64,000 nt of DNA. Origin: Lunularia cruciata (taxonomy: Eukaryota > Streptophyta > Marchantiopsida > Lunulariales > Lunulariaceae). This document shows, one piece after another, positions 1 to 64,000 of this stretch (its first letter is position 1; each line of letters begins with the position of its first letter). The translations under genes were made by a program, and so were the position numbers. The stretch spans positions 67,398,944 to 67,462,943 of the forward strand of contig OX419755.1 in assembly GCA_948567375.1 (NCBI GenBank), given 5' to 3'. The notes under the pieces are model-generated. The model did not search any database. It was given only the letters and a program-made list of their open reading frames with translations, and was not told the origin of the DNA.

Positions 1-635
1 ATAATTTTTGAGAATAGATAAAGCAAAGTGCTGTGAAGTAGTGCTCGTTGCTTGAGCTTGATTCCAAGTATCAACGTTGTACTTGTCTTTGTGAGTGTGT
101 GAAGAAATTCAAAGTGCAAGTCAGTGTGCTTGTTGGATGTTGGATTCCACAGCCTTGATCTTCATTCTGTGTGTTTGATCTTGAGTGAAGTGCAATCGAA
201 GCAATGCCTTGACAGATTTGAGAGGAATTGTAGTGTTGGTAGTATTCTGCATTTGTGAGTGCAATGGGAAGTTGATGTGAAGCAATTTTGATCGAGGAAG
301 TTGTGCCTTCAGTGGAGGGGTGGAACACAATTTTGAGGTGAAGTTGTTTTGCATTGAAGTGCCGTTTTCGGGAGAGCCTGAATCATCACAATCAAGATTC
401 TTTGGAAAGAATTGAAGGAGTTGTGATTAAGGAGTGTTACTTTGTGACAAGACTGCGAATCAGTACTTGTTACTCTCTTCTGGGTGTGGTTTCTACCTGA
501 GAGACTAAAGAAGAACTCAAGAAGAACTGAAATTGTTACTTTGCTTTGTATTTGACCAATTCTGACTTGTATCTCTGCGAGAACAAACTTTACTTACCCA
601 ATTATCGCAAAAGTGATATTTGCCGGGTTGTCACA
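1..635 (+). mobile_element. Family A LTR, 3' portion (A1), cut by window edge
   Basis: This is the R/U5-like tail of a long family A LTR. It runs from the segment just after the TATA-like region to the terminal GGTTGTCACA at 635. The same tail recurs at 9740-10385, 19830-20473, 23825-24464, 39610-40088 and 56230-56869, and inverted at 15204-15850. It joins a family B LTR (copy C) that lacks its first ~10 bases, so A1 was inserted near the end of that LTR. The left part of the element lies outside the window, so its duplication cannot be checked. Confidence 0.85.
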
Positions 636-1057
636 CCTATCTCCCACTTAAGATGAACCTCTTATAGCTATTATGGTAGTGCACCATAGACTAAGAAGGC
701 AAAAAACCCCAACTCAATCATACTCCTCTAAGGCTAACACTCAAAGACTCAAACCATGCTCACTAGAGAACTCAATGAAAGAGAGATAGTTGTAAATAAA
801 AGGATGATGAGTATCTCCACACCCCTAATTTTTATACTTATGAAATAGTTACATACTAGAGTTATTAATTATTGGAGTAACTTAAGTTACTAGGCTAAAA
901 GTCAAATAAAGTCTAAAGTCTAAAGAAATATCCATATTCCTGGGAATATACTCCTAAGCATGAGGTCTTATCTTGACACAACCACTGAGTCAAGGTTTCC
1001 TTCACATGGGCTTTCCTTAAACTATAAGAGAATCCCCAAAAAAAGGCTTGTGGGTCA
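636..1057 (-). mobile_element. Family B LTR copy C, left fragment (host of element B)
   Basis: The segment matches the family B LTR (compare 1058-1480 and 25376-25800), in minus orientation. It breaks at 1057 where full element B begins and resumes at 26067 on the far side of B, with the LTR sequence continuing across the break (the 'aagagttctc' stretch). Copy C is therefore an older LTR into which B inserted. Its extreme left end is lost at the A1 junction. Confidence 0.8.
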
Positions 1058-1746
1058 TGTGAGCCCGCCTGTCTCTCACTCAGGATGAACCTTTGATGGC
1101 TATTATTGTAGTGCACTATGGACTAAGAAGGCAAGGAACCCCAACTCCATCATACTCCACCAAGGCTAACACTCCAAGACTCAAGACATTGCTCACTAAA
1201 GAACTCAATGAGAGAGAGATAGTTGCAAATGAAAGGATGATGAGTACCTCCTCACCCCTTGTTTATATACTTGTGAAATAGTTATGTACCAAAGTTACTA
1301 ATTACCGTAGTAACTCAAGTTACTTGACTAAAGTCAAGTAAAGTCAAAAAGTAGAAAGGAATATCCACTCACATAGGCATATTCCACTAGCATGTGATCT
1401 TATCTTGACCCAACCACTAAGTCAAGGATTCCTTCACATGGGCTATCCTTGGACTATAGAAGAATCCAAAACAAAAAGGCTTGCGGGCCCAAGAGTTCTC
1501 AACTCTTTCCTCAAAGCCAAACACCTAGGAATAATACCAAGTCAACACACTAGAACCCAAAATAGTGGTGCTCATCTTTTCCACCTCCTCTAAAGTAAGG
1601 TCCCTTCTATCTTAGCTATGACTAACTCTAGCTAATCATGACTAATGTAGAACCATCCTTTATCTCTATATAAATAATATCTCTCAAGTACTCGTAATAC
1701 CAAGCTTAATATCACAATACCACACACATGCACAAATGGTGTTACA
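1058..1746 (-). repeat. Element B 3' LTR
   Basis: 689 bp. On the minus strand it starts TGTAACACC next to a purine-rich tract and ends GGGCTCACA. It is nearly collinear with 25376-26066. A TATATAAAC promoter-like box lies near 1261-1272 (minus), about 210 bp from the LTR's 3' end. Confidence 0.88.
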
Positions 1747-1760
1747 TTTACCCCCAGACT
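1747..1760 (-). other. Element B polypurine tract
   Basis: Read on the minus strand this is AGTCTGGGGGTAAA, immediately 5' of the 3' LTR. That is the expected place for the plus-strand primer of reverse transcription. Confidence 0.7.
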
Positions 1761-1794
1761 AAGTTTTCTCTTTGTCCTCAAAGTGAAGGTCTCT

Positions 1795-2390
1795 CTACCT
1801 TCTATGGTACATTTTCAACTTATCCTGGTTAATCCTATCAAAGTGTCTTCCTCCCAACTCCTTGAGATGATTGGTGTAATTGCCCCACACCTTCTCCACT
1901 ATGAAAGGTCCAAAGTACTTAGGCAAAAACTTCTTTTGCACTCTATTGAATTGAATAGAATCAAACAACATTACCCAATTACCTTCTTTGAAAGGCTCCA
2001 CCTTCTTCTTGCCTTGCCTCTTGTCATAGCTCTCCTTTTGTTTCCTTTGGGCTTGCTCCACTTGAACCATAGCAATTGCTCTTGCCTCTTCCAACTCCAT
2101 GAGTTGATCCTTCCTTGACTTCTTTGCATCACTTCCTTGTGCCTTCTTCAATCTCTTATGAATGCTTTGGAATGTGGGAGATCAAAGTGAATAGATAAGG
2201 TAGACTCAATACCATATACCAATTGAAATGGAGAATACTTGGTGGAAGTCTTCATGGTTGTCCTATACTCCCACAAAATCGCATGAATCCTCTTGTCCCA
2301 ATGATGTTTAGCCCTCTCCATTTTTACATCTTTGCCTAACATCATGCACATGGTCTAATTGGTTCTCTTTGCCAAGCCATTGGAATTTGG
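1795..2390 (-). pseudogene. Element B integrase, C-terminal remnant
   Basis: Two minus-strand frames (2351-2148 and 2151-1795) encode the end of a gypsy integrase. An NGLAKRTN block matches the end of the catalytic core and is followed by the WEYRTTMKTSTKYSPF region. Then comes a GPF-type C-terminal segment (KYFGPFIVEKV) with a basic KRQGKKK stretch. The zinc finger and most of the DDE core are absent: the NGLAKRTN block lies only a few codons beyond the RNase H frame that ends at 2405, so about 250 codons were deleted. Stops interrupt the join. Confidence 0.85.
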
Positions 2391-2404
2391 CTTCTAGGAT
2401 GTAG

Positions 2405-2929
2405 TTACTCTATGTGTGATAACAAAATGTCATAGCATGGTTGTAGTAATGCTTCTTGTAAACTCTCCTCCTCCACCATTGTGTAAGGTCTAGATCTTGC
2501 TGCAAGGGCCTTCCTCTCCCTAGCATGCATCTCTTCTAGATAGTTACCTCTTGTCACAAAATCCACAATCTCCTTGTACTCCATTGGAACCACTTGAGTG
2601 ATTGAGATTGTCATGAGCTCCTCATCCGGGAAGGAATCATCCACTGGCTCATCTCCATCATGATCATAGGCTCTAGATAACAAATCAGCATATGCATATT
2701 TCTTTCCTAGCCTATCCTCAATGGTGTAGTCATACTCAGACAAGAGTATCATCCACCTTGTTAGTCTTCCTTCAACATTAGGCTTGTTGAAAATGTAGTT
2801 CAAAGCCTTGTGATCCGTGACAATGGTGGCTTTCCCTCCAATCAAGTAGTGTCTAAACTTCTTGAGACCAAAGATCAATGCCAACCCTTCTCTCTCCATG
2901 ATAGAGTAGTTCTTTTCTGCTGAAACCAT
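2405..2929 (-). pseudogene. Element B RNase H
   Basis: A 174-codon open stretch encodes a gypsy RNase H. It has NYSIMEREGLALIFGLKKFRHY near the start, the TDHKALNYIF motif around residue 40, and the ADLLSRAYD tail. It follows the RT frame and runs into the truncated integrase. An in-frame stop separates it from RT sequence upstream, near 2980-3130. The enzyme would remove RNA from the RNA-DNA hybrid during reverse transcription. Confidence 0.88.
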
Positions 2930-3886
2930 TTGCCTACTAGCATAAGCTATTGGATGATCATGCCCATCTTGGTCTAATTAACTAAGAGTGCATCCCAAAG
3001 CTACATTAGAAGCATCAATGTAGAGGATGAAAGGCTTACTCCAATCAGGTTTAGCAAGAATTGGAGCTACAACAAGGGATTGCTTGAGCTCCTCAAAAGC
3101 TTTGAGAGCCTCCTTGTCCTCCAAAATCACCTTGTAAATACACCCTTCTTCATGTAGATGGTCAATGCATAAGTCTTGTTGGCAAATGAGAAGATGAACC
3201 TCCTATAGTATCCAACCATCCCCAAGAATTGGCGTAACTTTGTCAAGCTTGAAGGGAATGGAAGGTCTAAGATTTTTCTCACCTTCTCAAGATCAACTAT
3301 TATTCCATCTTTGGAGATGATGTGCTCCAAAAGAAGACATTCTTCACATCCAAAAATGCACTTCTCTGGGTTGAGTGATGCATTTGCCTCATCCAAGCAT
3401 TGCAAGACCTTGATTAGGTGCTCAAAGTGCTCCTCCTTGCTCCCATAGACACAAAAGTCATCAATGGAGTCTCTCACAAATTTTCCAATGAAAGGTTCAA
3501 ATACCTTATTCATGAACCATTGGAATGTGGCTAGAGCATTGCAAAGCCCAAAATGCATGACCTTGAAAGCGTAAGTTCCCCAAGGTGTGGTGAATGTGGT
3601 GAGTTGTTGATGCTCTGGTGCAATCTTGATTTGGTTACATTCACTATAACCATCTCTAAAACTGTAAAAAATTGTACCTCTCATGACCTGCAACCTCCTC
3701 CAAGATCTCATCAATGAATGGCAATGGGTTGTAGTCCTTCTTGGTAACAGCATTGAGCTTCTTGTAATCCATAGGTACCCGAAGCTTACCATTCCTTTTT
3801 CTTCACAATGACAATTGGAGACACCCATTCTGAGTTCTCTACCTCAAAGATAAATCTAGCCTCCTTGAGCTTATCAATCTCCTCTT
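2930..3886 (-). pseudogene. Element B reverse transcriptase
   Basis: The main frame at 3828-3127 carries the RT palm and thumb. ALCNALATFQWFMNKVF is the typical FGLxNAPATFQ region, SIDDFCVYG is the catalytic YxDD-type motif, and LRQFLGMVGYYRRFI precedes RNase H. The N-terminal part (EVVEKGLISSLPWV-like and VSPIV-like blocks) lies in other frames at 3886-3828, so at least one frameshift is present. The product would copy the element RNA into DNA. Confidence 0.85.
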
Positions 3887-4800
3887 TCACAACCAAAGAG
3901 GTGAGCTAATCCAATGTTGCTTTTGGCAGATTGGTCTTGCATGTGATTCCACCTCTATCTTGTGCTCCTCCAAGGTGACTTCCTTCAAATCCTTGTAACT
4001 AAAAGCAAACACATGGATGAACTTGCGGAAAATCTCCTCAAATCTCACCTTCTCCTCCTTGGTAACATTTGGACCATACTTGAGGGTAACTAACCTTCTC
4101 TCTACCTCCTCAAGTGTCAATGGTGATTTATCAGGGTCCTTCAAAACCTCTAGCTTAGGTGCAAAATCCATAACACACAAAGGATACACATCTGAATTAG
4201 AATCAAATTCATCCTCCTCCGTGAAAGTCTCCTCTTCCATGCGTGTGTCCACACCTAAAGCTCCTTCTTTAGAATCTAATTCCCAATAATCAGAAGATGG
4301 TGTATCTGAATGTGAAGTGTTGGTGGTGTTAGTCACAAGAACTATGACTCTATGGTTTGATGGCTCAATCCTCAAGTACCCCTTGTGCCATCGATCAGTT
4401 ATGCAAGCTGTTCTCAACCATGGCCTCCCAAGAAGTAAGTCATAGCTTGAATCCTTCAAGACTTGGAAAGTCATGATATTTTGAACTCCCATAACTGAAA
4501 CTACCACTCTATCCATCACCCCTATTGGTCAAACTTGTTGCTTGTTTGCCATGCTCACCACATATGTTAAAGGTCTTGAGGGTATCATACCCAACTTCTT
4601 CATCAACCTTTTTGACATGGCATTCACTGCTGATGCTCCATCAACAAGTGCATCCTTGATGTTGTGACCATTCAATCTCACATCAATCTTGGAGGTATAT
4701 TCACAAGCCTCCCATGGTGCTGGCTTGGCATCCACCACCCCCATTGATACTGGAGCTTTTGCCTTCTTCTTCCTCTTGCTCCTTGTAGAAATCAAACCAC
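3887..4800 (-). pseudogene. Element B aspartic protease and RT N-terminal linker
   Basis: The protease begins in the minus frame 5086-4529. The D-x-G-A region reads LVDGASAVNAM, so a residue of the usual DTGA/DSGA motif is missing. It continues after a stop into 4519-3887 with the flap region and the second motif YDLLLGRPWL. The following segment is the acidic linker and the start of RT. The family cuts the Gag-Pol precursor; this copy is inactive. Confidence 0.8.
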
Positions 4801-6143
4801 CTCTAAGCTCCTTTCTCAAGGTAGGGTTCAAAGCAATCAATTGGTCTACTATGATGTTAGCCTTGTGACTACCAACATCCTCCAACACATTGTAGTTCCA
4901 TTGTTGCTTTGAAATCAAGAAATCCTCCATCCCCAACTTTTTCTTTGGAGTCTTTGTTGTTGATGGTGTTGAGTTGTAAGTGCTCCTAGTAGACATAGGA
5001 GTATCCTTGCTTGGAGTTAATTGTTGAGAAGAGTGAACATCCTCTGCAAAACAAGCTCTCTTCTTCTCTTTTGCCAAAAGCTCCAATTAAGACCCTTTGA
5101 GTTTGAGCACTCTCCCTTCTCATACTTGATCTCAACCACATCTATGGATGCTATCCCCTTACCTTTGTTTGGATTAAGAGCCACTTGGGTTTCACTACCT
5201 CCCTCTTTCCCTCTATTGGCTCCCTCATAACCCCTTCTTCCATGGTAAGTGGAATGTAGGCAATTCCTTTGGATATGGCCTCTTCCTCCACAACCAAAAC
5301 AATTTATATCATTGATTGTTGGCTGGTTGGCCTCCTCTATATAGATATTTTCCATAACTCCTAGGCGCTCTCCCTACATTCTGATCTACCTCTCTCTTCT
5401 CCCATAGTTGCACCACATTGATTTTGATATTTGCAAGTTGTTTTGTGATGGTTTGAAGTGGATCCTTGGTAGAGGTGCAAGAACTGGAGCAACTACTACT
5501 TATGGTGCAACCCTTGCCACCAAAGTATCAGAAGTTCCACCATACTTGTAGCCTTGAGGAGGATGCACTACCTTCTTCACCACCAAATCACTCTCATCTC
5601 CTTCCAAACTCTCCTCCATACAAATTGTGATCTTGATAGCTTCAACCTTGGAAGAAGGTTTCTCATATCTCACCTTGCTTCTAATTTGTGGTCTCAAACC
5701 TCTTATAAAATTCTTGATAAGCATGGCCCCTTTGCCAATCATAGTAGTCTCCATATCATCCCCACCCTTCCTCAACACTATGCAAAATCTGGACTCTAAC
5801 TTTTCCACTCTTTCCACATAGACTCTCACTTTCTCTCCATCTCCTTGTTTGAGAAAGGTAACCTCACTCTTAAATCCCTCATAATTCTCATATGGCAGAA
5901 AGTTCTCAATGAGTGCTGAAGTCAAAGTCTCCCAAGAGTCTTCTTCCCCATCTCTCCTCTCTCTCTTTTGGTATTCTGACTCATACCATGTAAGTGTTGC
6001 ATCCTCAAAGATATCTGGTAATAATGAGGCCTACCCATTCTTCCTCCTCTCATTGTTTCTTATGCAAGCTCTCTTGAAGTCTCTCACAAAGGCCTCCACA
6101 TCTTCTCCATCCTTGCTAAAGAAAACTGGAAGTTTTCCCATCT
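4800..6143 (-). pseudogene. Element B gag with CCHC zinc knuckle
   Basis: The frame starts at MGKLPVFF (6143) and runs with one in-frame stop near 6030 to 5500. It carries the retrotransposon gag core: ATLTWYESEY, then WETLTSALIENFLPY, then FIRGLRPQIRSKV. A CX2CX4HX4C knuckle (CFGCGGRGHIQRNC) lies at 5301-5260 in the next frame. The knuckle binds the element RNA in the capsid. Frameshifts lie between 5500 and 5355 and near 5050. Confidence 0.86.
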
Positions 6144-6585
6144 TAATCCCTCACTATCTTTCTTTTCTCTCAATTTTTTTCTTCTTTTTCTCTTTTCTTT
6201 TCTCTCACTCTATAACTAATAGAGTATATACATGACAAACACTATTTGAGAATAATCCACTCTAGGGAACACAAAAGTTTCAGGTTGCTCCAATATTTCT
6301 TTAGCAACATCAAATCCTAGAGTGCATATTAATCTAACTCTCATGGATAGTTTATCGATAAATTGAAAGATTATCTACATCACTAATCTTGAGAACTAGT
6401 TGGTGAAGTTGGTAGTATTTCTATAGCTGTACTAACACTCTTTCCAAGATCCTTCACCAAAGTCTCAATAAGTGCTTTTACTCCATTACACTCATGTCCT
6501 TTTGGAAATCCTTCCACTCCACAAACCCCTTGGTCTTAGATCTTCTCCCTCCCAATCTTGGTGAAGAAGGTCTAACATGCAAACT
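6144..6585 (-). other. Element B leader between pre-gag ORF and gag
   Basis: Minus-strand element B sequence that ends where A2 inserted. A short open stretch lies at 6585-6478 and a pyrimidine-rich stretch on the plus strand at 6150-6210. I see no recognisable domain. It continues the sequence at 20474-20689 on the other side of A2. Confidence 0.55.
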
Positions 6586-6952
6586 TGAGGTACCCATATT
6601 TTTGTTTTTTTTTCTCAATTTTGAAGAAGAAGTGTAAAGAGAAATTGAATTGTGCCTGTAAGGCCAAAGAAGGCAAAGAAAAGTGTCCTTGGGGTGTAAC
6701 CCAAGGTAACATGACTTCAGGTTAGAAGGTGAGGTACTCAGAGTTGCCTTGTCAGCATACAACCCAAAGTAAGGAGTCTTTGTCTTGGAAGTGCTCAACC
6801 CAAGGCAAGAATAGTGTAACAACTTCCCTTTGAGGCGAGACATTCAAGAAGGTACCATTCAAAAATGGCGGTCATACGCATGAAGGACACTTGACAATGA
6901 CAAGAACATGTAGAAGGTGTGCTTTCTTGGTAGAAACTTGAATGTAAGAAAG

Positions 6953-9587
6953 ACGAAGAAGGCGCGACTCTATAAAATTTGGGCTAAAGACAAAGTGATG
7001 ACAAGATATTTCCCATTGCCATTAAGAAGTCATCCTATATGAGGTCATGGGAAGGAAAGTATAGTCAAAGATGTGAGGGTGTGTCAAGCAGAAGTCAAGA
7101 GAGTTAATCCGAGAATCAATAGGAAGAATAGTCTCCAGCCCAAAGCGGAAGAGAGAAAGATAGGAGGTGGGAAGAAGAACTCTGAATCCACAATGAGAAA
7201 TCATGCGATCCGGAGGTTAGATGTGATTGCAAGAATCAAAGTCTTGAGCAAGCTTTGGTTCATATTCTTGGCATGGAATTGGAATGTTAGTTTTCTAGGT
7301 TTCATGATTGAGATCATCAAGAGTAAGTGTCTCGATGGCCCTAAAGAAGCAGGGAAGTGAGAAAATATGGCTCGATGGACAAAGTCGGATTGGAGATTAG
7401 TACTTGGAGGAGAAGCAGGCATAGAGGAAGGTGCCATGTTCTTGGGGAAGGGAGAAGTCACAGAAGAAACCCAAGAAGTGAGGGATGCTTTCTCTTTGAA
7501 GCGCACTAAGAATGGCTACAAAGTGGAGAGCTATAAGGATCTTGTCAAGAGGGGGATTGTGAGCGCTCTAATGGCAATCTTGAAGCCGGAGAGAATGACT
7601 TATGTGATGAAGCACCAAGTGGTGTTCTTCCATAAGATGTTTGTAGGAGAGCCAATTAATTGGGCAAAGTGTTTCCATCAGAGGACACAATAGATGATGT
7701 GGAATTTGCAAGACAAGTCACCGCCACATTACATTGTACCATTTGCAGCCCATTTTTATTTGAGATTGAATCTATTGAATGTGGCGGAGAGGCACAAGAT
7801 GGTGTCTCATTTCCATCTTGACTTGAGAAGAGATGCAAAGGATTGGTGCAAAGGAGCAGCAATACATCCTATAAATCAAGAGTAGCAATGAGAACTATGA
7901 GCAAATGGGGCAGAATATGCAAGTGAAGGTGAGTACTCCAAAGTCAAAGAATAAGAGTTGACAAGGAGAAGAAGAAGTAGAGAAGGCGTGACCTTGGAAA
8001 GCCAGAAGAGTGAATCCAAGGAAAGAATTGGTGGTGATTGCATCATCGGATGAAGAGTCGGAAGGAGTGGCTGAGTGCAAGTCCAAAGACTCGGAGAAGG
8101 AGGAAGAACCTAAGTTCATGCTGCAGAGTGGAGACACAAGCAGTGACAGTGAGGATAGCGGAGAGATGCAATTGGTATCCAAAGAAGAGGAAGCTAAGAT
8201 GGAGACGGCAAAGAAAGATAACTTAAAATCTGAAGACAAAGTTCCAAAGCATGAGGAAAAGAGAGTTACAATTCAGAGGTGAGTCCATTCTAGACAAAGG
8301 GCAAAGTATGAAGTGGGGCTGAGTAAGGTGAGAGAAGTGGAGAGTGGAAGTTCAGGGAGCAATGAATCCATTCCTATAAGGTGATTGCGGCTAAGAAGAC
8401 GGGTATCAAGAGAGGAAGAGACAAGGAGATTAGTCCGCAAGCCAAGGTAATTCTAAGTGAAGGAGTGGAGTATCTGCGTGAGGTTGTGTGCTCTTTGTTG
8501 GTGAAGTTAGAGCACAAGACGAAGGAGATGCAGTCAAAGTGTTTGGAGGTGAAGACTATATTGCAGGTGTTAGCTCGGTTGGAAGAAGAGAATTCGGAGT
8601 TGAAGAATAATATAACCTAAGGTGAGGAGGAAAGGGAAGTACTATGAGTAGATGTTGTAGTACAGAATCAAGTGATCAAGAACTTGAAGAGAGAAGCAAG
8701 GAGTAGAGAGGAACTCATAGAGCAGAGTGACATACCAAGGGAAAGGCAAGTAGTTGAGTACAAAATCTTGAAGCAGCAGTTTGCTGATTTGAGATTAGAA
8801 ATTATCCATGCTATGGAAAGAGTGGCGGAGAAGGAGCAAGAGCTCGATAGAGTGATGGAGAGTGTAGAAGAGAAGAAACAGCTATGGCAAAGAGAGTTGA
8901 CAGCAAGATATAGAGAGGAGGAAAGATTAAGAGAGTTGCTTCGCAACTAGGGGGAGAAGATTGTGCAGAAGGAGAAAGAGAGAAGGAGACTGTGAAAGCC
9001 AAGTTCAAAGTAGAATTGGCAATGTACAGAGAAGATTGGCTTGCAGATCGAGAACGGGAGAGAAAAATGCAACTAGAGCTATTGAAGGAGATTGTGATCA
9101 AGATGAATGCAATGCTAAGTACAGAAGCCAACGTGCAAATTAAAGAGACACAGCTACACAAGTTGAAGTTGCTGGTGCAAGAGACAAAGAGGCAAAATGC
9201 AAAGGACAAAGATTTGAATGCTTTACTTATCAGTCTCAAAACTAGTGTAGATAGGAAGATATTAGAAGTGGAAGATAATATCACGATTAGATTAGACTTG
9301 ATGAAATTAGAGATAGATTAACTTCAAAAGGATGTAAAAGCAAAACCCAAAGTAGATGACATAGGAGTCTAGATATCTTTGGAGTTATCAAGGGAGATAT
9401 TAGAGAAGAGTGGGTTGGGAGATAAAGATTTAGAAAGACTACCTGCTAATGTGATTGTAGATCAAGAAAGAGAGTATTAGAATTGGTAGAAGATTTAGTA
9501 GTTGTGAAACCCGAGGACAGAGTAGTAGTCAGTGAAGTTACTTTGGGATTGAAAGCTGAGGAAGAAGTTGACATTGGATCAGATTAG
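6953..9587 (+). pseudogene. U3-encoded ORF in A2 5' LTR (globular domain plus coiled coil), decayed
   Basis: A frame of about 2.6 kb is broken by several stops and frameshifts but co-linear with the frames at 15156-19674, 21058-23669 and 53485-56077. It begins at an ACG where A3 has ATG. The N-terminal third carries SDWRLVLGGEAG, KNGYKVESYKDLVKRGIVSAL, and FFHKMFVGEPINWAKCFHQ. The middle (about 7900-8400) is rich in E, K and S. The last third (8670-9320) is a long coiled coil with EKEQELDRVMESVEEKKQL-type heptads. The frame ends EEEVDIGSD. Function is unknown; the N-terminal layout vaguely recalls plant transposon-associated domains found in gypsy env-position ORFs, which is a guess. Confidence 0.75.
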
Positions 9588-9702
9588 TAACAATTTTGAG
9601 ATATGACGAGGCAGATATGAAGAGGTGCATTGTCATTTTGTATCTACAGGTTAGAAGAATTGTTAGGAAATGGTATAGTTGTTAGAATTGTCATTTGCTT
9701 CA

Positions 9703-9711
9703 CTATTTAAG
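9703..9711 (+). promoter_or_regulatory. TATA-like box of family A LTR
   Basis: CTATTTAAG follows 'gcttca' and lies about 680 bp from the LTR end. The same box is at 19790-19798, 23787-23795, 56193-56201 (CTGTTTAAG) and about 39575 (TATTTAAG), and inverted near 15873 (CTACTTAAG). Its conservation and position suggest the R region starts just downstream, leaving the upstream ~3.1 kb, including the ORF, as U3. Transcription start has not been shown. Confidence 0.5.
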
Positions 9712-10392
9712 AGTGACTTTTGCAGTGAAATGTTGTTCAATGCTCATTATTTGTGAGGATAGATAAAGCAAAGTGCTGATTTCAATGCTTGTCGCTTGAG
9801 CTTGATTCCGACTATCCACTTTGTGATTGTGTTTATGAGTGTGTGGAGAAATTTGAAGTGCAAGTCAATGTGCATGTTGGATGTTGGATTTTGTAGCCTT
9901 GATCTTTACTCCGTGTGTTTGATCCTAAGTGAAGTGCAATCAAAGCAATGCCTTGATAGATCTGAGAGGAATTGTAGTGTTGGTAGTATTCTGCATTTGT
10001 GAGTGCAGTGCAAAGTTGATGTGAAGCAATTTAGATCAAGGAAGTTGTGCCTTTAGTAGAGGAGTAGAACACAATTCTGAGGGGAAGTCGTTTTGTAGTG
10101 AAGTGCAATTTTCAGGAGAGCTTGAATCATCACAATCAAGATTGTTTGGAAAGATTTGATGGAGTTGTGATTGAGTGTGATAAATTGTTGTGACAAGACT
10201 ACAAATCAGTGCTTGTTACTCTCTTCTGGGTGTGGTTTCTACCTGAGAGATTAAAGACACAACCAAGAAGAATTGAAGATTGTTACTGTTTGACTTTGTA
10301 TTTGACCAATTATGACTAGTATCTCTACGGGAATGAACTTTACTTACCTAATCACCGCAAAAGTGATATTTGCCAGGTTTTCATATGATTTT

Positions 10393-10410
10393 TGGTGCCA
10401 CTACCAGGGA
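10393..10410 (+). other. A2 primer binding site (tRNA-Asp type)
   Basis: TGGTGCCACTACCAGGGA lies 7 bases after the 5' LTR. It matches the TGGCGCCGTTGCCGGGGA site used by many plant gypsy elements (complementary to the 3' end of tRNA-Asp), except for a few changes that fit C-to-T and G-to-A decay. Confidence 0.75.
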
Positions 10411-10419
10411 TACAAATCT

Positions 10420-12026
10420 TGGAAGTAGAAGAATACAAAGCCAATTTCAAAACTAGGTGTCAAAGCAATATGAATTTCTGCACCGAGAGAACAATGGGAA
10501 GAGAGAGTTCAAAGACAAACGTTGCATCGTGAAGAAGAAGAACACCTAAAGATCCAATCTACTTTTGACAAAACTGAACAAGAGGCATTGGACTTTCAAC
10601 TTCTTCAAGAAGTGCAAGAAGCCATGCGAGAACTTGACCAAAAGAAACGTGAAGGTAGTTGGCAAGGCTACTTTGCATCCCCATCTTCCAAGAAGAAAGA
10701 CTCAAGCGGCCAGGCATATTCATTATGGCCCAGTGCACCGACTTCTCCTCTTTGTAAAGGAAGTTGCATCTCTAAAGAACTTTGTTTGAGAAAAGACAAC
10801 ACGGACACTAACGGAAGAAGAGTGTCAACACCTTCTACAAACAATTCCTTGATTGTCTTGAAGGAATTTTGAAGAACACTCTGAAGGTGTTGAGCTTGAT
10901 TCTTCCACTCGGATTGAAGTCAACACCCTCAGAGAAGACATTGTCAAAGAAGACCCATCTTTGAACTTGACCAATTGGAACCCCAAGGCTATCAACACGG
11001 TGTCAATACCAGCCAGCTCCTCGGTTCTTTCAAGTTCAAACTTACCCTAGCCGATCCCATCAAGTCAAACAATGACTTCATTGCCTATCACCTGACACGC
11101 CTATCAAAAATACAAGGGGATAGAATAAGACAAAGATCTTGATGAATTCATTGAAGAATTCAAAGTCATCTCCTTTGCCAATAAGGAACATGACCTGGCG
11201 GATTGATTGCGCATTTTCCCCAGTTTGCTCCGAAAGAAAACTCGGAGTTGGTACACTCATGTAACCCAAAAAGAGGTTTGTACCGACGGACTGGGCAGAC
11301 TTGAGAAACAATTTCCTGGAACAATTCCGGGAAGTTGATTACAATACGAGTGTCTTTGCAGCAATCAACAATTTAGACCGAGGTAAGAAGGAGAAGTTGA
11401 GAGACTACTCTGAGCCGTTCATGGCACTTTTGAACTGAGTTCCGAAGCCGTCGGGTGTGGTGGGTTACTCCAATGCCCAAGCTATCACCTGGTTCCTGGG
11501 AGGACTCTCACTAGAGATTCAAATCTTTGCAAGGGAGAGGAATGTAACTTCCTTCGACAAGGTACTCAAACATGTTGCCCGCTATGAGGCGGCTCACTCT
11601 CACTCTGTCGGCAATCAAAGAAACCGGGAGAAGAAAGGCAAGAAGCCCAAAAGAAGAGCTTCTTGTAGTACATTCCCTTCTTTGGAGGAATCTTCCATGT
11701 CTTCAAGCTCTTCTTTGGAATCCAAAGAAGGATCAAAGCCAATACGAGTACAAAGACGTGGGGGTAAGAAACCAGTGACTCCCCCAACAAAGAGTGTACA
11801 TAAGGTTGATACCAAGCTGGATGCCCTCATCAAGGAGCTTTTGGATTTTAAGATCCAGATGAGGCTGCGCCCAAAGGCAATCCTTTTTGCCAAGGACGAA
11901 AAGATCCTCGCAAAAGCCAAAGCTAAATCCTTGCAAAAAGAACTCAAGGAAGCGATACTCAGAACCCGGGAATTGAGTTTGGAGGAGATGAAGATAAAGC
12001 TTCTAGTTTATCCGGTAGATATCTGA
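10420..12026 (+). pseudogene. A2 gag
   Basis: Gag pieces lie in several frames. A charged N-terminal part is at 10522-10872. A region around 11100-11330 contains the LRIFPSLLRKK and WYTHV gag core motifs. The clean frame at 11457-12026 encodes WFLGGLSLEIQIFARER, then KRNREKKGKKPKRR-like basic tracts, an S-rich stretch and a C-terminal coiled-coil-like segment. Gag would form the virus-like particle. I see no CCHC knuckle. The frame stops at 12024-12026, about 60 codons before RT starts. Confidence 0.8.
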
Positions 12027-12029
12027 TCC

Positions 12030-12990
12030 AAAGTGAAGGGTTTGATCCAAGCCAAGGTGGGCCCACCCAAGGAACCACAAGGTATTCCACAAGAATTTGG
12101 AGAACACCGGATTGATCTAGTTGAAGGCACAGTTCCGGTTTGGCAGAGACAATACCGTCTTAATTCAAAGTACTCCCTCTTGGTGAAAGACAAAATCAAT
12201 AAGTACTTAGGGGCCGGAATAATCTTTCCTATCTTAAGCAGTGAGAGGGTCTCTCCCATTGTCATTGTCATTGTTCCAAAGAACAAAACAGGGATGATCC
12301 AAGTGCGCCAAGATTTCTGCAAGTTAAATGCAGTCACAAGGAAGGATCATCATCCCTTGTCTTTTACCAATACAATTTGGACCAAGTAGTTGGTCACCCT
12401 TGTTATAGTTTTCTTGATGGATTTTTGGGATACAATCAAGTGTCCATCCGAGAAGAGGACAAGGATAAGACCACATTCATGACCAATTAGGGCACTTTTG
12501 CTTACAATCAAATGCCTTTTGGGTTGTGTAATGCTCCAGCTACTTTCCAATGAATGATGAATTCAATCTTCAAAGATTTCTTGTGCAAATTTGTGGAAGT
12601 TTTCATTGATGATTTTTGTGTGTTTGGGCAAAGAGATGTACATTTGGATTACTTTCACCAAACTTTTGAAAGGTGTCATTTTGCCGGTCTATGATTACAC
12701 CAGGAGAAATGCTTCTTTGCAATGAAGGAGGGAATTCTTCTAGGGCATTGGGTGTCAAGTCGAGGTATTGAAGTCAATGTCAAGAAGGTCAAAGTAATCT
12801 CAGCTTTAGAATCCTTGAAGAACATCTAGGAGCTGAGAGCCTTCTTGGGACATGTTGGATACTACAAATGCTTTGTTTCAAACTATGCGGTGCTTGCTGC
12901 ACCCCTTACAAAGCTTCTAAAGAAATCCAAAGACTACTTGTGTGAAGCAAAGCAAGAAGAAGCTTTCTAGGTATTGAAGAAGAAACTGGT
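12030..12990 (+). pseudogene. A2 reverse transcriptase
   Basis: The frame opens with the EFGEHRIDLVEGTVPVWQRQY block, which in gypsy elements marks the start of RT. The KNKTGMIQVRQDFCKLNAVT block follows. After a stop at 12388 the sequence continues with FGLCNAPATFQ-type residues near 12520 and the catalytic FIDDF at 12602-12616. It then has HQEKCFF, LGHWVSS and LRAFLGHVGYY. Several stops occur (near 12388, 12552, 12690, 12828). No aspartic protease is recognisable between gag and this frame. Confidence 0.88.
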
Positions 12991-13468
12991 TGAAGCATCA
13001 GTCATGAGAGCCCCAAATTGGGATGTCCCTTTTCATGTATATGTGGATACTTTGTCCATGGCAATCGGAGTTGTCTTAAGTCAGAAGGACAAGAAAAAGA
13101 AGGACTACCCGGTTTATTATGCCAACCAATAACTTTTTGTCTCAAAAAAAAACTATTCAACGACTGAAAGAGAAGCACTCGGAATTGTTTATGCCTGCAA
13201 GAAATTTTGCCACTACTTGTTGGGATACGAGTTTGTCTTCTATGTTGACCAATACTCATTGCAACATTTGGTCAAGAAGGCAGATTTGTCTGGGCAAATT
13301 GCAAGATGGATCTTGTTGTTACAAGAATTCACATATATTATACAAGTGAGGAAGGGAGCTTTGCATTTGAATGAGGACTTCTTGTCCAGGTTAGAAACTC
13401 AAGACCAAGAATGGGAAATCAACAATCGGTTCCTTGATGAAGAGTTATATCAATTAACATCAATGTGA
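12991..13468 (+). pseudogene. A2 RNase H
   Basis: VPFHVYVDTLSMAIGVVLSQ begins the domain. KNYSTTEREALGIVYACKKF follows an in-frame stop near 13130. Then come YVDQYSLQHLVKKADLSGQI and ALHLNEDFLSRLE. The usual TDH motif reads VDQ here, so a catalytic-region residue has changed. It sits in frame order between RT and integrase, as in Ty3/gypsy. Confidence 0.87.
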
Positions 13469-13499
13469 AGTACAAGGTATGCAGCCAAATATCATTATC

Positions 13500-14720
13500 T
13501 GCATACTCTCCATTGTCTTGAAGGGCTGGACCCGGAGCAAAGGGCAGTCTTTCTCAGGAAAATGGGGCCGTATCAGCTAAAACACAGCATTCTATTCAAG
13601 ATGCGCAAGATGAAGTACTTCGGCGATGCTTGGAGTCATACAAAGTCGGAGGCGTAATTGAGTCTTTACACTCCAAAGCATTAGGAGGACACTATGCTCT
13701 GAAGAATGTTATAAAGAAGATTCTTTCTTTGGGGTACTGGAGGCCTACAATGTACAAAGACACGCATGCCCATATTCAAACTTGTGATGCTTGTCAGAGA
13801 ACGGGGAAACCGATGGCTACTTCCCAATGGCCTTTGAGACTAATTTTGCCCTTGGCCCCATTGGAGAAATGGGGAATTGATTTTGTGGGACCAATACAAC
13901 CGGTAACCAGAGTCACAAGGAAATGCTACATTTTGGTTTGCATGAACTATGCTACCAAGATGGTTGAAGCTGAAGCAACTTGCAGAGATGATGCAGAAAC
14001 CGTTGCGGAATTTTTCTATAGGAACATCATCTCCCAATACGGATGTCCTCTGGAATTGGTCAGTAATAGAGGGACACATTTTTTGAACTCTATGATGGAG
14101 GCATTAACAAAATATTTCCAAATTAAACATTGGAAGACAACTCCTTATAACCCAAAAGCAAATGGCTTAACGGAAAAAGTGAAATGGTTACTTTGCAAAC
14201 ATCTGAATAAGATGAATGTCAATTATGCATATGATTGGGATACAAAATTACAAGCCGTGTTGTGGGCCTATTGAACAGCAAAAAAGATCACAACCAAGCA
14301 AACTCCATACTTCTTGACATACGGCTTGCACCCCATATTACTAGTTGAATTTGAAGTCCCGACATATCGGATTCTTTGCAAAGAAAGATTGTCAGAAGAA
14401 GAAAGTCAAGAGCTTTGAATCCATCAATTGATGTGGTTAGAAGAGAAAAGAGACAATGCAATGCAAACCACAAAAGAAGTACAAAAATAGAGGAAGTTTA
14501 GGCACAATAAGCATATCAAGCCTATAACTACTTGCAAAGGAGATTTGGTTTTGTTATACAACAATCACCAAAAAAATTTCTAGGCAAGTTGCATTTGAGA
14601 TGGATAGAGCCTTATCAAGTTCTTCATCTTTATGAAAATGGGTCCATTCAACTTGTAGACCTGGAAGGCAATCCTTTTGCCACTTGAGTAAATAGGTGGA
14701 GAGTTTGGAGATATTGAACC
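13500..14720 (+). pseudogene. A2 integrase
   Basis: A 214-codon open frame (13630-14274) holds the HHCC zinc finger (HSKALGGHYALKNV with CDACQ) and the catalytic core. The first Asp is in WGIDFVGP, and the last acidic residue is Glu in NGLTEKV. The second Asp is replaced by Asn in LVSNRGTHF (normally SDRGTHF), which would abolish strand transfer. After a stop at 14272-14274 further frames continue to a C-terminal domain at about 14580-14720 (LRWIEPYQVLHLYENGSI). No chromodomain was seen. Confidence 0.9.
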
Positions 14721-14778
14721 ATAGACTTGGAAGTCTCTAAGACACCCAAAGTCTATGTTTGCGGGGACGCTCACATTT

Positions 14779-14789
14779 GAGAGAGGGGG
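14779..14789 (+). other. A2 polypurine tract
   Basis: GAGAGAGGGGG followed by TA directly precedes the 3' LTR start at 14792, as expected for the plus-strand primer. Confidence 0.8.
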
Positions 14790-15155
14790 TATGTGGTACC
14801 TATATTTTATTTTATTTTCAATTTTGAAGAAGAAGTGTACAGAGAAGTCAAACTGCGCCTGTATGGCCAAAGAAGGCAAAGAAAAGTATCCTCGAGGTGT
14901 AAACTAAGGTAACGTGACTTCGGGTTAGAAGGCGAGGTACTTGGAGTTGCCTTGTCAACATACAACGCAAAGTAAGGAGTCTTTGTCTTGGGGGTGCTCA
15001 ACCTAAGGCAAAGATAGTGTAGCAACTTCCCTTTGGGGCGAGACATTCAAGAAGGTACCATTCAAAAATGGTGGCCATACACGTGAAGGACACTTGATAG
15101 TGACAAGAGCATGTAGGAGGTGTGATTCCTCAATAGAAACTCAAATTGAAGAAAG

Positions 15156-18100
15156 ATGGAGAAGGCGCGACTTTATAAAATTTGGGCTAAAGACAAAGCA
15201 ATGTGTGACAACCCGGCAAATATCACTTTTGCGGGACTCGGATAAGTAAAGTTTGTTCCCGCAGAGATACGAGTCAGAATTAGTCAAATACAAAGCAAAC
15301 AGTAACAATGTAGTTCTTCTTGGTTGCGTCTTTAATCTCTCAGCTAGAAACCACACCCTGAAGAGAGTAACAAGCACTGATTCGTAGTCTTGTTACAAAT
15401 TAACACTCCATAATCACAACTCCATCAAATCTTTCCAAACAATCTTGATTGTGATGATTCAGGCTCTCCCAAAAACGGCACTTCACTGCAAAACAACTTC
15501 GCCTCAGAATTGTGTTCCACCCCTCCACTAAAGGCACAACTTCCTCGATCAAAATTGCTTCACATCAACTTCGCACTGCACTCACAAATGTAGAATACTA
15601 CCAACACTACAATTCCTCTCAGATCTATCAAGGCATTGCTTCGATTGCACTTCACTCAGGATCAAACACACAGAATGAAGATCAAGGCTGTGGAATCCAA
15701 CATCCAACAAACACTCTGACTTGCACTTCAAATTCTCAAAACACTCACAAACACAATCACAAAGTTGATACTCGGAATCAAGCTCAAGCGACGAGCACTG
15801 CTTCACAGCACTTTGCTTTATCTATTCTCAAAAATAATGAGCACTGAACAACATTTGACTGAGAATGCCACTCTTAAGTAGTGAAGCAATCGACAATTCT
15901 AACAACTATACCATTCTACAACAACTCTTCTAACCTGCATATCCAAAATGACAATGCACCTCTTCATATCTGCCTCTTTAAATCTCAAATTGGTTTCTAC
16001 TCCATTTGATGTCTACTTCTTCCTCGGCTTTCAAACCCAAACCCGAAGTAACTTTACTTCCTAATATTTTGTCTTTGGGTTTCTTTACTCCTAATTCCTC
16101 CACTAATTCTAACATTTCTCCTTCCTGATATGAAATTCCTATCACAATTAAGTCTTCTAAATCTCTATCTCCCAACCCACTCTTCTCTAAAGTGTCAAAT
16201 GTCAAATCCGAAGACACCTGCACTCCTATCTCTCTTACCTCGGGTTTAACTACTATCAATTCCTTTACTAATTCTATTGTGTCATCATCAAGAATTGTAA
16301 TTGAAAGCATGGGTACACTATCTACACCTTCAATTTGTAACCCACTTTCCCCTAATCACTCATGTTACTAACCTGAAGACACTTACTGTCTGATCCTGCA
16401 CATCGGGTTTATTCACTACTGTTAATTCTACTTCAATTCATGTTCCATCTTCAATTAGAACTGAAATTGAAGTCATGGGTATTCTAACTATCTTCTTTCT
16501 CTATTCTAACTTCCTCTGATCCTTCCTGCAAAACTCCCAAAGTCACCTTCACTGCACTCTAAGGTCTGGTTACCTCTGATTTAGTCATCTTGAAGCAAAG
16601 TCTTTAGACCCGAAGTCATATAAACCCGAAGTCCGAAGTACGAAGTCCGAAGTCACATTGACCCGAAAAACCTCAACCCGAAGTACATCTACTCTCAAAA
16701 CTTCAAATGCTTGTAACTTCTTCTACAGACCTTCAAACTTTGCGATTTTGGTGGCAATGGAAAGCCTTGAACAAGACGCTTCCAACGAGATATAACAAGA
16801 TTGATTCGGAGTTGTGGTCACTGAGATATAGCCCCCGCAAGAATCCTGACCTGCAACCTCCCTTCCTCCTTCGGCGTCTAATCCGAGTTTTTCCTCCTCT
16901 GACACGAAGTAAATTTCTTCGGGTTTGATCTAGTCTGAGTCATTCTTCCTCTTACATGAAGTCAACTTCCTCAAGTCTGATCAAAACACAAGTTTGCACT
17001 CATTTCTTTTCCATTTGGTTTCAATTTGGTTTCAGTAAGGCATTTCTTCTTCAAAACTCGTCCAAAATGAAAAATGTGGGTACCACACGATGACAAGAAA
17101 TTTCCCATTGCCATTAAGAAGTTGTCCTATAGGAGATTGTAGGAAGGGAAGTATAGTCAAAGACGCATTGGTGTGTTGCGAGGAAGTCAAGAGAGTTAAT
17201 CCGGGAATCAGTAAGAAGAATAGTCCCCAGCCCAAAGTGGAAGAGAGAAAGATGGGAGGTGGGAAGAAGAACTCCAAATTTGTAGTGAGAAATCATGCGA
17301 GTTGGAGGTTAGATATGATCGCAAGAATCAAAGTCCTGAGCAGGCTTTGGATCACATTCCTGGCATGGAACTGGAATGTTAGTTTTCCAAGTTTCATGAC
17401 TGAGATCATCGAGAGTAAGTGTCTCGATGGCCCTAAAGAAGAATGGAAGCAAGGAAATCTGGCTCAATGGACAAAGTCGGATTGGAGATTAGTACTTGGA
17501 GCGGAAGCAAGCACAGAGGAAGGTGCGATGTTCTTGGAGAAGGGAGAAGTCACGGAAGAAACCCAAGAAGTGAGGGATGCTTTCTCTTCAAAGCGCACGA
17601 AGAATGGCTACAAAGTAGAGAGCTATAAGGATCTTGTCAAGAGAGGGATTGTGAGCGCTCTAATGACAATCTTGAAGCCGGAGAGAACAATTTATGTGAT
17701 GAAGTACCAAGCGGTGTTCTTCCATAAGATGTTTGTAGGAGAGCCAATTAACTGGGCAAAGTGTTTCCATCAGAGGACGCGATAGATGATGTGGAATTTG
17801 TGGGACAAGTTGCCAACACATTACATTGTGCCATTTGTAGCCTATTTTTATTTGGGATTGAATCTATTGAATGCGGCAGAGAGGCACAAGATGGTGTCTC
17901 ATTTCCATCCCAACTTGAGAAGAGATGTTGATGCAGAGGAGCAGTAATACATCCTGCAAATCAGGAGTAGCAACGAGTACTATGAGCAGACAGTGCAGAA
18001 TGTGCAAGTGAAGGTGAGTACTCCAAAGTCAAAGAAGAGGAGTCGACAAGGAGAGAAGAAGAAGTAGAGAAGGCGCGACCTCGGAAAGCTAGAAGAGTGA

Positions 18101-19674
18101 ACCCGAGGAAAGAATTGGTGGTGATTGCATCATCGGATGAAGAGTCGGAAAGAGAGGCTGAGTGCAAGTCCAAAGACTCGGAGAAGGAGGAAGAACCCCA
18201 GTTCATGCTGCAGAGTGGGGACACAAGCAGTGATAGTGAGGATGGCAGAGAGATCCAATCGGTACCCAAAGAGGAGAAAGCTAAGATGGAGACGACGGAG
18301 AAAGATAACTCAAAACTAGAAGATGAAGTTCTAGAGCAGGAGGAAAAGAGAGTTACAATTCAGAGGGGAGTCTATTCCAAACAAAGGGCAAAGTATGAAG
18401 CGGGGCCGAGTAAGGTGAGAGAACAAGAGAGTGGAAGTTTGGGGAGCAACAAATCCATTCCTATAAGGCAATTATAGCTAAGAAGGCAAGTATTGAGAGA
18501 GGAAGAGACAAAGAAGGAGATTAGTCCGCAAGCGGAGGTAATTCTGAGTGAAGGAGTGGAGTATCTATAGGAGGTTTTGTGCCCGTTGTTGGTGAAGTTA
18601 GAGCACAAGAAGAAGGAGATGCAGTCAAAGTATCCGGAGGTGAAGACTGTATTGCAGGTGTTAGCTCGATTGGAAGAAGAGAACTTGGAGTTGAAGAAAA
18701 ATATAACCCAAGGTGAGGAGGAAAGGAAAGTACTACAAGTAGATGTTGTAGTATAGAATTAAGTAACTGAGAACTTGAAGAGAGAAGCGAGGAGTAGAGA
18801 GGAACTCATAGAGCAGAGTGACATAGCAAGGGAAAGGCAAGTAGCTTAGTACAAAATCTTGAAGCAGCAATTCATTAATGCAAGATTAGAAATTATCCAT
18901 GCTATGGCAAGAGTGGCAGAGAAGGAGCAAGAGCTCAATAGAGTGATGGAGATGGTAGAAGAGAAGAAGCAACTCTGGCAAAGAGAGTTGACAACAAGAT
19001 ATAGAGAGGTGGAAAGGTTAAGAGAGTTACTTCGCAACCAAGAAGAGAAGATTGTGCAGAAGGAGAAAGAGAAGGAGACTATGAAAGCCGAGTTTGAAGC
19101 GAAGAAGCAGAGCAAAGAAGATTGGCTTGCAGATCAAGAACAGGAGAGAAAAATGCAACTAGAGCCATTGAAGGAGATCGTGATCAAGATGAACGTGATG
19201 CTAAGTACAAAAGCAAGCATGCAAATTGAAGAGACACAGCTACACAAGTTGAAGTTGTTGGTGCAGGAGACAAGGAGACAAAATGTGAAGGAAAAAGATT
19301 TGAATGCTTTACTTATCAGTCTCAGAACTCGTGTAGATAGGAAGATATAAGAAGTGGAAGATAATATCACAATTAGATTAGACTTGGTGAAATTAGAGAT
19401 AGATAAACTTTGGAAGGATGTAAAAGCAAAACCCAAAGTAGATGACATAGGAATCCAGATATCTTTGGATTTACCAAGGAAGATATTAGAGAAGAGTGGA
19501 TTAGGAGATAAAGATTTAGAAAGATTACCTACTAATGTAATTGTAGGTCAGGAAAGAGAACTATTAGAATTGGTAGAAGATTTAGAAGTTGTGAAACCCA
19601 AGGACATAGTAGTAGTGAGTGAAGTTACTTCAAGATTGAAAGCCGAGGAAGAAGTTGACATCAGATCGGATTAG
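15156..19674 (+). pseudogene. U3-encoded ORF in A2 3' LTR, interrupted by a short A element
   Basis: The frame begins ATG GAG AAG at 15156. It is cut after 16 codons by the inserted element and resumes at 17093. The frame 17090-17785 encodes the N-terminal domain (231 codons), 18097-18477 the acidic linker, and 18859-19350 the coiled coil with EKEQELNRVMEMVEEKKQL. The end, 19354-19674, closes with EEEVDIRSD. Stops separate these blocks. This copy lies downstream of pol and the polypurine tract, so it would be the copy present in a genomic transcript. Confidence 0.75.
15204..17087 (-). mobile_element. Short family A LTR variant (1884 bp), nested in A2 3' LTR
   Basis: On the minus strand it begins TGTGGTACCCACA and ends GGTTGTCACA. 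Flanks caatg (15199-15203) and cgatg (17088-17092) form a 5-bp duplication with one G-to-A change at a CpG. The uninterrupted A2 5' LTR reads across the site (gtgatgacaag near 6998). It carries only the C-terminal tail of the U3 ORF (minus 16310-15978). In place of the rest there is a segment rich in GACTTCGG-like repeats (16610-16690) and a module shared with the family E LTR (16705-16860). Confidence 0.88.
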
Positions 19675-20473
19675 TAACAGTTTTGAGATATGAAGAGGTA
19701 AATATGAAGAGGTGCATTGTCATTTCAGATCAACAAGTTAGAAGAATTGTTAGGAAACGGTATAGTTGTTAGAATTGTCATTTGCTTCACTATTTAAGAG
19801 TAGCATTTGCAATGAAATGTTGTTTTGTGCTCATTATTTCTAAGAATAGATAAAGCAAAGTGTTGATTTTAGTGCTCATTGCTTGAGCTTGATTCCGAGT
19901 ATCCACTTTGTGATTGTGTTTGTGAGTGTGTGGATAAATTCAAAGTGCAAGTCAATGTGCTTGTTGGATGTTGGATTCCTTAGCCTTGATGTTTTACTCT
20001 GTGTGTTTGATCCTGAGTAAAGTGCAATCAAAGCAATGCCTTGATAGATCTAAGAGGAATTGTAGTGTTGGTAGTATTCTGCATTTGTGAGTGTGGCGCA
20101 AAGTTGATGTGAAGCAATTTTGATCAAGGAAGTTATGCCTTTTGTGGAGTGGTAGAACACAATTTTGAGGTAAAGTCATTTTTCAATGAAGTGCCATTTT
20201 TTAGAGAGCCTAAATCATCACAATCAAGATTGTTTGGAAAGATTTGATGGAGTTATGATTAAGTGTGACAAATTGTTGTGACGAGACTGCAAGTCAATGC
20301 TTGTTACTCTCTTCTGGGTGTGATTTCTACCTGAGAGATTAAAGATGCAACCAAGGAGAATTGAAGGTTGTTACTATTTGACTTCATATTTGCCTAATTC
20401 TGACCAATATCTTTGCGGGAACAAACTTTACTTACCTAATTACTACAAAAGTGATATTTGTTGGGTTGTCACA

Positions 20474-20689
20474 AAACCCAATTCAAGTAAGCCTCTCCTT
20501 TTCCCTCAATCTCTTGCTCTCAAAGGTCAGTGGACATGAACTTTCCTTATGTTCCTTCTCTCCACATAGAAAGCACTTAGACTCACTCTTCTCTCCAAGT
20601 GGCGTAGGTTTTTGGATCCTCTCAACACTCTCTTCAAATTCTACTGTAAACTCTCTTTTCCTCAAATCCACTCCTACAATTACCTCAAA
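20474..20689 (-). pseudogene. Element B pre-gag ORF, C-terminal half with CCHC motif
   Basis: This 216-bp piece of element B lies between A2 and A3. On the minus strand it encodes the second part of a small ORF, ending at a stop at 20483, with CFLCGEKEHKESSC, a CX2CX4HX4C zinc knuckle. Its reading frame joins exactly, across A3 and one copy of the TCAAA duplication, to the frame starting at Met 24634. See the separate entry for that half. Confidence 0.7.
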
Positions 20690-23600
20690 TGTGGTACTCA
20701 CATTTTTTGTTTTTTTTGAAATGGAGAAGAAGAAGTGTATAGAGAAGTCGGATTGCACCTATATGGCCAAAGAAGGCAAAGAAAAGAGTCTTTGGGATGA
20801 AACCCGAGGTAATGTGGCTTTGGGTCATAAGGCGAAGTACTTGGACTTGCCATGTCAGCATACAACCCAAAGTAAGAAGTCTTCGTATCAGGGGGTGCTC
20901 AAACCAAGGCAAAGATAGTGTAACAACTTTTCTTTGGGGCAAGAAATTCAAGAAGGGACCGTTCCAAAACCGGTGGTCGTACGTGTGAAGTACACTTGAC
21001 AGTGACAAGCGCATGCAAGAGGTGTGATTTCTCAATAGAAACTCAAATTGAAGAGAGATGAAGAAGGCAAGACTCTATAAAAATTGGGCTAACGATAAAG
21101 CAATGTTGAGCAATTTTCCTTTGCCGTTGAGGAATCGTCCTACAGGAGATCATGGGAAGGGAAGTAGAGTTGAAGACGCGCTAGTGTGTAGAGGAGAATT
21201 CAAGAGAGTAAACCTGAGAGACAGTGAGGAAGCAAGAAAGATAGGAGGAGGAAAGAAGAAATCCAAATTCATTGTGAGAAATCATGCGATTTGGAGGTTA
21301 GATGTGATCGCAAGAATCAAAGTCTTGAGCCGACTTCGGATCACATTCTTGGTATGGAATTGGAATGTGAGTTTTCTTGGATTCATGACCAAGATAATCA
21401 AGAGTAAATGTCTCGATGGCCCCAAGGAAGAGGGGAAGAGAGGAAATCCAGCTTGTTGGACAGAGTCAGATTGGAGATTAGTACTCAAAAGAGAGGCAGG
21501 CACGGAGCAGGGTGCCACGTTCTTGGGGAAGGGAGAGGTAGCCAAAGAAACCCAAGAAGTGAAGGATGCCTTCTCTTTGAAGAGGACAAAGAATGGGTAC
21601 AAAGTAGAGAGTTACAAAGATTTGGTCAAGAGAGGGATTGTGAGTGCTCTCATGGCAATCTTGAAGCCGGAGAGAATGACTTATGTGATGAAACACAAAG
21701 CGGTGTTCTTCCATAAGATGTTTGCATGAGAACCCATCAACTAGGTGAGGGGCTTCCATGGGAGAACAAGGTAGATGTTGTGGAATTTGCGGGATAAGTC
21801 ACCTCTACATTACATTGTGCCGTTTGTAGCACATTTCTACCTTGGGTTGAATTTGCTCAATGCGGCAAAGCGCAACAGAATGGTGTCACACTTTCATCCT
21901 AACTTGAGAAAGGAAGTCGACACGGAGGAGCAATAGTATATTCTTCAGATCCGAAGCAGTGATGAGTAGTACGTGCAGACTAGGAAGAGTGCGCAGGTAG
22001 AATTAAGTACTCCAAAATCAAAGAAGTGGAGTCAACAAGGAGAAGGCAAAGATGTAGAGAAGATGAGACCTCGGAAGACTAGGAGAGGAAACCCAAGGAA
22101 AGGTATGGTGGTGATCACGTTGTCGGAAGAAGACTCGGAGGGCAAAGCTGAGTGCAAGTCCAAAGACTTGGAACATAAGGAAGAACCCAAGCTTACATTA
22201 CAAAGTGAGGATACAAGTAGTGATTGCGATGAAGGTGGGGAGATGACGTCAGTGCCTGCAGAAGAAGAAGAAGTTTAGGTGGAGCTCGAGGAAGAGAGTA
22301 ACACAAAGTTGGAGGACAAAGTGCCCGAGCCCGAGGAGAAGAAGATTACTATTCAAAGAGGAGTTTGGTCAAGGTGCAAGGCAAAGTGTGAAGCGGGTCC
22401 AAGCAAGGCAAGGGAAGAGGAGAATGCCAGTTCAAGAAGTGAAGTGTCTATTTTGATACGACAACTACAAAGAAGAAGGCAAGTATCGGGAGAAGAAGAG
22501 GTAAAGAAGGAGATCACTCCGCAGGTTGAAGTAGTCATGAGTGATGGAGTGGAGTACTTGCAAGAAGTTGTGTGTCCTCTATTGGCAAAGCTAGAGCACA
22601 AGAAGAAGGAGATGCAGTCAAAGTGTCCGGAGGTGAAGACTGTGTTGCAGGTATTAGCAAGACTGGAAGAAGAGAACGCGGAGTTGAAGAAGAGTATAAC
22701 TGAGGTGAGGAGGAAAGGGAAGTACTACAAGTGGATGCAATAGTGCAGAGTCAAGTGATTGAGAACTTGAAGAGAGAAGCAAGGTATCAAGAGGAACTTA
22801 TGAAGCAGAGTTACATAGCAAGGGAAAGACAAGTAGCTGAGTACAAAATCTTGAAGTAGCAGTTTGTTGATTCAAGACTAGAAATTATCCATGCTATGGC
22901 GAGGGTTGTAGAGAAGGAACAAGAGCTCGATAGAGTAATGGAGAGTGTAGAAGAGAAGAAGCAACTGTGGCAACGGGAGTTGACAGTGAGATATAGGGAA
23001 GAAGAGAGATTATGAGAGTTACTTTGTAATCAGGAAGAGAAGGTTGTATAGAAGGAGAAGGAGAAGGAAACTCTGAAAGCCGAGTTTGAAGCAAAATTGG
23101 CAATGTACCGGGAAGATTAGCTTGCAGATCAAGAGCACAAAAGGAATATGAGATTGGAGCCATTGAAGGAGATCGTAATCAGGATGAATGCGATGTTAAG
23201 TACAGAGGCCAATGTTCATATTGAAGAGACGAGGTTGCACGAGTTGAAGTTGTTGGTGTAGGAGACAAGGAGGAGACATGCAAAGGATATAGATTTGAAC
23301 GCATTGTTGATTAGTCTCAGAACTCGTGTAGATAGGAAGATATTAGAAGTGGAAGATAATATCACAATTAGATTAGATTTGGTAAAGTTGGAGATAGATA
23401 AACTTTGGAAAGATGTTAGAGCAAAACCCAAAGTAGATGAAGTAGGAGTGCAGATGTCTTTGGAGTTACCATTGGAGGCATGAGAGAAGAGTGGGTCAGG
23501 AGATAAGGAGTTAGATAGATTGCCCACTAGTGAAATGTCAGATCAGGAAAGAGAACTATTAGATTTGGTAGAAGATGTAGGAATTATGAAACCCGAGGAC

Positions 23601-24464
23601 AAAGCAGTAGGAAGTAAAGTTACTTCGGGATTGAAAGCCGAAGAAGACATAGACATTGGATTGGATTAGTAACCAATTTGAGATTTGAATAGGCAGATAT
23701 GAAGAGGTGCATTGTCATTTTGGATCTGCAAGTTTGTAGAGTTGTTAGGAAGAGGTGCATTAGGAAGATAACTATTGATTGCTTCACTATTTAAGAGTGG
23801 CATTTGCAGGCTTATGTTGTTCAGTGCTCATAATTCTGAGAATAGATAAAGTGAAGTGTTGTGAAGCAGTGCTTGTTGCTTGAGCTTGATTCCAAGTATC
23901 AGCTTTGCAATTGTGTTTGTGAGTGTGTGGAGAAATTCAAAGTGCAATTCAGTGTGCTTGTTGGATGTTGGATTCCACAACCTTGATCTTCATTATGTGT
24001 GTTTGATCCTAAGTGAAGTGCAATCAAAGCAATGCCTTGACAGATCTGAGAGGAATTGTAGTGTTGGTAGTATTCTACATTTGTGAGTGTAGTGCAAAGT
24101 TGATATGAAGCAATTTAGATTGAGGAAGTTGTGCCTTCAGTGGAGGGGTAGAACACAATTCTGAGGCAAAGTTTTTTTCAGTGAAGTGCCGTTTTTGGGA
24201 GACCCTGAATCATCACAATCAAGATTGTTTGGAAAGAGTTGAAGATGTTGTGATTAAGAAGTGTTAATTTGTGACAAGATTAAGAATCAGTGCTTGTTAC
24301 TCTCTTCTGGGTGTGGTTTCTACCTGAGAGATTAAAGACGCAACCAAGAAGAACTACATTTTTACTGTTTGACTTTGTATTTGACCAATTCTGACTCGTA
24401 TCTTTGCGGGAACAAACTTTACTTACTCTATTACCGCAAAAGTGATATTTTCCAAGTTGTCACA
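20690..24464 (+). mobile_element. Family A single LTR (A3), 3775 bp
   Basis: It starts TGTGGTACTCAC, ends AAGTTGTCACA, and is flanked by perfect 5-bp duplications tcaaa (20685-20689 and 24465-24469). The length matches the A2 LTRs and no internal region is present, so it is a solo LTR left by recombination. It lies inside element B, and removal restores a B reading frame. Confidence 0.93.
21058..23669 (+). pseudogene. U3-encoded ORF in A3, best-preserved N-terminal half
   Basis: Starts at ATG 21058 with MKKARLYKNWANDKAML. The first 223 codons are open to a stop at 21729 and contain SDWRLVLKREAG, GYKVESYKDLVKRGIVSALM and FFHKMFA. The same frame then continues past stops near 21745-21970 into 21973-22278 (acidic, K/E-rich linker) and 22279-22743. 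After a frameshift a coiled coil follows (about 22790-23480). The tail ends AEEDIDIGLD at 23669. About 870 codons if intact. The function is unknown; the coiled coil suggests self-association. Confidence 0.78.
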
Positions 24465-24634
24465 TCAAACCCTTTGGGAACCTTGCATAGTCTCAATTTC
24501 CACTCTTGATGACCCTCCATGTTCCAAGATGAATCTAAACACTCAAAAATGCTTTTGTTGCTCTCAAACTCCTCATGCATGAGATCTAAACTTTGTAGAA
24601 TTGACCTTTCCTCACTTTCACTCAAATCTCTCAA
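24465..24634 (-). pseudogene. Element B pre-gag ORF, N-terminal half
   Basis: Starts Met 24634 (MRDLSESEERSILQSL) and stays open to the A3 insertion. Joined to 20684-20483 it makes one 123-codon frame ending in a zinc knuckle. It precedes gag in the element B leader, after the primer site. The protein matches nothing I recognise. It may be an extra nucleic-acid-binding ORF or a captured fragment. Confidence 0.65.
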
Positions 24635-25350
24635 CTAGTATGTGACAATACTCTGAAATTTTCCACACTTGATCACAACTCCAAGGTGTCCCTCCTTGAA
24701 AAATTCAGATCTTTTAATTCAGCCATTTTGCCTAGAAACCTTTCTATTCAGCACACATATTTCAGATTTGGTCTAAAAACCATCTCCCTCACTTCAAAAA
24801 CTCATACCTCCCTGTGCAAGAATGATCTCTCTCTCTAATTTTTATGGTAGCAAGTAGGATACAATGCACTGACTTTTCTTGAAAATTTTCAGGACAATTT
24901 ACTAAAAATTGAAGAAATAGCAGACTCTATACAATTTTCTAGAGAGCATGCATTTGTGGGAGGAGTTTACCCTATCAACTTTCAAAAATTATAGCCTAAT
25001 GCGCATAGTAGCTCTCACAATAATTTTAAGTGTGCTAACTGAAAGATAACCTAAGCTATCATATGTAGAAATTTCAAGTCCAGATCTCAAACTTGAGATT
25101 TTGCCCAAAATCACCTTAATCCCCAAAATTTGTAATCCACCTCACACAATCTCTCCAAATCCTCTCATGTGTATAAAATGTATAAAATCACCTCAAAACA
25201 TCATAATGAACTACAAGACATAAAAATGGATCTTGGTTCTATAACATAAGTTTAGCCCTCTCCTCTCCTAATGTCCTCTCCAAGTGAGCTCTCATAGCCT
25301 CCTTGTGCCTAATGTAAAATTGAATGCGGAACATAATCTTGTCTTCTAGA
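24635..25350 (-). other. Element B 5' leader, non-coding
   Basis: AT-rich element B sequence between the primer site and the pre-gag ORF. I see stops in all frames and no recognisable domain or RNA gene. Confidence 0.55.
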
Positions 25351-25353
25351 GAG

Positions 25354-25371
25354 GTCCCGGCAACGGAACCA
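25354..25371 (-). other. Element B primer binding site (tRNA-Asp type)
   Basis: On the minus strand TGGTTCCGTTGCCGGGAC lies just after the 5' LTR end CTCACA, with four T bases between. It resembles the TGGCGCCGTTGCCGGGG tRNA-Asp site. Confidence 0.82.
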
Positions 25372-25375
25372 AAAA

Positions 25376-26066
25376 TGTGAGCTGGCATGTCTCTTACTCA
25401 AGATGAACCTCTGATGGCTATTATGGTAGTGCACCATGGACTAAGAAGGCAAGGAACCCCAACTCCATCATACTCCTCCAAGGCTAACACTCCAAGGCTC
25501 AAGATATTGCTCACTAGAGAACTCAATGAGAGAGAGATAGTTGCAAATGAAAGGATGATGAGTAGCTCCTCACCCCTTGTTTATATACTTATGAAATAGT
25601 TATGTACCAAAGTTACTAATTACCGTAGTAACTCAAGTTACTGGACTAAAAGTCAAGTAAAGTCAAAAAGTAGAAAGGAATATCCATTCACATGGGCATA
25701 TTCCACTAGTATGTGATCTTATCTTGAACCAACCACTAAGTCAAGGATTCCTTCACATGGGCTATCCTTGGACTATAGAAGAATCCAAAACAAAAAGGCT
25801 TACGGGCCCAAGAGTTCTCAACTCTTTCCTCAAAGCCAAACACCTAGGAATAATACCAAGTCAACACACTAGAATCCAAAATAGTGGTGCTCATCTTTTC
25901 CACCTCTTCTAAAGTAAGGTCCCTTCTATCTTAGCTATGACTAACTCTAGCTAATCATGACTAATGTAGAACCATCCTTTATCTCTATATAAATAATATC
26001 TCTCAAGTACTTGTAATACCAAGCTTAATATCACAATACCACACACATGCACAAATGGGTGTTACA
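25376..26066 (-). repeat. Element B 5' LTR
   Basis: 691 bp, collinear with 1058-1746. On the minus strand it starts TGTAACACCC and ends CAGCTCACA, next to the primer site. A TATATAA promoter box (minus) lies at about 25581-25590. Confidence 0.9.
25581..25590 (-). promoter_or_regulatory. TATA box of element B LTR
   Basis: Minus strand AAGTATATAA, about 205 bp before the LTR end; the same box is present at 1261-1272, about 37980-38290 (TATATAAAG near 38273) and 34973. A consistent place for LTR transcription start. Confidence 0.5.
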
Positions 26067-26308
26067 ATCCTAGAGTTCTCAACTCTTTCCTTAAAGCTAA
26101 ACACATAAGAATAATACCAAGTCAATACACTAGAATCCAAAATAGTGATTCTCATCATTTCTATTTCCTCTAAAGTAAAGTCTCCTCAATTTAGCTATGA
26201 TTAACTTAAGCTAATCATGACTAATGTAGAACCATCCTTTATCTCTATATGAATAATATCTCTCAAGTACTTATAATACCAAACTTAATATCACAATAGC
26301 ACATACAT
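26067..26308 (-). mobile_element. Family B LTR copy C, right fragment
   Basis: Continues the copy C sequence broken at 1057, running through the 'gagttctcaactc', 'ctaatcatgactaatgtag' and 'ctcaagtact' blocks shared by all B LTRs. It stops about 15 bases before the normal terminus, so this end was lost by truncation. Confidence 0.8.
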
Positions 26309-27880
26309 CTAGAGAGAGATGAAACTACTAGCAGAGTCTCTCTAAATCATGTGGCACACTTGGCCTATTATTATCTTGAGTTATTACTAATGTTAGCTAT
26401 CAAGGGTTACCAAAAGACCCTACTACCAAACATTTCCTTGTTGGGGGCACAAGATCTAGAGAGACATAGTCCATTCATTTGGTGATTTTTGGATGGGCAT
26501 GTCAAAGACATATCCATATTGGCCACGGTAAAGGTCTATGTGATTCTCATTTTGGTGTGTTTTGGGAGATGTTATGTATAATAAGACATCTCCAAATTCA
26601 TCAAGCCATTTTTCCAACCTATATTTTGTAGAACGTCACCTTGATAGGTGATTCTTGCACATAGGTGATGGCAAGTACACATAAGGTCTATTCTTGAATG
26701 TGATCTACCATAATTTTAGATGCAACCAAAGTTGTATCACATGCTCATTGTCTTTGTCTTTGGTGGACAAACCTCTTACATAGAGAAGTTTTATAACGTA
26801 CCTATGATAGGATTCAATGGCTACCTCACCTTACTGTTGATGATATTTTGGATGTTGGATGTTGGATGTTAGTCTCAATTAGTGGTAGTGGTTGATAGGT
26901 CACCTATGGAAGTGTTGAACCTTGTTGGGTAGCCCAGAGCAACTTTACCCACACTCAATTTCCCAAGCTCATATGCTTTTTGAGAGAAAGGTCCTAGACT
27001 TGTTTGGACTCACAATTACATTAGTTGGTGGAGCCCAATGCCAATGAGAGAGAGTGGGTGATGGGTTTCTGTACCAATATTACTATTGTCTCAACAATGT
27101 TAGAGGTATTTAGGTGTCAAGCTATGGACCTAGATTGTTTGACTTGGATTGTCAGCCTTGGCTTGGCAAATTGGCATAGGATTTGCTTGATAGGCATCAT
27201 CACTTAAACACTTGTGAGCTTTGTGCCTATCAAGACAATTCAAATATATGCTAGGGGCAATTGACCAAGTGGGCATGGTTTTCTTGAGACATAACAAATG
27301 GCTACAAATGAGAGTGGTTTACTTGGGTTCATCTAGGTGAGCATGGTCTACTTGTGTTACATCTTTTATCTACTTGGGATGCAACTAGAGGACTTATGGA
27401 GCTTGTAGCCAAAGCAAAGGGATTTTTTGCTCCAAAGTTGGGAACTCTAGCAATTAGAAGCATGACATTATTACTCCTAGAGGTCCAATGTAGTGGCCAG
27501 TCAGTGTATCTTCCACCTCCTACATGACTTACAAAATCCACTTGGGAGCCAAACATTGGAACAAAGCTTATAAGAGGAGAAAGACAAAGAGTTTGGAGGT
27601 TCTTGAGGAGCTACACAAGTTATTTTGCCTTCAATATGAAGGGTTCTAAAGGAACCCTGCTGAGCTTAGATTGAGCTGACTAGTGATACACAAGTTTTAG
27701 ACATCCCTACAAATATAGTGACATGGAGAGAGCATTGACTTAGAGCCAGATTAGAGACCTTTTTGAGGCTGGTTTGGGAGATTCACATGGAGAGTACACA
27801 TAAGCTATAATGATGCTAGCAAAGAAGGATATGCATGGCAACTACACAAATAGAAAAATATGTGGAGATTACCATTATCG
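26309..27880. other. Unassigned repeat-like stretch
   Basis: About 1.6 kb with only short, broken frames on both strands. It has a small triplication of GGATGTT near 26860. I recognise no protein domain. It separates copy C from the 5' LTR of element E and is probably further decayed transposon sequence. Confidence 0.35.
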
Positions 27881-27969
27881 TGAAGTGGACAACTTACTCA
27901 TTAAAAAAAACAACTTCTTGTACATTTTAATATGTTTTTTTCTCAAGTTCTTGAATGTGTGTTATGTTA

Positions 27970-28290
27970 TGGCTTACTACAAGCAACTACAGGCCGATCT
28001 ATTGGGTACTATGGGCTACTAAGAGTAACTCTACTATAGGCTGGACTAAGGGCTTACTACCAAGTAGCTACAAGCTGATCTGTTGGCTACTATGAGGTAC
28101 TAAGGGTTGCTCTACTATGGACTGATCTATTGGCTATTACGAGTTGCTCTACTATGGGCTAGATTAAGGGCTTAGTACATGCAACAATGAGCTAAGCTAC
28201 TGGCTACTATGGGCTACTAAGGGTTGCTCTAACATGGGCTTCACTAAAGGCTTACTACATATAAATGTGGGTTGATCTATTAGCTTAAGT
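27970..28290 (+). repeat. Tandem repeat of ~85 bp (GGGCTACTAAGGG type)
   Basis: Four imperfect units share ctattggctactatgggct, then gggttgctctactatgg, then gggcttactac. The same array recurs in the 3' LTR at about 36700-37040. Confidence 0.85.
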
Positions 28291-28319
28291 AGAGGCAATT
28301 CATGTTGGGGAAGATTTCT

Positions 28320-29650
28320 TTTTGGTTCTTAGCCAAACAAAGCATGATTCATTTCATTAGAAGCATCTTCTCAAAGACTTTCCATAGACATCAAAATCAT
28401 AACAAAAATAAGTCTACAAAAGAAGTTTCAATAAGTTGAAGTTTCTTCTTCCAAGAGTTTATTAAAAAGTCTTGGAAGAATAAGAAAATCTTTAAAATCT
28501 TTAAAAAATCTAAAAAAAACTTGGAGTTGGATCCCACAAGACATCTTGCAATTGGATCCCACAAGCCTAAATAAGAGCAAATCATAATTCATGTTGGTGC
28601 AGATTTTCCTATCAATATTGATCCAAACAAGGCATGCATTATTTTGAAGTGTCTCGTTAAGGGCTTTCCAAAAACATCAAAATGAAGATATCTTGCACTT
28701 GGATCCCACAAAGCATACTACAATTGAATCCTATAGGCCTAAGGCAGTGCATCTTATGATTCACATGAAGTGTTATTTCTTGGTGGATACTAATCCAAAC
28801 AAGGTATGCATTATCTTGTTGGAAATTTCTTTTTAAGGACTTTGTGTAGACACTAAAGTTAAGACAAATGAAAGTCTACAAAAGAAGTTACAACAAGTTT
28901 AAGGATCTTGTTTTCTTGGAGTTTCTTCTTACTAAGGAATCCTACAATTGAATCCTATAGGGCATCTTGCATACAAATCCCACAAGCCTAAAGTAGGGCA
29001 TCCCAAAATTCACATTGGGATTGATTTCTCTATGAATGTTAGTCAAAATGGAGCATCAACATTTGGTTGGAAGAGTGTTCTCAAGGGCTTTTTGTAGAAA
29101 CCAAAATATTGGCAAATAAAGGTCTAGAGAAGACGTTATTACCACTTGAAGGTTTAAGTCTTCCCAAAATTGGTTCTCATAGAAGAAATGCCATAAGTGG
29201 ATCTTACAAGACATCTTGCAACTAAATCCTGCAAGCCTATGGTAGATCATCAAGAAATACATGTTGGGGTTGATTTCTTTGTGGTTTGTAATCTAAATGG
29301 AGCATGCTTCACCTACAAAAAAGGAATTCAAGAAGCATTAGACACTAAAATTGTGTGGAGATCTAAAGAAGAAATTATAACCATTTGAATGTGTTAGTCT
29401 CACAAATTTTTTTCTCATAGGACTCTTCCTATGAGAACAAGTAGATCTCACAATAGGCACCCCGTAACCAAATCTAGTAAGTTTAAGACATAGTATCTTG
29501 CAATGCACATTAAGGCTAATTTCTCCATGGATATTTGTCCAATCACGGTGTGTGATATTTCCTTGGAAGTGGTTTCTTAAGGGCTTTTTGTAGACATCAA
29601 AATTGTGGCAAATAAAATTTTGAAAAAGAAGTTACAACTAGTTGAATGTC
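28320..29650 (+). repeat. Tandem array of ~240-bp units in E 5' LTR
   Basis: About six diverged units each contain the blocks gaagcatcttctcaaggg, tttgtagacatcaaaat, gaagttacaacaagttgaag and 'cccacaagcctaa'. Equivalent units lie in the 3' LTR at 37050-37790 and 40202-40590. A related block also lies in the short A LTRs at 38590-38700 and 16705-16860 (inverted). Confidence 0.8.
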
Positions 29651-30606
29651 CTTGTCTTCTTGGACTTGTTTCCCATTGTGTTTGTCTTATGTACTTGGTT
29701 TTTCCCACTACATTTCACTTGGTGTTTTCATGCCTTCTTGCATGTCACTTAGTGGTAAGTTGGTTACTTGTGTTAGTTCTTGAATTCCTTTTTCTAAATG
29801 TGTGGTGCGGCTTGCTTGGCAAGAGTTCTTTGGGGAAAAGTTGTGGATGATTTTGAAAATTCTCTAAGAGAGAGCGCAACTCAAGAAGAAGGATGTAGGG
29901 GATAACATGACTTACTAAAGTGAAGATGTGAAGATGATAATCATTGAATTATTTGGGGGTTTTGATAGTAAAACAATTTTTGGTTATGGTGATCAGACTT
30001 ATGGGTTTGGAGATTCGACAATGTAAGAAGTTTTGATTATGATGATCAAACTTCTTGGAATTGTGGATTTGGAATTGTGGATTAGGATTAAGGATTCTGA
30101 TTATGGTGATCAAAATTATCAAATTGGAGACTACAAATTGAGATAGAGAAGATGAGAATGAAAAGAGATTAAAATGAATTGCAAATTGAGGAATTGAGAT
30201 AGAAAGTTTAAGTTCAAGTTTCAAGTTTCTTGTTCATGTTGAACTGATTAGGAGATCAAGATTTCAAGTTTCCAAGAAGAAGGGGGAACACATTTGGCAT
30301 TTCATGAGAGTTTTGGAAGGATTTAAGATTGTTAGGATTTGTGAAAGTCATAGTAACTTTCATTTAGTCATGAAGTGCACTATACTTTGTAAATTCTTTG
30401 AGTATATCTCAAATGAAATAAATCTATGACCTATGGGCTTTCTAATATTTATTAAACATTTTTTTTGGAATAATAAATGATAAGAAGTAGTCAAACCAAA
30501 TTAGAAATTACATTCAAACAAGCCCTAGACTATTCAACAAGGACATTGATCTTTTTGTAGTTGGAAACTAAACTACACAATAGCTTGGTGAACTCAACCT
30601 AAAATT

Positions 30607-30624
30607 TGCTATCATAGTATAAGT
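30607..30624 (+). other. Element E primer site (iMet-like, degenerate)
   Basis: TTGCTATCATAGTATAAG resembles the common TGGTATCAGAGC site that pairs with initiator tRNA-Met. It lies between the LTR end and gag. Several mismatches lower confidence. Confidence 0.5.
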
Positions 30625-30699
30625 GCTAGTTTTTTGTTTGGAACTTCATTATGATGATTGACCAAGAAATTGGATCATCATCCCAAGGGGCCAGATTGT

Positions 30700-31700
30700 C
30701 ATTCCAAGGAAAGCTTGGTCTTGATGTTATGAAGATGTTTCAAGCATTCATGGCTTACATGCATCAACAATAGGCAGATGAGAGGCAAGAGTCTTCATAG
30801 ACTAAAGCACTACAAGTTATGGTTAACAAGCATGGCCAATTTGACCATAAAGAGGTTTCCAAGTTCATGAAATTTTATGAATTGAAAATGGATGTGCACA
30901 AGGTTTCCAACCAAGATCATGTCTTTGCATTTGTTCTTGCTTCTATTCCTGAGTTGAGAGATACAATTGATAGGATTGCAAGAACAAGTTGAGGATAATG
31001 GTAATCTTTCATACATGCATTGAAGGATGAGTTCTTTCTAGAGGACTTTGAGAGAGTGACAAGAAGGTCATTTTAGAGTGGATTAGAAGACCAAATAAGC
31101 ATCTTATAGTAAATGAACTTCTGAGAGAGTTTGAGAGGAAGTTCAAGCAACTTCCTAGGCTTGAGAAACTCAATTTGGATGTAGAGAAGATTTTGCTCTT
31201 CTTGCAAGCAATAGAGCCTATGTTACATGAGAAATTGGAAGTTCTCTTGGAGAACAAGGTTGAAGAAAGATGCCAACAGTCAACTAGAAAGATGTCAAGG
31301 ATGCTATAGAAATGTTGACAAAAAGACAAATATGGAAGGATCAACTTTTGTTAGTTACCTATACTTATTATTGTAGGTAATGGTTCTCATGAAGAACAAA
31401 TAATAATGTGAAAGGTTGCACCAATGATGTCAATTGTTCTTAAGGTAGGCAATGTGCCATGGAGGATTTGTATTTGTTTAAGGATCTGAAAGTTTAGATG
31501 TTTAAGATTGAGGCTACTAAGAAGCAAGCTAGTAATGAGATAGTATATAAACCGTAAGGAGTTGCAACCAAGGATGGTCGGGTGTTGTAATCACTATGTA
31601 TGTGGTGTGACAATCTAACCCATCTTAGAGGTAAGTGTGGAGAATTCAAGGAAGCTTTGTTTAAGAAAGTGGTCTTCTTCAAGGATAACATTATTTATTT
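30700..31700 (+). pseudogene. Element E gag with intact CCHC zinc knuckle
   Basis: Frames broken by stops encode FQAFMAYMHQQ, EVSKFMKFYELKMDVHKV, then PRLEKLNLDVEKILLFLQAI in a second frame. At 31597-31638 a zinc knuckle reads CMWCDNLTHLRGKC, CX2CX4HX4C with all four ligands present. The same gag type is in fragment F on the opposite strand at 43170-42340. Confidence 0.82.
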
Positions 31701-33580
31701 AAAAGAGAAAGTGAGCAATTGAAGACAAATTTTGGCAAAGGAAAGGATGAAGAAATCAATAGAGGATATTTTGACTTCTCATGTAGTGTCTTTAGTAGAG
31801 GCTATGACTTGTTATATACAATTTGAGGACAAGGAGAAGCTTTGTGACTCTCTCTGGTCACAAGTTCAAAGCTTTCTCAGCAAGTAGAAGGTATCTTGAG
31901 ATGTTCAACAAGGGATAGGGAATACCAATCAGAAAGTTGATTGGTTGGGATGACCGTCTAGACGCAATGTTTATTCATGCTTACATAACAAAGACCAAGA
32001 ATGATTTCTTGGTAGAAGATAAGAGAAGAGAGGAATGGATGATATTGAGGAAGCCAATCCATCAAAGAGGCAAACACAATCTGGAGGGAGACCTACACCC
32101 AAATCTGACATAATGCAGAGGCCTACACTAGAACCTAAGAATAAACAAAGGTCTACACCAAAGCTTAAAGTTAAGCAAGAATGAACCATTGGGAAAGATA
32201 TACTCACGGATGAAGGATTAGCTGAAGAAGAAGCTTAACAAACATCTAGAAGAGGTGAGAAGACCAAAGAGGTAAATTACCCACTTACAAACTCCAATCA
32301 GAGATTGAAGCCACAATGGATTTGAGGAAGATTTTGGAGGATAGGATCTTGAAAAATAAGATGGAATTTATGATTGGGGAAGCACTTAGCATTACCAAGA
32401 GGTAGTTCAATGAAGTGATATTGACATACTCAAGAGAAAGTGGCATGCAATTGAAGGGCCAAGATTGCTTGAAACTCAAACTATGGAAGTTTATCATGGA
32501 AAGGTAATAGGTGGAGAGGATGGATGTGCTAAATGCCATCACTCTAAGCATACCCATAAAAGCCATCAAGTGTGTTTTGAAGATGATGTTGGAGCCAAGG
32601 AGGTGAGAATCTAATTCAGAAAAACCATTGTGCAAGAGCTATGACAAAAATGTTAGTCAAGCTCAAAGGTTTGGAAGAACTGATTGTAGCTTTGATTGAT
32701 CACAATTTAGAATTAAATTTGATTTCCAATGATCTATAAAATAAGGGGCTATGCCCTATTGATACTAATCATGATTGGAAGGTCAAAATGTCAAATGACA
32801 ACCAAAGTGGGTTGTAGAGCTCATCCAAATATTAAGGTGACCATTGGGGATGTTTGTACCTCTCAAAATTTGTGTATTCATGAGAAGGCTACATATCTGG
32901 TCTTGTTGGATCAGCTTTATTTTACTAGACTCAAGATGGAGACCAAGGTTTTTCAATCACGGATCTGCATACGCTTGGATAAGGAGTAGGGATGGCACAA
33001 AGGTGGACCAATTCTTGACTTGTTGTACAAACCTCACCAAAATAGAGACAAATTGATGAATGTGTCCTTACCTACAATAAAAAGGGAGTTTGTTGATACT
33101 TTTGATGAAGATTTTTAGGAGGTGCCATTACAAGGTGAGAATGTGGTAGCATTGATAATCGTGGATTCTTGCTTCACAAGGGTGAAGAAGAGAAGTTCTT
33201 TTGTACAGATATTTTGGGTACCACAAAAGATGGTTGTGTGTCATTTACCAAAGTGGAAAAGTCAAAACAAGGAAGAAGATCATGCAACAAATATGTAGTG
33301 TGTGTTTCAAGAAGTAAAAGAAATGAAAGAAGGAGAATTTGTATCAAGGATTTTGGAGGAGCAATATTTCTTCGATGATTTGAGTCCATTGTCAAAGATC
33401 AACAATGATTCTACAAATATGGATGAAGAAATCATTATACATAAATGCTCCAAAGAGGTTTATGATATATTGGATGGGTTTTTTGAGGAGAGAATTTTTA
33501 TGTACCAAGAGGAAGTGGTTGAGGCAAAGTATAAAATTATTGATAAGAAAGTGAAGCTTTTTTCTTAACCACTAAAGACC
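31700..33580 (+). pseudogene. Element E protease region and linker
   Basis: After gag a long charged region runs to about 32640. A retroviral-type aspartic protease follows: EELIVALIDHNLELNLIS carries the catalytic Asp (normally DHGS or DTGS), and KVTIGDVCTSQN and METKVFQSRICIRL follow in order. Stops break the frame near 32740 and 32818. Linker frames at 33302-33568 lead towards RT. Confidence 0.7.
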
Positions 33581-33585
33581 AATTT

Positions 33586-33906
33586 TTGTTGCTTAACCAT
33601 TCAATACAACAATTGGGGCAGATTGGAAAGGAGCAAAGTCTCAGAGAGCCTACAAGGGTGGGTCATCAATTCATAGAGGATATGTTGAAGGTTGGTGAGG
33701 GAAATTTCCTTCCAAATAAAGAAAAGAAAGTATTAACCAAAATGTTATCCAAACATGGTAAAGCTTTTGCTATTGAGCCATTAGAAATAGGATATGTTAA
33801 TCCAACTATTGTATCACTTATGACGGGAGGAGAAGCAGATTTGCTCCATGCAAGAGTTGAAGAAACTACTACTTTCTATGCTAGTGTAGAGGAAGGCATC
33901 ATATGA
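33586..33906 (+). pseudogene. Element E RT, N-terminal fragment only
   Basis: A 106-codon frame carries LPNKEKKVLTKMLSKHGKAFAIEPLEIGYVNPTIV, the region just before the RT fingers in this gypsy group. The catalytic palm is missing: the next recognisable sequence at about 33905 is RNase H. Roughly 200-250 codons were lost. Confidence 0.75.
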
Positions 33907-34487
33907 TGCAGGTAATTATATTGTTCTTATAGTTGATACTAGTCCTATTGGTGTTGGTTGGGAAATAGGGCAGAGGATGTGGATGGCCAAATATATGTGG
34001 TCAGATTTGGTGCTAACATTTCAAACCAAAGGCAATGAGATTATCATCACATTTAGAGGGAGTTATGGGAGACTGTTTTTTCTTTGAAGGCATATAAGGA
34101 GTATTTCATAAGGGCACCATTGATTTTAGAAACAGATTTTTTGTAGGTGCTTGGCATGATCATAGGTTGCTCAACTCTAGAAATTGCTATGCTTAGATGG
34201 ATAGCATATATCAAGATGTTGAATCCAAATTTTAGTCACATTCTTAGTGCAAAAAATCTAATGGTTGACATATTATCTAGAGTAAGGGTATATGATGGGC
34301 AAGAAATGATGGAGGAAGAAGATTGTGTAGGGGATGACTTCTACACCATAAGAGCAATATGGGAGATAAGGTGAGCACATCGTATTTGCTCTTGAATCTT
34401 TTTGTGATGATTTGTATGAACGAGAATGGTTGTTGATTGGGAAGTACTTGAGTACCTCAATACTCTCAATAGACAAGAAGTTTGGCC
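33907..34487 (+). pseudogene. Element E RNase H
   Basis: Opens with VDTSPIGVGWEIGQ-type residues at about 33930 and LTFQTKGNEIITF at 34015. It ends in frame 34147-34374 with MLRWIAYIKMLNPNFSHILSAKNLMVDILSRVRV, the typical end of this domain. The acidic tail continues to the inserted B solo LTR at 34488. Confidence 0.82.
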
Positions 34488-35191
34488 TGTGACACCCATT
34501 GGTGCATATATATTCTATAGATATATTTAAGTTTGGTATTGCAAGTAGTGGGGAAATGTTATCTCTATGGAGTTTAGCTAAGTTTCTACACTAGTCATGA
34601 TTAGCTAGTGTTAGTCCTAGCTAAGATAAAGGTGAACCTATTCTAGAGAAAGGGAAAAGAATGAGCACCACTATTTTGTCTTCTAGTGTATTGACTTGGT
34701 ATTATTCTTAGTTATTTGACTTTGAGGAAAGAGTTGAGAACTCTTGGATCCACAAGCTTTGTTGGCGCAGATTTTTCTATAGTCCAAGGATAGACCATGT
34801 GAAAGAAACCTTGACTTAGTTGGTAGCTAAAGATAAGACCACTTACTCATGGGATTATTTCCATGTGCTTGGATATTCCTTTAGACTTTTTGACTTTATT
34901 CTACCTTTACCCGAGTAACTTGAGTTACTCTAGTAATTAGTAGCTTTGGTGTGTAATTTTTTCACAAGTATATAAGCTAGAGATGAGGAGGTACTCATCA
35001 TCCTTTCATTTGCAACTATCTTTCTCTCATTGAGTTCTTTAATAAGCAATATCTTGAGTCTTGGAGGTGCCTTGGAGTTCTAGCCTTGGAAGAGTGTGAT
35101 AGAGTTGGGATTCCTTGCCTCCTTAGTCCATAATGCACTACTTTAATAGCCATCAAAGGTTTATTTTGAGTAAGAGATAGGCCGGCTCATA
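34488..35191 (+). mobile_element. Family B solo LTR in element E pol
   Basis: Starts TGTGACACCC, ends GGCTCATA, 704 bp, plus orientation, collinear with the B LTRs. It lies between the RNase H and integrase parts of E. Flanks tggcc and ggata do not form a convincing duplication, so decay or a local deletion is likely. Confidence 0.85.
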
Positions 35192-36600
35192 GGATAGATG
35201 AGGTTTTCAAAAGGATAAGAAGGAAGTCATACAACTATTTCTTGATAGATGGATTTTTGTAGAAGCATCCCAAGGTTTATGGTAGAATCTCTTAGAGATT
35301 TGTTTCTAGTCTTGAAATGAAGACTCAATTGATCCAAGAATATCATGGTAGCCTTTGGGTATGGCATTGAGGCATATAGGCAACATTTTCTAGATTGAAG
35401 GAAAAGTATCAATGGAAAGGAATGTATGAAGACATAGTCTCATTTGTTGGTACTTGTGAGATTTTTCAATACTATTTCACCATCAAGTACAAGGAAGGAC
35501 TTCACCCAACATAATCATTAGCCATGCACTATAGGTAGTCAGTAGATATTGTTATGATGCCTTAGGGAGTTTGGCAGAGAAGATACTTGATTCTTGCTTG
35601 GGAGGATCTTACAAATCAGGTAGAAGGGAGTGCTTTAACAACCAAGATCACAAAAAATGTTTTCCAATTTATTTTGGAGGAGATCATATTCTAGTATGGA
35701 TGTGTGGGAAATGTTGCTATAGATAGAGGTTAGTTGGATGCTGTTGAGCTAAGGAATTTTTTTCCCAAAGGATTGGAGTGCATTTATCTCTAATGGTTGC
35801 TTACAATCCGAAGGGAAATAGAAAGGTGGAGAGGGATGATTCATCCATAGTGAAAGCTTTGGTAAAGCTTGTGATGGGAGGATGAATCAATGGCCTATCT
35901 TACTACCCTTTGCTAAGTAGGCTAATAGAACTACACATAGTTTAGTGACAAGTTACATGCTATATAAATTGATGTATGCACAAAAGCCTATTATGCTTAA
36001 TGAAGAAGTAGTACCAATATGGAGTGTAATTCCTTGGATAGATGGAATATCAACCAAAAATTTATTGCCCTTAGGATAAGGCAATTACCATAGAAGTAAA
36101 AGGATGTGGAAAGAGCTTTGCATTGATTGCATGCAGCCAAAATGAAGAACAAGGCAAGGTTTGACAAAACCCATAAATTAAGGTTGACTCCTTTGAAGGA
36201 AGATGATTTGATCTTGGTTCATGATAGTAGTTTTGACAAGCAACATAATACAACTAAAAAATGCTTCTAAGAGGTGGTTTGATCCTTATGTAATTGTTCA
36301 TATTCTTGACAATGGCTAAGGGAATTGGATGCAATAATGCTAAGAGCACCAATTGTTGGTAAGAGAGTAAAATTATTTAGGAAAAGAGAAGTAGATGGTT
36401 CTTTTCAAGATTTTCAAGTTCCAAAAGATGAAATGGAGGAAAGAAATCAGGATTAGGATGAGGGTAATCCAATTATTATTATTGAAGATCAATTTGAAGA
36501 AGATCAAGAATGATGTTATCTACTTCAACTTCCAAGTTGAAGTAGGTAGCATCACTCTTGATCTTCATCAAATTTGCACACCTTGGCAAAGTGCAAGTTA
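35192..36600 (+). pseudogene. Element E integrase, decayed
   Basis: Broken frames show YHGSLWVWH and RLKEKYQWKGMYEDIVSFVGTCEI, the zinc-finger region with its second Cys replaced. The core start HYRXSVDIVMMPXGVW (near 35530) and a VAIDRG second-Asp region (35715-35730) follow. The distal part (36090-36590) is charged. Stops are frequent. Confidence 0.78.
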
Positions 36601-36615
36601 AGAGGGAGTAGATAT

Positions 36616-37790
36616 TGTAAAGTGCAATGCTTACTCATTGAAAAGCTTCTTATATGTTTCAATATGTTTTCACTTGAGTTCCATAATATGTGTTATGTTA
36701 AGGCTTAATACATGCAACTATGGGTTGATCTATTGGCTATTATATGCTATTAAGGATTGCTATACTATGGGCTGGACTAAGTGCTTACTACAAGCAACTA
36801 CGGGCTGATCTATTAGCTACTATGGGCTACTAAGGGTTGCTCTACTATGGGCTGCACTAAGGGCTTACTACAAGCAACTATGGGTTAATTTATTAGCTAT
36901 CATGGGCTACTAAGGGTTGCTCTACTATGGGTTGGACTAAGGGCCAACTACATGCAACTATGGGCTACAAAGGGTTTCTCAACTATGGGCTTCACTAAGG
37001 GCTTACTATTGGCAAACACCAAATGATCTATTGGTTAAGGTAGAGGCAATTCAAATCAAGGAAGCTTTTTTTTGTGGTTCCTAATCCAAAAAAAAAGTGC
37101 TTCAACTTATTAGAAGCATCTTCTCAAGGGCTTTTTGTAGACATCAAAATCAAAAAAAACAAAAGTCTAAAAAAAACTAGTTGAAGGTTCCTATCTTCCA
37201 AGAGTTGATTCACATTAAAGAAATGACAAAAATAGATCCCACACGGCTTTTCACAATTCAATCTTGCAAGGCTAAATCAAGGTATACTTTGACTCATGTT
37301 GGGGCTAATTTCTTCATAGATATTAGTTCAAATGGAGCGTGCATCATTTTTTTGGAAGCATCTTCTTAAGTGCTTTTTGTAAAAACCAAAATTGTGACAA
37401 ACTGAACTCTATAGAAGAAGTTACAACCAATTGAAGGTTCTTGTCTTTTTGGAGTTGATTCTTGTTGAAGGAATCCCACAATCTTAAGGCAATTCAACCC
37501 ATAATTCCCATCAGTGCTGATTTATTTGTGGATACTGGTCCAAGTGAGGCATAAATTATCTCATTAGTAGGATCATTTTAAGGGCTTTTTGTAGATACCA
37601 AAACTTTGACAAATTGTAGTATACAAAAGAAGTTATAACAAGTTGAAGGTTCATGTCTTCCTATAGTTTATTCTCATTGAAGGAATCCCACAATTGGATT
37701 CTAGTGGGCATCCCATAGACAAATCCTATAAGCCTAAGGCAAGGCATAGTGAAATTTATGTTGAGACTGATTTCTTTATGGATATTGGTC
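36616..37790 (+). repeat. Element E 3' LTR, first part
   Basis: Starts TGTAAAGTGC after a purine-rich AAGAGGGAGTAGATAT tract. Contains the ~85-bp array (36700-37040) and ~240-bp units. The LTR is interrupted at 37791 and continues at 40202. Confidence 0.82.
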
Positions 37791-38739
37791 TGTAACACCC
37801 GTGGTGCATGTGTGTGTTATTGTGATATTTAGCTTGGTATTACAAGTACTTGAGAGATATTATTTTTATAGAGATAAAGGATGGTTCTACATTAGTCATG
37901 ATTAGCTAAAGTTAGTCATAGCTAAGATAGTGGGGACCTTACTTTAGAGGAAGTGGAAAAGATAAGCATCACTATTTTGGATTCTAGTGTATTGACTTGG
38001 TATTATTCCTAGGTGTTTGGCTTTGAGGAAAGAGTTGAGAACTCTTGAGCCTGCCAGCCTTTTTGTTTTGGATTCTTCTATAGTCCAAGGATAGCCCATG
38101 TGAAGGAATCCTTGACTTAGTGGTTGGGTCAAGATAAGATCACATGCTTAGTGGAATATACCCATGTGGATGGATATTCCTTTATACTTTTTGACTTTAC
38201 TTGAATTTTAGCCTCATAACTTGAGTTACTATGGTAAATAGTAACTTTAGTGCATAACTATTTCACAAGTATATAAAGAAAGGGTGAGGAGGTACTCATC
38301 ATCCTTTCATCTGCAACTATCTCTCTCTCATTGAATTCTCTATGAGCAATGTCGGTCTTGGAGTGTTAGTGTGGTACCCACATTTTTCATTTTGGACGAG
38401 TTTTGAAGAAGAAGTGCCTTTCTAAAACCAAATGGAGAAGAAATGAGAGGAAATTTGTATTTTGATCAAGCCCGAGGAAGTTGACTTTGTGTCAGATGAA
38501 GACGGACTCAGCTAGGATTGAAAGAGGGTAGACCCAAAGGAGGAATAGAAGTTACAAGTCAAGATTCTTGCGGGGCTATATCTCAATGTTCACAAGTCCA
38601 AATCAAGCGTGCTAATCTTGTTAGAAGCATCTCGTTCAGGGCTTTCCGTTGCCATCAAAATTGTAAAGTTTGGAGGTCTATAGAAGAAGTTACAAGTATT
38701 TGAAGTTTTGGGAGTAACTGTACAAAGTAGTTTAGTGTC

Positions 38740-38830
38740 TTCGGGTTGGCGTCTTTGGACTTCAGACTTCAGACTTTGGTCATCGGACTTTGGACTTGAG
38801 ACATTGGACTTTGGACTTGAGGTTTACATA
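38740..38830 (+). repeat. Short GGACTT-type minisatellite
   Basis: Repeated ctttggact/ggacttca words (period about 7-14). A related gaagtccgaagt series lies in the other short A element at 16610-16690 on the opposite strand. Confidence 0.6.
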
Positions 38831-39146
38831 ACTTTGGGTTCGAAGCTTCTTTGCCTCAAGACAAAGATGATTGTATTTGAGATAATCAGACCTCGAAGTG
38901 CAACAAAGATGACTTCGGGAATCTTGCCAAAAGCATTAGAGAGAGTTAGGATAGAGAAAGAATAGATAGTTAGGATACCCATGACTTCAATTTCAGTTCC
39001 GATTGAAGATGGAATAGGAATTGAAGGAGAAGTAGCAGTAGTGAATAAACCCGAAGTGCAAGATTAGATTGTAAGTGTCTTCGGGTCAATAACATGAGTG
39101 ATTAAGGGAAAGTGGGTTACAAGTTGAAGGCGTAGATAGTGTACTT

Positions 39147-39455
39147 ATGCTTTCAATTACAATTTGTGATGAGGATATAGTAGAATTAGCAAAGGAATTG
39201 ATTGTAATTAGACCTGATGTTGCAAAAATAGGAATTCAAGTATCATTGGATTTGCTATTTGACACATTAGAGAAGAGTGGGTCAGGAGATAAAGAAGTAG
39301 ATGGAGTAACCCTAAGCTCAATTGTAGTTCCTAGTGTAGAAGTAGTAGAATTAGTGAAGGGATTGGTAGACTTAGCTATACCCAAAGAAGGAGAAGTAGT
39401 AAGAAGATCATCGGGTTTGGAAGCCGATGATGAGGTAGACATCAGATCGGGGTAG
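39147..39455 (+). pseudogene. C-terminal tail of the A U3 ORF in the short variant
   Basis: A 102-codon open frame contains IQVSLDLLFDTLEKSGSGDKE and ends SGLEADDEVDIRSG. It aligns with the tail in A4 (VQVSSDLTFDTLEKSGSGDRD ... LKADDEVDIGLD) and in the inverted short copy (minus 16310-15978). The coiled coil is absent. Confidence 0.7.
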
Positions 39456-40201
39456 TACAATTTTGAGATAGGAAGAGGCAGATATGAAGAGATAGATTAT
39501 CAATTGGGATTTGCAAGTAGGAAAAGATGTTAGGAAGCGGTGTATAGGTAGGAAGGTCTGCCGTTTGCTTTTAGTATTTAAGTGGAGCATTTGCAGTCTT
39601 ATGGTATTCAGTATTCATATTTCTGAAGATAGATAAAGCAAAGTGCTGTTCTAAGTGCTCGTCGCTTAAGCTTAATTCCGATTGTCAATTTTGTGTTTGT
39701 AGTTGTGAGTGTGTGGAGAATTCCAAAGAGCAAGTCAGTGTGTTTGTGGATGTTGGAATCTGCAGCCTTGATCTTCATTCTGTGTGTATGATCCTGAGTG
39801 AAGTGCATCGGAGCAATGCCTTGACAGATCTGAGAGGAATTGTAGTGTTGGTAGTATTCTACATTTGTGAGTGCAGCATGAAGTTGATGTGAAACAATTT
39901 TGATCCAGGAAGTTGTACCTTCAATGGAGGGGTGGAACACAATTTTGAGGCAAAATTGTTCTTTGCAGTGAAGTGCCGTCTTCGGGAGAATCTAAATCAT
40001 CACAATCAAGAGTTGTTTGGACAGAATTTGCTATGATGTGATTATGATACCCGATTACCACAAAAGTGATATTTTCCAGGTTGTCATAGTTAGCCTTGGA
40101 AGAGTATGATAGAGTTGGGGTTCCTTGCCTTCTTAGTCCATGGTGCGCTACCATAATAGCCATCAGAGGTTCATTTGTAGTGAGAGACAAGCTGGCTCAC
40201 A

Positions 40202-40600
40202 GGTCCAAATAGAGAGTGCATCATCTTGTAGAAGCATCTCCTCAAGGACTTTCCATAGACACCAAATCATGGCATTGGAGGTCTACAGAAAAAAAACTAT
40301 TACCACTTGAAGGTTTTGGTCTTCTTGGAATTAGTTACCATAGAAGGAGTCCTATAAGAGATCCTACAAGCCATCTCATTGCCAAAACCCACAAGTCCAA
40401 GGTAGAGCATCTCAGGATTCACACAAGGGTTGATTTCTCTATGGTTTGTAGTCCAAACAAGGTGTGCTTCATCTCAATAGAAGCATCTTCTCAAAAGCTT
40501 TTAGTAGACATCAAAATCAGGGAAAATGGAGGTCTATACAGAAATTTTGATGACTTGAATGGCTCCTATGCTTGTAAACCCATTTGGAAATAGTGTTGAT
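40202..40600 (+). repeat. Element E 3' LTR, distal fragment
   Basis: Continues the ~240-bp repeat units after the B solo LTR (gaagcatctcctcaagg near 40229 and gaagcatcttctcaaaag near 40481). The unique end of the LTR seen at 29650-30600 is absent; the sequence changes to fragment F near 40600. Confidence 0.75.
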
Positions 40601-41346
40601 TTTTTATCCATGATCAATAAGAGCAACCACAAGATCTATCATTGCCAATCTTGACCAAGGTTTAAGTGGTAGTTCTAGTTCAATGCACTCTAGTATAATC
40701 AATAAAGATCCCATCATCATCCTCATCCACTAAAAATCTGACCTTTTGGTTGTTGCACCATCAAACTAGCTCTACCTCCTCTTTGGTAACCTTAGTATCA
40801 AGAGCATTTGATAGAGAGGTTTCTCTAATCAATTGCCACTTGTGCTTGATAGTGTCTATGATGACATCATGAAATTCTCTCTTGGCAATTCCAAGGATCT
40901 CTCAAAGAGTAAAATGCACCTTAGCATTGAGTACTCTTTCTTCTAGTACTCCTTTTAGGTCAATAATTGATTCAATATCAAATTGAAGCTTGTAAGTATA
41001 TGGTTTACCCTTCTCCTTTCACTTCACTAATTTTTCAAAATTAAAAGGCAAAGCCTTTCCTATGACCTCCTCCCATGAAGGTACTACTTCTTTCCTTTAG
41101 GAAGCACTCTCTTGATGGAGTTTATCTCTCCTTAATTGCCTCTTTTGAGTTGTTTTCTCTTCACTAAGCTCTATGTCATCTCTCCCTCCCATTTCTTTGA
41201 TGAGAGCTTCATGTTGACCTTGCCAAGTAGAAATTAACTGGCATAGTATCTATTGGATCAGCCCATTGAGTAGCCTACCTGATTTTAGTAGCAACCTGTA
41301 GTAGTTCTCCTCTTGTGGCTTTCTCCTTCTCCATTGTATGCATATC

Positions 41347-42085
41347 TGTAATACTCCGAGGACAAGAGAAGAGAGAAAACACAGATTGCACACTCAAACA
41401 TTTGATACCCCAAAGGAGCACCTTCTCTTTATTATATAGACAAAGAGGATCTCCTCCAACGAAGCTCCACCATAGGATTAGGGACACAGATAGGTGACAT
41501 GTCAGCAAGCTCCACCCTTGGATTACTTACTTGGATGGGTGACATGTCTGGTCTAGGTCCTATCTGGTTGGTCAAACAAGCTTTGACCAAAGGGAATCTT
41601 TTAGGAATCTTCTTGTAGGAATCTGAGAATCACATGAGTAAGGTACCATTGGAAAGTTCTTGACAAGAAAAATTAGGGGGGAGGAAAGGCCAACCTTTCT
41701 TTTGTGGGGGGGGGGGGGGGGGATCTACACATTTTTTAGGCCTAATTCATCCGTTTAGGCCTCCGAAATTGCCTTCAAAGATTTCAGGCATATTTTGGTT
41801 CCTACTCTATTAGTAGAAGTCCCCTTTTGGTGATACCTCTTTCTGATCTGTTTAGTCCATCATGTGTAACATCCTTCCAGATGTTACCAAACCAATTTTC
41901 ACCTTTAAATCATATGTCTAGCTATTGGTTCTAAGGTTCTCAAGTCTATTTTGGTTTTTTCCTTATTAGTAGAAGTACTCTTTTGGTGATACTTCTATCT
42001 TATCTATTTTTACCATCATGTATAACATCATTCTAGATGTTACCAAACCAAATTTCACATCTAGATCATATGGCTAGCTCTTGGT
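41347..42085. mobile_element. LTR-like insertion in F with internal 165-170-bp duplication
   Basis: Begins TGTAATACTCCG. On the minus strand it contains a CTATATAATAAAG TATA-type box (about 41435). Blocks at 41790-41930 and 41955-42085 are a diverged direct duplication sharing ttagtagaagt, cttttggtgatac and agatgttaccaaacca. A run of 17 G lies at 41706-41722. The ends and any target duplication are not clear. Confidence 0.45.
41706..41722 (+). repeat. Homopolymer run of 17 G
   Basis: An uninterrupted G run after 'tttgt'. Its length may be affected by sequencing error. Confidence 0.9.
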
Positions 42086-43225
42086 ATTACAATATCATTG
42101 TTACATGTTGCTTGTATCTACATGCTTCACAAATGCTTCACTCCATCTCCTACTACCTCCACTCCATAGGTAGGGCCTCAACTAATGTTGTAGCTTGTTG
42201 TGATAGGAAATCCTCCAAACACATTCCGCATTCTTCTTTCCTAAAATTAGTTTTCAAGATTTGCCCCGTGTCTTTCAAAGCAATCTTCCCATCTTTCCAA
42301 CAACCTCTTCTTGCCAAATAATATCAGCAAAGTTGCCACACTTCTTCCTAGTGTGTTCAGTACCATCATACCAAATGCGCTTTGCACATAGCCTCACTTC
42401 ATCACTATTCTGGTTTTGGAACCACTTCCTTTCTCCTCCAACCTTGCCAGCTTGATTTGCAAATCTCTCATCCTTTTCACCAAATCCTTGTTATCATTGA
42501 TGGTGGTATTTTGGTATGAAGTTGTGAAAATAGGACTATCAACACTTGGTGTTGTGGCAAGAGTTATCATTGGTTGTCTTGCAGCTCTTGTGACCATGAT
42601 TGGTATTACTTCTTTCCTTTACCACCACTTTCTCTCTACAGTATTTTTGCTTAGCAAGAATACTCTCCGCTTCTAAGACCTTTCTCCGATTAGATTTCAA
42701 GCCACTATCCTTAGACCCATCCTCTAGCAAGACTTCCAAATCCCTTTGTAGCTCATTTTTTGATGATTGTAGGAACAACTCCACCTTGTCACTCTCAAGC
42801 TTGAGCTTCTCTATTTGAGACAATTGTGAACATCCTCTTAACAATATTTCTCCTTTAGATGAAGAGAGAATCTCTCTCAACTACCCCCATGAGCTCAGAT
42901 AACCTCCTTTACATGTATATGGAGCTCTCAAATAACCACAAGCTCAAATGTGTGTATCATCTCATGTTCAAGAACCTTGTTGAGCTCTATTTTCCTTGAG
43001 TAGTACTTCAAGTATTTTGAGATGTTCCTCCTATAAAATTGGTCCAACATCCCCACAATTAATTGCAAGGCTTTAGTAACCACCACCTCTTTACATTCTA
43101 CAAATTGTTGTTGTTGCATATAAAGTGCAAAGGCTTGGAACATTTGCGCTATAGCCAGATCAAGTTGCAATGTGGGTACCTCTGAAGACCTATAGCTCCT
43201 TGATCCCTTATACTCCTATCAAATC

Positions 43226-43914
43226 TATGAGATGGCTTGTCTCTCACTCAAGATAAACATCTAGTGGCTAGTATGGTAGCACATCATGGACTAAGAAGGC
43301 AAGGAACCTCAACTCCATCATACTCATCCAAGGCTAACACTCCAAGACTCAAACCATTGTTCACTAAAGAAGTCAATGAGATAGAGACAGTTGCAAATGA
43401 AAGAGTGATGAGTATCTCCTCACCCTATTTTATATACTTGTGAAATAGTTACGTACCTAAGTTACAAATTATTGGAGTAACTCAAGTTACTAGGCTAAAA
43501 GTCAAATTAAGTCTGAAGTCTAAAGGAATATCTATACTAATGGAAATATCTCCTAAACATGTAGTCTTATCTTGACCTATCCACTAAGTCAAGGATTCCT
43601 TCATTTTGGTTGTCCTTGGACTATAAAAAAAAATCTGAAGCACAAAGGCTTGTGGATCCAAGAGTTCTCAACTCTTTTCTCAAAGCCAAACACCTAAGAA
43701 TAATACTAAAGCAATGCAATAAAATCTAAAATATTGATGCTCATCCTTTCCACCTCCTCTAAATTAAGGTCCCTTTATCTTAACTATGACTAACTTTAGC
43801 TAATCATGACTAATGTAGAACCATCCTTTATCTCTATATAAATAATATCTCTCAAGTACTTCTAATACCAAACTAAATATCACAATACACATGCATGCAA
43901 AAATGTGTGTTATA
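43226..43914 (-). mobile_element. Family B solo LTR (minus) beside fragment F
   Basis: 689 bp, collinear with the B LTRs. The outer ends have changed (TATGAG for TGTGAG and GTGTTATA for GTGTTACA). Flanks aaatc and tatct share only ATC, so the duplication is decayed. Neither a primer site nor a purine tract flanks it, so it is a solo LTR. Confidence 0.82.
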
Positions 43915-46039
43915 TATCTCTTTTCCATATCCAATAATAACCTCCTTTCTAACTCTCCATCCCATAAGTTTTACATCAAGTTCATCAACTATCATACTTT
44001 GTCTTTTTCTCTCTAGAACACATTGAGTACCTAGTTATGGAGTTCATAGATCAGAGGTTGTATGTAGACCAAGTACTAATAGTTTGAGCTTGATATTTTA
44101 CCCAATCATTGGAACCTTCTAATCCTATTTTTAGTTTTCCTTCTACCAAGTAAGGAAGTAACAAGCTACCTAACCTATCATCATAATACACACTCTTGGT
44201 CTATCAATTATCACCTCCAACATTACCAAGGAAAAATACACATCACACCTAGAAGGAAAGAACTTAAGCGCAATGCACACACACCAATCCAAGCCAATTG
44301 GGCTTACAAATAAGCATGCAAGCACAAAGAGGATCCAAACACATGAATTTAGCAACAACCTTCATTCTTTTGGTGGAATTGAGCTATAGAGTCTCCTTAC
44401 TCTATCCTCAAGCTGATTCCAATATGGATGCCAAGTTGTATCCAATTGTATTTTTGGTGGAGAACTTCTATGCTTTTTGACAAAGAAATCTCTATGAGAC
44501 TTAGATGAGGATAACCTTTTCTATACATCTTGGATTTGGATGCTTTGGGACTCAATAGAAATATTATTGAGATAAGCTTTCTTATACTACAAAGCAAGTC
44601 TCAATCTAATTGCTACAATTTCTTTAGTAGGAACTCAAACTTGGCCAAGCTTTTGAAGCTTCAACCATAATTGAAATCCCTAATTAAGTACTACTCATGA
44701 TTCTTGGCAATTCTTCTTTAGAGTTTTGGTCCAAAAATAAAAATAATTCACACAAACACTCTAGCAACCTAAATCTTCAATTATATTCACAATTGGAAGA
44801 ATTGGCATTCAACTTTTTGCTAAAGGTATAAATCATCTATTGATCTTACAATAGTATTTTCAATAAAGTTTGTTGTCTTAGTTCTTAGTATATATAAAAC
44901 TTTAGTAGCCTAAATTTTTCATAGTAGTTGGTTATGCTTCTATCTAAATCTAGGTGAAATTTGAAGATTTAATTCAATTCCAATCTCTAGATATGGATCA
45001 ATTCCTAAGCTAGGTTAACTTATGAGCTCTACAAACCCAAGTATACTTGATCCAAGACCTTAAATTCCTTATTTGATGAATTCCAATGAAACCTTTCTAT
45101 AGAGGTGTATAATCTAACCACCAACATTATACAAAAATTGTATGAGCTTATTCAAACCAGAACTTGAGAAATGACCAAAATCTCCAACCTAATCACAATC
45201 TTCTTCCCCAACACTTGGATCTATAAAGCTCCAAACTCAATTGATCAGATATGATTCAATATTGACTCAAACATGCAATTTATTATGCTCAATATCTCCA
45301 TCACTATAAATACTCTCTAACCCCTCTAATAGATCATAAAAAGATACACTAATACTCCCAAAATTCTCCAATTTGTTCACTAGGGTATGAATTCAACCCT
45401 CCTTGTTTCAATTATGCATAAATCCATCAAAATTTTGATAAATCTCTTTGTTGTTGTCTTTAAATCATAGCCTTTCAGCTATGCTCTCTAACCGTAGTCT
45501 CCCCTTCCCAAATGCACTTCTTGAACTCTATCAATTTCTTGAAAACCTCTAGACTTCCCTTGTTGGGATCCAATCTGTTGTAATTTTATCACTTAGCCTC
45601 TTGTTTTTGACAAATGGAACTCACAACTCCCCCTTGAGACCCTTGAACAAGATTTAGCCACTTTGCTCCTATAATAGTATGTAAAATTTCAAGTTGTAGA
45701 CCTACTCATAAGTAAGCACAGGAAGAACAATTGGATCCATGCTCTCTATCATTGACTCCATGAATGCAACCTTGAATTGCACTACAATCCAAACCCAAAG
45801 TGGACCACAATATAGAATCTAAAGCTTGATGGGAAAAGAGTTTGGGAATGGTAGATTGGGAGCATGGGATATCTCTTACTCAAGTGCTTCCTTCAACGCT
45901 CTAGCACTCATGCTCTACTATAACTCTCACTCTCCATGTCTTCTTCTTGCTTGAGACTCCTAAAACTAAAATACACACCATCTATCAAGTCTCCACCACT
46001 TATATACAGAAGCACACTCAAAGGGACAAGACCATAATT
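43915..46039. other. AT-rich stretch without recognisable gene
   Basis: Short broken frames on both strands; no domain recognised. It ends in a (TA)n microsatellite. Decayed transposon sequence is likely but not shown. Confidence 0.35.

Positions 46040-46043
<4 letters not shown>

Positions 46044-46084
<41 letters not shown>
46044..46084. repeat. (TA)n microsatellite
   Basis: About 20 TA units without interruption. The apparent YIYIYI frame across it is a by-product. Confidence 0.95.
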
Positions 46085-46088
<4 letters not shown>

Positions 46089-46239
46089 CATATAGCAATT
46101 ACTCAACAATGGGATTCATCCTACAATTTACTTCATCAATGTGGAGATTAATTATAGTAAACTCCTTTTTCACTAGTTATGTACACCACAACACGACATT
46201 GTCCTATCAATAGGTGGACTAGAGTTGATTTTTATGTTA

Positions 46240-48768
46240 TATCTACATTTAAAGAGATATTGATGTGATTATGCATGCAAAGGTCTTCAATACATTAGAT
46301 CTTGGTGTTCAACAGACCAAGGTGAAGGCTATTATATGTATTTCTTGGCCTATGGATGTGAGTAGAATGCAATCATTCCTTAGGTTTGCAAACTTCTATC
46401 ACCAATGTATTAGAGGATTTCATGTCATTACCAAGGCATTGATAAAAATTGACCAAGCTTGCATATGAGTTATGTTAGGGAGATGAGTAGGAAAGGGGTT
46501 TTTATAGAGCTCAAGGAGAGGTTGATATTTGCCCCTATTCTTAGGAGACCAATTAGAAGAAGACCATTCTAGGTTTGTATTGACTGGAGTATGTTGGGGC
46601 TTAAAGTGGTGCTCACCTAGTAGGATGATGAGGAGAAGGAGTTTGTGGTGGCCTCCGCTAGTTTCTCCAACAATTTAGTGGAGGCAAAGTATAGTTCATA
46701 TGAGAGAGAGTGCTTGGCAACAATGTGGATAATAGCATATTTTGATATTTAATTTTTGGTGACTCTTTCACTCTCATCACTGATCATCAACCATTGAAGT
46801 GGTTGATAGAGTTCGATAAGCTTGCAAGGAAGCTTGCACAATGGGCTCTAATTTTACAAGAGTATGATTTTATAATTGTTGGCAGACTTGGAGTGGTGAA
46901 CCATGATGCAATTGGGTTGAATGGAAACCCATGTTCTAGCTAGTATGATCAAACTAGAGCACATTGGCATGGTGAGACAAATGAGGTGATGGTGCCAAGT
47001 TGGCATGCATTCTACCTTTTTATGTATACTTTCTGAAGCTTTGATGGTATCTCTCTTGACACATATAGGAGAGTTATTGAGGTCACATATCTGGAAGATG
47101 GAGATATTGGTATAAGTCAATGAGGCATTTATAATGATGTCTTAGTGATGGATTATTTTCACACTGGTGTTAGGGTAGCACAATTGGTGCCAAGGAGAGA
47201 AACTATGTCCTTTAACAAGGGAAGTAATTTAGATTAGAGTGCAAACACCTTCTTTGTATATGGGTGGATAGTAGAATGCAAGTAGTACCACTTCCATCTC
47301 AAAGACTATAGTTGGTATGTCATGCTCATGAGGAGCTAGGAAATTTTGAAGTAAAGTGTACATATAGCTTACTTTAGAGTCATTATTGGTGGTGTGGTAT
47401 ACAAACTAATGTATAGCAATTTGTTGCCAAACATATGGTTTGTGACCAAGTTAGAGCATCATTTAATGCTCACATGCCACAATTACACCCATTACCTATC
47501 ATGGGCTTAGGTTACTATTGGAGTTTGGATTTTACTAGACTTTATTGGATTTTACTATCTCACAATCAATAGTAAGAGTCCTCACTATTAATTATGAGAC
47601 ATCATTGGTATGTTTTAGTTATGGCGGAGCACTTCTCCAAGTGGATTGAATTGGTGGTACTTCTTGACAAGTCCAATGAAGGAACAACTTACTCATTCCT
47701 TAATTGGATTCTTAATCATTTTGGTGCACCAACTTAGGTTTTGACTGATAAAGGTATAGAGTTCTTGCAAAATTTTTTGGTGGTGTAATAAGGCCTTTTT
47801 ATGACCATACCACCTCACCTTAAGGCATATGGTTTAGCAAAGAGTGGTTCAAATGGTGAAAAGAGGATTGCATTAGTAGGGTTTGTAGATAGGTCACTTG
47901 GGAGATTAGGAATCCAATTACCTTGGTTGGCCATGGGCTATCAATTCAGCCAACAAGCCTCCTTAGCATCCTCATCTCCTTACTTTCCACTCTATGGACA
48001 AGATCTAGATTTACCTATAGCTATTTGTCTTGACGCTACTGTAGTTTTGGACCTAGATGATCTAGACGGATAGATGAGCACATGTTCTCAATGGGTAGAG
48101 ACCTTTCAAAGAGTGATGCTAATGGCCTTTGAGAACTCAGCCATTTCTCAATGTAGGGATACCTTATGCTATGCTACTATTTGAGAATAAGATTATAGAC
48201 CCTAAATCCATCAATTTCATTTGGATGATTATGTGTGTCTACAATAGACTACACCAACAACACTTGATGTGACTATAGGCCACACTATCTTGAGAATGCA
48301 TGAGATTTTGCCTTCTTGAGTTTTCATGTTGGAAGGAGATGATGGTGTTTTTTGGATCATGTGTGCAATTTTTCACCATGCCACCTCCCAAACATTGATG
48401 GTACTATGGACCCAACCTTGGCAGTTGTACATATATGCTTATGATGTATGTTATGTGCTATTTCAATGAAGCTACTATTATGTTAGTGTGTGACAGTTAT
48501 TATGTTGAGGGGATGGCATATGGCATGTTTGACTCCTCTTTTCATGGTGATTCCTCAAGGACAATGGCTATGTCTTCCATGTACTTGACCTATAGCTAGT
48601 TCACTCTTTATGTGATATAGGTTGCAGATAAGTGATTAATGATGGGGCTTAATAGCACCCAGCCTCTTGATCTTTGCTCACCATAGGGCCTATCATATAC
48701 TTGGAGTAGATGGCTATCTAGAGTTAGAGTGACCTAACCACCAACTAGGGGGACTTATGGAGGGAGCA
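46240..48768 (+). pseudogene. Gypsy fragment G: RT end, RNase H, integrase
   Basis: Frames in order are TKVKAIICISWPMDVSRMQSFLRFANFYHQCIRGF (end of RT, 46265-46468) and ITDHQPLKWLIEFDKLARKLAQWALILQEYDF (RNase H, about 46780-46880). Integrase follows: CDQVRASFNA (zinc finger, 47445), LVMAEHFSKWIELV (47620), VLTDKGIEFLQNF (47740) and HLKAYGLAKSG (47817), where the catalytic Glu of GLAE has become Lys. Stops are frequent. It ends at a GGAGGGAGCAAT tract followed by a probable LTR start. Confidence 0.83.
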
Positions 48769-49440
48769 ATTGTGATACTTTAGAGTTTATGACTTTTGTA
48801 TGAGTTGTGCTTCTATAGTGTATGGTGCTTCTATAGTGTATGATATTGATAACAATGTATGTTGGTAGCAATGTATATATGCATTATAGCTATCACAACA
48901 TTTGCAACACCAAAGTTATTTTGCTTGGATGTTGGAATGATAGTCTTGGTGGTCAGATTTATATTAATAGTTGCATAGAGACTACTTAGTGGCAGCAAGA
49001 TTTTGTATTATAGCTATTGATTACACCGTAGGACCCATTGTCACTTGCATATCAAATGTGCCATTAGTGATGCCATTAGGGTTAGAGATCTATGTTCAAC
49101 AGAGGGGTATACCTTTGATGTGCAGCTCCAAAGAGCTCATTTCTTTGATGTTGAGCCTTCAAGTTCATGGCTATGGTGGATAGAGGCTAGCATGCATTAC
49201 TTGTAATCTCTTTTCTAGAGTGGATGTTGTTTGATTGCAATCTATGCTTGATTGTTGGTAGATTGTTGAGTGGAAGATCAAGTTCAGATCCAATTTGAGT
49301 GTAATTCAAGTGGAAGAGCAAACTAGTTATTGTGGTACTTTAGAGTTTATGTATGAATTTTGTATGAGTTGTGCTTCTATTTTGTATGATGTTGATAATG
49401 ATGTATGTTATCTAGTGATGTATATACATATGGAACAAAT
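48769..49440 (+). repeat. Probable 3' LTR of G with an internal direct repeat
   Basis: TGTGATACTTTAGAGTTTATG at 48769 follows the purine tract. A second copy of this start (TGTGGTACTTTAGAG) lies at about 49329, and both are followed by tgtatgagttgtgcttcta and an 'aatgatgtatgtt'-type block. The right LTR end is not defined. Confidence 0.5.
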
Positions 49441-49559
49441 AGAAAAAAAATTAGTGTTAGCATGTCTTGACTTATTGCAAATCGTGCACTATATTATTTG
49501 GTTGGGCATGAAAGAGGTTTCCACCTTTCTTTCATCCCAACCAACAATACTTTGAAGTT

Positions 49560-50260
49560 GGCAAACTCCTAAATGAGCTCCTTCATCTTTGTACCCAATT
49601 GAGTAGAGGTTTTTGGAGTGACAACCTCATTTGGTCTCTAAGTACTCCTTTTCTCCTTCCTTTTCTCCTTCTTGTCTTTGAATGAAGGTGGCTCCAAAGA
49701 AGATGTTATATTGGACAATTCCAAAGACAAAGAAGGTGACCTTTGTGTTGATCTTTCTTTGGTTTCTTTGTACTTTGTCCTTCAATTTCAAAACAAAGGA
49801 GGTGACCTTTGTGTTGACCTTTTCTTTGGTTTCTCTGTACTTTGTCCTTGATGTTGCATACTCAAAGGTTCAACCAAGCTGATATGTACAACTCTGTAGA
49901 CTTTACTACCTTGGCCAAAGTGTCATGTTCTCATTCCTTGATAAAGATCCAAAATTCTATGGATATTCCTCCTAGGAACCATGCAACCACTTGTGCATCC
50001 AATTATCTTAGGATAGCACCTTTTTTGGGGTACTTTCCTTAGGAGGATTTGAAACCTTCCCATGTAGTCATGTAGTTTTTCATTCATTTTTTGCTCCAAG
50101 ATGTTGAGTGTAGCAAATACATTTGCCTCATAGTCTAGCTCTTGGAATTGGTCAAGGAATTTTGCTATTAACTATTGGCCAATCTACCATATTAGTAGGG
50201 TTTTGGCTTATATGAGTGTCCTAGTTCATGGCTTTCTTTCTTAAGAGCTTAGAAAGATTC
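49560..50260 (-). pseudogene. Gypsy gag fragment H (minus)
   Basis: Minus-strand frames encode EEVPNTFMKKFEVIFVVNKED, then FLDQFQELDYEANVFATLNI and LEQKMNEKLHDYMGRFQ. These are the gag core in the same general order as A2 gag. A basic region with a 66-bp in-frame duplication (49725-49856) follows. Stops and shifts are present. It is not clearly joined to G, which runs the other way. Confidence 0.72.
49725..49856. repeat. 66-bp tandem duplication in gag fragment H
   Basis: Two units share gaggtgacctttgtgttga and ttctttggtttct...actttgtcctt. The 66-bp period is 22 codons, so it keeps the gag frame. Confidence 0.8.
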
Positions 50261-50343
50261 AAAGTTGATCAACATGTGCATCTTCTTTGTTCACTACAAA
50301 GATTACCTCAAATTTCTTCATGAAAGTGTTTGGAACTTCCTCC

Positions 50344-50763
50344 TCATCCTTCTACTTGAATTATTAATAGCTCTCTTGTATGAAGGGTGCATGATTTGCC
50401 ATCAAAAGGAAGTGGGAAGACACCAAAAGTGGGGATGGAATTTGTCCGAGAAAAGTAAAATAAATCAAAATTAGGTACCCAACTAGGGAAGCACTCTTCT
50501 TCATCAATGGTAGACCAAGATTTTTCATGATCTAATTCCTTGAAATTTGGCAAGTAAGTTTTTGTATCATACTTGCTTGAATAAACTTTGTACTCAAGAT
50601 CTAGGTCTCTGGGGAAGAGCTTGCAAGGTACCAATGGTAAGTATTCTTCTCTTTTACCCAAACCCAAAGAAGAGACTTGTAAACATATGTCCTTATAATC
50701 TTCTTGAACTTGTACCCCAAAGACTTCTTCCTCTCCTTGTTTCAAAAGGTATGCTTTTATCAC
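50344..50763 (-). CDS. Unrecognised 139-codon ORF upstream of gag fragment H
   Basis: A clean minus-strand frame starting MIKAYLLKQGEEEVFG, rich in aromatic residues near the end (FPSWVPNFDLFYFSRTN). It sits where an element H gag leader or N-terminal extension would lie and runs in the same direction. I do not recognise the protein. It could be an N-terminal gag extension of a retroelement rather than a host gene. Confidence 0.35.
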   Translation of the reverse strand: MIKAYLLKQGEEEVFGVQVQEDYKDICLQVSSLGLGKREEYLPLVPCKLFPRDLDLEYKVYSSKYDTKTYLPNFKELDHEKSWSTIDEEECFPSWVPNFDLFYFSRTNSIPTFGVFPLPFDGKSCTLHTRELLIIQVEG

Positions 50764-53068
50764 ATTAGATTGAAAAGAAGAAGTTGGCTTAGTTTGAATC
50801 TAGAACAACTATCATGGGATATTCTTGAATCCAAACCTACCTTTTTGGTGAGATAGATTCCAAAGGGCTAATTTGGTTTTTTCATTGTTTTTCTCTCAAG
50901 ATTAGTAAATTCTTCTTGAGCTTTTTGCTTTTGGGCAATATACCTTTCAACCTCACACTTCTAACATCTTTGGAAAACTCTCAAGTCATAAGGAGTGGAT
51001 GTCCCTCGGTATTGGATTCATTACCTCATGTTACTTCATATCTAGCCACTCTAAGGAGTGTATCACTGAACATGGTTCCAAAACATATATAATGAATCAA
51101 TGTCATCTGAACACTAGTAAAGTCAATAAGAACATATCATTCTCTCAAAGACATAGGTAAAAGATGATTAAAAATGAAGGGAAGTATCACTATGTGGAAG
51201 TTTGTTCTATTCAACCTCTTGGGTAAGAACTACTCCTAAAAGAGTGCAGTAGCATCCCTTTGGCACACTACAAAAAGGGAAAACTAAAGATCACTTTAAG
51301 TACAAATAGATTCCAAACTAATTGTAAATGTGATGGCTCACTTCACCCCAAAGGCCCTTCCACTCCAAAGTCTTGACTACAAGGATGCATATTAACCATC
51401 CTTGAATGCACAACTCTAAAGGAATCTTTGCATTGGCCAAATACATTTGCCTTTTGATTTTGTGGTACTCTTAATGCTTCAAATCCAAATTGACTCCTCA
51501 ATGCATTGATTCCTTTCTTTGGATCCCTCAAAAATCATACATGTTGATCAAGTACAAGTATAACCTTTTACTCAAGCGGTATCTAAGTAGAAAGGCAAAG
51601 ATCTTGAACGGTATCTAAGTAGAAAGGCAAAGATCAGACAAGTATAAAGGCAAGAAAACTACAAATGCTACAAAGACTTGGAAATCCTAAGTTCACCCAA
51701 ATTCAAAAGAAACATTTGTACAAAAAGTGAAATCAATCAATATGCACTTGGCTTTATAGGTAAATTCATTAGTCCTCCTTCAATGACCAAATAGTGAGTG
51801 AACAATCACACTTTTTGCACATGCAAATAATGCATTTGGCAAGTAGTCCTTTTCCACACATGCAAAGTCACTATCAAATGCAAATGGTTTCTATTGAATG
51901 TGAACCATCTCCATTGAATATGAATGGTCATTGGTAGCAATTCTTTATCTTGATGGTGGCATATTCAATTTTTTGTATGATCTTTGTCTTTGAAGTACTC
52001 GTGTACAAACATTGTTCAGACTGAAGTTCTTTCAAGCCAAAGTTTTTTTTACTTCGTTATCCTTTGTCTTTGCTCATTGTTCTAATTCAACATTTTTCCT
52101 TAAGATTGCCTTTGGTTTTGGGTTCTTCTATTCCTTCCTTTATATAAATAAACATAATTCCAAAGATAATTCAACTAAGAATTTTTCCTTCCTAAATAGT
52201 AAATTATTCTATCCTATCCTCACAAACAAAAGTGAAATAAATAAAAAAAGAGCAAATTGTAAAATTGTGTGCAGCATAGATACCAACCATTTAAAACAGT
52301 TTTGGACTTAATAGAGTCTTTATCCAAGTACTCTTCAATCATGTCCAAATTTTCCATCATCTTGTTATTGCGAGCCATTTTAGAAATAAGTTGGGCAAAG
52401 AAATAGTATATAATGTGCAAAGTACACAAAAAAGTATTTTCACTCGTAAACACTATCACAACAATTGTATGGAGCTTTGTGAAGTCCGTTAGTGGTGGGA
52501 AAATTTGTTATGCTTAATGTTAAGGATTAAAAGAAGATTTTAGGATACTTCTAGAATCTTCTTACTTTATTATAAGAAGATAAAAGAAAAATTATAATAG
52601 AGTCTTTATCCAAGTACTCTTCAATCATGTCCAAATTTGCCATCATCTTGTTATTGCGAGCCATTTTAGAAATAAGTTGTGCAAAGAAATGGTATATAAT
52701 GTGCAAAGTACACAAAAAAAAGTGATTTCACTTGTAAACACTATCACAACAATTGTATGGAGATTTGTGAAGTCCATTAGTGGTGGTAAAATTTATTATG
52801 TTTAATGTTAAGGATTAAAAGAAGATTTTAGGATCCTTCTAGAATCTTCTTACTTTATTATAAGAAGCTAAAAGAAAAATAACAAAAAACAACTTAACAA
52901 CTTTGAGAAAAAGAACTTAAAGATAAAAAAAATACATAAGATAACTAAAGAATGTGAAGACCATATCAAACTATACAAGGACAAAAACTAAGATATTAAT
53001 GAGACTAAGCTTCAATACTATAATTAGGAAATTATCATGGTACAATTAGAGCTATGTAAGTCAAATGA
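50764..53068. other. AT-rich intervening stretch
   Basis: No coding domain recognised. It contains a ~34-bp duplication (cggtatctaagtagaaaggcaaagatc at 51578 and 51609) and the 286-bp tandem duplication described separately. Confidence 0.4.
52311..52880. repeat. 286-bp tandem duplication
   Basis: Units 52311-52596 and 52597-52880 are nearly identical from 'atagagtctttatcc' to 'ataagaag.taaaagaaaaa', with a few substitutions and A-run length changes. They are much closer to each other than other repeats in the window, so this duplication is recent. Confidence 0.92.
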
Positions 53069-53073
53069 TTTAT

Positions 53074-56000
53074 TGTGGTACCTACATTTTTTGTTTTTTT
53101 TAAATAAAGAAGAAGAAGTGTATAGAGAAGTCGGATTGCGCCTGTATGACCAAAGAAGGCGAAGAAAAGAGTCTTCGAGATGAAACCCGAGGTAATGTGG
53201 CTTTGGGTCATAAGGCAAAGTACTTGGACTTGCCTTGTCAGCATACAACCCAAAGTCGACTTTGGGTCAAGACGTGAAGAAGAACCCGAAGATAAAGACG
53301 GAGAGAGAGAGACTTCGTATTGGGCGGCACAAGCGGATCCAAAGAACTTGTAACAAAATTCTTTGGAGTCGGCGCAATCAAGAAAGTACGGAGGAAGAAA
53401 GTATTGACCTCGGGAGCAAGAACTTCTTGATGACAGGCAACAACTTCACCGAATCAAAAATTTGAGAGGAGGAGACACAAAAGAGTGGCTGATTGGCATA
53501 GGACTATAAAATTACACATTGCGCAAGAAGAAGGAGCAATGTCCAGTTGCTACCCGGTGCCTATTCAGAGTCAACCCAAAGTAATGCAAATTGCAAATCC
53601 GCAGGAAGAGGAGTGGGTTAGGATTTCGGGGACAATCTTCCACAAGAGAAAAGTGAGGAAGCACACAATAGCATCGAAAGTGAGCAAGCAGAGTGCAGTG
53701 AGAGGGCTTGCAATTTGTTGATTAGAAGTAATAGCGCGGATCTAAGTCTTGACAAGACTTTGTATCATGTTCTTGGCCTAGAACTGGAATTTCAGTTTTC
53801 TAGGTTTCATGGTAGAAATTGCAGCAAGCAATTGCAAGGATGGGCCAAAGCATGAAGGGAAGAGAGGGAATCCCGCTCGATGGATAGAGGCGGATTGGAG
53901 AGTAGTGTTGGGAAGGGAAGCTGGAGAGGTAGGAGGTACCACCTTATATCAGAAGTGTGATGCTTCAGAGAGACTACCAAAGTAAGGAAGTTGTTCAATT
54001 GACTCCGCACTAAGAATGGGTATAAGGTGGATAGTTATAGAGACCCTGAGCGGAGAGTAATTGTAAGCACAATGATGGCTATGTTCAAACCACAGCAAAC
54101 CACCTATGTTACTATGCAACAGGCAGTGTTCTTTAACCAAATGTTTGCAAGAGAGGCAGTAGATTGGGCAAAATGCCTGCATCAAAGAGTGGAGCAGATG
54201 ATTTTAGGATAGAGAATGGATATGCCACCACATTATTTTGTGCCATTCACAAGGCACTTTTATTTTGGGTTGAACTTACTGACTTTGGAAGAGCAAAGTC
54301 AAATGCGGTTGCACTTTCATCCAGATTTGCGCAAGGAAGCCAACGCAGATGAGCGATATTATATGGAGAGAGTGCAAGAGGGGGATAGGTACTACAAAGA
54401 GAGTGGGAGAGAAAAGATCATAGCAATTGACCTTCCAAGGGCGCAAAAGAGGACCAAGCTTGAGAGTTGTGTTGCGACAATACAACCCCAGAAAGTTCCA
54501 AAGCTTAACCCGACGGCGGTGATAGTGAAGATGAAGGAAGTCGTGCAGGAAGAAGAAGAATCGGAAGGAGAAACCGAATTGAAGGAAGGAGTGTCAGGCA
54601 AAGAAGAGGAGTATACGCTACAAAGCAAATAATCAAGTAGCGACAGCAAAGGTGAAGTGGAGGTTCAGCAAGTGATACAGCCAATGAAAGAGGTCGGAAG
54701 GCTGAGTCCCGAAGTTTCCATGATGGAATGGGGCAGTGAGAAGAAGAAAGGAGAAGACGGCAAAGCACAACCTCAAGCTGCAAAGCGTGACAATGGCCTG
54801 AGTGTATCTGCAATGGGGCCTAGTAACCTTACTCGGAAAGAGGGAGAAAGTTTTGAGGAGGAAACTTTGAAGGTGCAAAGATCTCGACTTCGGGGCAAGG
54901 TACCAAATGTAGAAGAGTCGGAACCCAAAGTCCGAGCCGAGGATGCAAAGTGCAAAGGAGTGGACTATTTGTCCAAGGTGGTATGCCCGTTGTTGACAAT
55001 GTTGCAGCAGAAGAAGATGGAGATGATAAGTGCAAAGCTTGACATACCAGATGAATTAGCAGTGGTAAAAACCTAGAGTGTCAAAACCTCGTTGTTCCAA
55101 AGTAAGCTGACAAGAGTGGAGATAGGGGTTGAAGAACTTTGGGTTGAGGAGGTTCTTTGGAGTAAGCACTTCAAGGCGACAAGGGAAGAGTTGGTAAAGA
55201 ATCGTGAGATGAAGTGAAGGAGATGATTGTGATGATTGCGGGATTAAAAGGAGAACTTGCAGCGGTGTGTGTCAAATTGATACACTCCAAGGCAATTGCT
55301 GCAGTGATGGAGCAAGAGTTGGAGAGCCTTAAGAAGAGGGCAGTGGAGAAAGATCAGGCCTGGCAACGAGAGTTGACGGAGCATAGTAGAGAAGAAGATC
55401 GGTTGAGAGGGTTGATGCAAGAGGCAAAGGAACAACTCTTTGTACATCAGAGGGAGAAGGAAGCATTAAAAGCTGAATTTGAAGATGAGCTTTAGATGTA
55501 TCATAGTGAATTGGACAAAGAGAGGAAGAAGGAGAAGTTTACGGTGGTGGAAGAAACTAGTGACGTAAAAGGTGTCATCAATGAAATTAAGGCCATGCTA
55601 AGTACAAAAGTGGAATGTAAACTCGAAGAGGTAAGGTTGCATGAGCTAAAGTTGCTAGTGCAGGAGACGCGCAAGAGGAAGGTGAAGGATACCGAATTAA
55701 ATATTCTCTTAATCCGGCTAGGAGATCGTGTAGATAGGAAGATGTTGGAGATGGGGTACAATGTGTGTCTCAGACTAGACCTTATGAGGACGGAGTTAGC
55801 TAAACTTTGTAGTGAGGTAGAAGAAGTACGAAGACCCAAAGTAAGAGAGGTAGGAGTGCAGGTGTCTTCGGATTTGACATTTGACACTTTAGAGAAGAGT
55901 GGGTCGGGAGATAGAGATTTAGAAAGGTTAACTATGATAGGAATTGCATATCAAGAAGGAGAAGTGGTAGAAGTAGTGAAGGAATTGGTAGAATCAGATA

Positions 56001-56869
56001 TACCCGAAGAAGGAGAAGTGATAGGAAGATCATCGGGTTTGAAAGCCGATGACGAAGTAGACATTGGATTGGATTAATAAAAAATTTGAGATTTGAAGAG
56101 GCAGATATGAAGAAGTGCATTGCCATTTTGGATTTGCAAGTTTGTAGAGTTGTTAGGAAACAATTTTTTTGTTAGAACTGTCAATTGCTTCACTGTTTAA
56201 GAGTGGCATTCGCAATATTATGTTGTTCAATGCTCATAATTTCTAAGAATAGATAAAGCAAAGTGCTGTGAAGTAGTGCTCGTCGCTTGAGCTTGATTCC
56301 AAGTATCAATGTTATGTTGTGTTTGTGAGTGTGTGGAGAGATTCAATGTGCAAGTCAATATGCTTGTTGGATGTTGGATTCTGCAACCTTGATCTTCATT
56401 CTATGTGTTTGATCCTGAGTGAAGTGCAATTTGAGCAATGCTTTGAAAGATCTGAGAGGAATTGTAGTGTTGGTAGTATTTTGCATTTGTGAGTGCAGCG
56501 CAAAGTTGATGTGAAGCAATTTTGATCGAGGAAGTTGTGCCTTCAATGGAGAGGTGGAACACAATTTCGAGGTGAAGTCGTTTTGTAGTGAAGTGCCGTT
56601 TTTTGGGAGAGCCTCAATCATCACAATCAAGATTGTTTGGAAATATTTGATGGAGTTGTGATTACGGAATGCTAATTTGTGAAAAGACTGTGAGTCAGTG
56701 CTTGTTACTCTCTTTTGGGTGTGGTTTCTACCTAAGAGACTAAAGAAGAACTCAAGAAGAACTGCAATTGTTACTTTGCTTTGTATTTGACCAATTCTGA
56801 ATTGTATCTATGTGGGAACAAACTTTACTTACCCGATTACCGCAAAGTGATATTTTTCGGGTTGTCACA
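53074..56869 (+). mobile_element. Family A single LTR (A4), 3796 bp, divergent subfamily
   Basis: Starts TGTGGTACCTACA, ends GGTTGTCACA, with perfect tttat duplications (53069-53073, 56870-56874). The first ~180 bp and last ~700 bp match A2/A3 closely, while the middle differs strongly in DNA but keeps the same protein layout. No internal region is present, so it is a solo LTR. Confidence 0.93.
53485..56077 (+). pseudogene. U3-encoded ORF in A4
   Basis: Main open blocks: 53485-53721, 54027-54212, 54216-54632, 54657-55076, 55214-55495 and 55496-56077. The last two are in one frame with a single stop between. Conserved with A2/A3 are QAVFFNQMFAREAVDWAKCLHQ, MPPHYFVPFTRHFYFGLNLL, then an acidic linker. 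A coiled coil follows (EQELESLKKRAVEKDQAWQRE). The tail contains VGVQVSSDLTFDTLEKSGSGD and ends DDEVDIGLD. It shows that the protein layout is shared between diverged subfamilies. Confidence 0.78.
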
Positions 56870-58850
56870 TTTATACACCATTAGAGCCTCAAAGAAGCAT
56901 CACCTTCTTTGACTACTTTCATATGGATTGCATTACCAAGTGCTTTCATTAGATACATGTTGTTTAAAGTAAGCTCCAAAATAAGAACATGAAAGCAAAA
57001 ATGATACCCTTTATTGTCTAATATGATAAGCTTTCGTGCAATCTTTGACAAATGTGTCAAACTTTGTATCCATAGCTTCATATAACTCCAAAGCTAGAGG
57101 AAAAAAGATGTGCTATCATTGTATACCCTATACTTAGAAATGTTGGTTACAATTGCCCTACTCACTATACATCTAAGATGGTAGGTAATCATCCACTCTA
57201 AAGTACATTGCATTTGGGATCTATAACCACAACATTTGTCACATGATTACCTCAGACTAAATACAAGCATATCCTAACTCATGTCATTTGCAAAGCATAC
57301 AAATACTCCTTCTAAGTGATCTATCCACTCTCTTGTACCATGGCAAACACAATATCTTTGATGGAATTATAAGTTGTTGTTATACTTAATAGTCCAAAAG
57401 GAAAAAGACTATATGGACCTTTATTAGATCTAAGGTAATACTACAATGGAAAGCAAGTAATGAAAATGTAGATTAGGTGAATCAAACTTAGACAAAACCT
57501 CACACTATAAAGAAATTTGTTTGTGCAAATTAGAATGCCTTAATATATGGTCAAATTAGGATCCAATAGCTTATACCCTAGTTAGAGAAACAACAAAGAT
57601 ATCCTCTTGTAGCTTGAAGAATGAATAGATCAACTAAAGAGAATGTAGCATCTATTAAAACTATTTTTTTTTATCAAGAAAGACTACAAACATTTGGTTT
57701 AAATAGAAGACAAAGAGGAAAAGAATGGAGTAGACATGTCATCTTGAGTAGACATCCATTTTCTTATCACAATAGTTGATGTTGATGCACATGGCTTTGC
57801 CACGTAGCTTAAATGAATGTGCAAGGAAGTTTGAGTAACGAGTCCTATTGAAAACTTGAACGAATAGGCATGATTGAGCTTCATCACGCTTGGGGTTTTG
57901 GCATGCTTGGGGTTTTGGTGGACCAATGGTGTGTGGTATTCGCTGCCCAAATGGTGAAAAAAAATCATACTTTGATAATTAGGGTTTAGGATAAATAAAA
58001 TTGTGTCATTAAGTTACAAAATGTTAGAGCACTTTGCACATCTACAACTTATTATCTTTCATTCAAGCTAATTTTCAATGAAATCAGATGAAAAGCAAAA
58101 GTGGAGTTGATTGTAATATGAAAAGGTTCATGTATTAGTAATATAAAGATAGTATGGGAGAGAAAGGATACTTCTTCTACATAAATCACATATTTCTCCA
58201 AGACTAGCTGATCAATAAACACAATATGGGAGGAAAGTAAAGCTGCAAAGAGTACTTAACTACCAAAAACTGTTACAATTGTCATCTCCTCTATGAGTAG
58301 AAGCACATTCCTTCACGTAAGAGTGATAGGAATGTTTGTCTATTTGCAAAATACACTATCACACACTCAAAAGTCCTTGGTGCAATGATATCACCAAAGA
58401 TTCTCATGATCATCTCACGTTAAACTTTCAAAATGGATAAGAAGGTAGAAGGAGGAATCATGAAGTAGTAAGTTAGTTGATTAATAATACTAGAGAATAT
58501 ATTAAATGCAGCTTGTAGATCAATCAGTAGAGGAAGTGCATCCATATGAAGGACATCTTTTGCAAGTTCGGCATATTAGCATATCATGAAGCATATCATG
58601 AAGCATATCATGAAATCCTTGGATTTTATTAGCACTCTAAGAATACCTAATCCATTTATAGGTTTTGTATAATTGTACAATAATGAAGAGGAAATCCCAA
58701 GAAAAAATAAAAGTGCGTTGTATTATATTCTATAAAATGTTTTCTTTAATTAAAATTAGATGGCTATCATTTGCAAAAATAAATAAAAATCTTATATTTT
58801 ATTCTAAAATATAATATGCAAGGATAAATGTATTAATTTAGTCAACAAAT
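56870..58850. other. Intergenic stretch with faint coding-like remnants
   Basis: Mostly AT-rich. Minus-strand coding-like pieces include 58577-58430 (LAKDVLHMDALPLLIDLQAAF, continuing open for about 50 codons), 57968-57699, and 57081-56881. A 12-bp triplication (agcatatcatga) lies at 58579-58614. I do not recognise these proteins; they could be exons of a decayed gene or a transposon. Confidence 0.35.
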
Positions 58851-59560
58851 CAAACGAGAACGATCTACTTCCGGCGTCAAAAACCAACTTCTTCCACTTG
58901 AAGCAAAACTCTCAACGCTTAATTTGGAATGGTATCACTCTCCAAATATCCTTAGACTATGAAATTATAGTTGAACAAAATACCATTATAGGTCGATTTT
59001 ATCTCGAAGCATGTTTAGTACCCTACATGTTTAGCATGTCCATGTAATGAACATGGGTTTTTGGTTTCGGATTAAGAATTATTTCAGAGTCTCGAACTCG
59101 ATACAATAAATATATTATATATTAAATTATATATCTGTCATACAAGACAATTTATTGGATTCGGATGCGTTCATACGTCGTTTTCCTATATCCATATGTC
59201 CACAACTCCTTCGTATCTTATCAGCATTAATATTAGAGATAAGAAATTTCGACTTTAATTATTGCGGAACGGTAACGGATGGGAGCTGTGTGAGGGTTGG
59301 AGTTTTCCTACTCCTATCGGGATTCAAGATCGACTTTATCCGTATCCATACGTATCTCGTAAAATTTGAGTCCGTTTCTTTTGGATAAGGTCCACAATAT
59401 ATTTTTAAGGTCTTCAAAGTAACCATGAATGATAAATATTTATTCACTTATGCCCGTTCAACATCCCAAAAATAAGCTAAATAATCCCATGGGCTTCCAT
59501 AGTTTTAGCGCACTGGTTATTTACAAATACTTGTAAACTCGTATTACGCAGTACCACTAT
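58851..59560. other. Upstream flank of RPC5, possible old LTR remnant
   Basis: This stretch contains unmutated CpG-bearing words (atcgggattcaagatcgac, cgtatccatacgtatctcg), unlike the CpG-poor retroelements to the left. The apparent 77-codon frame at 59155-59388 is not convincing. Promoter sequence or a different transposon are both possible. Confidence 0.3.
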
Positions 59561-59569
59561 TCATATTGT

Positions 59570-60274
59570 AGAAAGGAATATTGTGTACACAATCCTAATG
59601 TAGCGTCTCAAGACTCCACCCGACGAGAGTTTATGGCAGAGACTTACTCCTGGGTGTGCAGGGAGAACAGAGAATTGGAGCGAGAATTTGGACCGAGCGG
59701 GCGAAGAATCAAGGTAGAGTGAGCAGGAAGTCTGAGCGCGCAATTTGTCTTACAGTGCCGTAGTCATGGTTACTAATCTTGAATTGTTTGAAATAGTTGC
59801 GTGGGGATGCTGATGAAATTAGAATTTGGTCCTTGCTCCGCATATGCTGAATCAAACCTCGAGCTTCCTTGTGCCAAATTATCAATTAGGTGTAACTTTG
59901 ATTATGCTATTGATACTTGATAAATGGAACAAAGAATGCTTGCTGCCGGTCCGAAATCTGTTAAGCGTTTAAATCATTTTGTGTCTGAAAATAGGAATAG
60001 GTTTATGCTTCTCTTCCTAATTATGCAGAGCTTGAACGTGTTTTCTTCCCCTTGCATTAGTGTAGAAGCTCAGTTTTGTTCCTATTCACCAGTCTTGCTG
60101 AGGAACACAATCTTTGATTGCATTCTTATTGATAATTTAAGCCGAACTATCTCAGGGATTCACGAAGAACTGGATGTGTGTCTGCAGGTGGCAGCATCGT
60201 CGCACTGTGGTTTTCAGCTCAAGGTGTTGTCACCTCTTTGCTTCTCCATTATTCTCCCGTTCTGTTCAAGAACG
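59570..60274 (+). promoter_or_regulatory. Promoter / 5' untranslated region of RPC5 (approximate)
   Basis: Lies between the AT-rich flank and the chosen start codon. An upstream in-frame ATG at 59924 would add 117 residues, but those are hydrophobic and unlike the charged N-terminus of this family, so I treat them as leader. The leader may contain an intron. Confidence 0.4.
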
Positions 60275-63200
60275 ATGGGGTCAAATAATGGAGAAGCAAA
60301 GGAAATTTTAGAGAAAGTTGATGACGTGACGATGGTGGAGGCCGATAACGAGTCACCGTTTGCTCTCCTGAATCAGCCGAAGGTGGACCCTTACGATGCA
60401 GTAACCACTAGTAGTGCACAGACTTCTTGCAAACCTCGATTTGAGCCCAAAGTCAAACCTAGAGGGCCGCAAGGGAAGTCTCGACTTCCTGGACAAGCTG
60501 CAGTTTCTGCGCGGCCTGTGATAACAAAAAGGGTAGCCAGCACCGGGATATCGACAGCTGAAATACTTCAAAGTTTGAACTCCGATGTGAAACCTTCAAT
60601 TGAGGAACCATCAAAAGTGCAAAACTTGGACTCTGATGTGGGGCCATTAAATGTCCCCACTGTTGATCCCATCGCCGATGTGAAGTTCGAGGCGGACCTT
60701 GCAAAAGTAAAAGCAGAAGCTCAAGTTGTGGTGAAAGTGAAATCAGATTCAGACCCTAGTGGAATCGTGCCAGTTATCAAGGAGGAACAAGAGTCATTTG
60801 AAAGTCATCAGCAGCAGTTGGAGGAAGAACATCAGGATCCTAATCCTGGAGTCGATCGCGTAGTGCGAGAGATAGATGTGTTCGTCTCTCAATCAGTGGA
60901 CCCTAATACACAGGTACTTATTTGTCACAAGGTAGGTACTTACTTGTCACAAGGTTTGTAAGTGCGCCTAGAAGGATTGCTCTCGGTTTGGACCCTTTAA
61001 TGCCGCTCCGTAGATTTCAGACGTTCATCAGAGTGACTTGAACTTTCGCATTCGAAAGGACTGACGACCATTCGGGGTTAGAACTCTCCACATTTATTTA
61101 CTGACTACTACCCTACTAACGAGGTCGCTTGGTGCAGATGAACGCAGTTCGCACGTTGGCTTAAGCCTTCACAATATGTTACCAATGTTACATCTAGAGT
61201 TTGCATCTAGAGCCATGAAGGGTTAAGTATGCATCTCTCAGACGACAGTCTCGGTTGGACATCATCCCCACTGATTTGATGATGAGGTCTACCGGACTTT
61301 GTACAGCGACCTCATGTTGTTCACACGGATGTGCAGTTATATCTTCTCCAATATCCCTTGCGGCCAGCATGGCGTCCGTATGGTTTGGAGGAACAGTGCC
61401 AAGAGGTGAACCGCTTTCTCTTGTCCTTCACTTCAGAGACTTATAAGAGAGAACTGTCAATAAGATCATGTTTCTGCAAACGACTATCTCTTCAAGTTCC
61501 GTTGACCTTGTCTGCAACTTAGGCAAATACCTCTCTTTACGCATGCATTTTCCATTAACTTAATATACCGGAGTGTATCTTTGATCGGTAAGATATCGTT
61601 GTCCTTCAGCTTTTTATGCTAGCTCGTTTTGCCCCTCAGGTTCGTGTCAAGGCTGAACAGAAGAAGCTGGAGTTGGATCTCGCAATTGACACGGATAGCG
61701 AGAACTATGATCAGGAAGCAGACGATCACCTGAGAATAACGAAACAGGTTAGTAAAGAACTTATCCTGCTTTACATATAGAATCTGGACTTACTTTCATT
61801 TGAGCCTTTGTATTTTGGAGGACAAAGGAGTCGTGTCTGCTTTCACAAGGCTGGGGGTGATCCCACACTGGTTCATGACTACCACCTCCAGTCGGGATTG
61901 TCGGTTTTAAGTAAGTTTCCATGACTGTCTTACGGCTTCATGTTCTGACAGCCAGTAGTACGCTTATCTTTGTCCCTAAATTGCGTAAGCTTTAAACACA
62001 AGTTCTTAAGCGTCCTGCTGATTCTTCTCTGTCGGCTTGCCCGGAGATGTGCAGACGCTGTCCTCATCAAAAGTAGCTCTTTCTACAAGCTACGCCATAG
62101 GAGTTTTGCAAGGTAATAAGGTTAGTCCTTTATACCAGCCCTTTCTCCTGTTCTCAGATGTAACAAGGATCTCAACTAATGCACAGACTTATTGATGATT
62201 GTCACTCTAAAGGAGGAAACTCACATGTGATGGCCTTCACTGTATTTGCTATTTGCAAGAGTTGCAAGTAGTGATGGTGTTTATTTCCTTTTGAGAGGTG
62301 CCAGTCATATCACGGTAGTTTCCTCAATTCAACCTCTCCAGTTCCTCGTAAGCGTCAAACTGGGACTAGTTCAAGCTCCATTTTAAGTTGTGGAAATGCT
62401 GCGAACTGACGTGAGGTTTACAAGATTTGTCGAACCCAAAGCAACTATTTGATATGCTCCTCGGGGATTCGAGACATCTTTGCAGCTTTTGTGTAGCTGG
62501 AAGTCTTGATACGAATTTGGTAGTGGCTTAGTCTTACTTCGGAATTGAGCGTAGCTCTGGGAGAAGATCAGGTCTGCCAAAGGTTTTTGATGTCATCTGG
62601 AGTAAAACCTTGCTGACGGGCCTCTGTTACTGGATCGGTTTGGCAGCTACATTTGAACCCCTTGCAAGCTGTGGTGCAACTACGGCCTTCTATGAAATAC
62701 CTAGATGAAGGAGATACACTAAAGAAGACGCAGGCAGCAGGGTTTATACCCGATGGAGACGAAGAGATGTTAGAGGCCGAAGTCACTGAGGCAGCTCCGG
62801 AACTTGTAGCATTGCAGGTATTTGTCCCCTATCTCGCCTTCCTGTATATGCTGAGTGCCATACTTCTCGCTCGCTTTGGTGGTTCTGAGCCAGGGTTCAT
62901 AAAAAACTATACAATTTGTTACAATTCATCCGATCTTCTCGTTAACAATTAGGAATACTAACTTGGCCGATGGGCACATTTGCCCGGATAGTAAGGTACA
63001 GAGAGACTGGTCTTTGAGTTCTGAAAATGGAGCCTCTGGAGGGATTATATCCTATGCGTTAGGAGGGAGCTGGGTCCCTTACTTACTCCTCGGTATCTTT
63101 GGTGCTCTTGTAGAATAAATCTCATTCCTCGTGCAAGTGTATCTTGTTTATGAACTATGGCATTGCCAAGATTCAAGTGAAACTATTTCTCGCTATTATC

Positions 63201-64000
63201 GGAGCGTATAATGGCATTTCACGCATAGTTGTAGAAATAATCAGTGCTTCTACAGTGTCAATTGCATGTCTGGTTTCCAGGTGAACGTTCGAAGGCGCGA
63301 AACAGAGTGGCAAGAAGAGAATAGACTTCACTCTTATACATATCTGAAGCAGCTCGATGATGCCGAGGTAACTTCTATATCCCCTGAGTGTTGACTCTCT
63401 CATGCTGTTCAGCTCCTTTGCGCCTTCCCAAGACTCAAGATTTATGGTCAGTATTAGGGAGCTAGGCATATTCTTTAATGGACTGGCATATGGAACCAAG
63501 GGATAGAGATTCACTGGAGGAGGGAGCGGATACTCAACAGGGGCCTGAAGGCAATTATTACTACTGCTATAGATATCACCGTTTCTTGTAGATACCCATC
63601 CTGACTAGTTTTGTTTTCTGATATTGTAGCCCTGGATCCCGCTGGAGCCCCATGGAGTTGACAGTCCGGTGACAGATGGCGTGCGTGTGAAAATGATTGC
63701 TTCAGAAAGCTCTCAAGTTCCATTTAAGCTTAGTCCGTAAGTACTCATCGAGGCTTTGCTCTGTGACTTCCATAGTTTATAACTGCACATAATTTGGTGC
63801 TCAACATGCTCCCTCAATTTGCTGGACAACATGGTTAGAAGACTGTCTGTAAGGATAACTGTATGTGCGTGTGTTTGGAGCCTGATGATTGTACCTTGGG
63901 GGTTATTATGGAATTCTGTAGGTCTGAGTATATGAAGAAGCTTGTTCCTGGTCCAGGAACGGTGAATCCTTATCAAACATTAGCTGGTGATGGCAAGGGA
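60275..64000 (+). CDS. RPC5: DNA-directed RNA polymerase III subunit RPC5 (POLR3E / Sin-like), 5' part
   Basis: RPC5 is a nuclear subunit of RNA polymerase III, part of a TFIIF-like subcomplex with RPC4 that acts in initiation and termination on tRNA and 5S genes. Exons: 60275-60913, 61337-61405, 61640-61747, 62055-62120, 62647-62817, 63281-63367, 63630-63736 and 63922-64000 (continues). All introns are GT-AG and the frame is kept at every junction. Exon 1 encodes a 213-residue, Lys/Pro/Glu-rich N-terminal region ending VVREIDVFVSQSVDPNTQ. Family blocks follow: LYLLQYPLRPAWRPY, KKLELDLAIDTDSENY, SSSKVALSTSYAIGVLQG, LHLNPLQAVVQLRPSMKYLD, RRRETEWQEENRLHSYTYLK, PWIPLEPHG and SPSEYMKKLVPGPG. These match the conserved Sin/RPC5 order. 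The start at 60275 (MGSNNGEAKEILEKVDDV) is preferred over the in-frame ATG at 59924. Base composition is more CG-rich than the transposon region. The 3' half lies beyond the window. Confidence 0.95.

What the first reader, a model, noticed from the sequence alone, without database searches (positions are those of the whole stretch)
6586..20473. Long LTRs of family A carry a ~2.6-kb reading frame inside the LTR
Each full A LTR (two in A2, plus A3 and A4) holds a co-linear frame with the same architecture: N-terminal globular domain, acidic/basic linker, long coiled coil, and a tail ending in DxVDI-S/L-D. Protein-coding genes inside plant LTRs are uncommon. The coiled coil and conserved order across copies suggest a real product of the ancestral element. 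I do not recognise the family, so this may be an undescribed retrotransposon accessory protein.
Basis: partly seen in the sequence, partly recalled or inferred. Interest (0 to 1): 0.87.

Follow-up and report, generated by a model that had tools for sequence, protein, structure and literature searches.

The report
Selected protein gene inside retrotransposon LTRs
A very numerous family of jumping elements in what looks like a liverwort genome carries a gene for a protein of about 880 amino acids inside its end repeats, and that gene was kept working by natural selection while the family spread, which is unusual for plant elements.

Summary
Four family-A LTR copies in the window carry one co-linear reading frame of about 880 codons. 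It lies inside the LTR proper: solo LTRs A3 and A4, and 7 of 12 scorable genomic copies, have exact 5-bp target duplications around an LTR that contains it. No window copy is intact. Copies show third-codon-position excess in every piece of the frame tested and none in the flanking LTR DNA. On internal tree branches the ratio is 2.2-4.6; on terminal ones 1.04 in the N-terminal part and 1.4-1.6 elsewhere. So the frame was selected while elements moved. Eight of 8 elements picked for long integrase frames carry it at the place of the 3' LTR; two have uninterrupted stretches of 879 and 824 codons; dN/dS is about 0.2, like integrase. No family-level match was found in Pfam, NCBIfam, PDB sequences or a large protein set that does hold liverwort retroelement proteins. 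Best reading: a U3-located accessory gene of a Ty3/gypsy family, encoding a coiled-coil protein that may act in trans. U3 placement, expression and function are inferred. Extra ORFs in plant Ty3/gypsy elements are known; a conserved one wholly inside the LTR did not turn up in my searches.

The parts
6586..10386 (+). 5' LTR of element A2
6953..9587 (+). LTR frame, copy in A2 5' LTR (broken; no ATG at 6953)
10393..10411 (+). primer binding site, decayed; relatives L063 and L081 show a tRNA-Asp-like site at the same place (tRNA identity recalled)
10387..14791 (+). interior of A2: gag 11283-11507, RT 12344-12751, RNase H 12950-13330, integrase 13522-14271; between LTR and integrase it is roughly 1.8 kb shorter than in two relatives (L063, L081)
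   Evidence: relatives
14779..14789 (+). polypurine tract next to the 3' LTR
14792..20473 (+). 3' LTR of A2, interrupted by an insertion
15156..19674 (+). LTR frame, copy in A2 3' LTR: ATG at 15156, tandem stops at 19672-19677; interrupted by 15204-17087 and broken
15204..17087 (-). inserted solo LTR of related family B (1.9 kb), target duplication CAATG/CGATG (one mismatch); keeps only the tail of the frame (16005-16256)
17090..17944 (+). N-terminal domain of the frame (A2 3' LTR)
17986..18474 (+). acidic/basic linker of the frame (A2 3' LTR)
18571..19347 (+). long-helix (coiled-coil) region of the frame (A2 3' LTR)
   Evidence: homologous A4 stretch folded
19351..19674 (+). tail of the frame and first stop (A2 3' LTR)
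19791..19798 (+). TATA-like TATTTAAG; candidate core promoter placing the frame in U3 (inferred)
20690..24464 (+). A3, solo LTR, target duplication TCAAA (20685-20689 and 24465-24469)
21058..23669 (+). LTR frame, copy in A3 (broken)
53074..56869 (+). A4, solo LTR of a diverged subfamily, target duplication TTTAT (53069-53073 and 56870-56874)
53485..56077 (+).

Best explanation
Each full family-A LTR (about 3.8 kb) carries, or descends from one that carried, a true protein-coding gene of about 880 codons of a Ty3/gypsy retrotransposon. SHOWN: the frame is inside the LTR, one ancestral frame runs through its parts, and it was under purifying selection while elements were transposing, at a strength like that of integrase; inserted copies then decayed with much weaker or no bias. 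INFERRED: it lies in U3, because a TATA-like site and an LTR block shared even with family B come after it. The genomic RNA would then carry it once, as the last gene before the poly(A) site (the place of env, or of U3-encoded retroviral genes). Reverse transcription copies that U3 into both LTRs, so each insertion brings two copies and each solo LTR keeps one. INFERRED, weaker: the product is an oligomeric accessory protein (basic N-terminal domain, charged linker, helix of 100+ residues, acidic tail) that helps the family multiply and can act in trans, since one recently inserted element and a shortened LTR family moved without an intact frame of their own. My preferred roles are relief of silencing or particle/RNA handling; I cannot choose between them.
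For: Inside the LTR: solo LTRs A3 and A4 with exact 5-bp duplications; of 20 fetched copies (L039-L058) 12 had both ends, 7 of those have a perfect duplication at the exact inferred termini, 1 more only with a shift, 4 have one mismatch. One frame: in L041, L043, L048 and L057 all pieces lie in one frame; a stop just before the frame is at the same place in 6 of 8 copies printed, and tandem stops end it in 4 of 4 window copies. Selection: third-position excess in 6 of 6 coding pieces, none in 2 of 2 flanking pieces; position 3 over mean of 1 and 2 on internal branches is 3.75, 2.70, 4.62 and 2.24 against 0.84 and 0.86 in the flanks, on terminal branches 1.04, 1.56, 1.44, 1.59 against 0.88, 1.15; same with topology taken from other pieces, 3.80 and 7.62 against 0.79, and in 20 codon bootstraps of N 2.37-5.16. 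dN/dS median 0.21 within 7 relatives, 0.16 between them and 7 older copies; integrase of 8 relatives 0.31, against A2 0.15. Carriage: 8 of 8 elements picked for long integrase frames have it at the place of the 3' LTR, with uninterrupted stretches of 879 and 824 codons in two; in L061 the whole LTR aligns to A3. Helix: 111 residues in one helix, most blocks with pLDDT over 90. Trans action: L061 element, LTRs 99.1% alike over 347 bp, has a broken frame; B LTRs keep only the tail.
Against: No RNA, translation or function data. No copy was shown to be perfect end to end: the 879-codon stretch has a part where the homologous reading is in another frame, the 824-codon one stops early. For those eight elements the LTR ends were not checked. 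Within the A4 subfamily (8 copies) there is little or no third-position excess, which I read as one recent burst but which is also what loss of selection would give. The L061 element transposed with what is now a broken frame, so the gene may not be needed in cis. One search hits were ranked by protein score and L039-L058 chosen for a stop-free N piece, which could favour low dN in N; the other pieces were not used for ranking and show the same. Terminal branches of Lk, C and T are not free of bias (1.4-1.6). The N-domain model is poor (pLDDT 42), so no fold is known. U3 placement rests on a consensus-like site found in A2, A3, B, L061 and 11 of 20 loci but not in A4.
Confidence: 0.85

Rival explanations
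1. The frame was selected in the past but is now a relic: recent elements have dropped the need for it, and it persists because it lies in the LTR.
For: L061 element is recent yet its frame is broken; little or no third-position excess within the A4 group of 8 copies; 6 of 8 relatives have stops or shifts.
Against: Two of 8 relatives have 879 and 824 open codons; among 7 relatives dN/dS is 0.21, so selection reached into their recent ancestry.
Confidence: 0.2
2. A host gene or gene piece was captured into an ancestral LTR and is carried along, with selection acting for the host rather than for the element.
For: The protein has no match to known retroelement families, as expected for an arbitrary capture.
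Against: Selection is on internal branches of the transposon tree and largely stops after insertion, which fits element-level, not host-level, selection. The 150 scored genome matches other than the query itself are 74-82% alike, like one repeat family; they were not checked one by one, and a distant single-copy homologue would not be among them.
Confidence: 0.07
3. Not a gene: open stretches and apparent conservation come from composition or shared ancestry of repeats.
For: All window copies are broken; the repeats are related anyway.
Against: Third-position excess only inside the frame and strongest on internal branches; dN/dS about 0.2; 879 codons open.
Confidence: 0.02
4. The repeats are not LTRs of this element but a gene-bearing block next to shorter LTRs.
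For: The LTRs are unusually long (3.8 kb) compared with family B (1.9 kb).
Against: Terminal TG...CA-type ends, exact target duplications, primer site and polypurine tract border the whole 3.8-kb unit.
Confidence: 0.01

Closest known systems
Extra ORFs (eORFs) of plant OTA (Ogre/Tat/Athila) Ty3/gypsy elements, Neumann et al. 2019 PMC6317226 (passages read)
   Same: Non-gag-pol ORF of at least 250 codons in plant Ty3/gypsy elements; eORFs are heterogeneous, 314 groups in Ty3/gypsy, and only 21.4% match CDD; non-chromoviruses use non-Met primers
   Different: [quoted passage not shown] the passages I read do not place them in LTRs. The domains named there (plant mobile domain, Transposase_28, Athila ORF-1) were not hit here
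ORF0 of rice Retrosat2 / RIRE3 / RIRE8, PMC3485330 (passages read)
   Same: Ty3/gypsy with LTRs of about 3 kb or more and an extra conserved ORF of unknown function with Ka well below Ks
   Different: ORF0 lies upstream of the gag-pol ORF, not stated in the passages to be in the LTR; found only in grasses there; sequences were not compared here
U3-encoded genes of retroviruses, such as mouse mammary tumour virus sag (recalled; not compared by sequence)
   Same: A protein gene inside the U3 part of an LTR, present once at the 3' end of the RNA and duplicated into both LTRs
   Different: A plant retrotransposon with a different protein architecture; U3 placement here is inferred; no homology is claimed
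[not shown]
   Same: Liverwort elements without a second RNase H; only one RNase H was found in A2
   Different: No phylogeny was made here; the passages mention no LTR-internal gene

Membership tests
LTR retrotransposon | direct LTRs with TG...CA ends and a short target duplication | tested here: met
   A3 TCAAA, A4 TTTAT; 7 of 12 scorable copies exact, 1 more only shifted, 4 with a mismatch; A2 AAACT/AAACC, one mismatch
LTR retrotransposon | primer binding site after 5' LTR and polypurine tract before 3' LTR | tested here: met
   tRNA-Asp identity is recalled
Ty3/gypsy | gag, then RT-RNase H-integrase in that order | tested here: met
Chromovirus | chromodomain after integrase | tested here: not met
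   none in the Pfam scan of the A2 interior, three plus-strand frames; one decayed copy only
Tat (canonical) | second (archaeal-type) RNase H | tested here: inconclusive
   [not shown]
OTA (Ogre/Tat/Athila) lineage | position in an RT-RH-INT tree | not tested
   no reference set was at hand; only the primer type and the missing chromodomain point there
Known eORF protein families (plant mobile domain, Transposase_28, Athila ORF-1) | match to their Pfam profiles | tested here: not met
   no such match at E up to 1 for 6 copies and 3 long open stretches, nor for the window pieces at the thresholds used
PF20167 (Transposase_32) | profile match or shared fold of the N-terminal domain | tested here: inconclusive
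   no hmmscan match; resemblance of pattern is recalled only; genome scan with the family did not complete; fold model too poor
U3-encoded accessory gene | gene lies between the LTR start and the transcription start | tested here: inconclusive
   TATA-like site and a block shared with family B follow the frame; no transcript data

The most novel reading that the evidence does not exclude
The LTR gene encodes a trans-acting factor (for example one that relieves silencing of LTRs, including those that lack an intact copy) that drove Ty3/gypsy bursts and so enlarged this liverwort's genome; every insertion and every solo LTR would spread the factor's gene.
Probability: 0.15. Interest if true: 0.88.

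Novelty: new variant of a known kind. Interest (0 to 1): 0.7.

Why it matters
LTRs are usually treated as non-coding. Here an 880-codon gene under selection sits wholly inside them, in a family with very many copies (20,099 first-look candidates, of which only 150 were scored). It means that solo LTRs, normally counted as regulatory scars, can each carry a gene copy; that the gene is doubled and made uniform at each cycle; and that LTR annotation may miss such genes. It makes testable whether a plant retrotransposon can spread by a protein supplied in trans from its LTRs.

Tried and rejected
Homology: a full-length read-through of one copy (7,205 candidates, none at E 0.001) and a six-copy alignment (the 7,995 candidates sharing most words, none at E 0.01) found nothing. 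The control, A2 integrase, found 215 proteins, 120 listed; those named with an organism are Marchantia polymorpha, Riccia fluitans, Riccia sorocarpa and one moss (Physcomitrium patens), so the set holds liverwort retroelement proteins; an unannotated LTR frame would still be missed. PDB sequences: one hit at E 0.79.

Weak Pfam hits not taken up, all below the curated cut-offs: RNA_pol_Rpb4 (E 0.00081), BIG2_C (0.0067), YwqJ-deaminase (0.0078) and two weaker ones on one A3 piece of the linker and helical region, YwqJ-deaminase again at 0.06-0.07 in L070 and L066, XRN_M 0.77, three others at 0.06-0.14. They were not consistent across copies. NCBIfam: one hit at E 0.07.

Fold: the N-domain model from nine window pieces was too poor to search (pLDDT 42); no fold search was made. 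The tail model gave a long helix.

A stop shared by 11 of 51 compared copies (and the reference copy) at the end of the N piece looked like possible recoding; the other 40 have a sense codon there, and it fits decay at a methylatable site, so recoding was dropped.

L070 and the LTR upstream of it are 89.7% alike with third-position bias, so those two LTRs probably come from lineages that diverged before insertion; that element was not used for dating. The stretch expected to hold the 5' LTR of the L068 element did not.

Full report
WHAT IS THERE. The window lies in a 566-Mb genome held as 74 contigs; of the contigs whose lengths I saw, eight are 60-85 Mb. A2 (6586-20473) is a Ty3/gypsy element: 5' LTR 6586-10386, interior with gag, RT, RNase H and integrase, 3' LTR 14792-20473. 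Its 3' LTR is split by 15204-17087, a solo LTR of a related family B on the minus strand, with target duplication CAATG/CGATG. A3 and A4 are solo LTRs with exact target duplications TCAAA and TTTAT. A primer site follows the 5' LTR; in two relatives it reads like the complement of a tRNA-Asp end (the tRNA name is recalled), and a purine tract precedes the 3' LTR.

THE FRAME IS INSIDE THE LTR. In A3 the LTR runs from 20690 to 24464 and the frame from 21058 to 23669. Of 20 genomic copies fetched with flanks (L039-L058, chosen because their N piece had no stop), 12 had both termini in hand; 7 have a perfect 5-bp duplication exactly at the inferred termini, 1 only with a total shift of two bases, 4 have one mismatch at the best shift; 8 lacked an end. 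So the transposed unit whose ends the integrase joined contains the frame.

ONE ANCESTRAL FRAME. With the A2 3' LTR pieces as queries, the parts N, N2, Lk, C1, C2 and T are co-linear in most of the 60 loci then held; in L041, L043, L048 and L057 all lie in one frame. Of 8 copies whose stops were printed, 6 have a stop at the same place just before the frame (L044 two codons later; L059 was cut differently). Tandem stops end the frame in 4 of 4 window copies. Frame changes differ between copies and are common around the low-complexity linker. A stop shared by 11 of 51 compared copies sits where the other 40 have a sense codon.

SELECTION. One search scored 150 of 20,099 candidates with the N piece; 21 of the 150 rows, the window's own included, list no stop in it (my count of the table). 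I aligned each reference piece to 48 non-redundant loci (L010-L060 less three duplicates) and window copies; rows covering less than 75% of a piece were dropped and A4 was left out. Differences by codon position: N .112/.110/.186, N2 .130/.110/.252, Lk .157/.167/.276, C1 .112/.102/.197, C2 .131/.102/.223, T .144/.107/.212; flanking pieces .172/.144/.149 (upstream, including the first 48 coding bases) and .135/.158/.153 (downstream). Branch lengths per position on fixed trees: internal ratio of position 3 to the mean of 1 and 2 was 3.75 (N+N2, 51 copies), 2.70 (Lk, 48), 4.62 (C1+C2, 41), 2.24 (T, 20), against 0.84 (upstream flank, 48) and 0.86 (downstream flank, 20); terminal ratios 1.04, 1.56, 1.44, 1.59, 0.88, 1.15. 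With topologies from other pieces (38 copies): N 3.80, C 7.62, upstream flank 0.79; 20 codon bootstraps of N gave internal 2.37-5.16 and terminal 0.66-1.41. This is the pattern of a gene selected in moving elements and released on insertion. The terminal excess of about 1.5 in Lk, C and T may mean that some terminal branches include selected time.

Across subfamilies, A4 against A copies has dN 0.24-0.45 and dS from 1.04 upwards or saturated in 7 piece comparisons; A4 against the tail of the 39-kb B copy has dN 0.38, dS 0.57. Within the A4 group (8 copies) the five coding pieces show little or no excess (for example .108/.119/.124 in the largest.094/.091/.126 in the strongest.113/.105/.116 in the flank), which gives no support for selection within that recent group.

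RELATIVES WITH LONG INTEGRASE FRAMES. Integrase of A2 found 150 scored matches of 29,538 candidates. I first looked downstream of two listed with long open frames and no stop (L061, L062): both carry the frame next to the integrase end; in L061 the whole LTR aligns to A3; in L062 the frame is cut short by another repeat. I then took eight more from the same list: 8 of 8 carry the frame at the place of the 3' LTR (LTR ends not checked); uninterrupted stretches reach 879 codons in one, where part of the homologous reading is in another frame, and 824 in another, which ends early; the other six have stops or shifts. NG86 values: 7 relatives that span all segments (of 10), 21 pairs, dN 0.065, dS 0.321, median ratio 0.21; relatives against 7 older copies 0.169/1.095, 0.16; older pairs 0.116/0.495, 0.27. 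Integrase of the eight, 28 pairs: 0.032/0.103, 0.31; against A2 0.080/0.535, 0.15. The LTR gene is thus about as constrained as integrase.

AGAINST A STRICT NEED IN CIS. The L061 element's LTRs agree at 99.1% over the 347 bp of 5' LTR that could be compared, yet its frame is broken. B LTRs keep only the frame's tail. Both fit supply in trans, or a gene no longer needed by some lineages.

WHAT THE PROTEIN MAY BE. N-terminal domain basic, linker 45% charged, C1 heptad score above 200 shuffles, C2 high but within them, the other A2 pieces not raised; the A4 tail piece models as one helix of 111 residues at high confidence. No Pfam or NCBIfam match reached its cut-off (weak ones are listed under Tried and rejected), PDB sequences gave one hit at E 0.79, and the protein set none, while the integrase control shows that the set holds liverwort retroelement proteins. 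A resemblance of the N-terminal domain to plant transposon-protein domains such as PF20167 is recalled and not confirmed by hmmscan.

WHERE IT SITS IN THE TRANSCRIPT. TATTTAAG lies 677-683 bp before the LTR end in A2 (both LTRs), A3 and L061, TACTTAAG in B; the wider pattern was seen in 11 of 20 loci (8 of which lack an LTR end) and the site not in A4. A 154-nt block after the frame is 88-91% alike in six copies, family B included, and the stretch after the frame has short internal branches (0.17-0.21 per position class, 20 copies, against 0.50 for third positions of T, 20 copies; the two sets were not checked to be the same). I infer a core promoter there, hence a U3 gene.

HOST. Organism names among the 120 listed integrase relatives are liverworts and one moss; Lunularia cruciata has a 580-Mb assembly enlarged by Ty3/Gypsy bursts (PMC9985172, passages). 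That this genome is L. cruciata is a guess.

LITERATURE. The listings of searches showed no plant element with a conserved gene inside its LTR (two returned nothing; 27, 42 and 78 were cut lists); passages were read of PMC3485330, PMC6317226, PMC9985172, PMC10508981 and PMC12885004. The library holds open-licence papers only, so this is weak evidence of novelty.

Noticed in passing
window 1-635: End part of another LTR of the same kind (84-92% to A and B LTR ends) with no primer site right after it; a truncated copy.
   Followed up: partly
window 2405-6030, minus strand: A different Ty3/gypsy element with gag, weak protease, RT and RNase H matches; 92.5% match over 1.4 kb in L062.
   Followed up: partly
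window 38369-40046: Second family-B-like copy (76% to the insertion at 15204-17087) that keeps only the tail of the frame; its end was not resolved.
   Followed up: partly
window about 61328-63767, plus strand: Host gene for RNA polymerase III subunit RPC5, spread over three frames (Pfam RPC5, best E 6.8e-19).
   Followed up: partly
window 52309-52880: Tandem duplication of about 286 bp, 94.8% alike, just upstream of A4.
   Followed up: no
window 36661-36978: Repeat units spaced 80 bp, related to 28128-28285.
   Followed up: no
L070 and L081: 3' LTR and upstream LTR differ by 10% with third-position bias (dN 0.061, dS 0.271), so they probably come from lineages that diverged before insertion; possible recombinant element.
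   Followed up: partly
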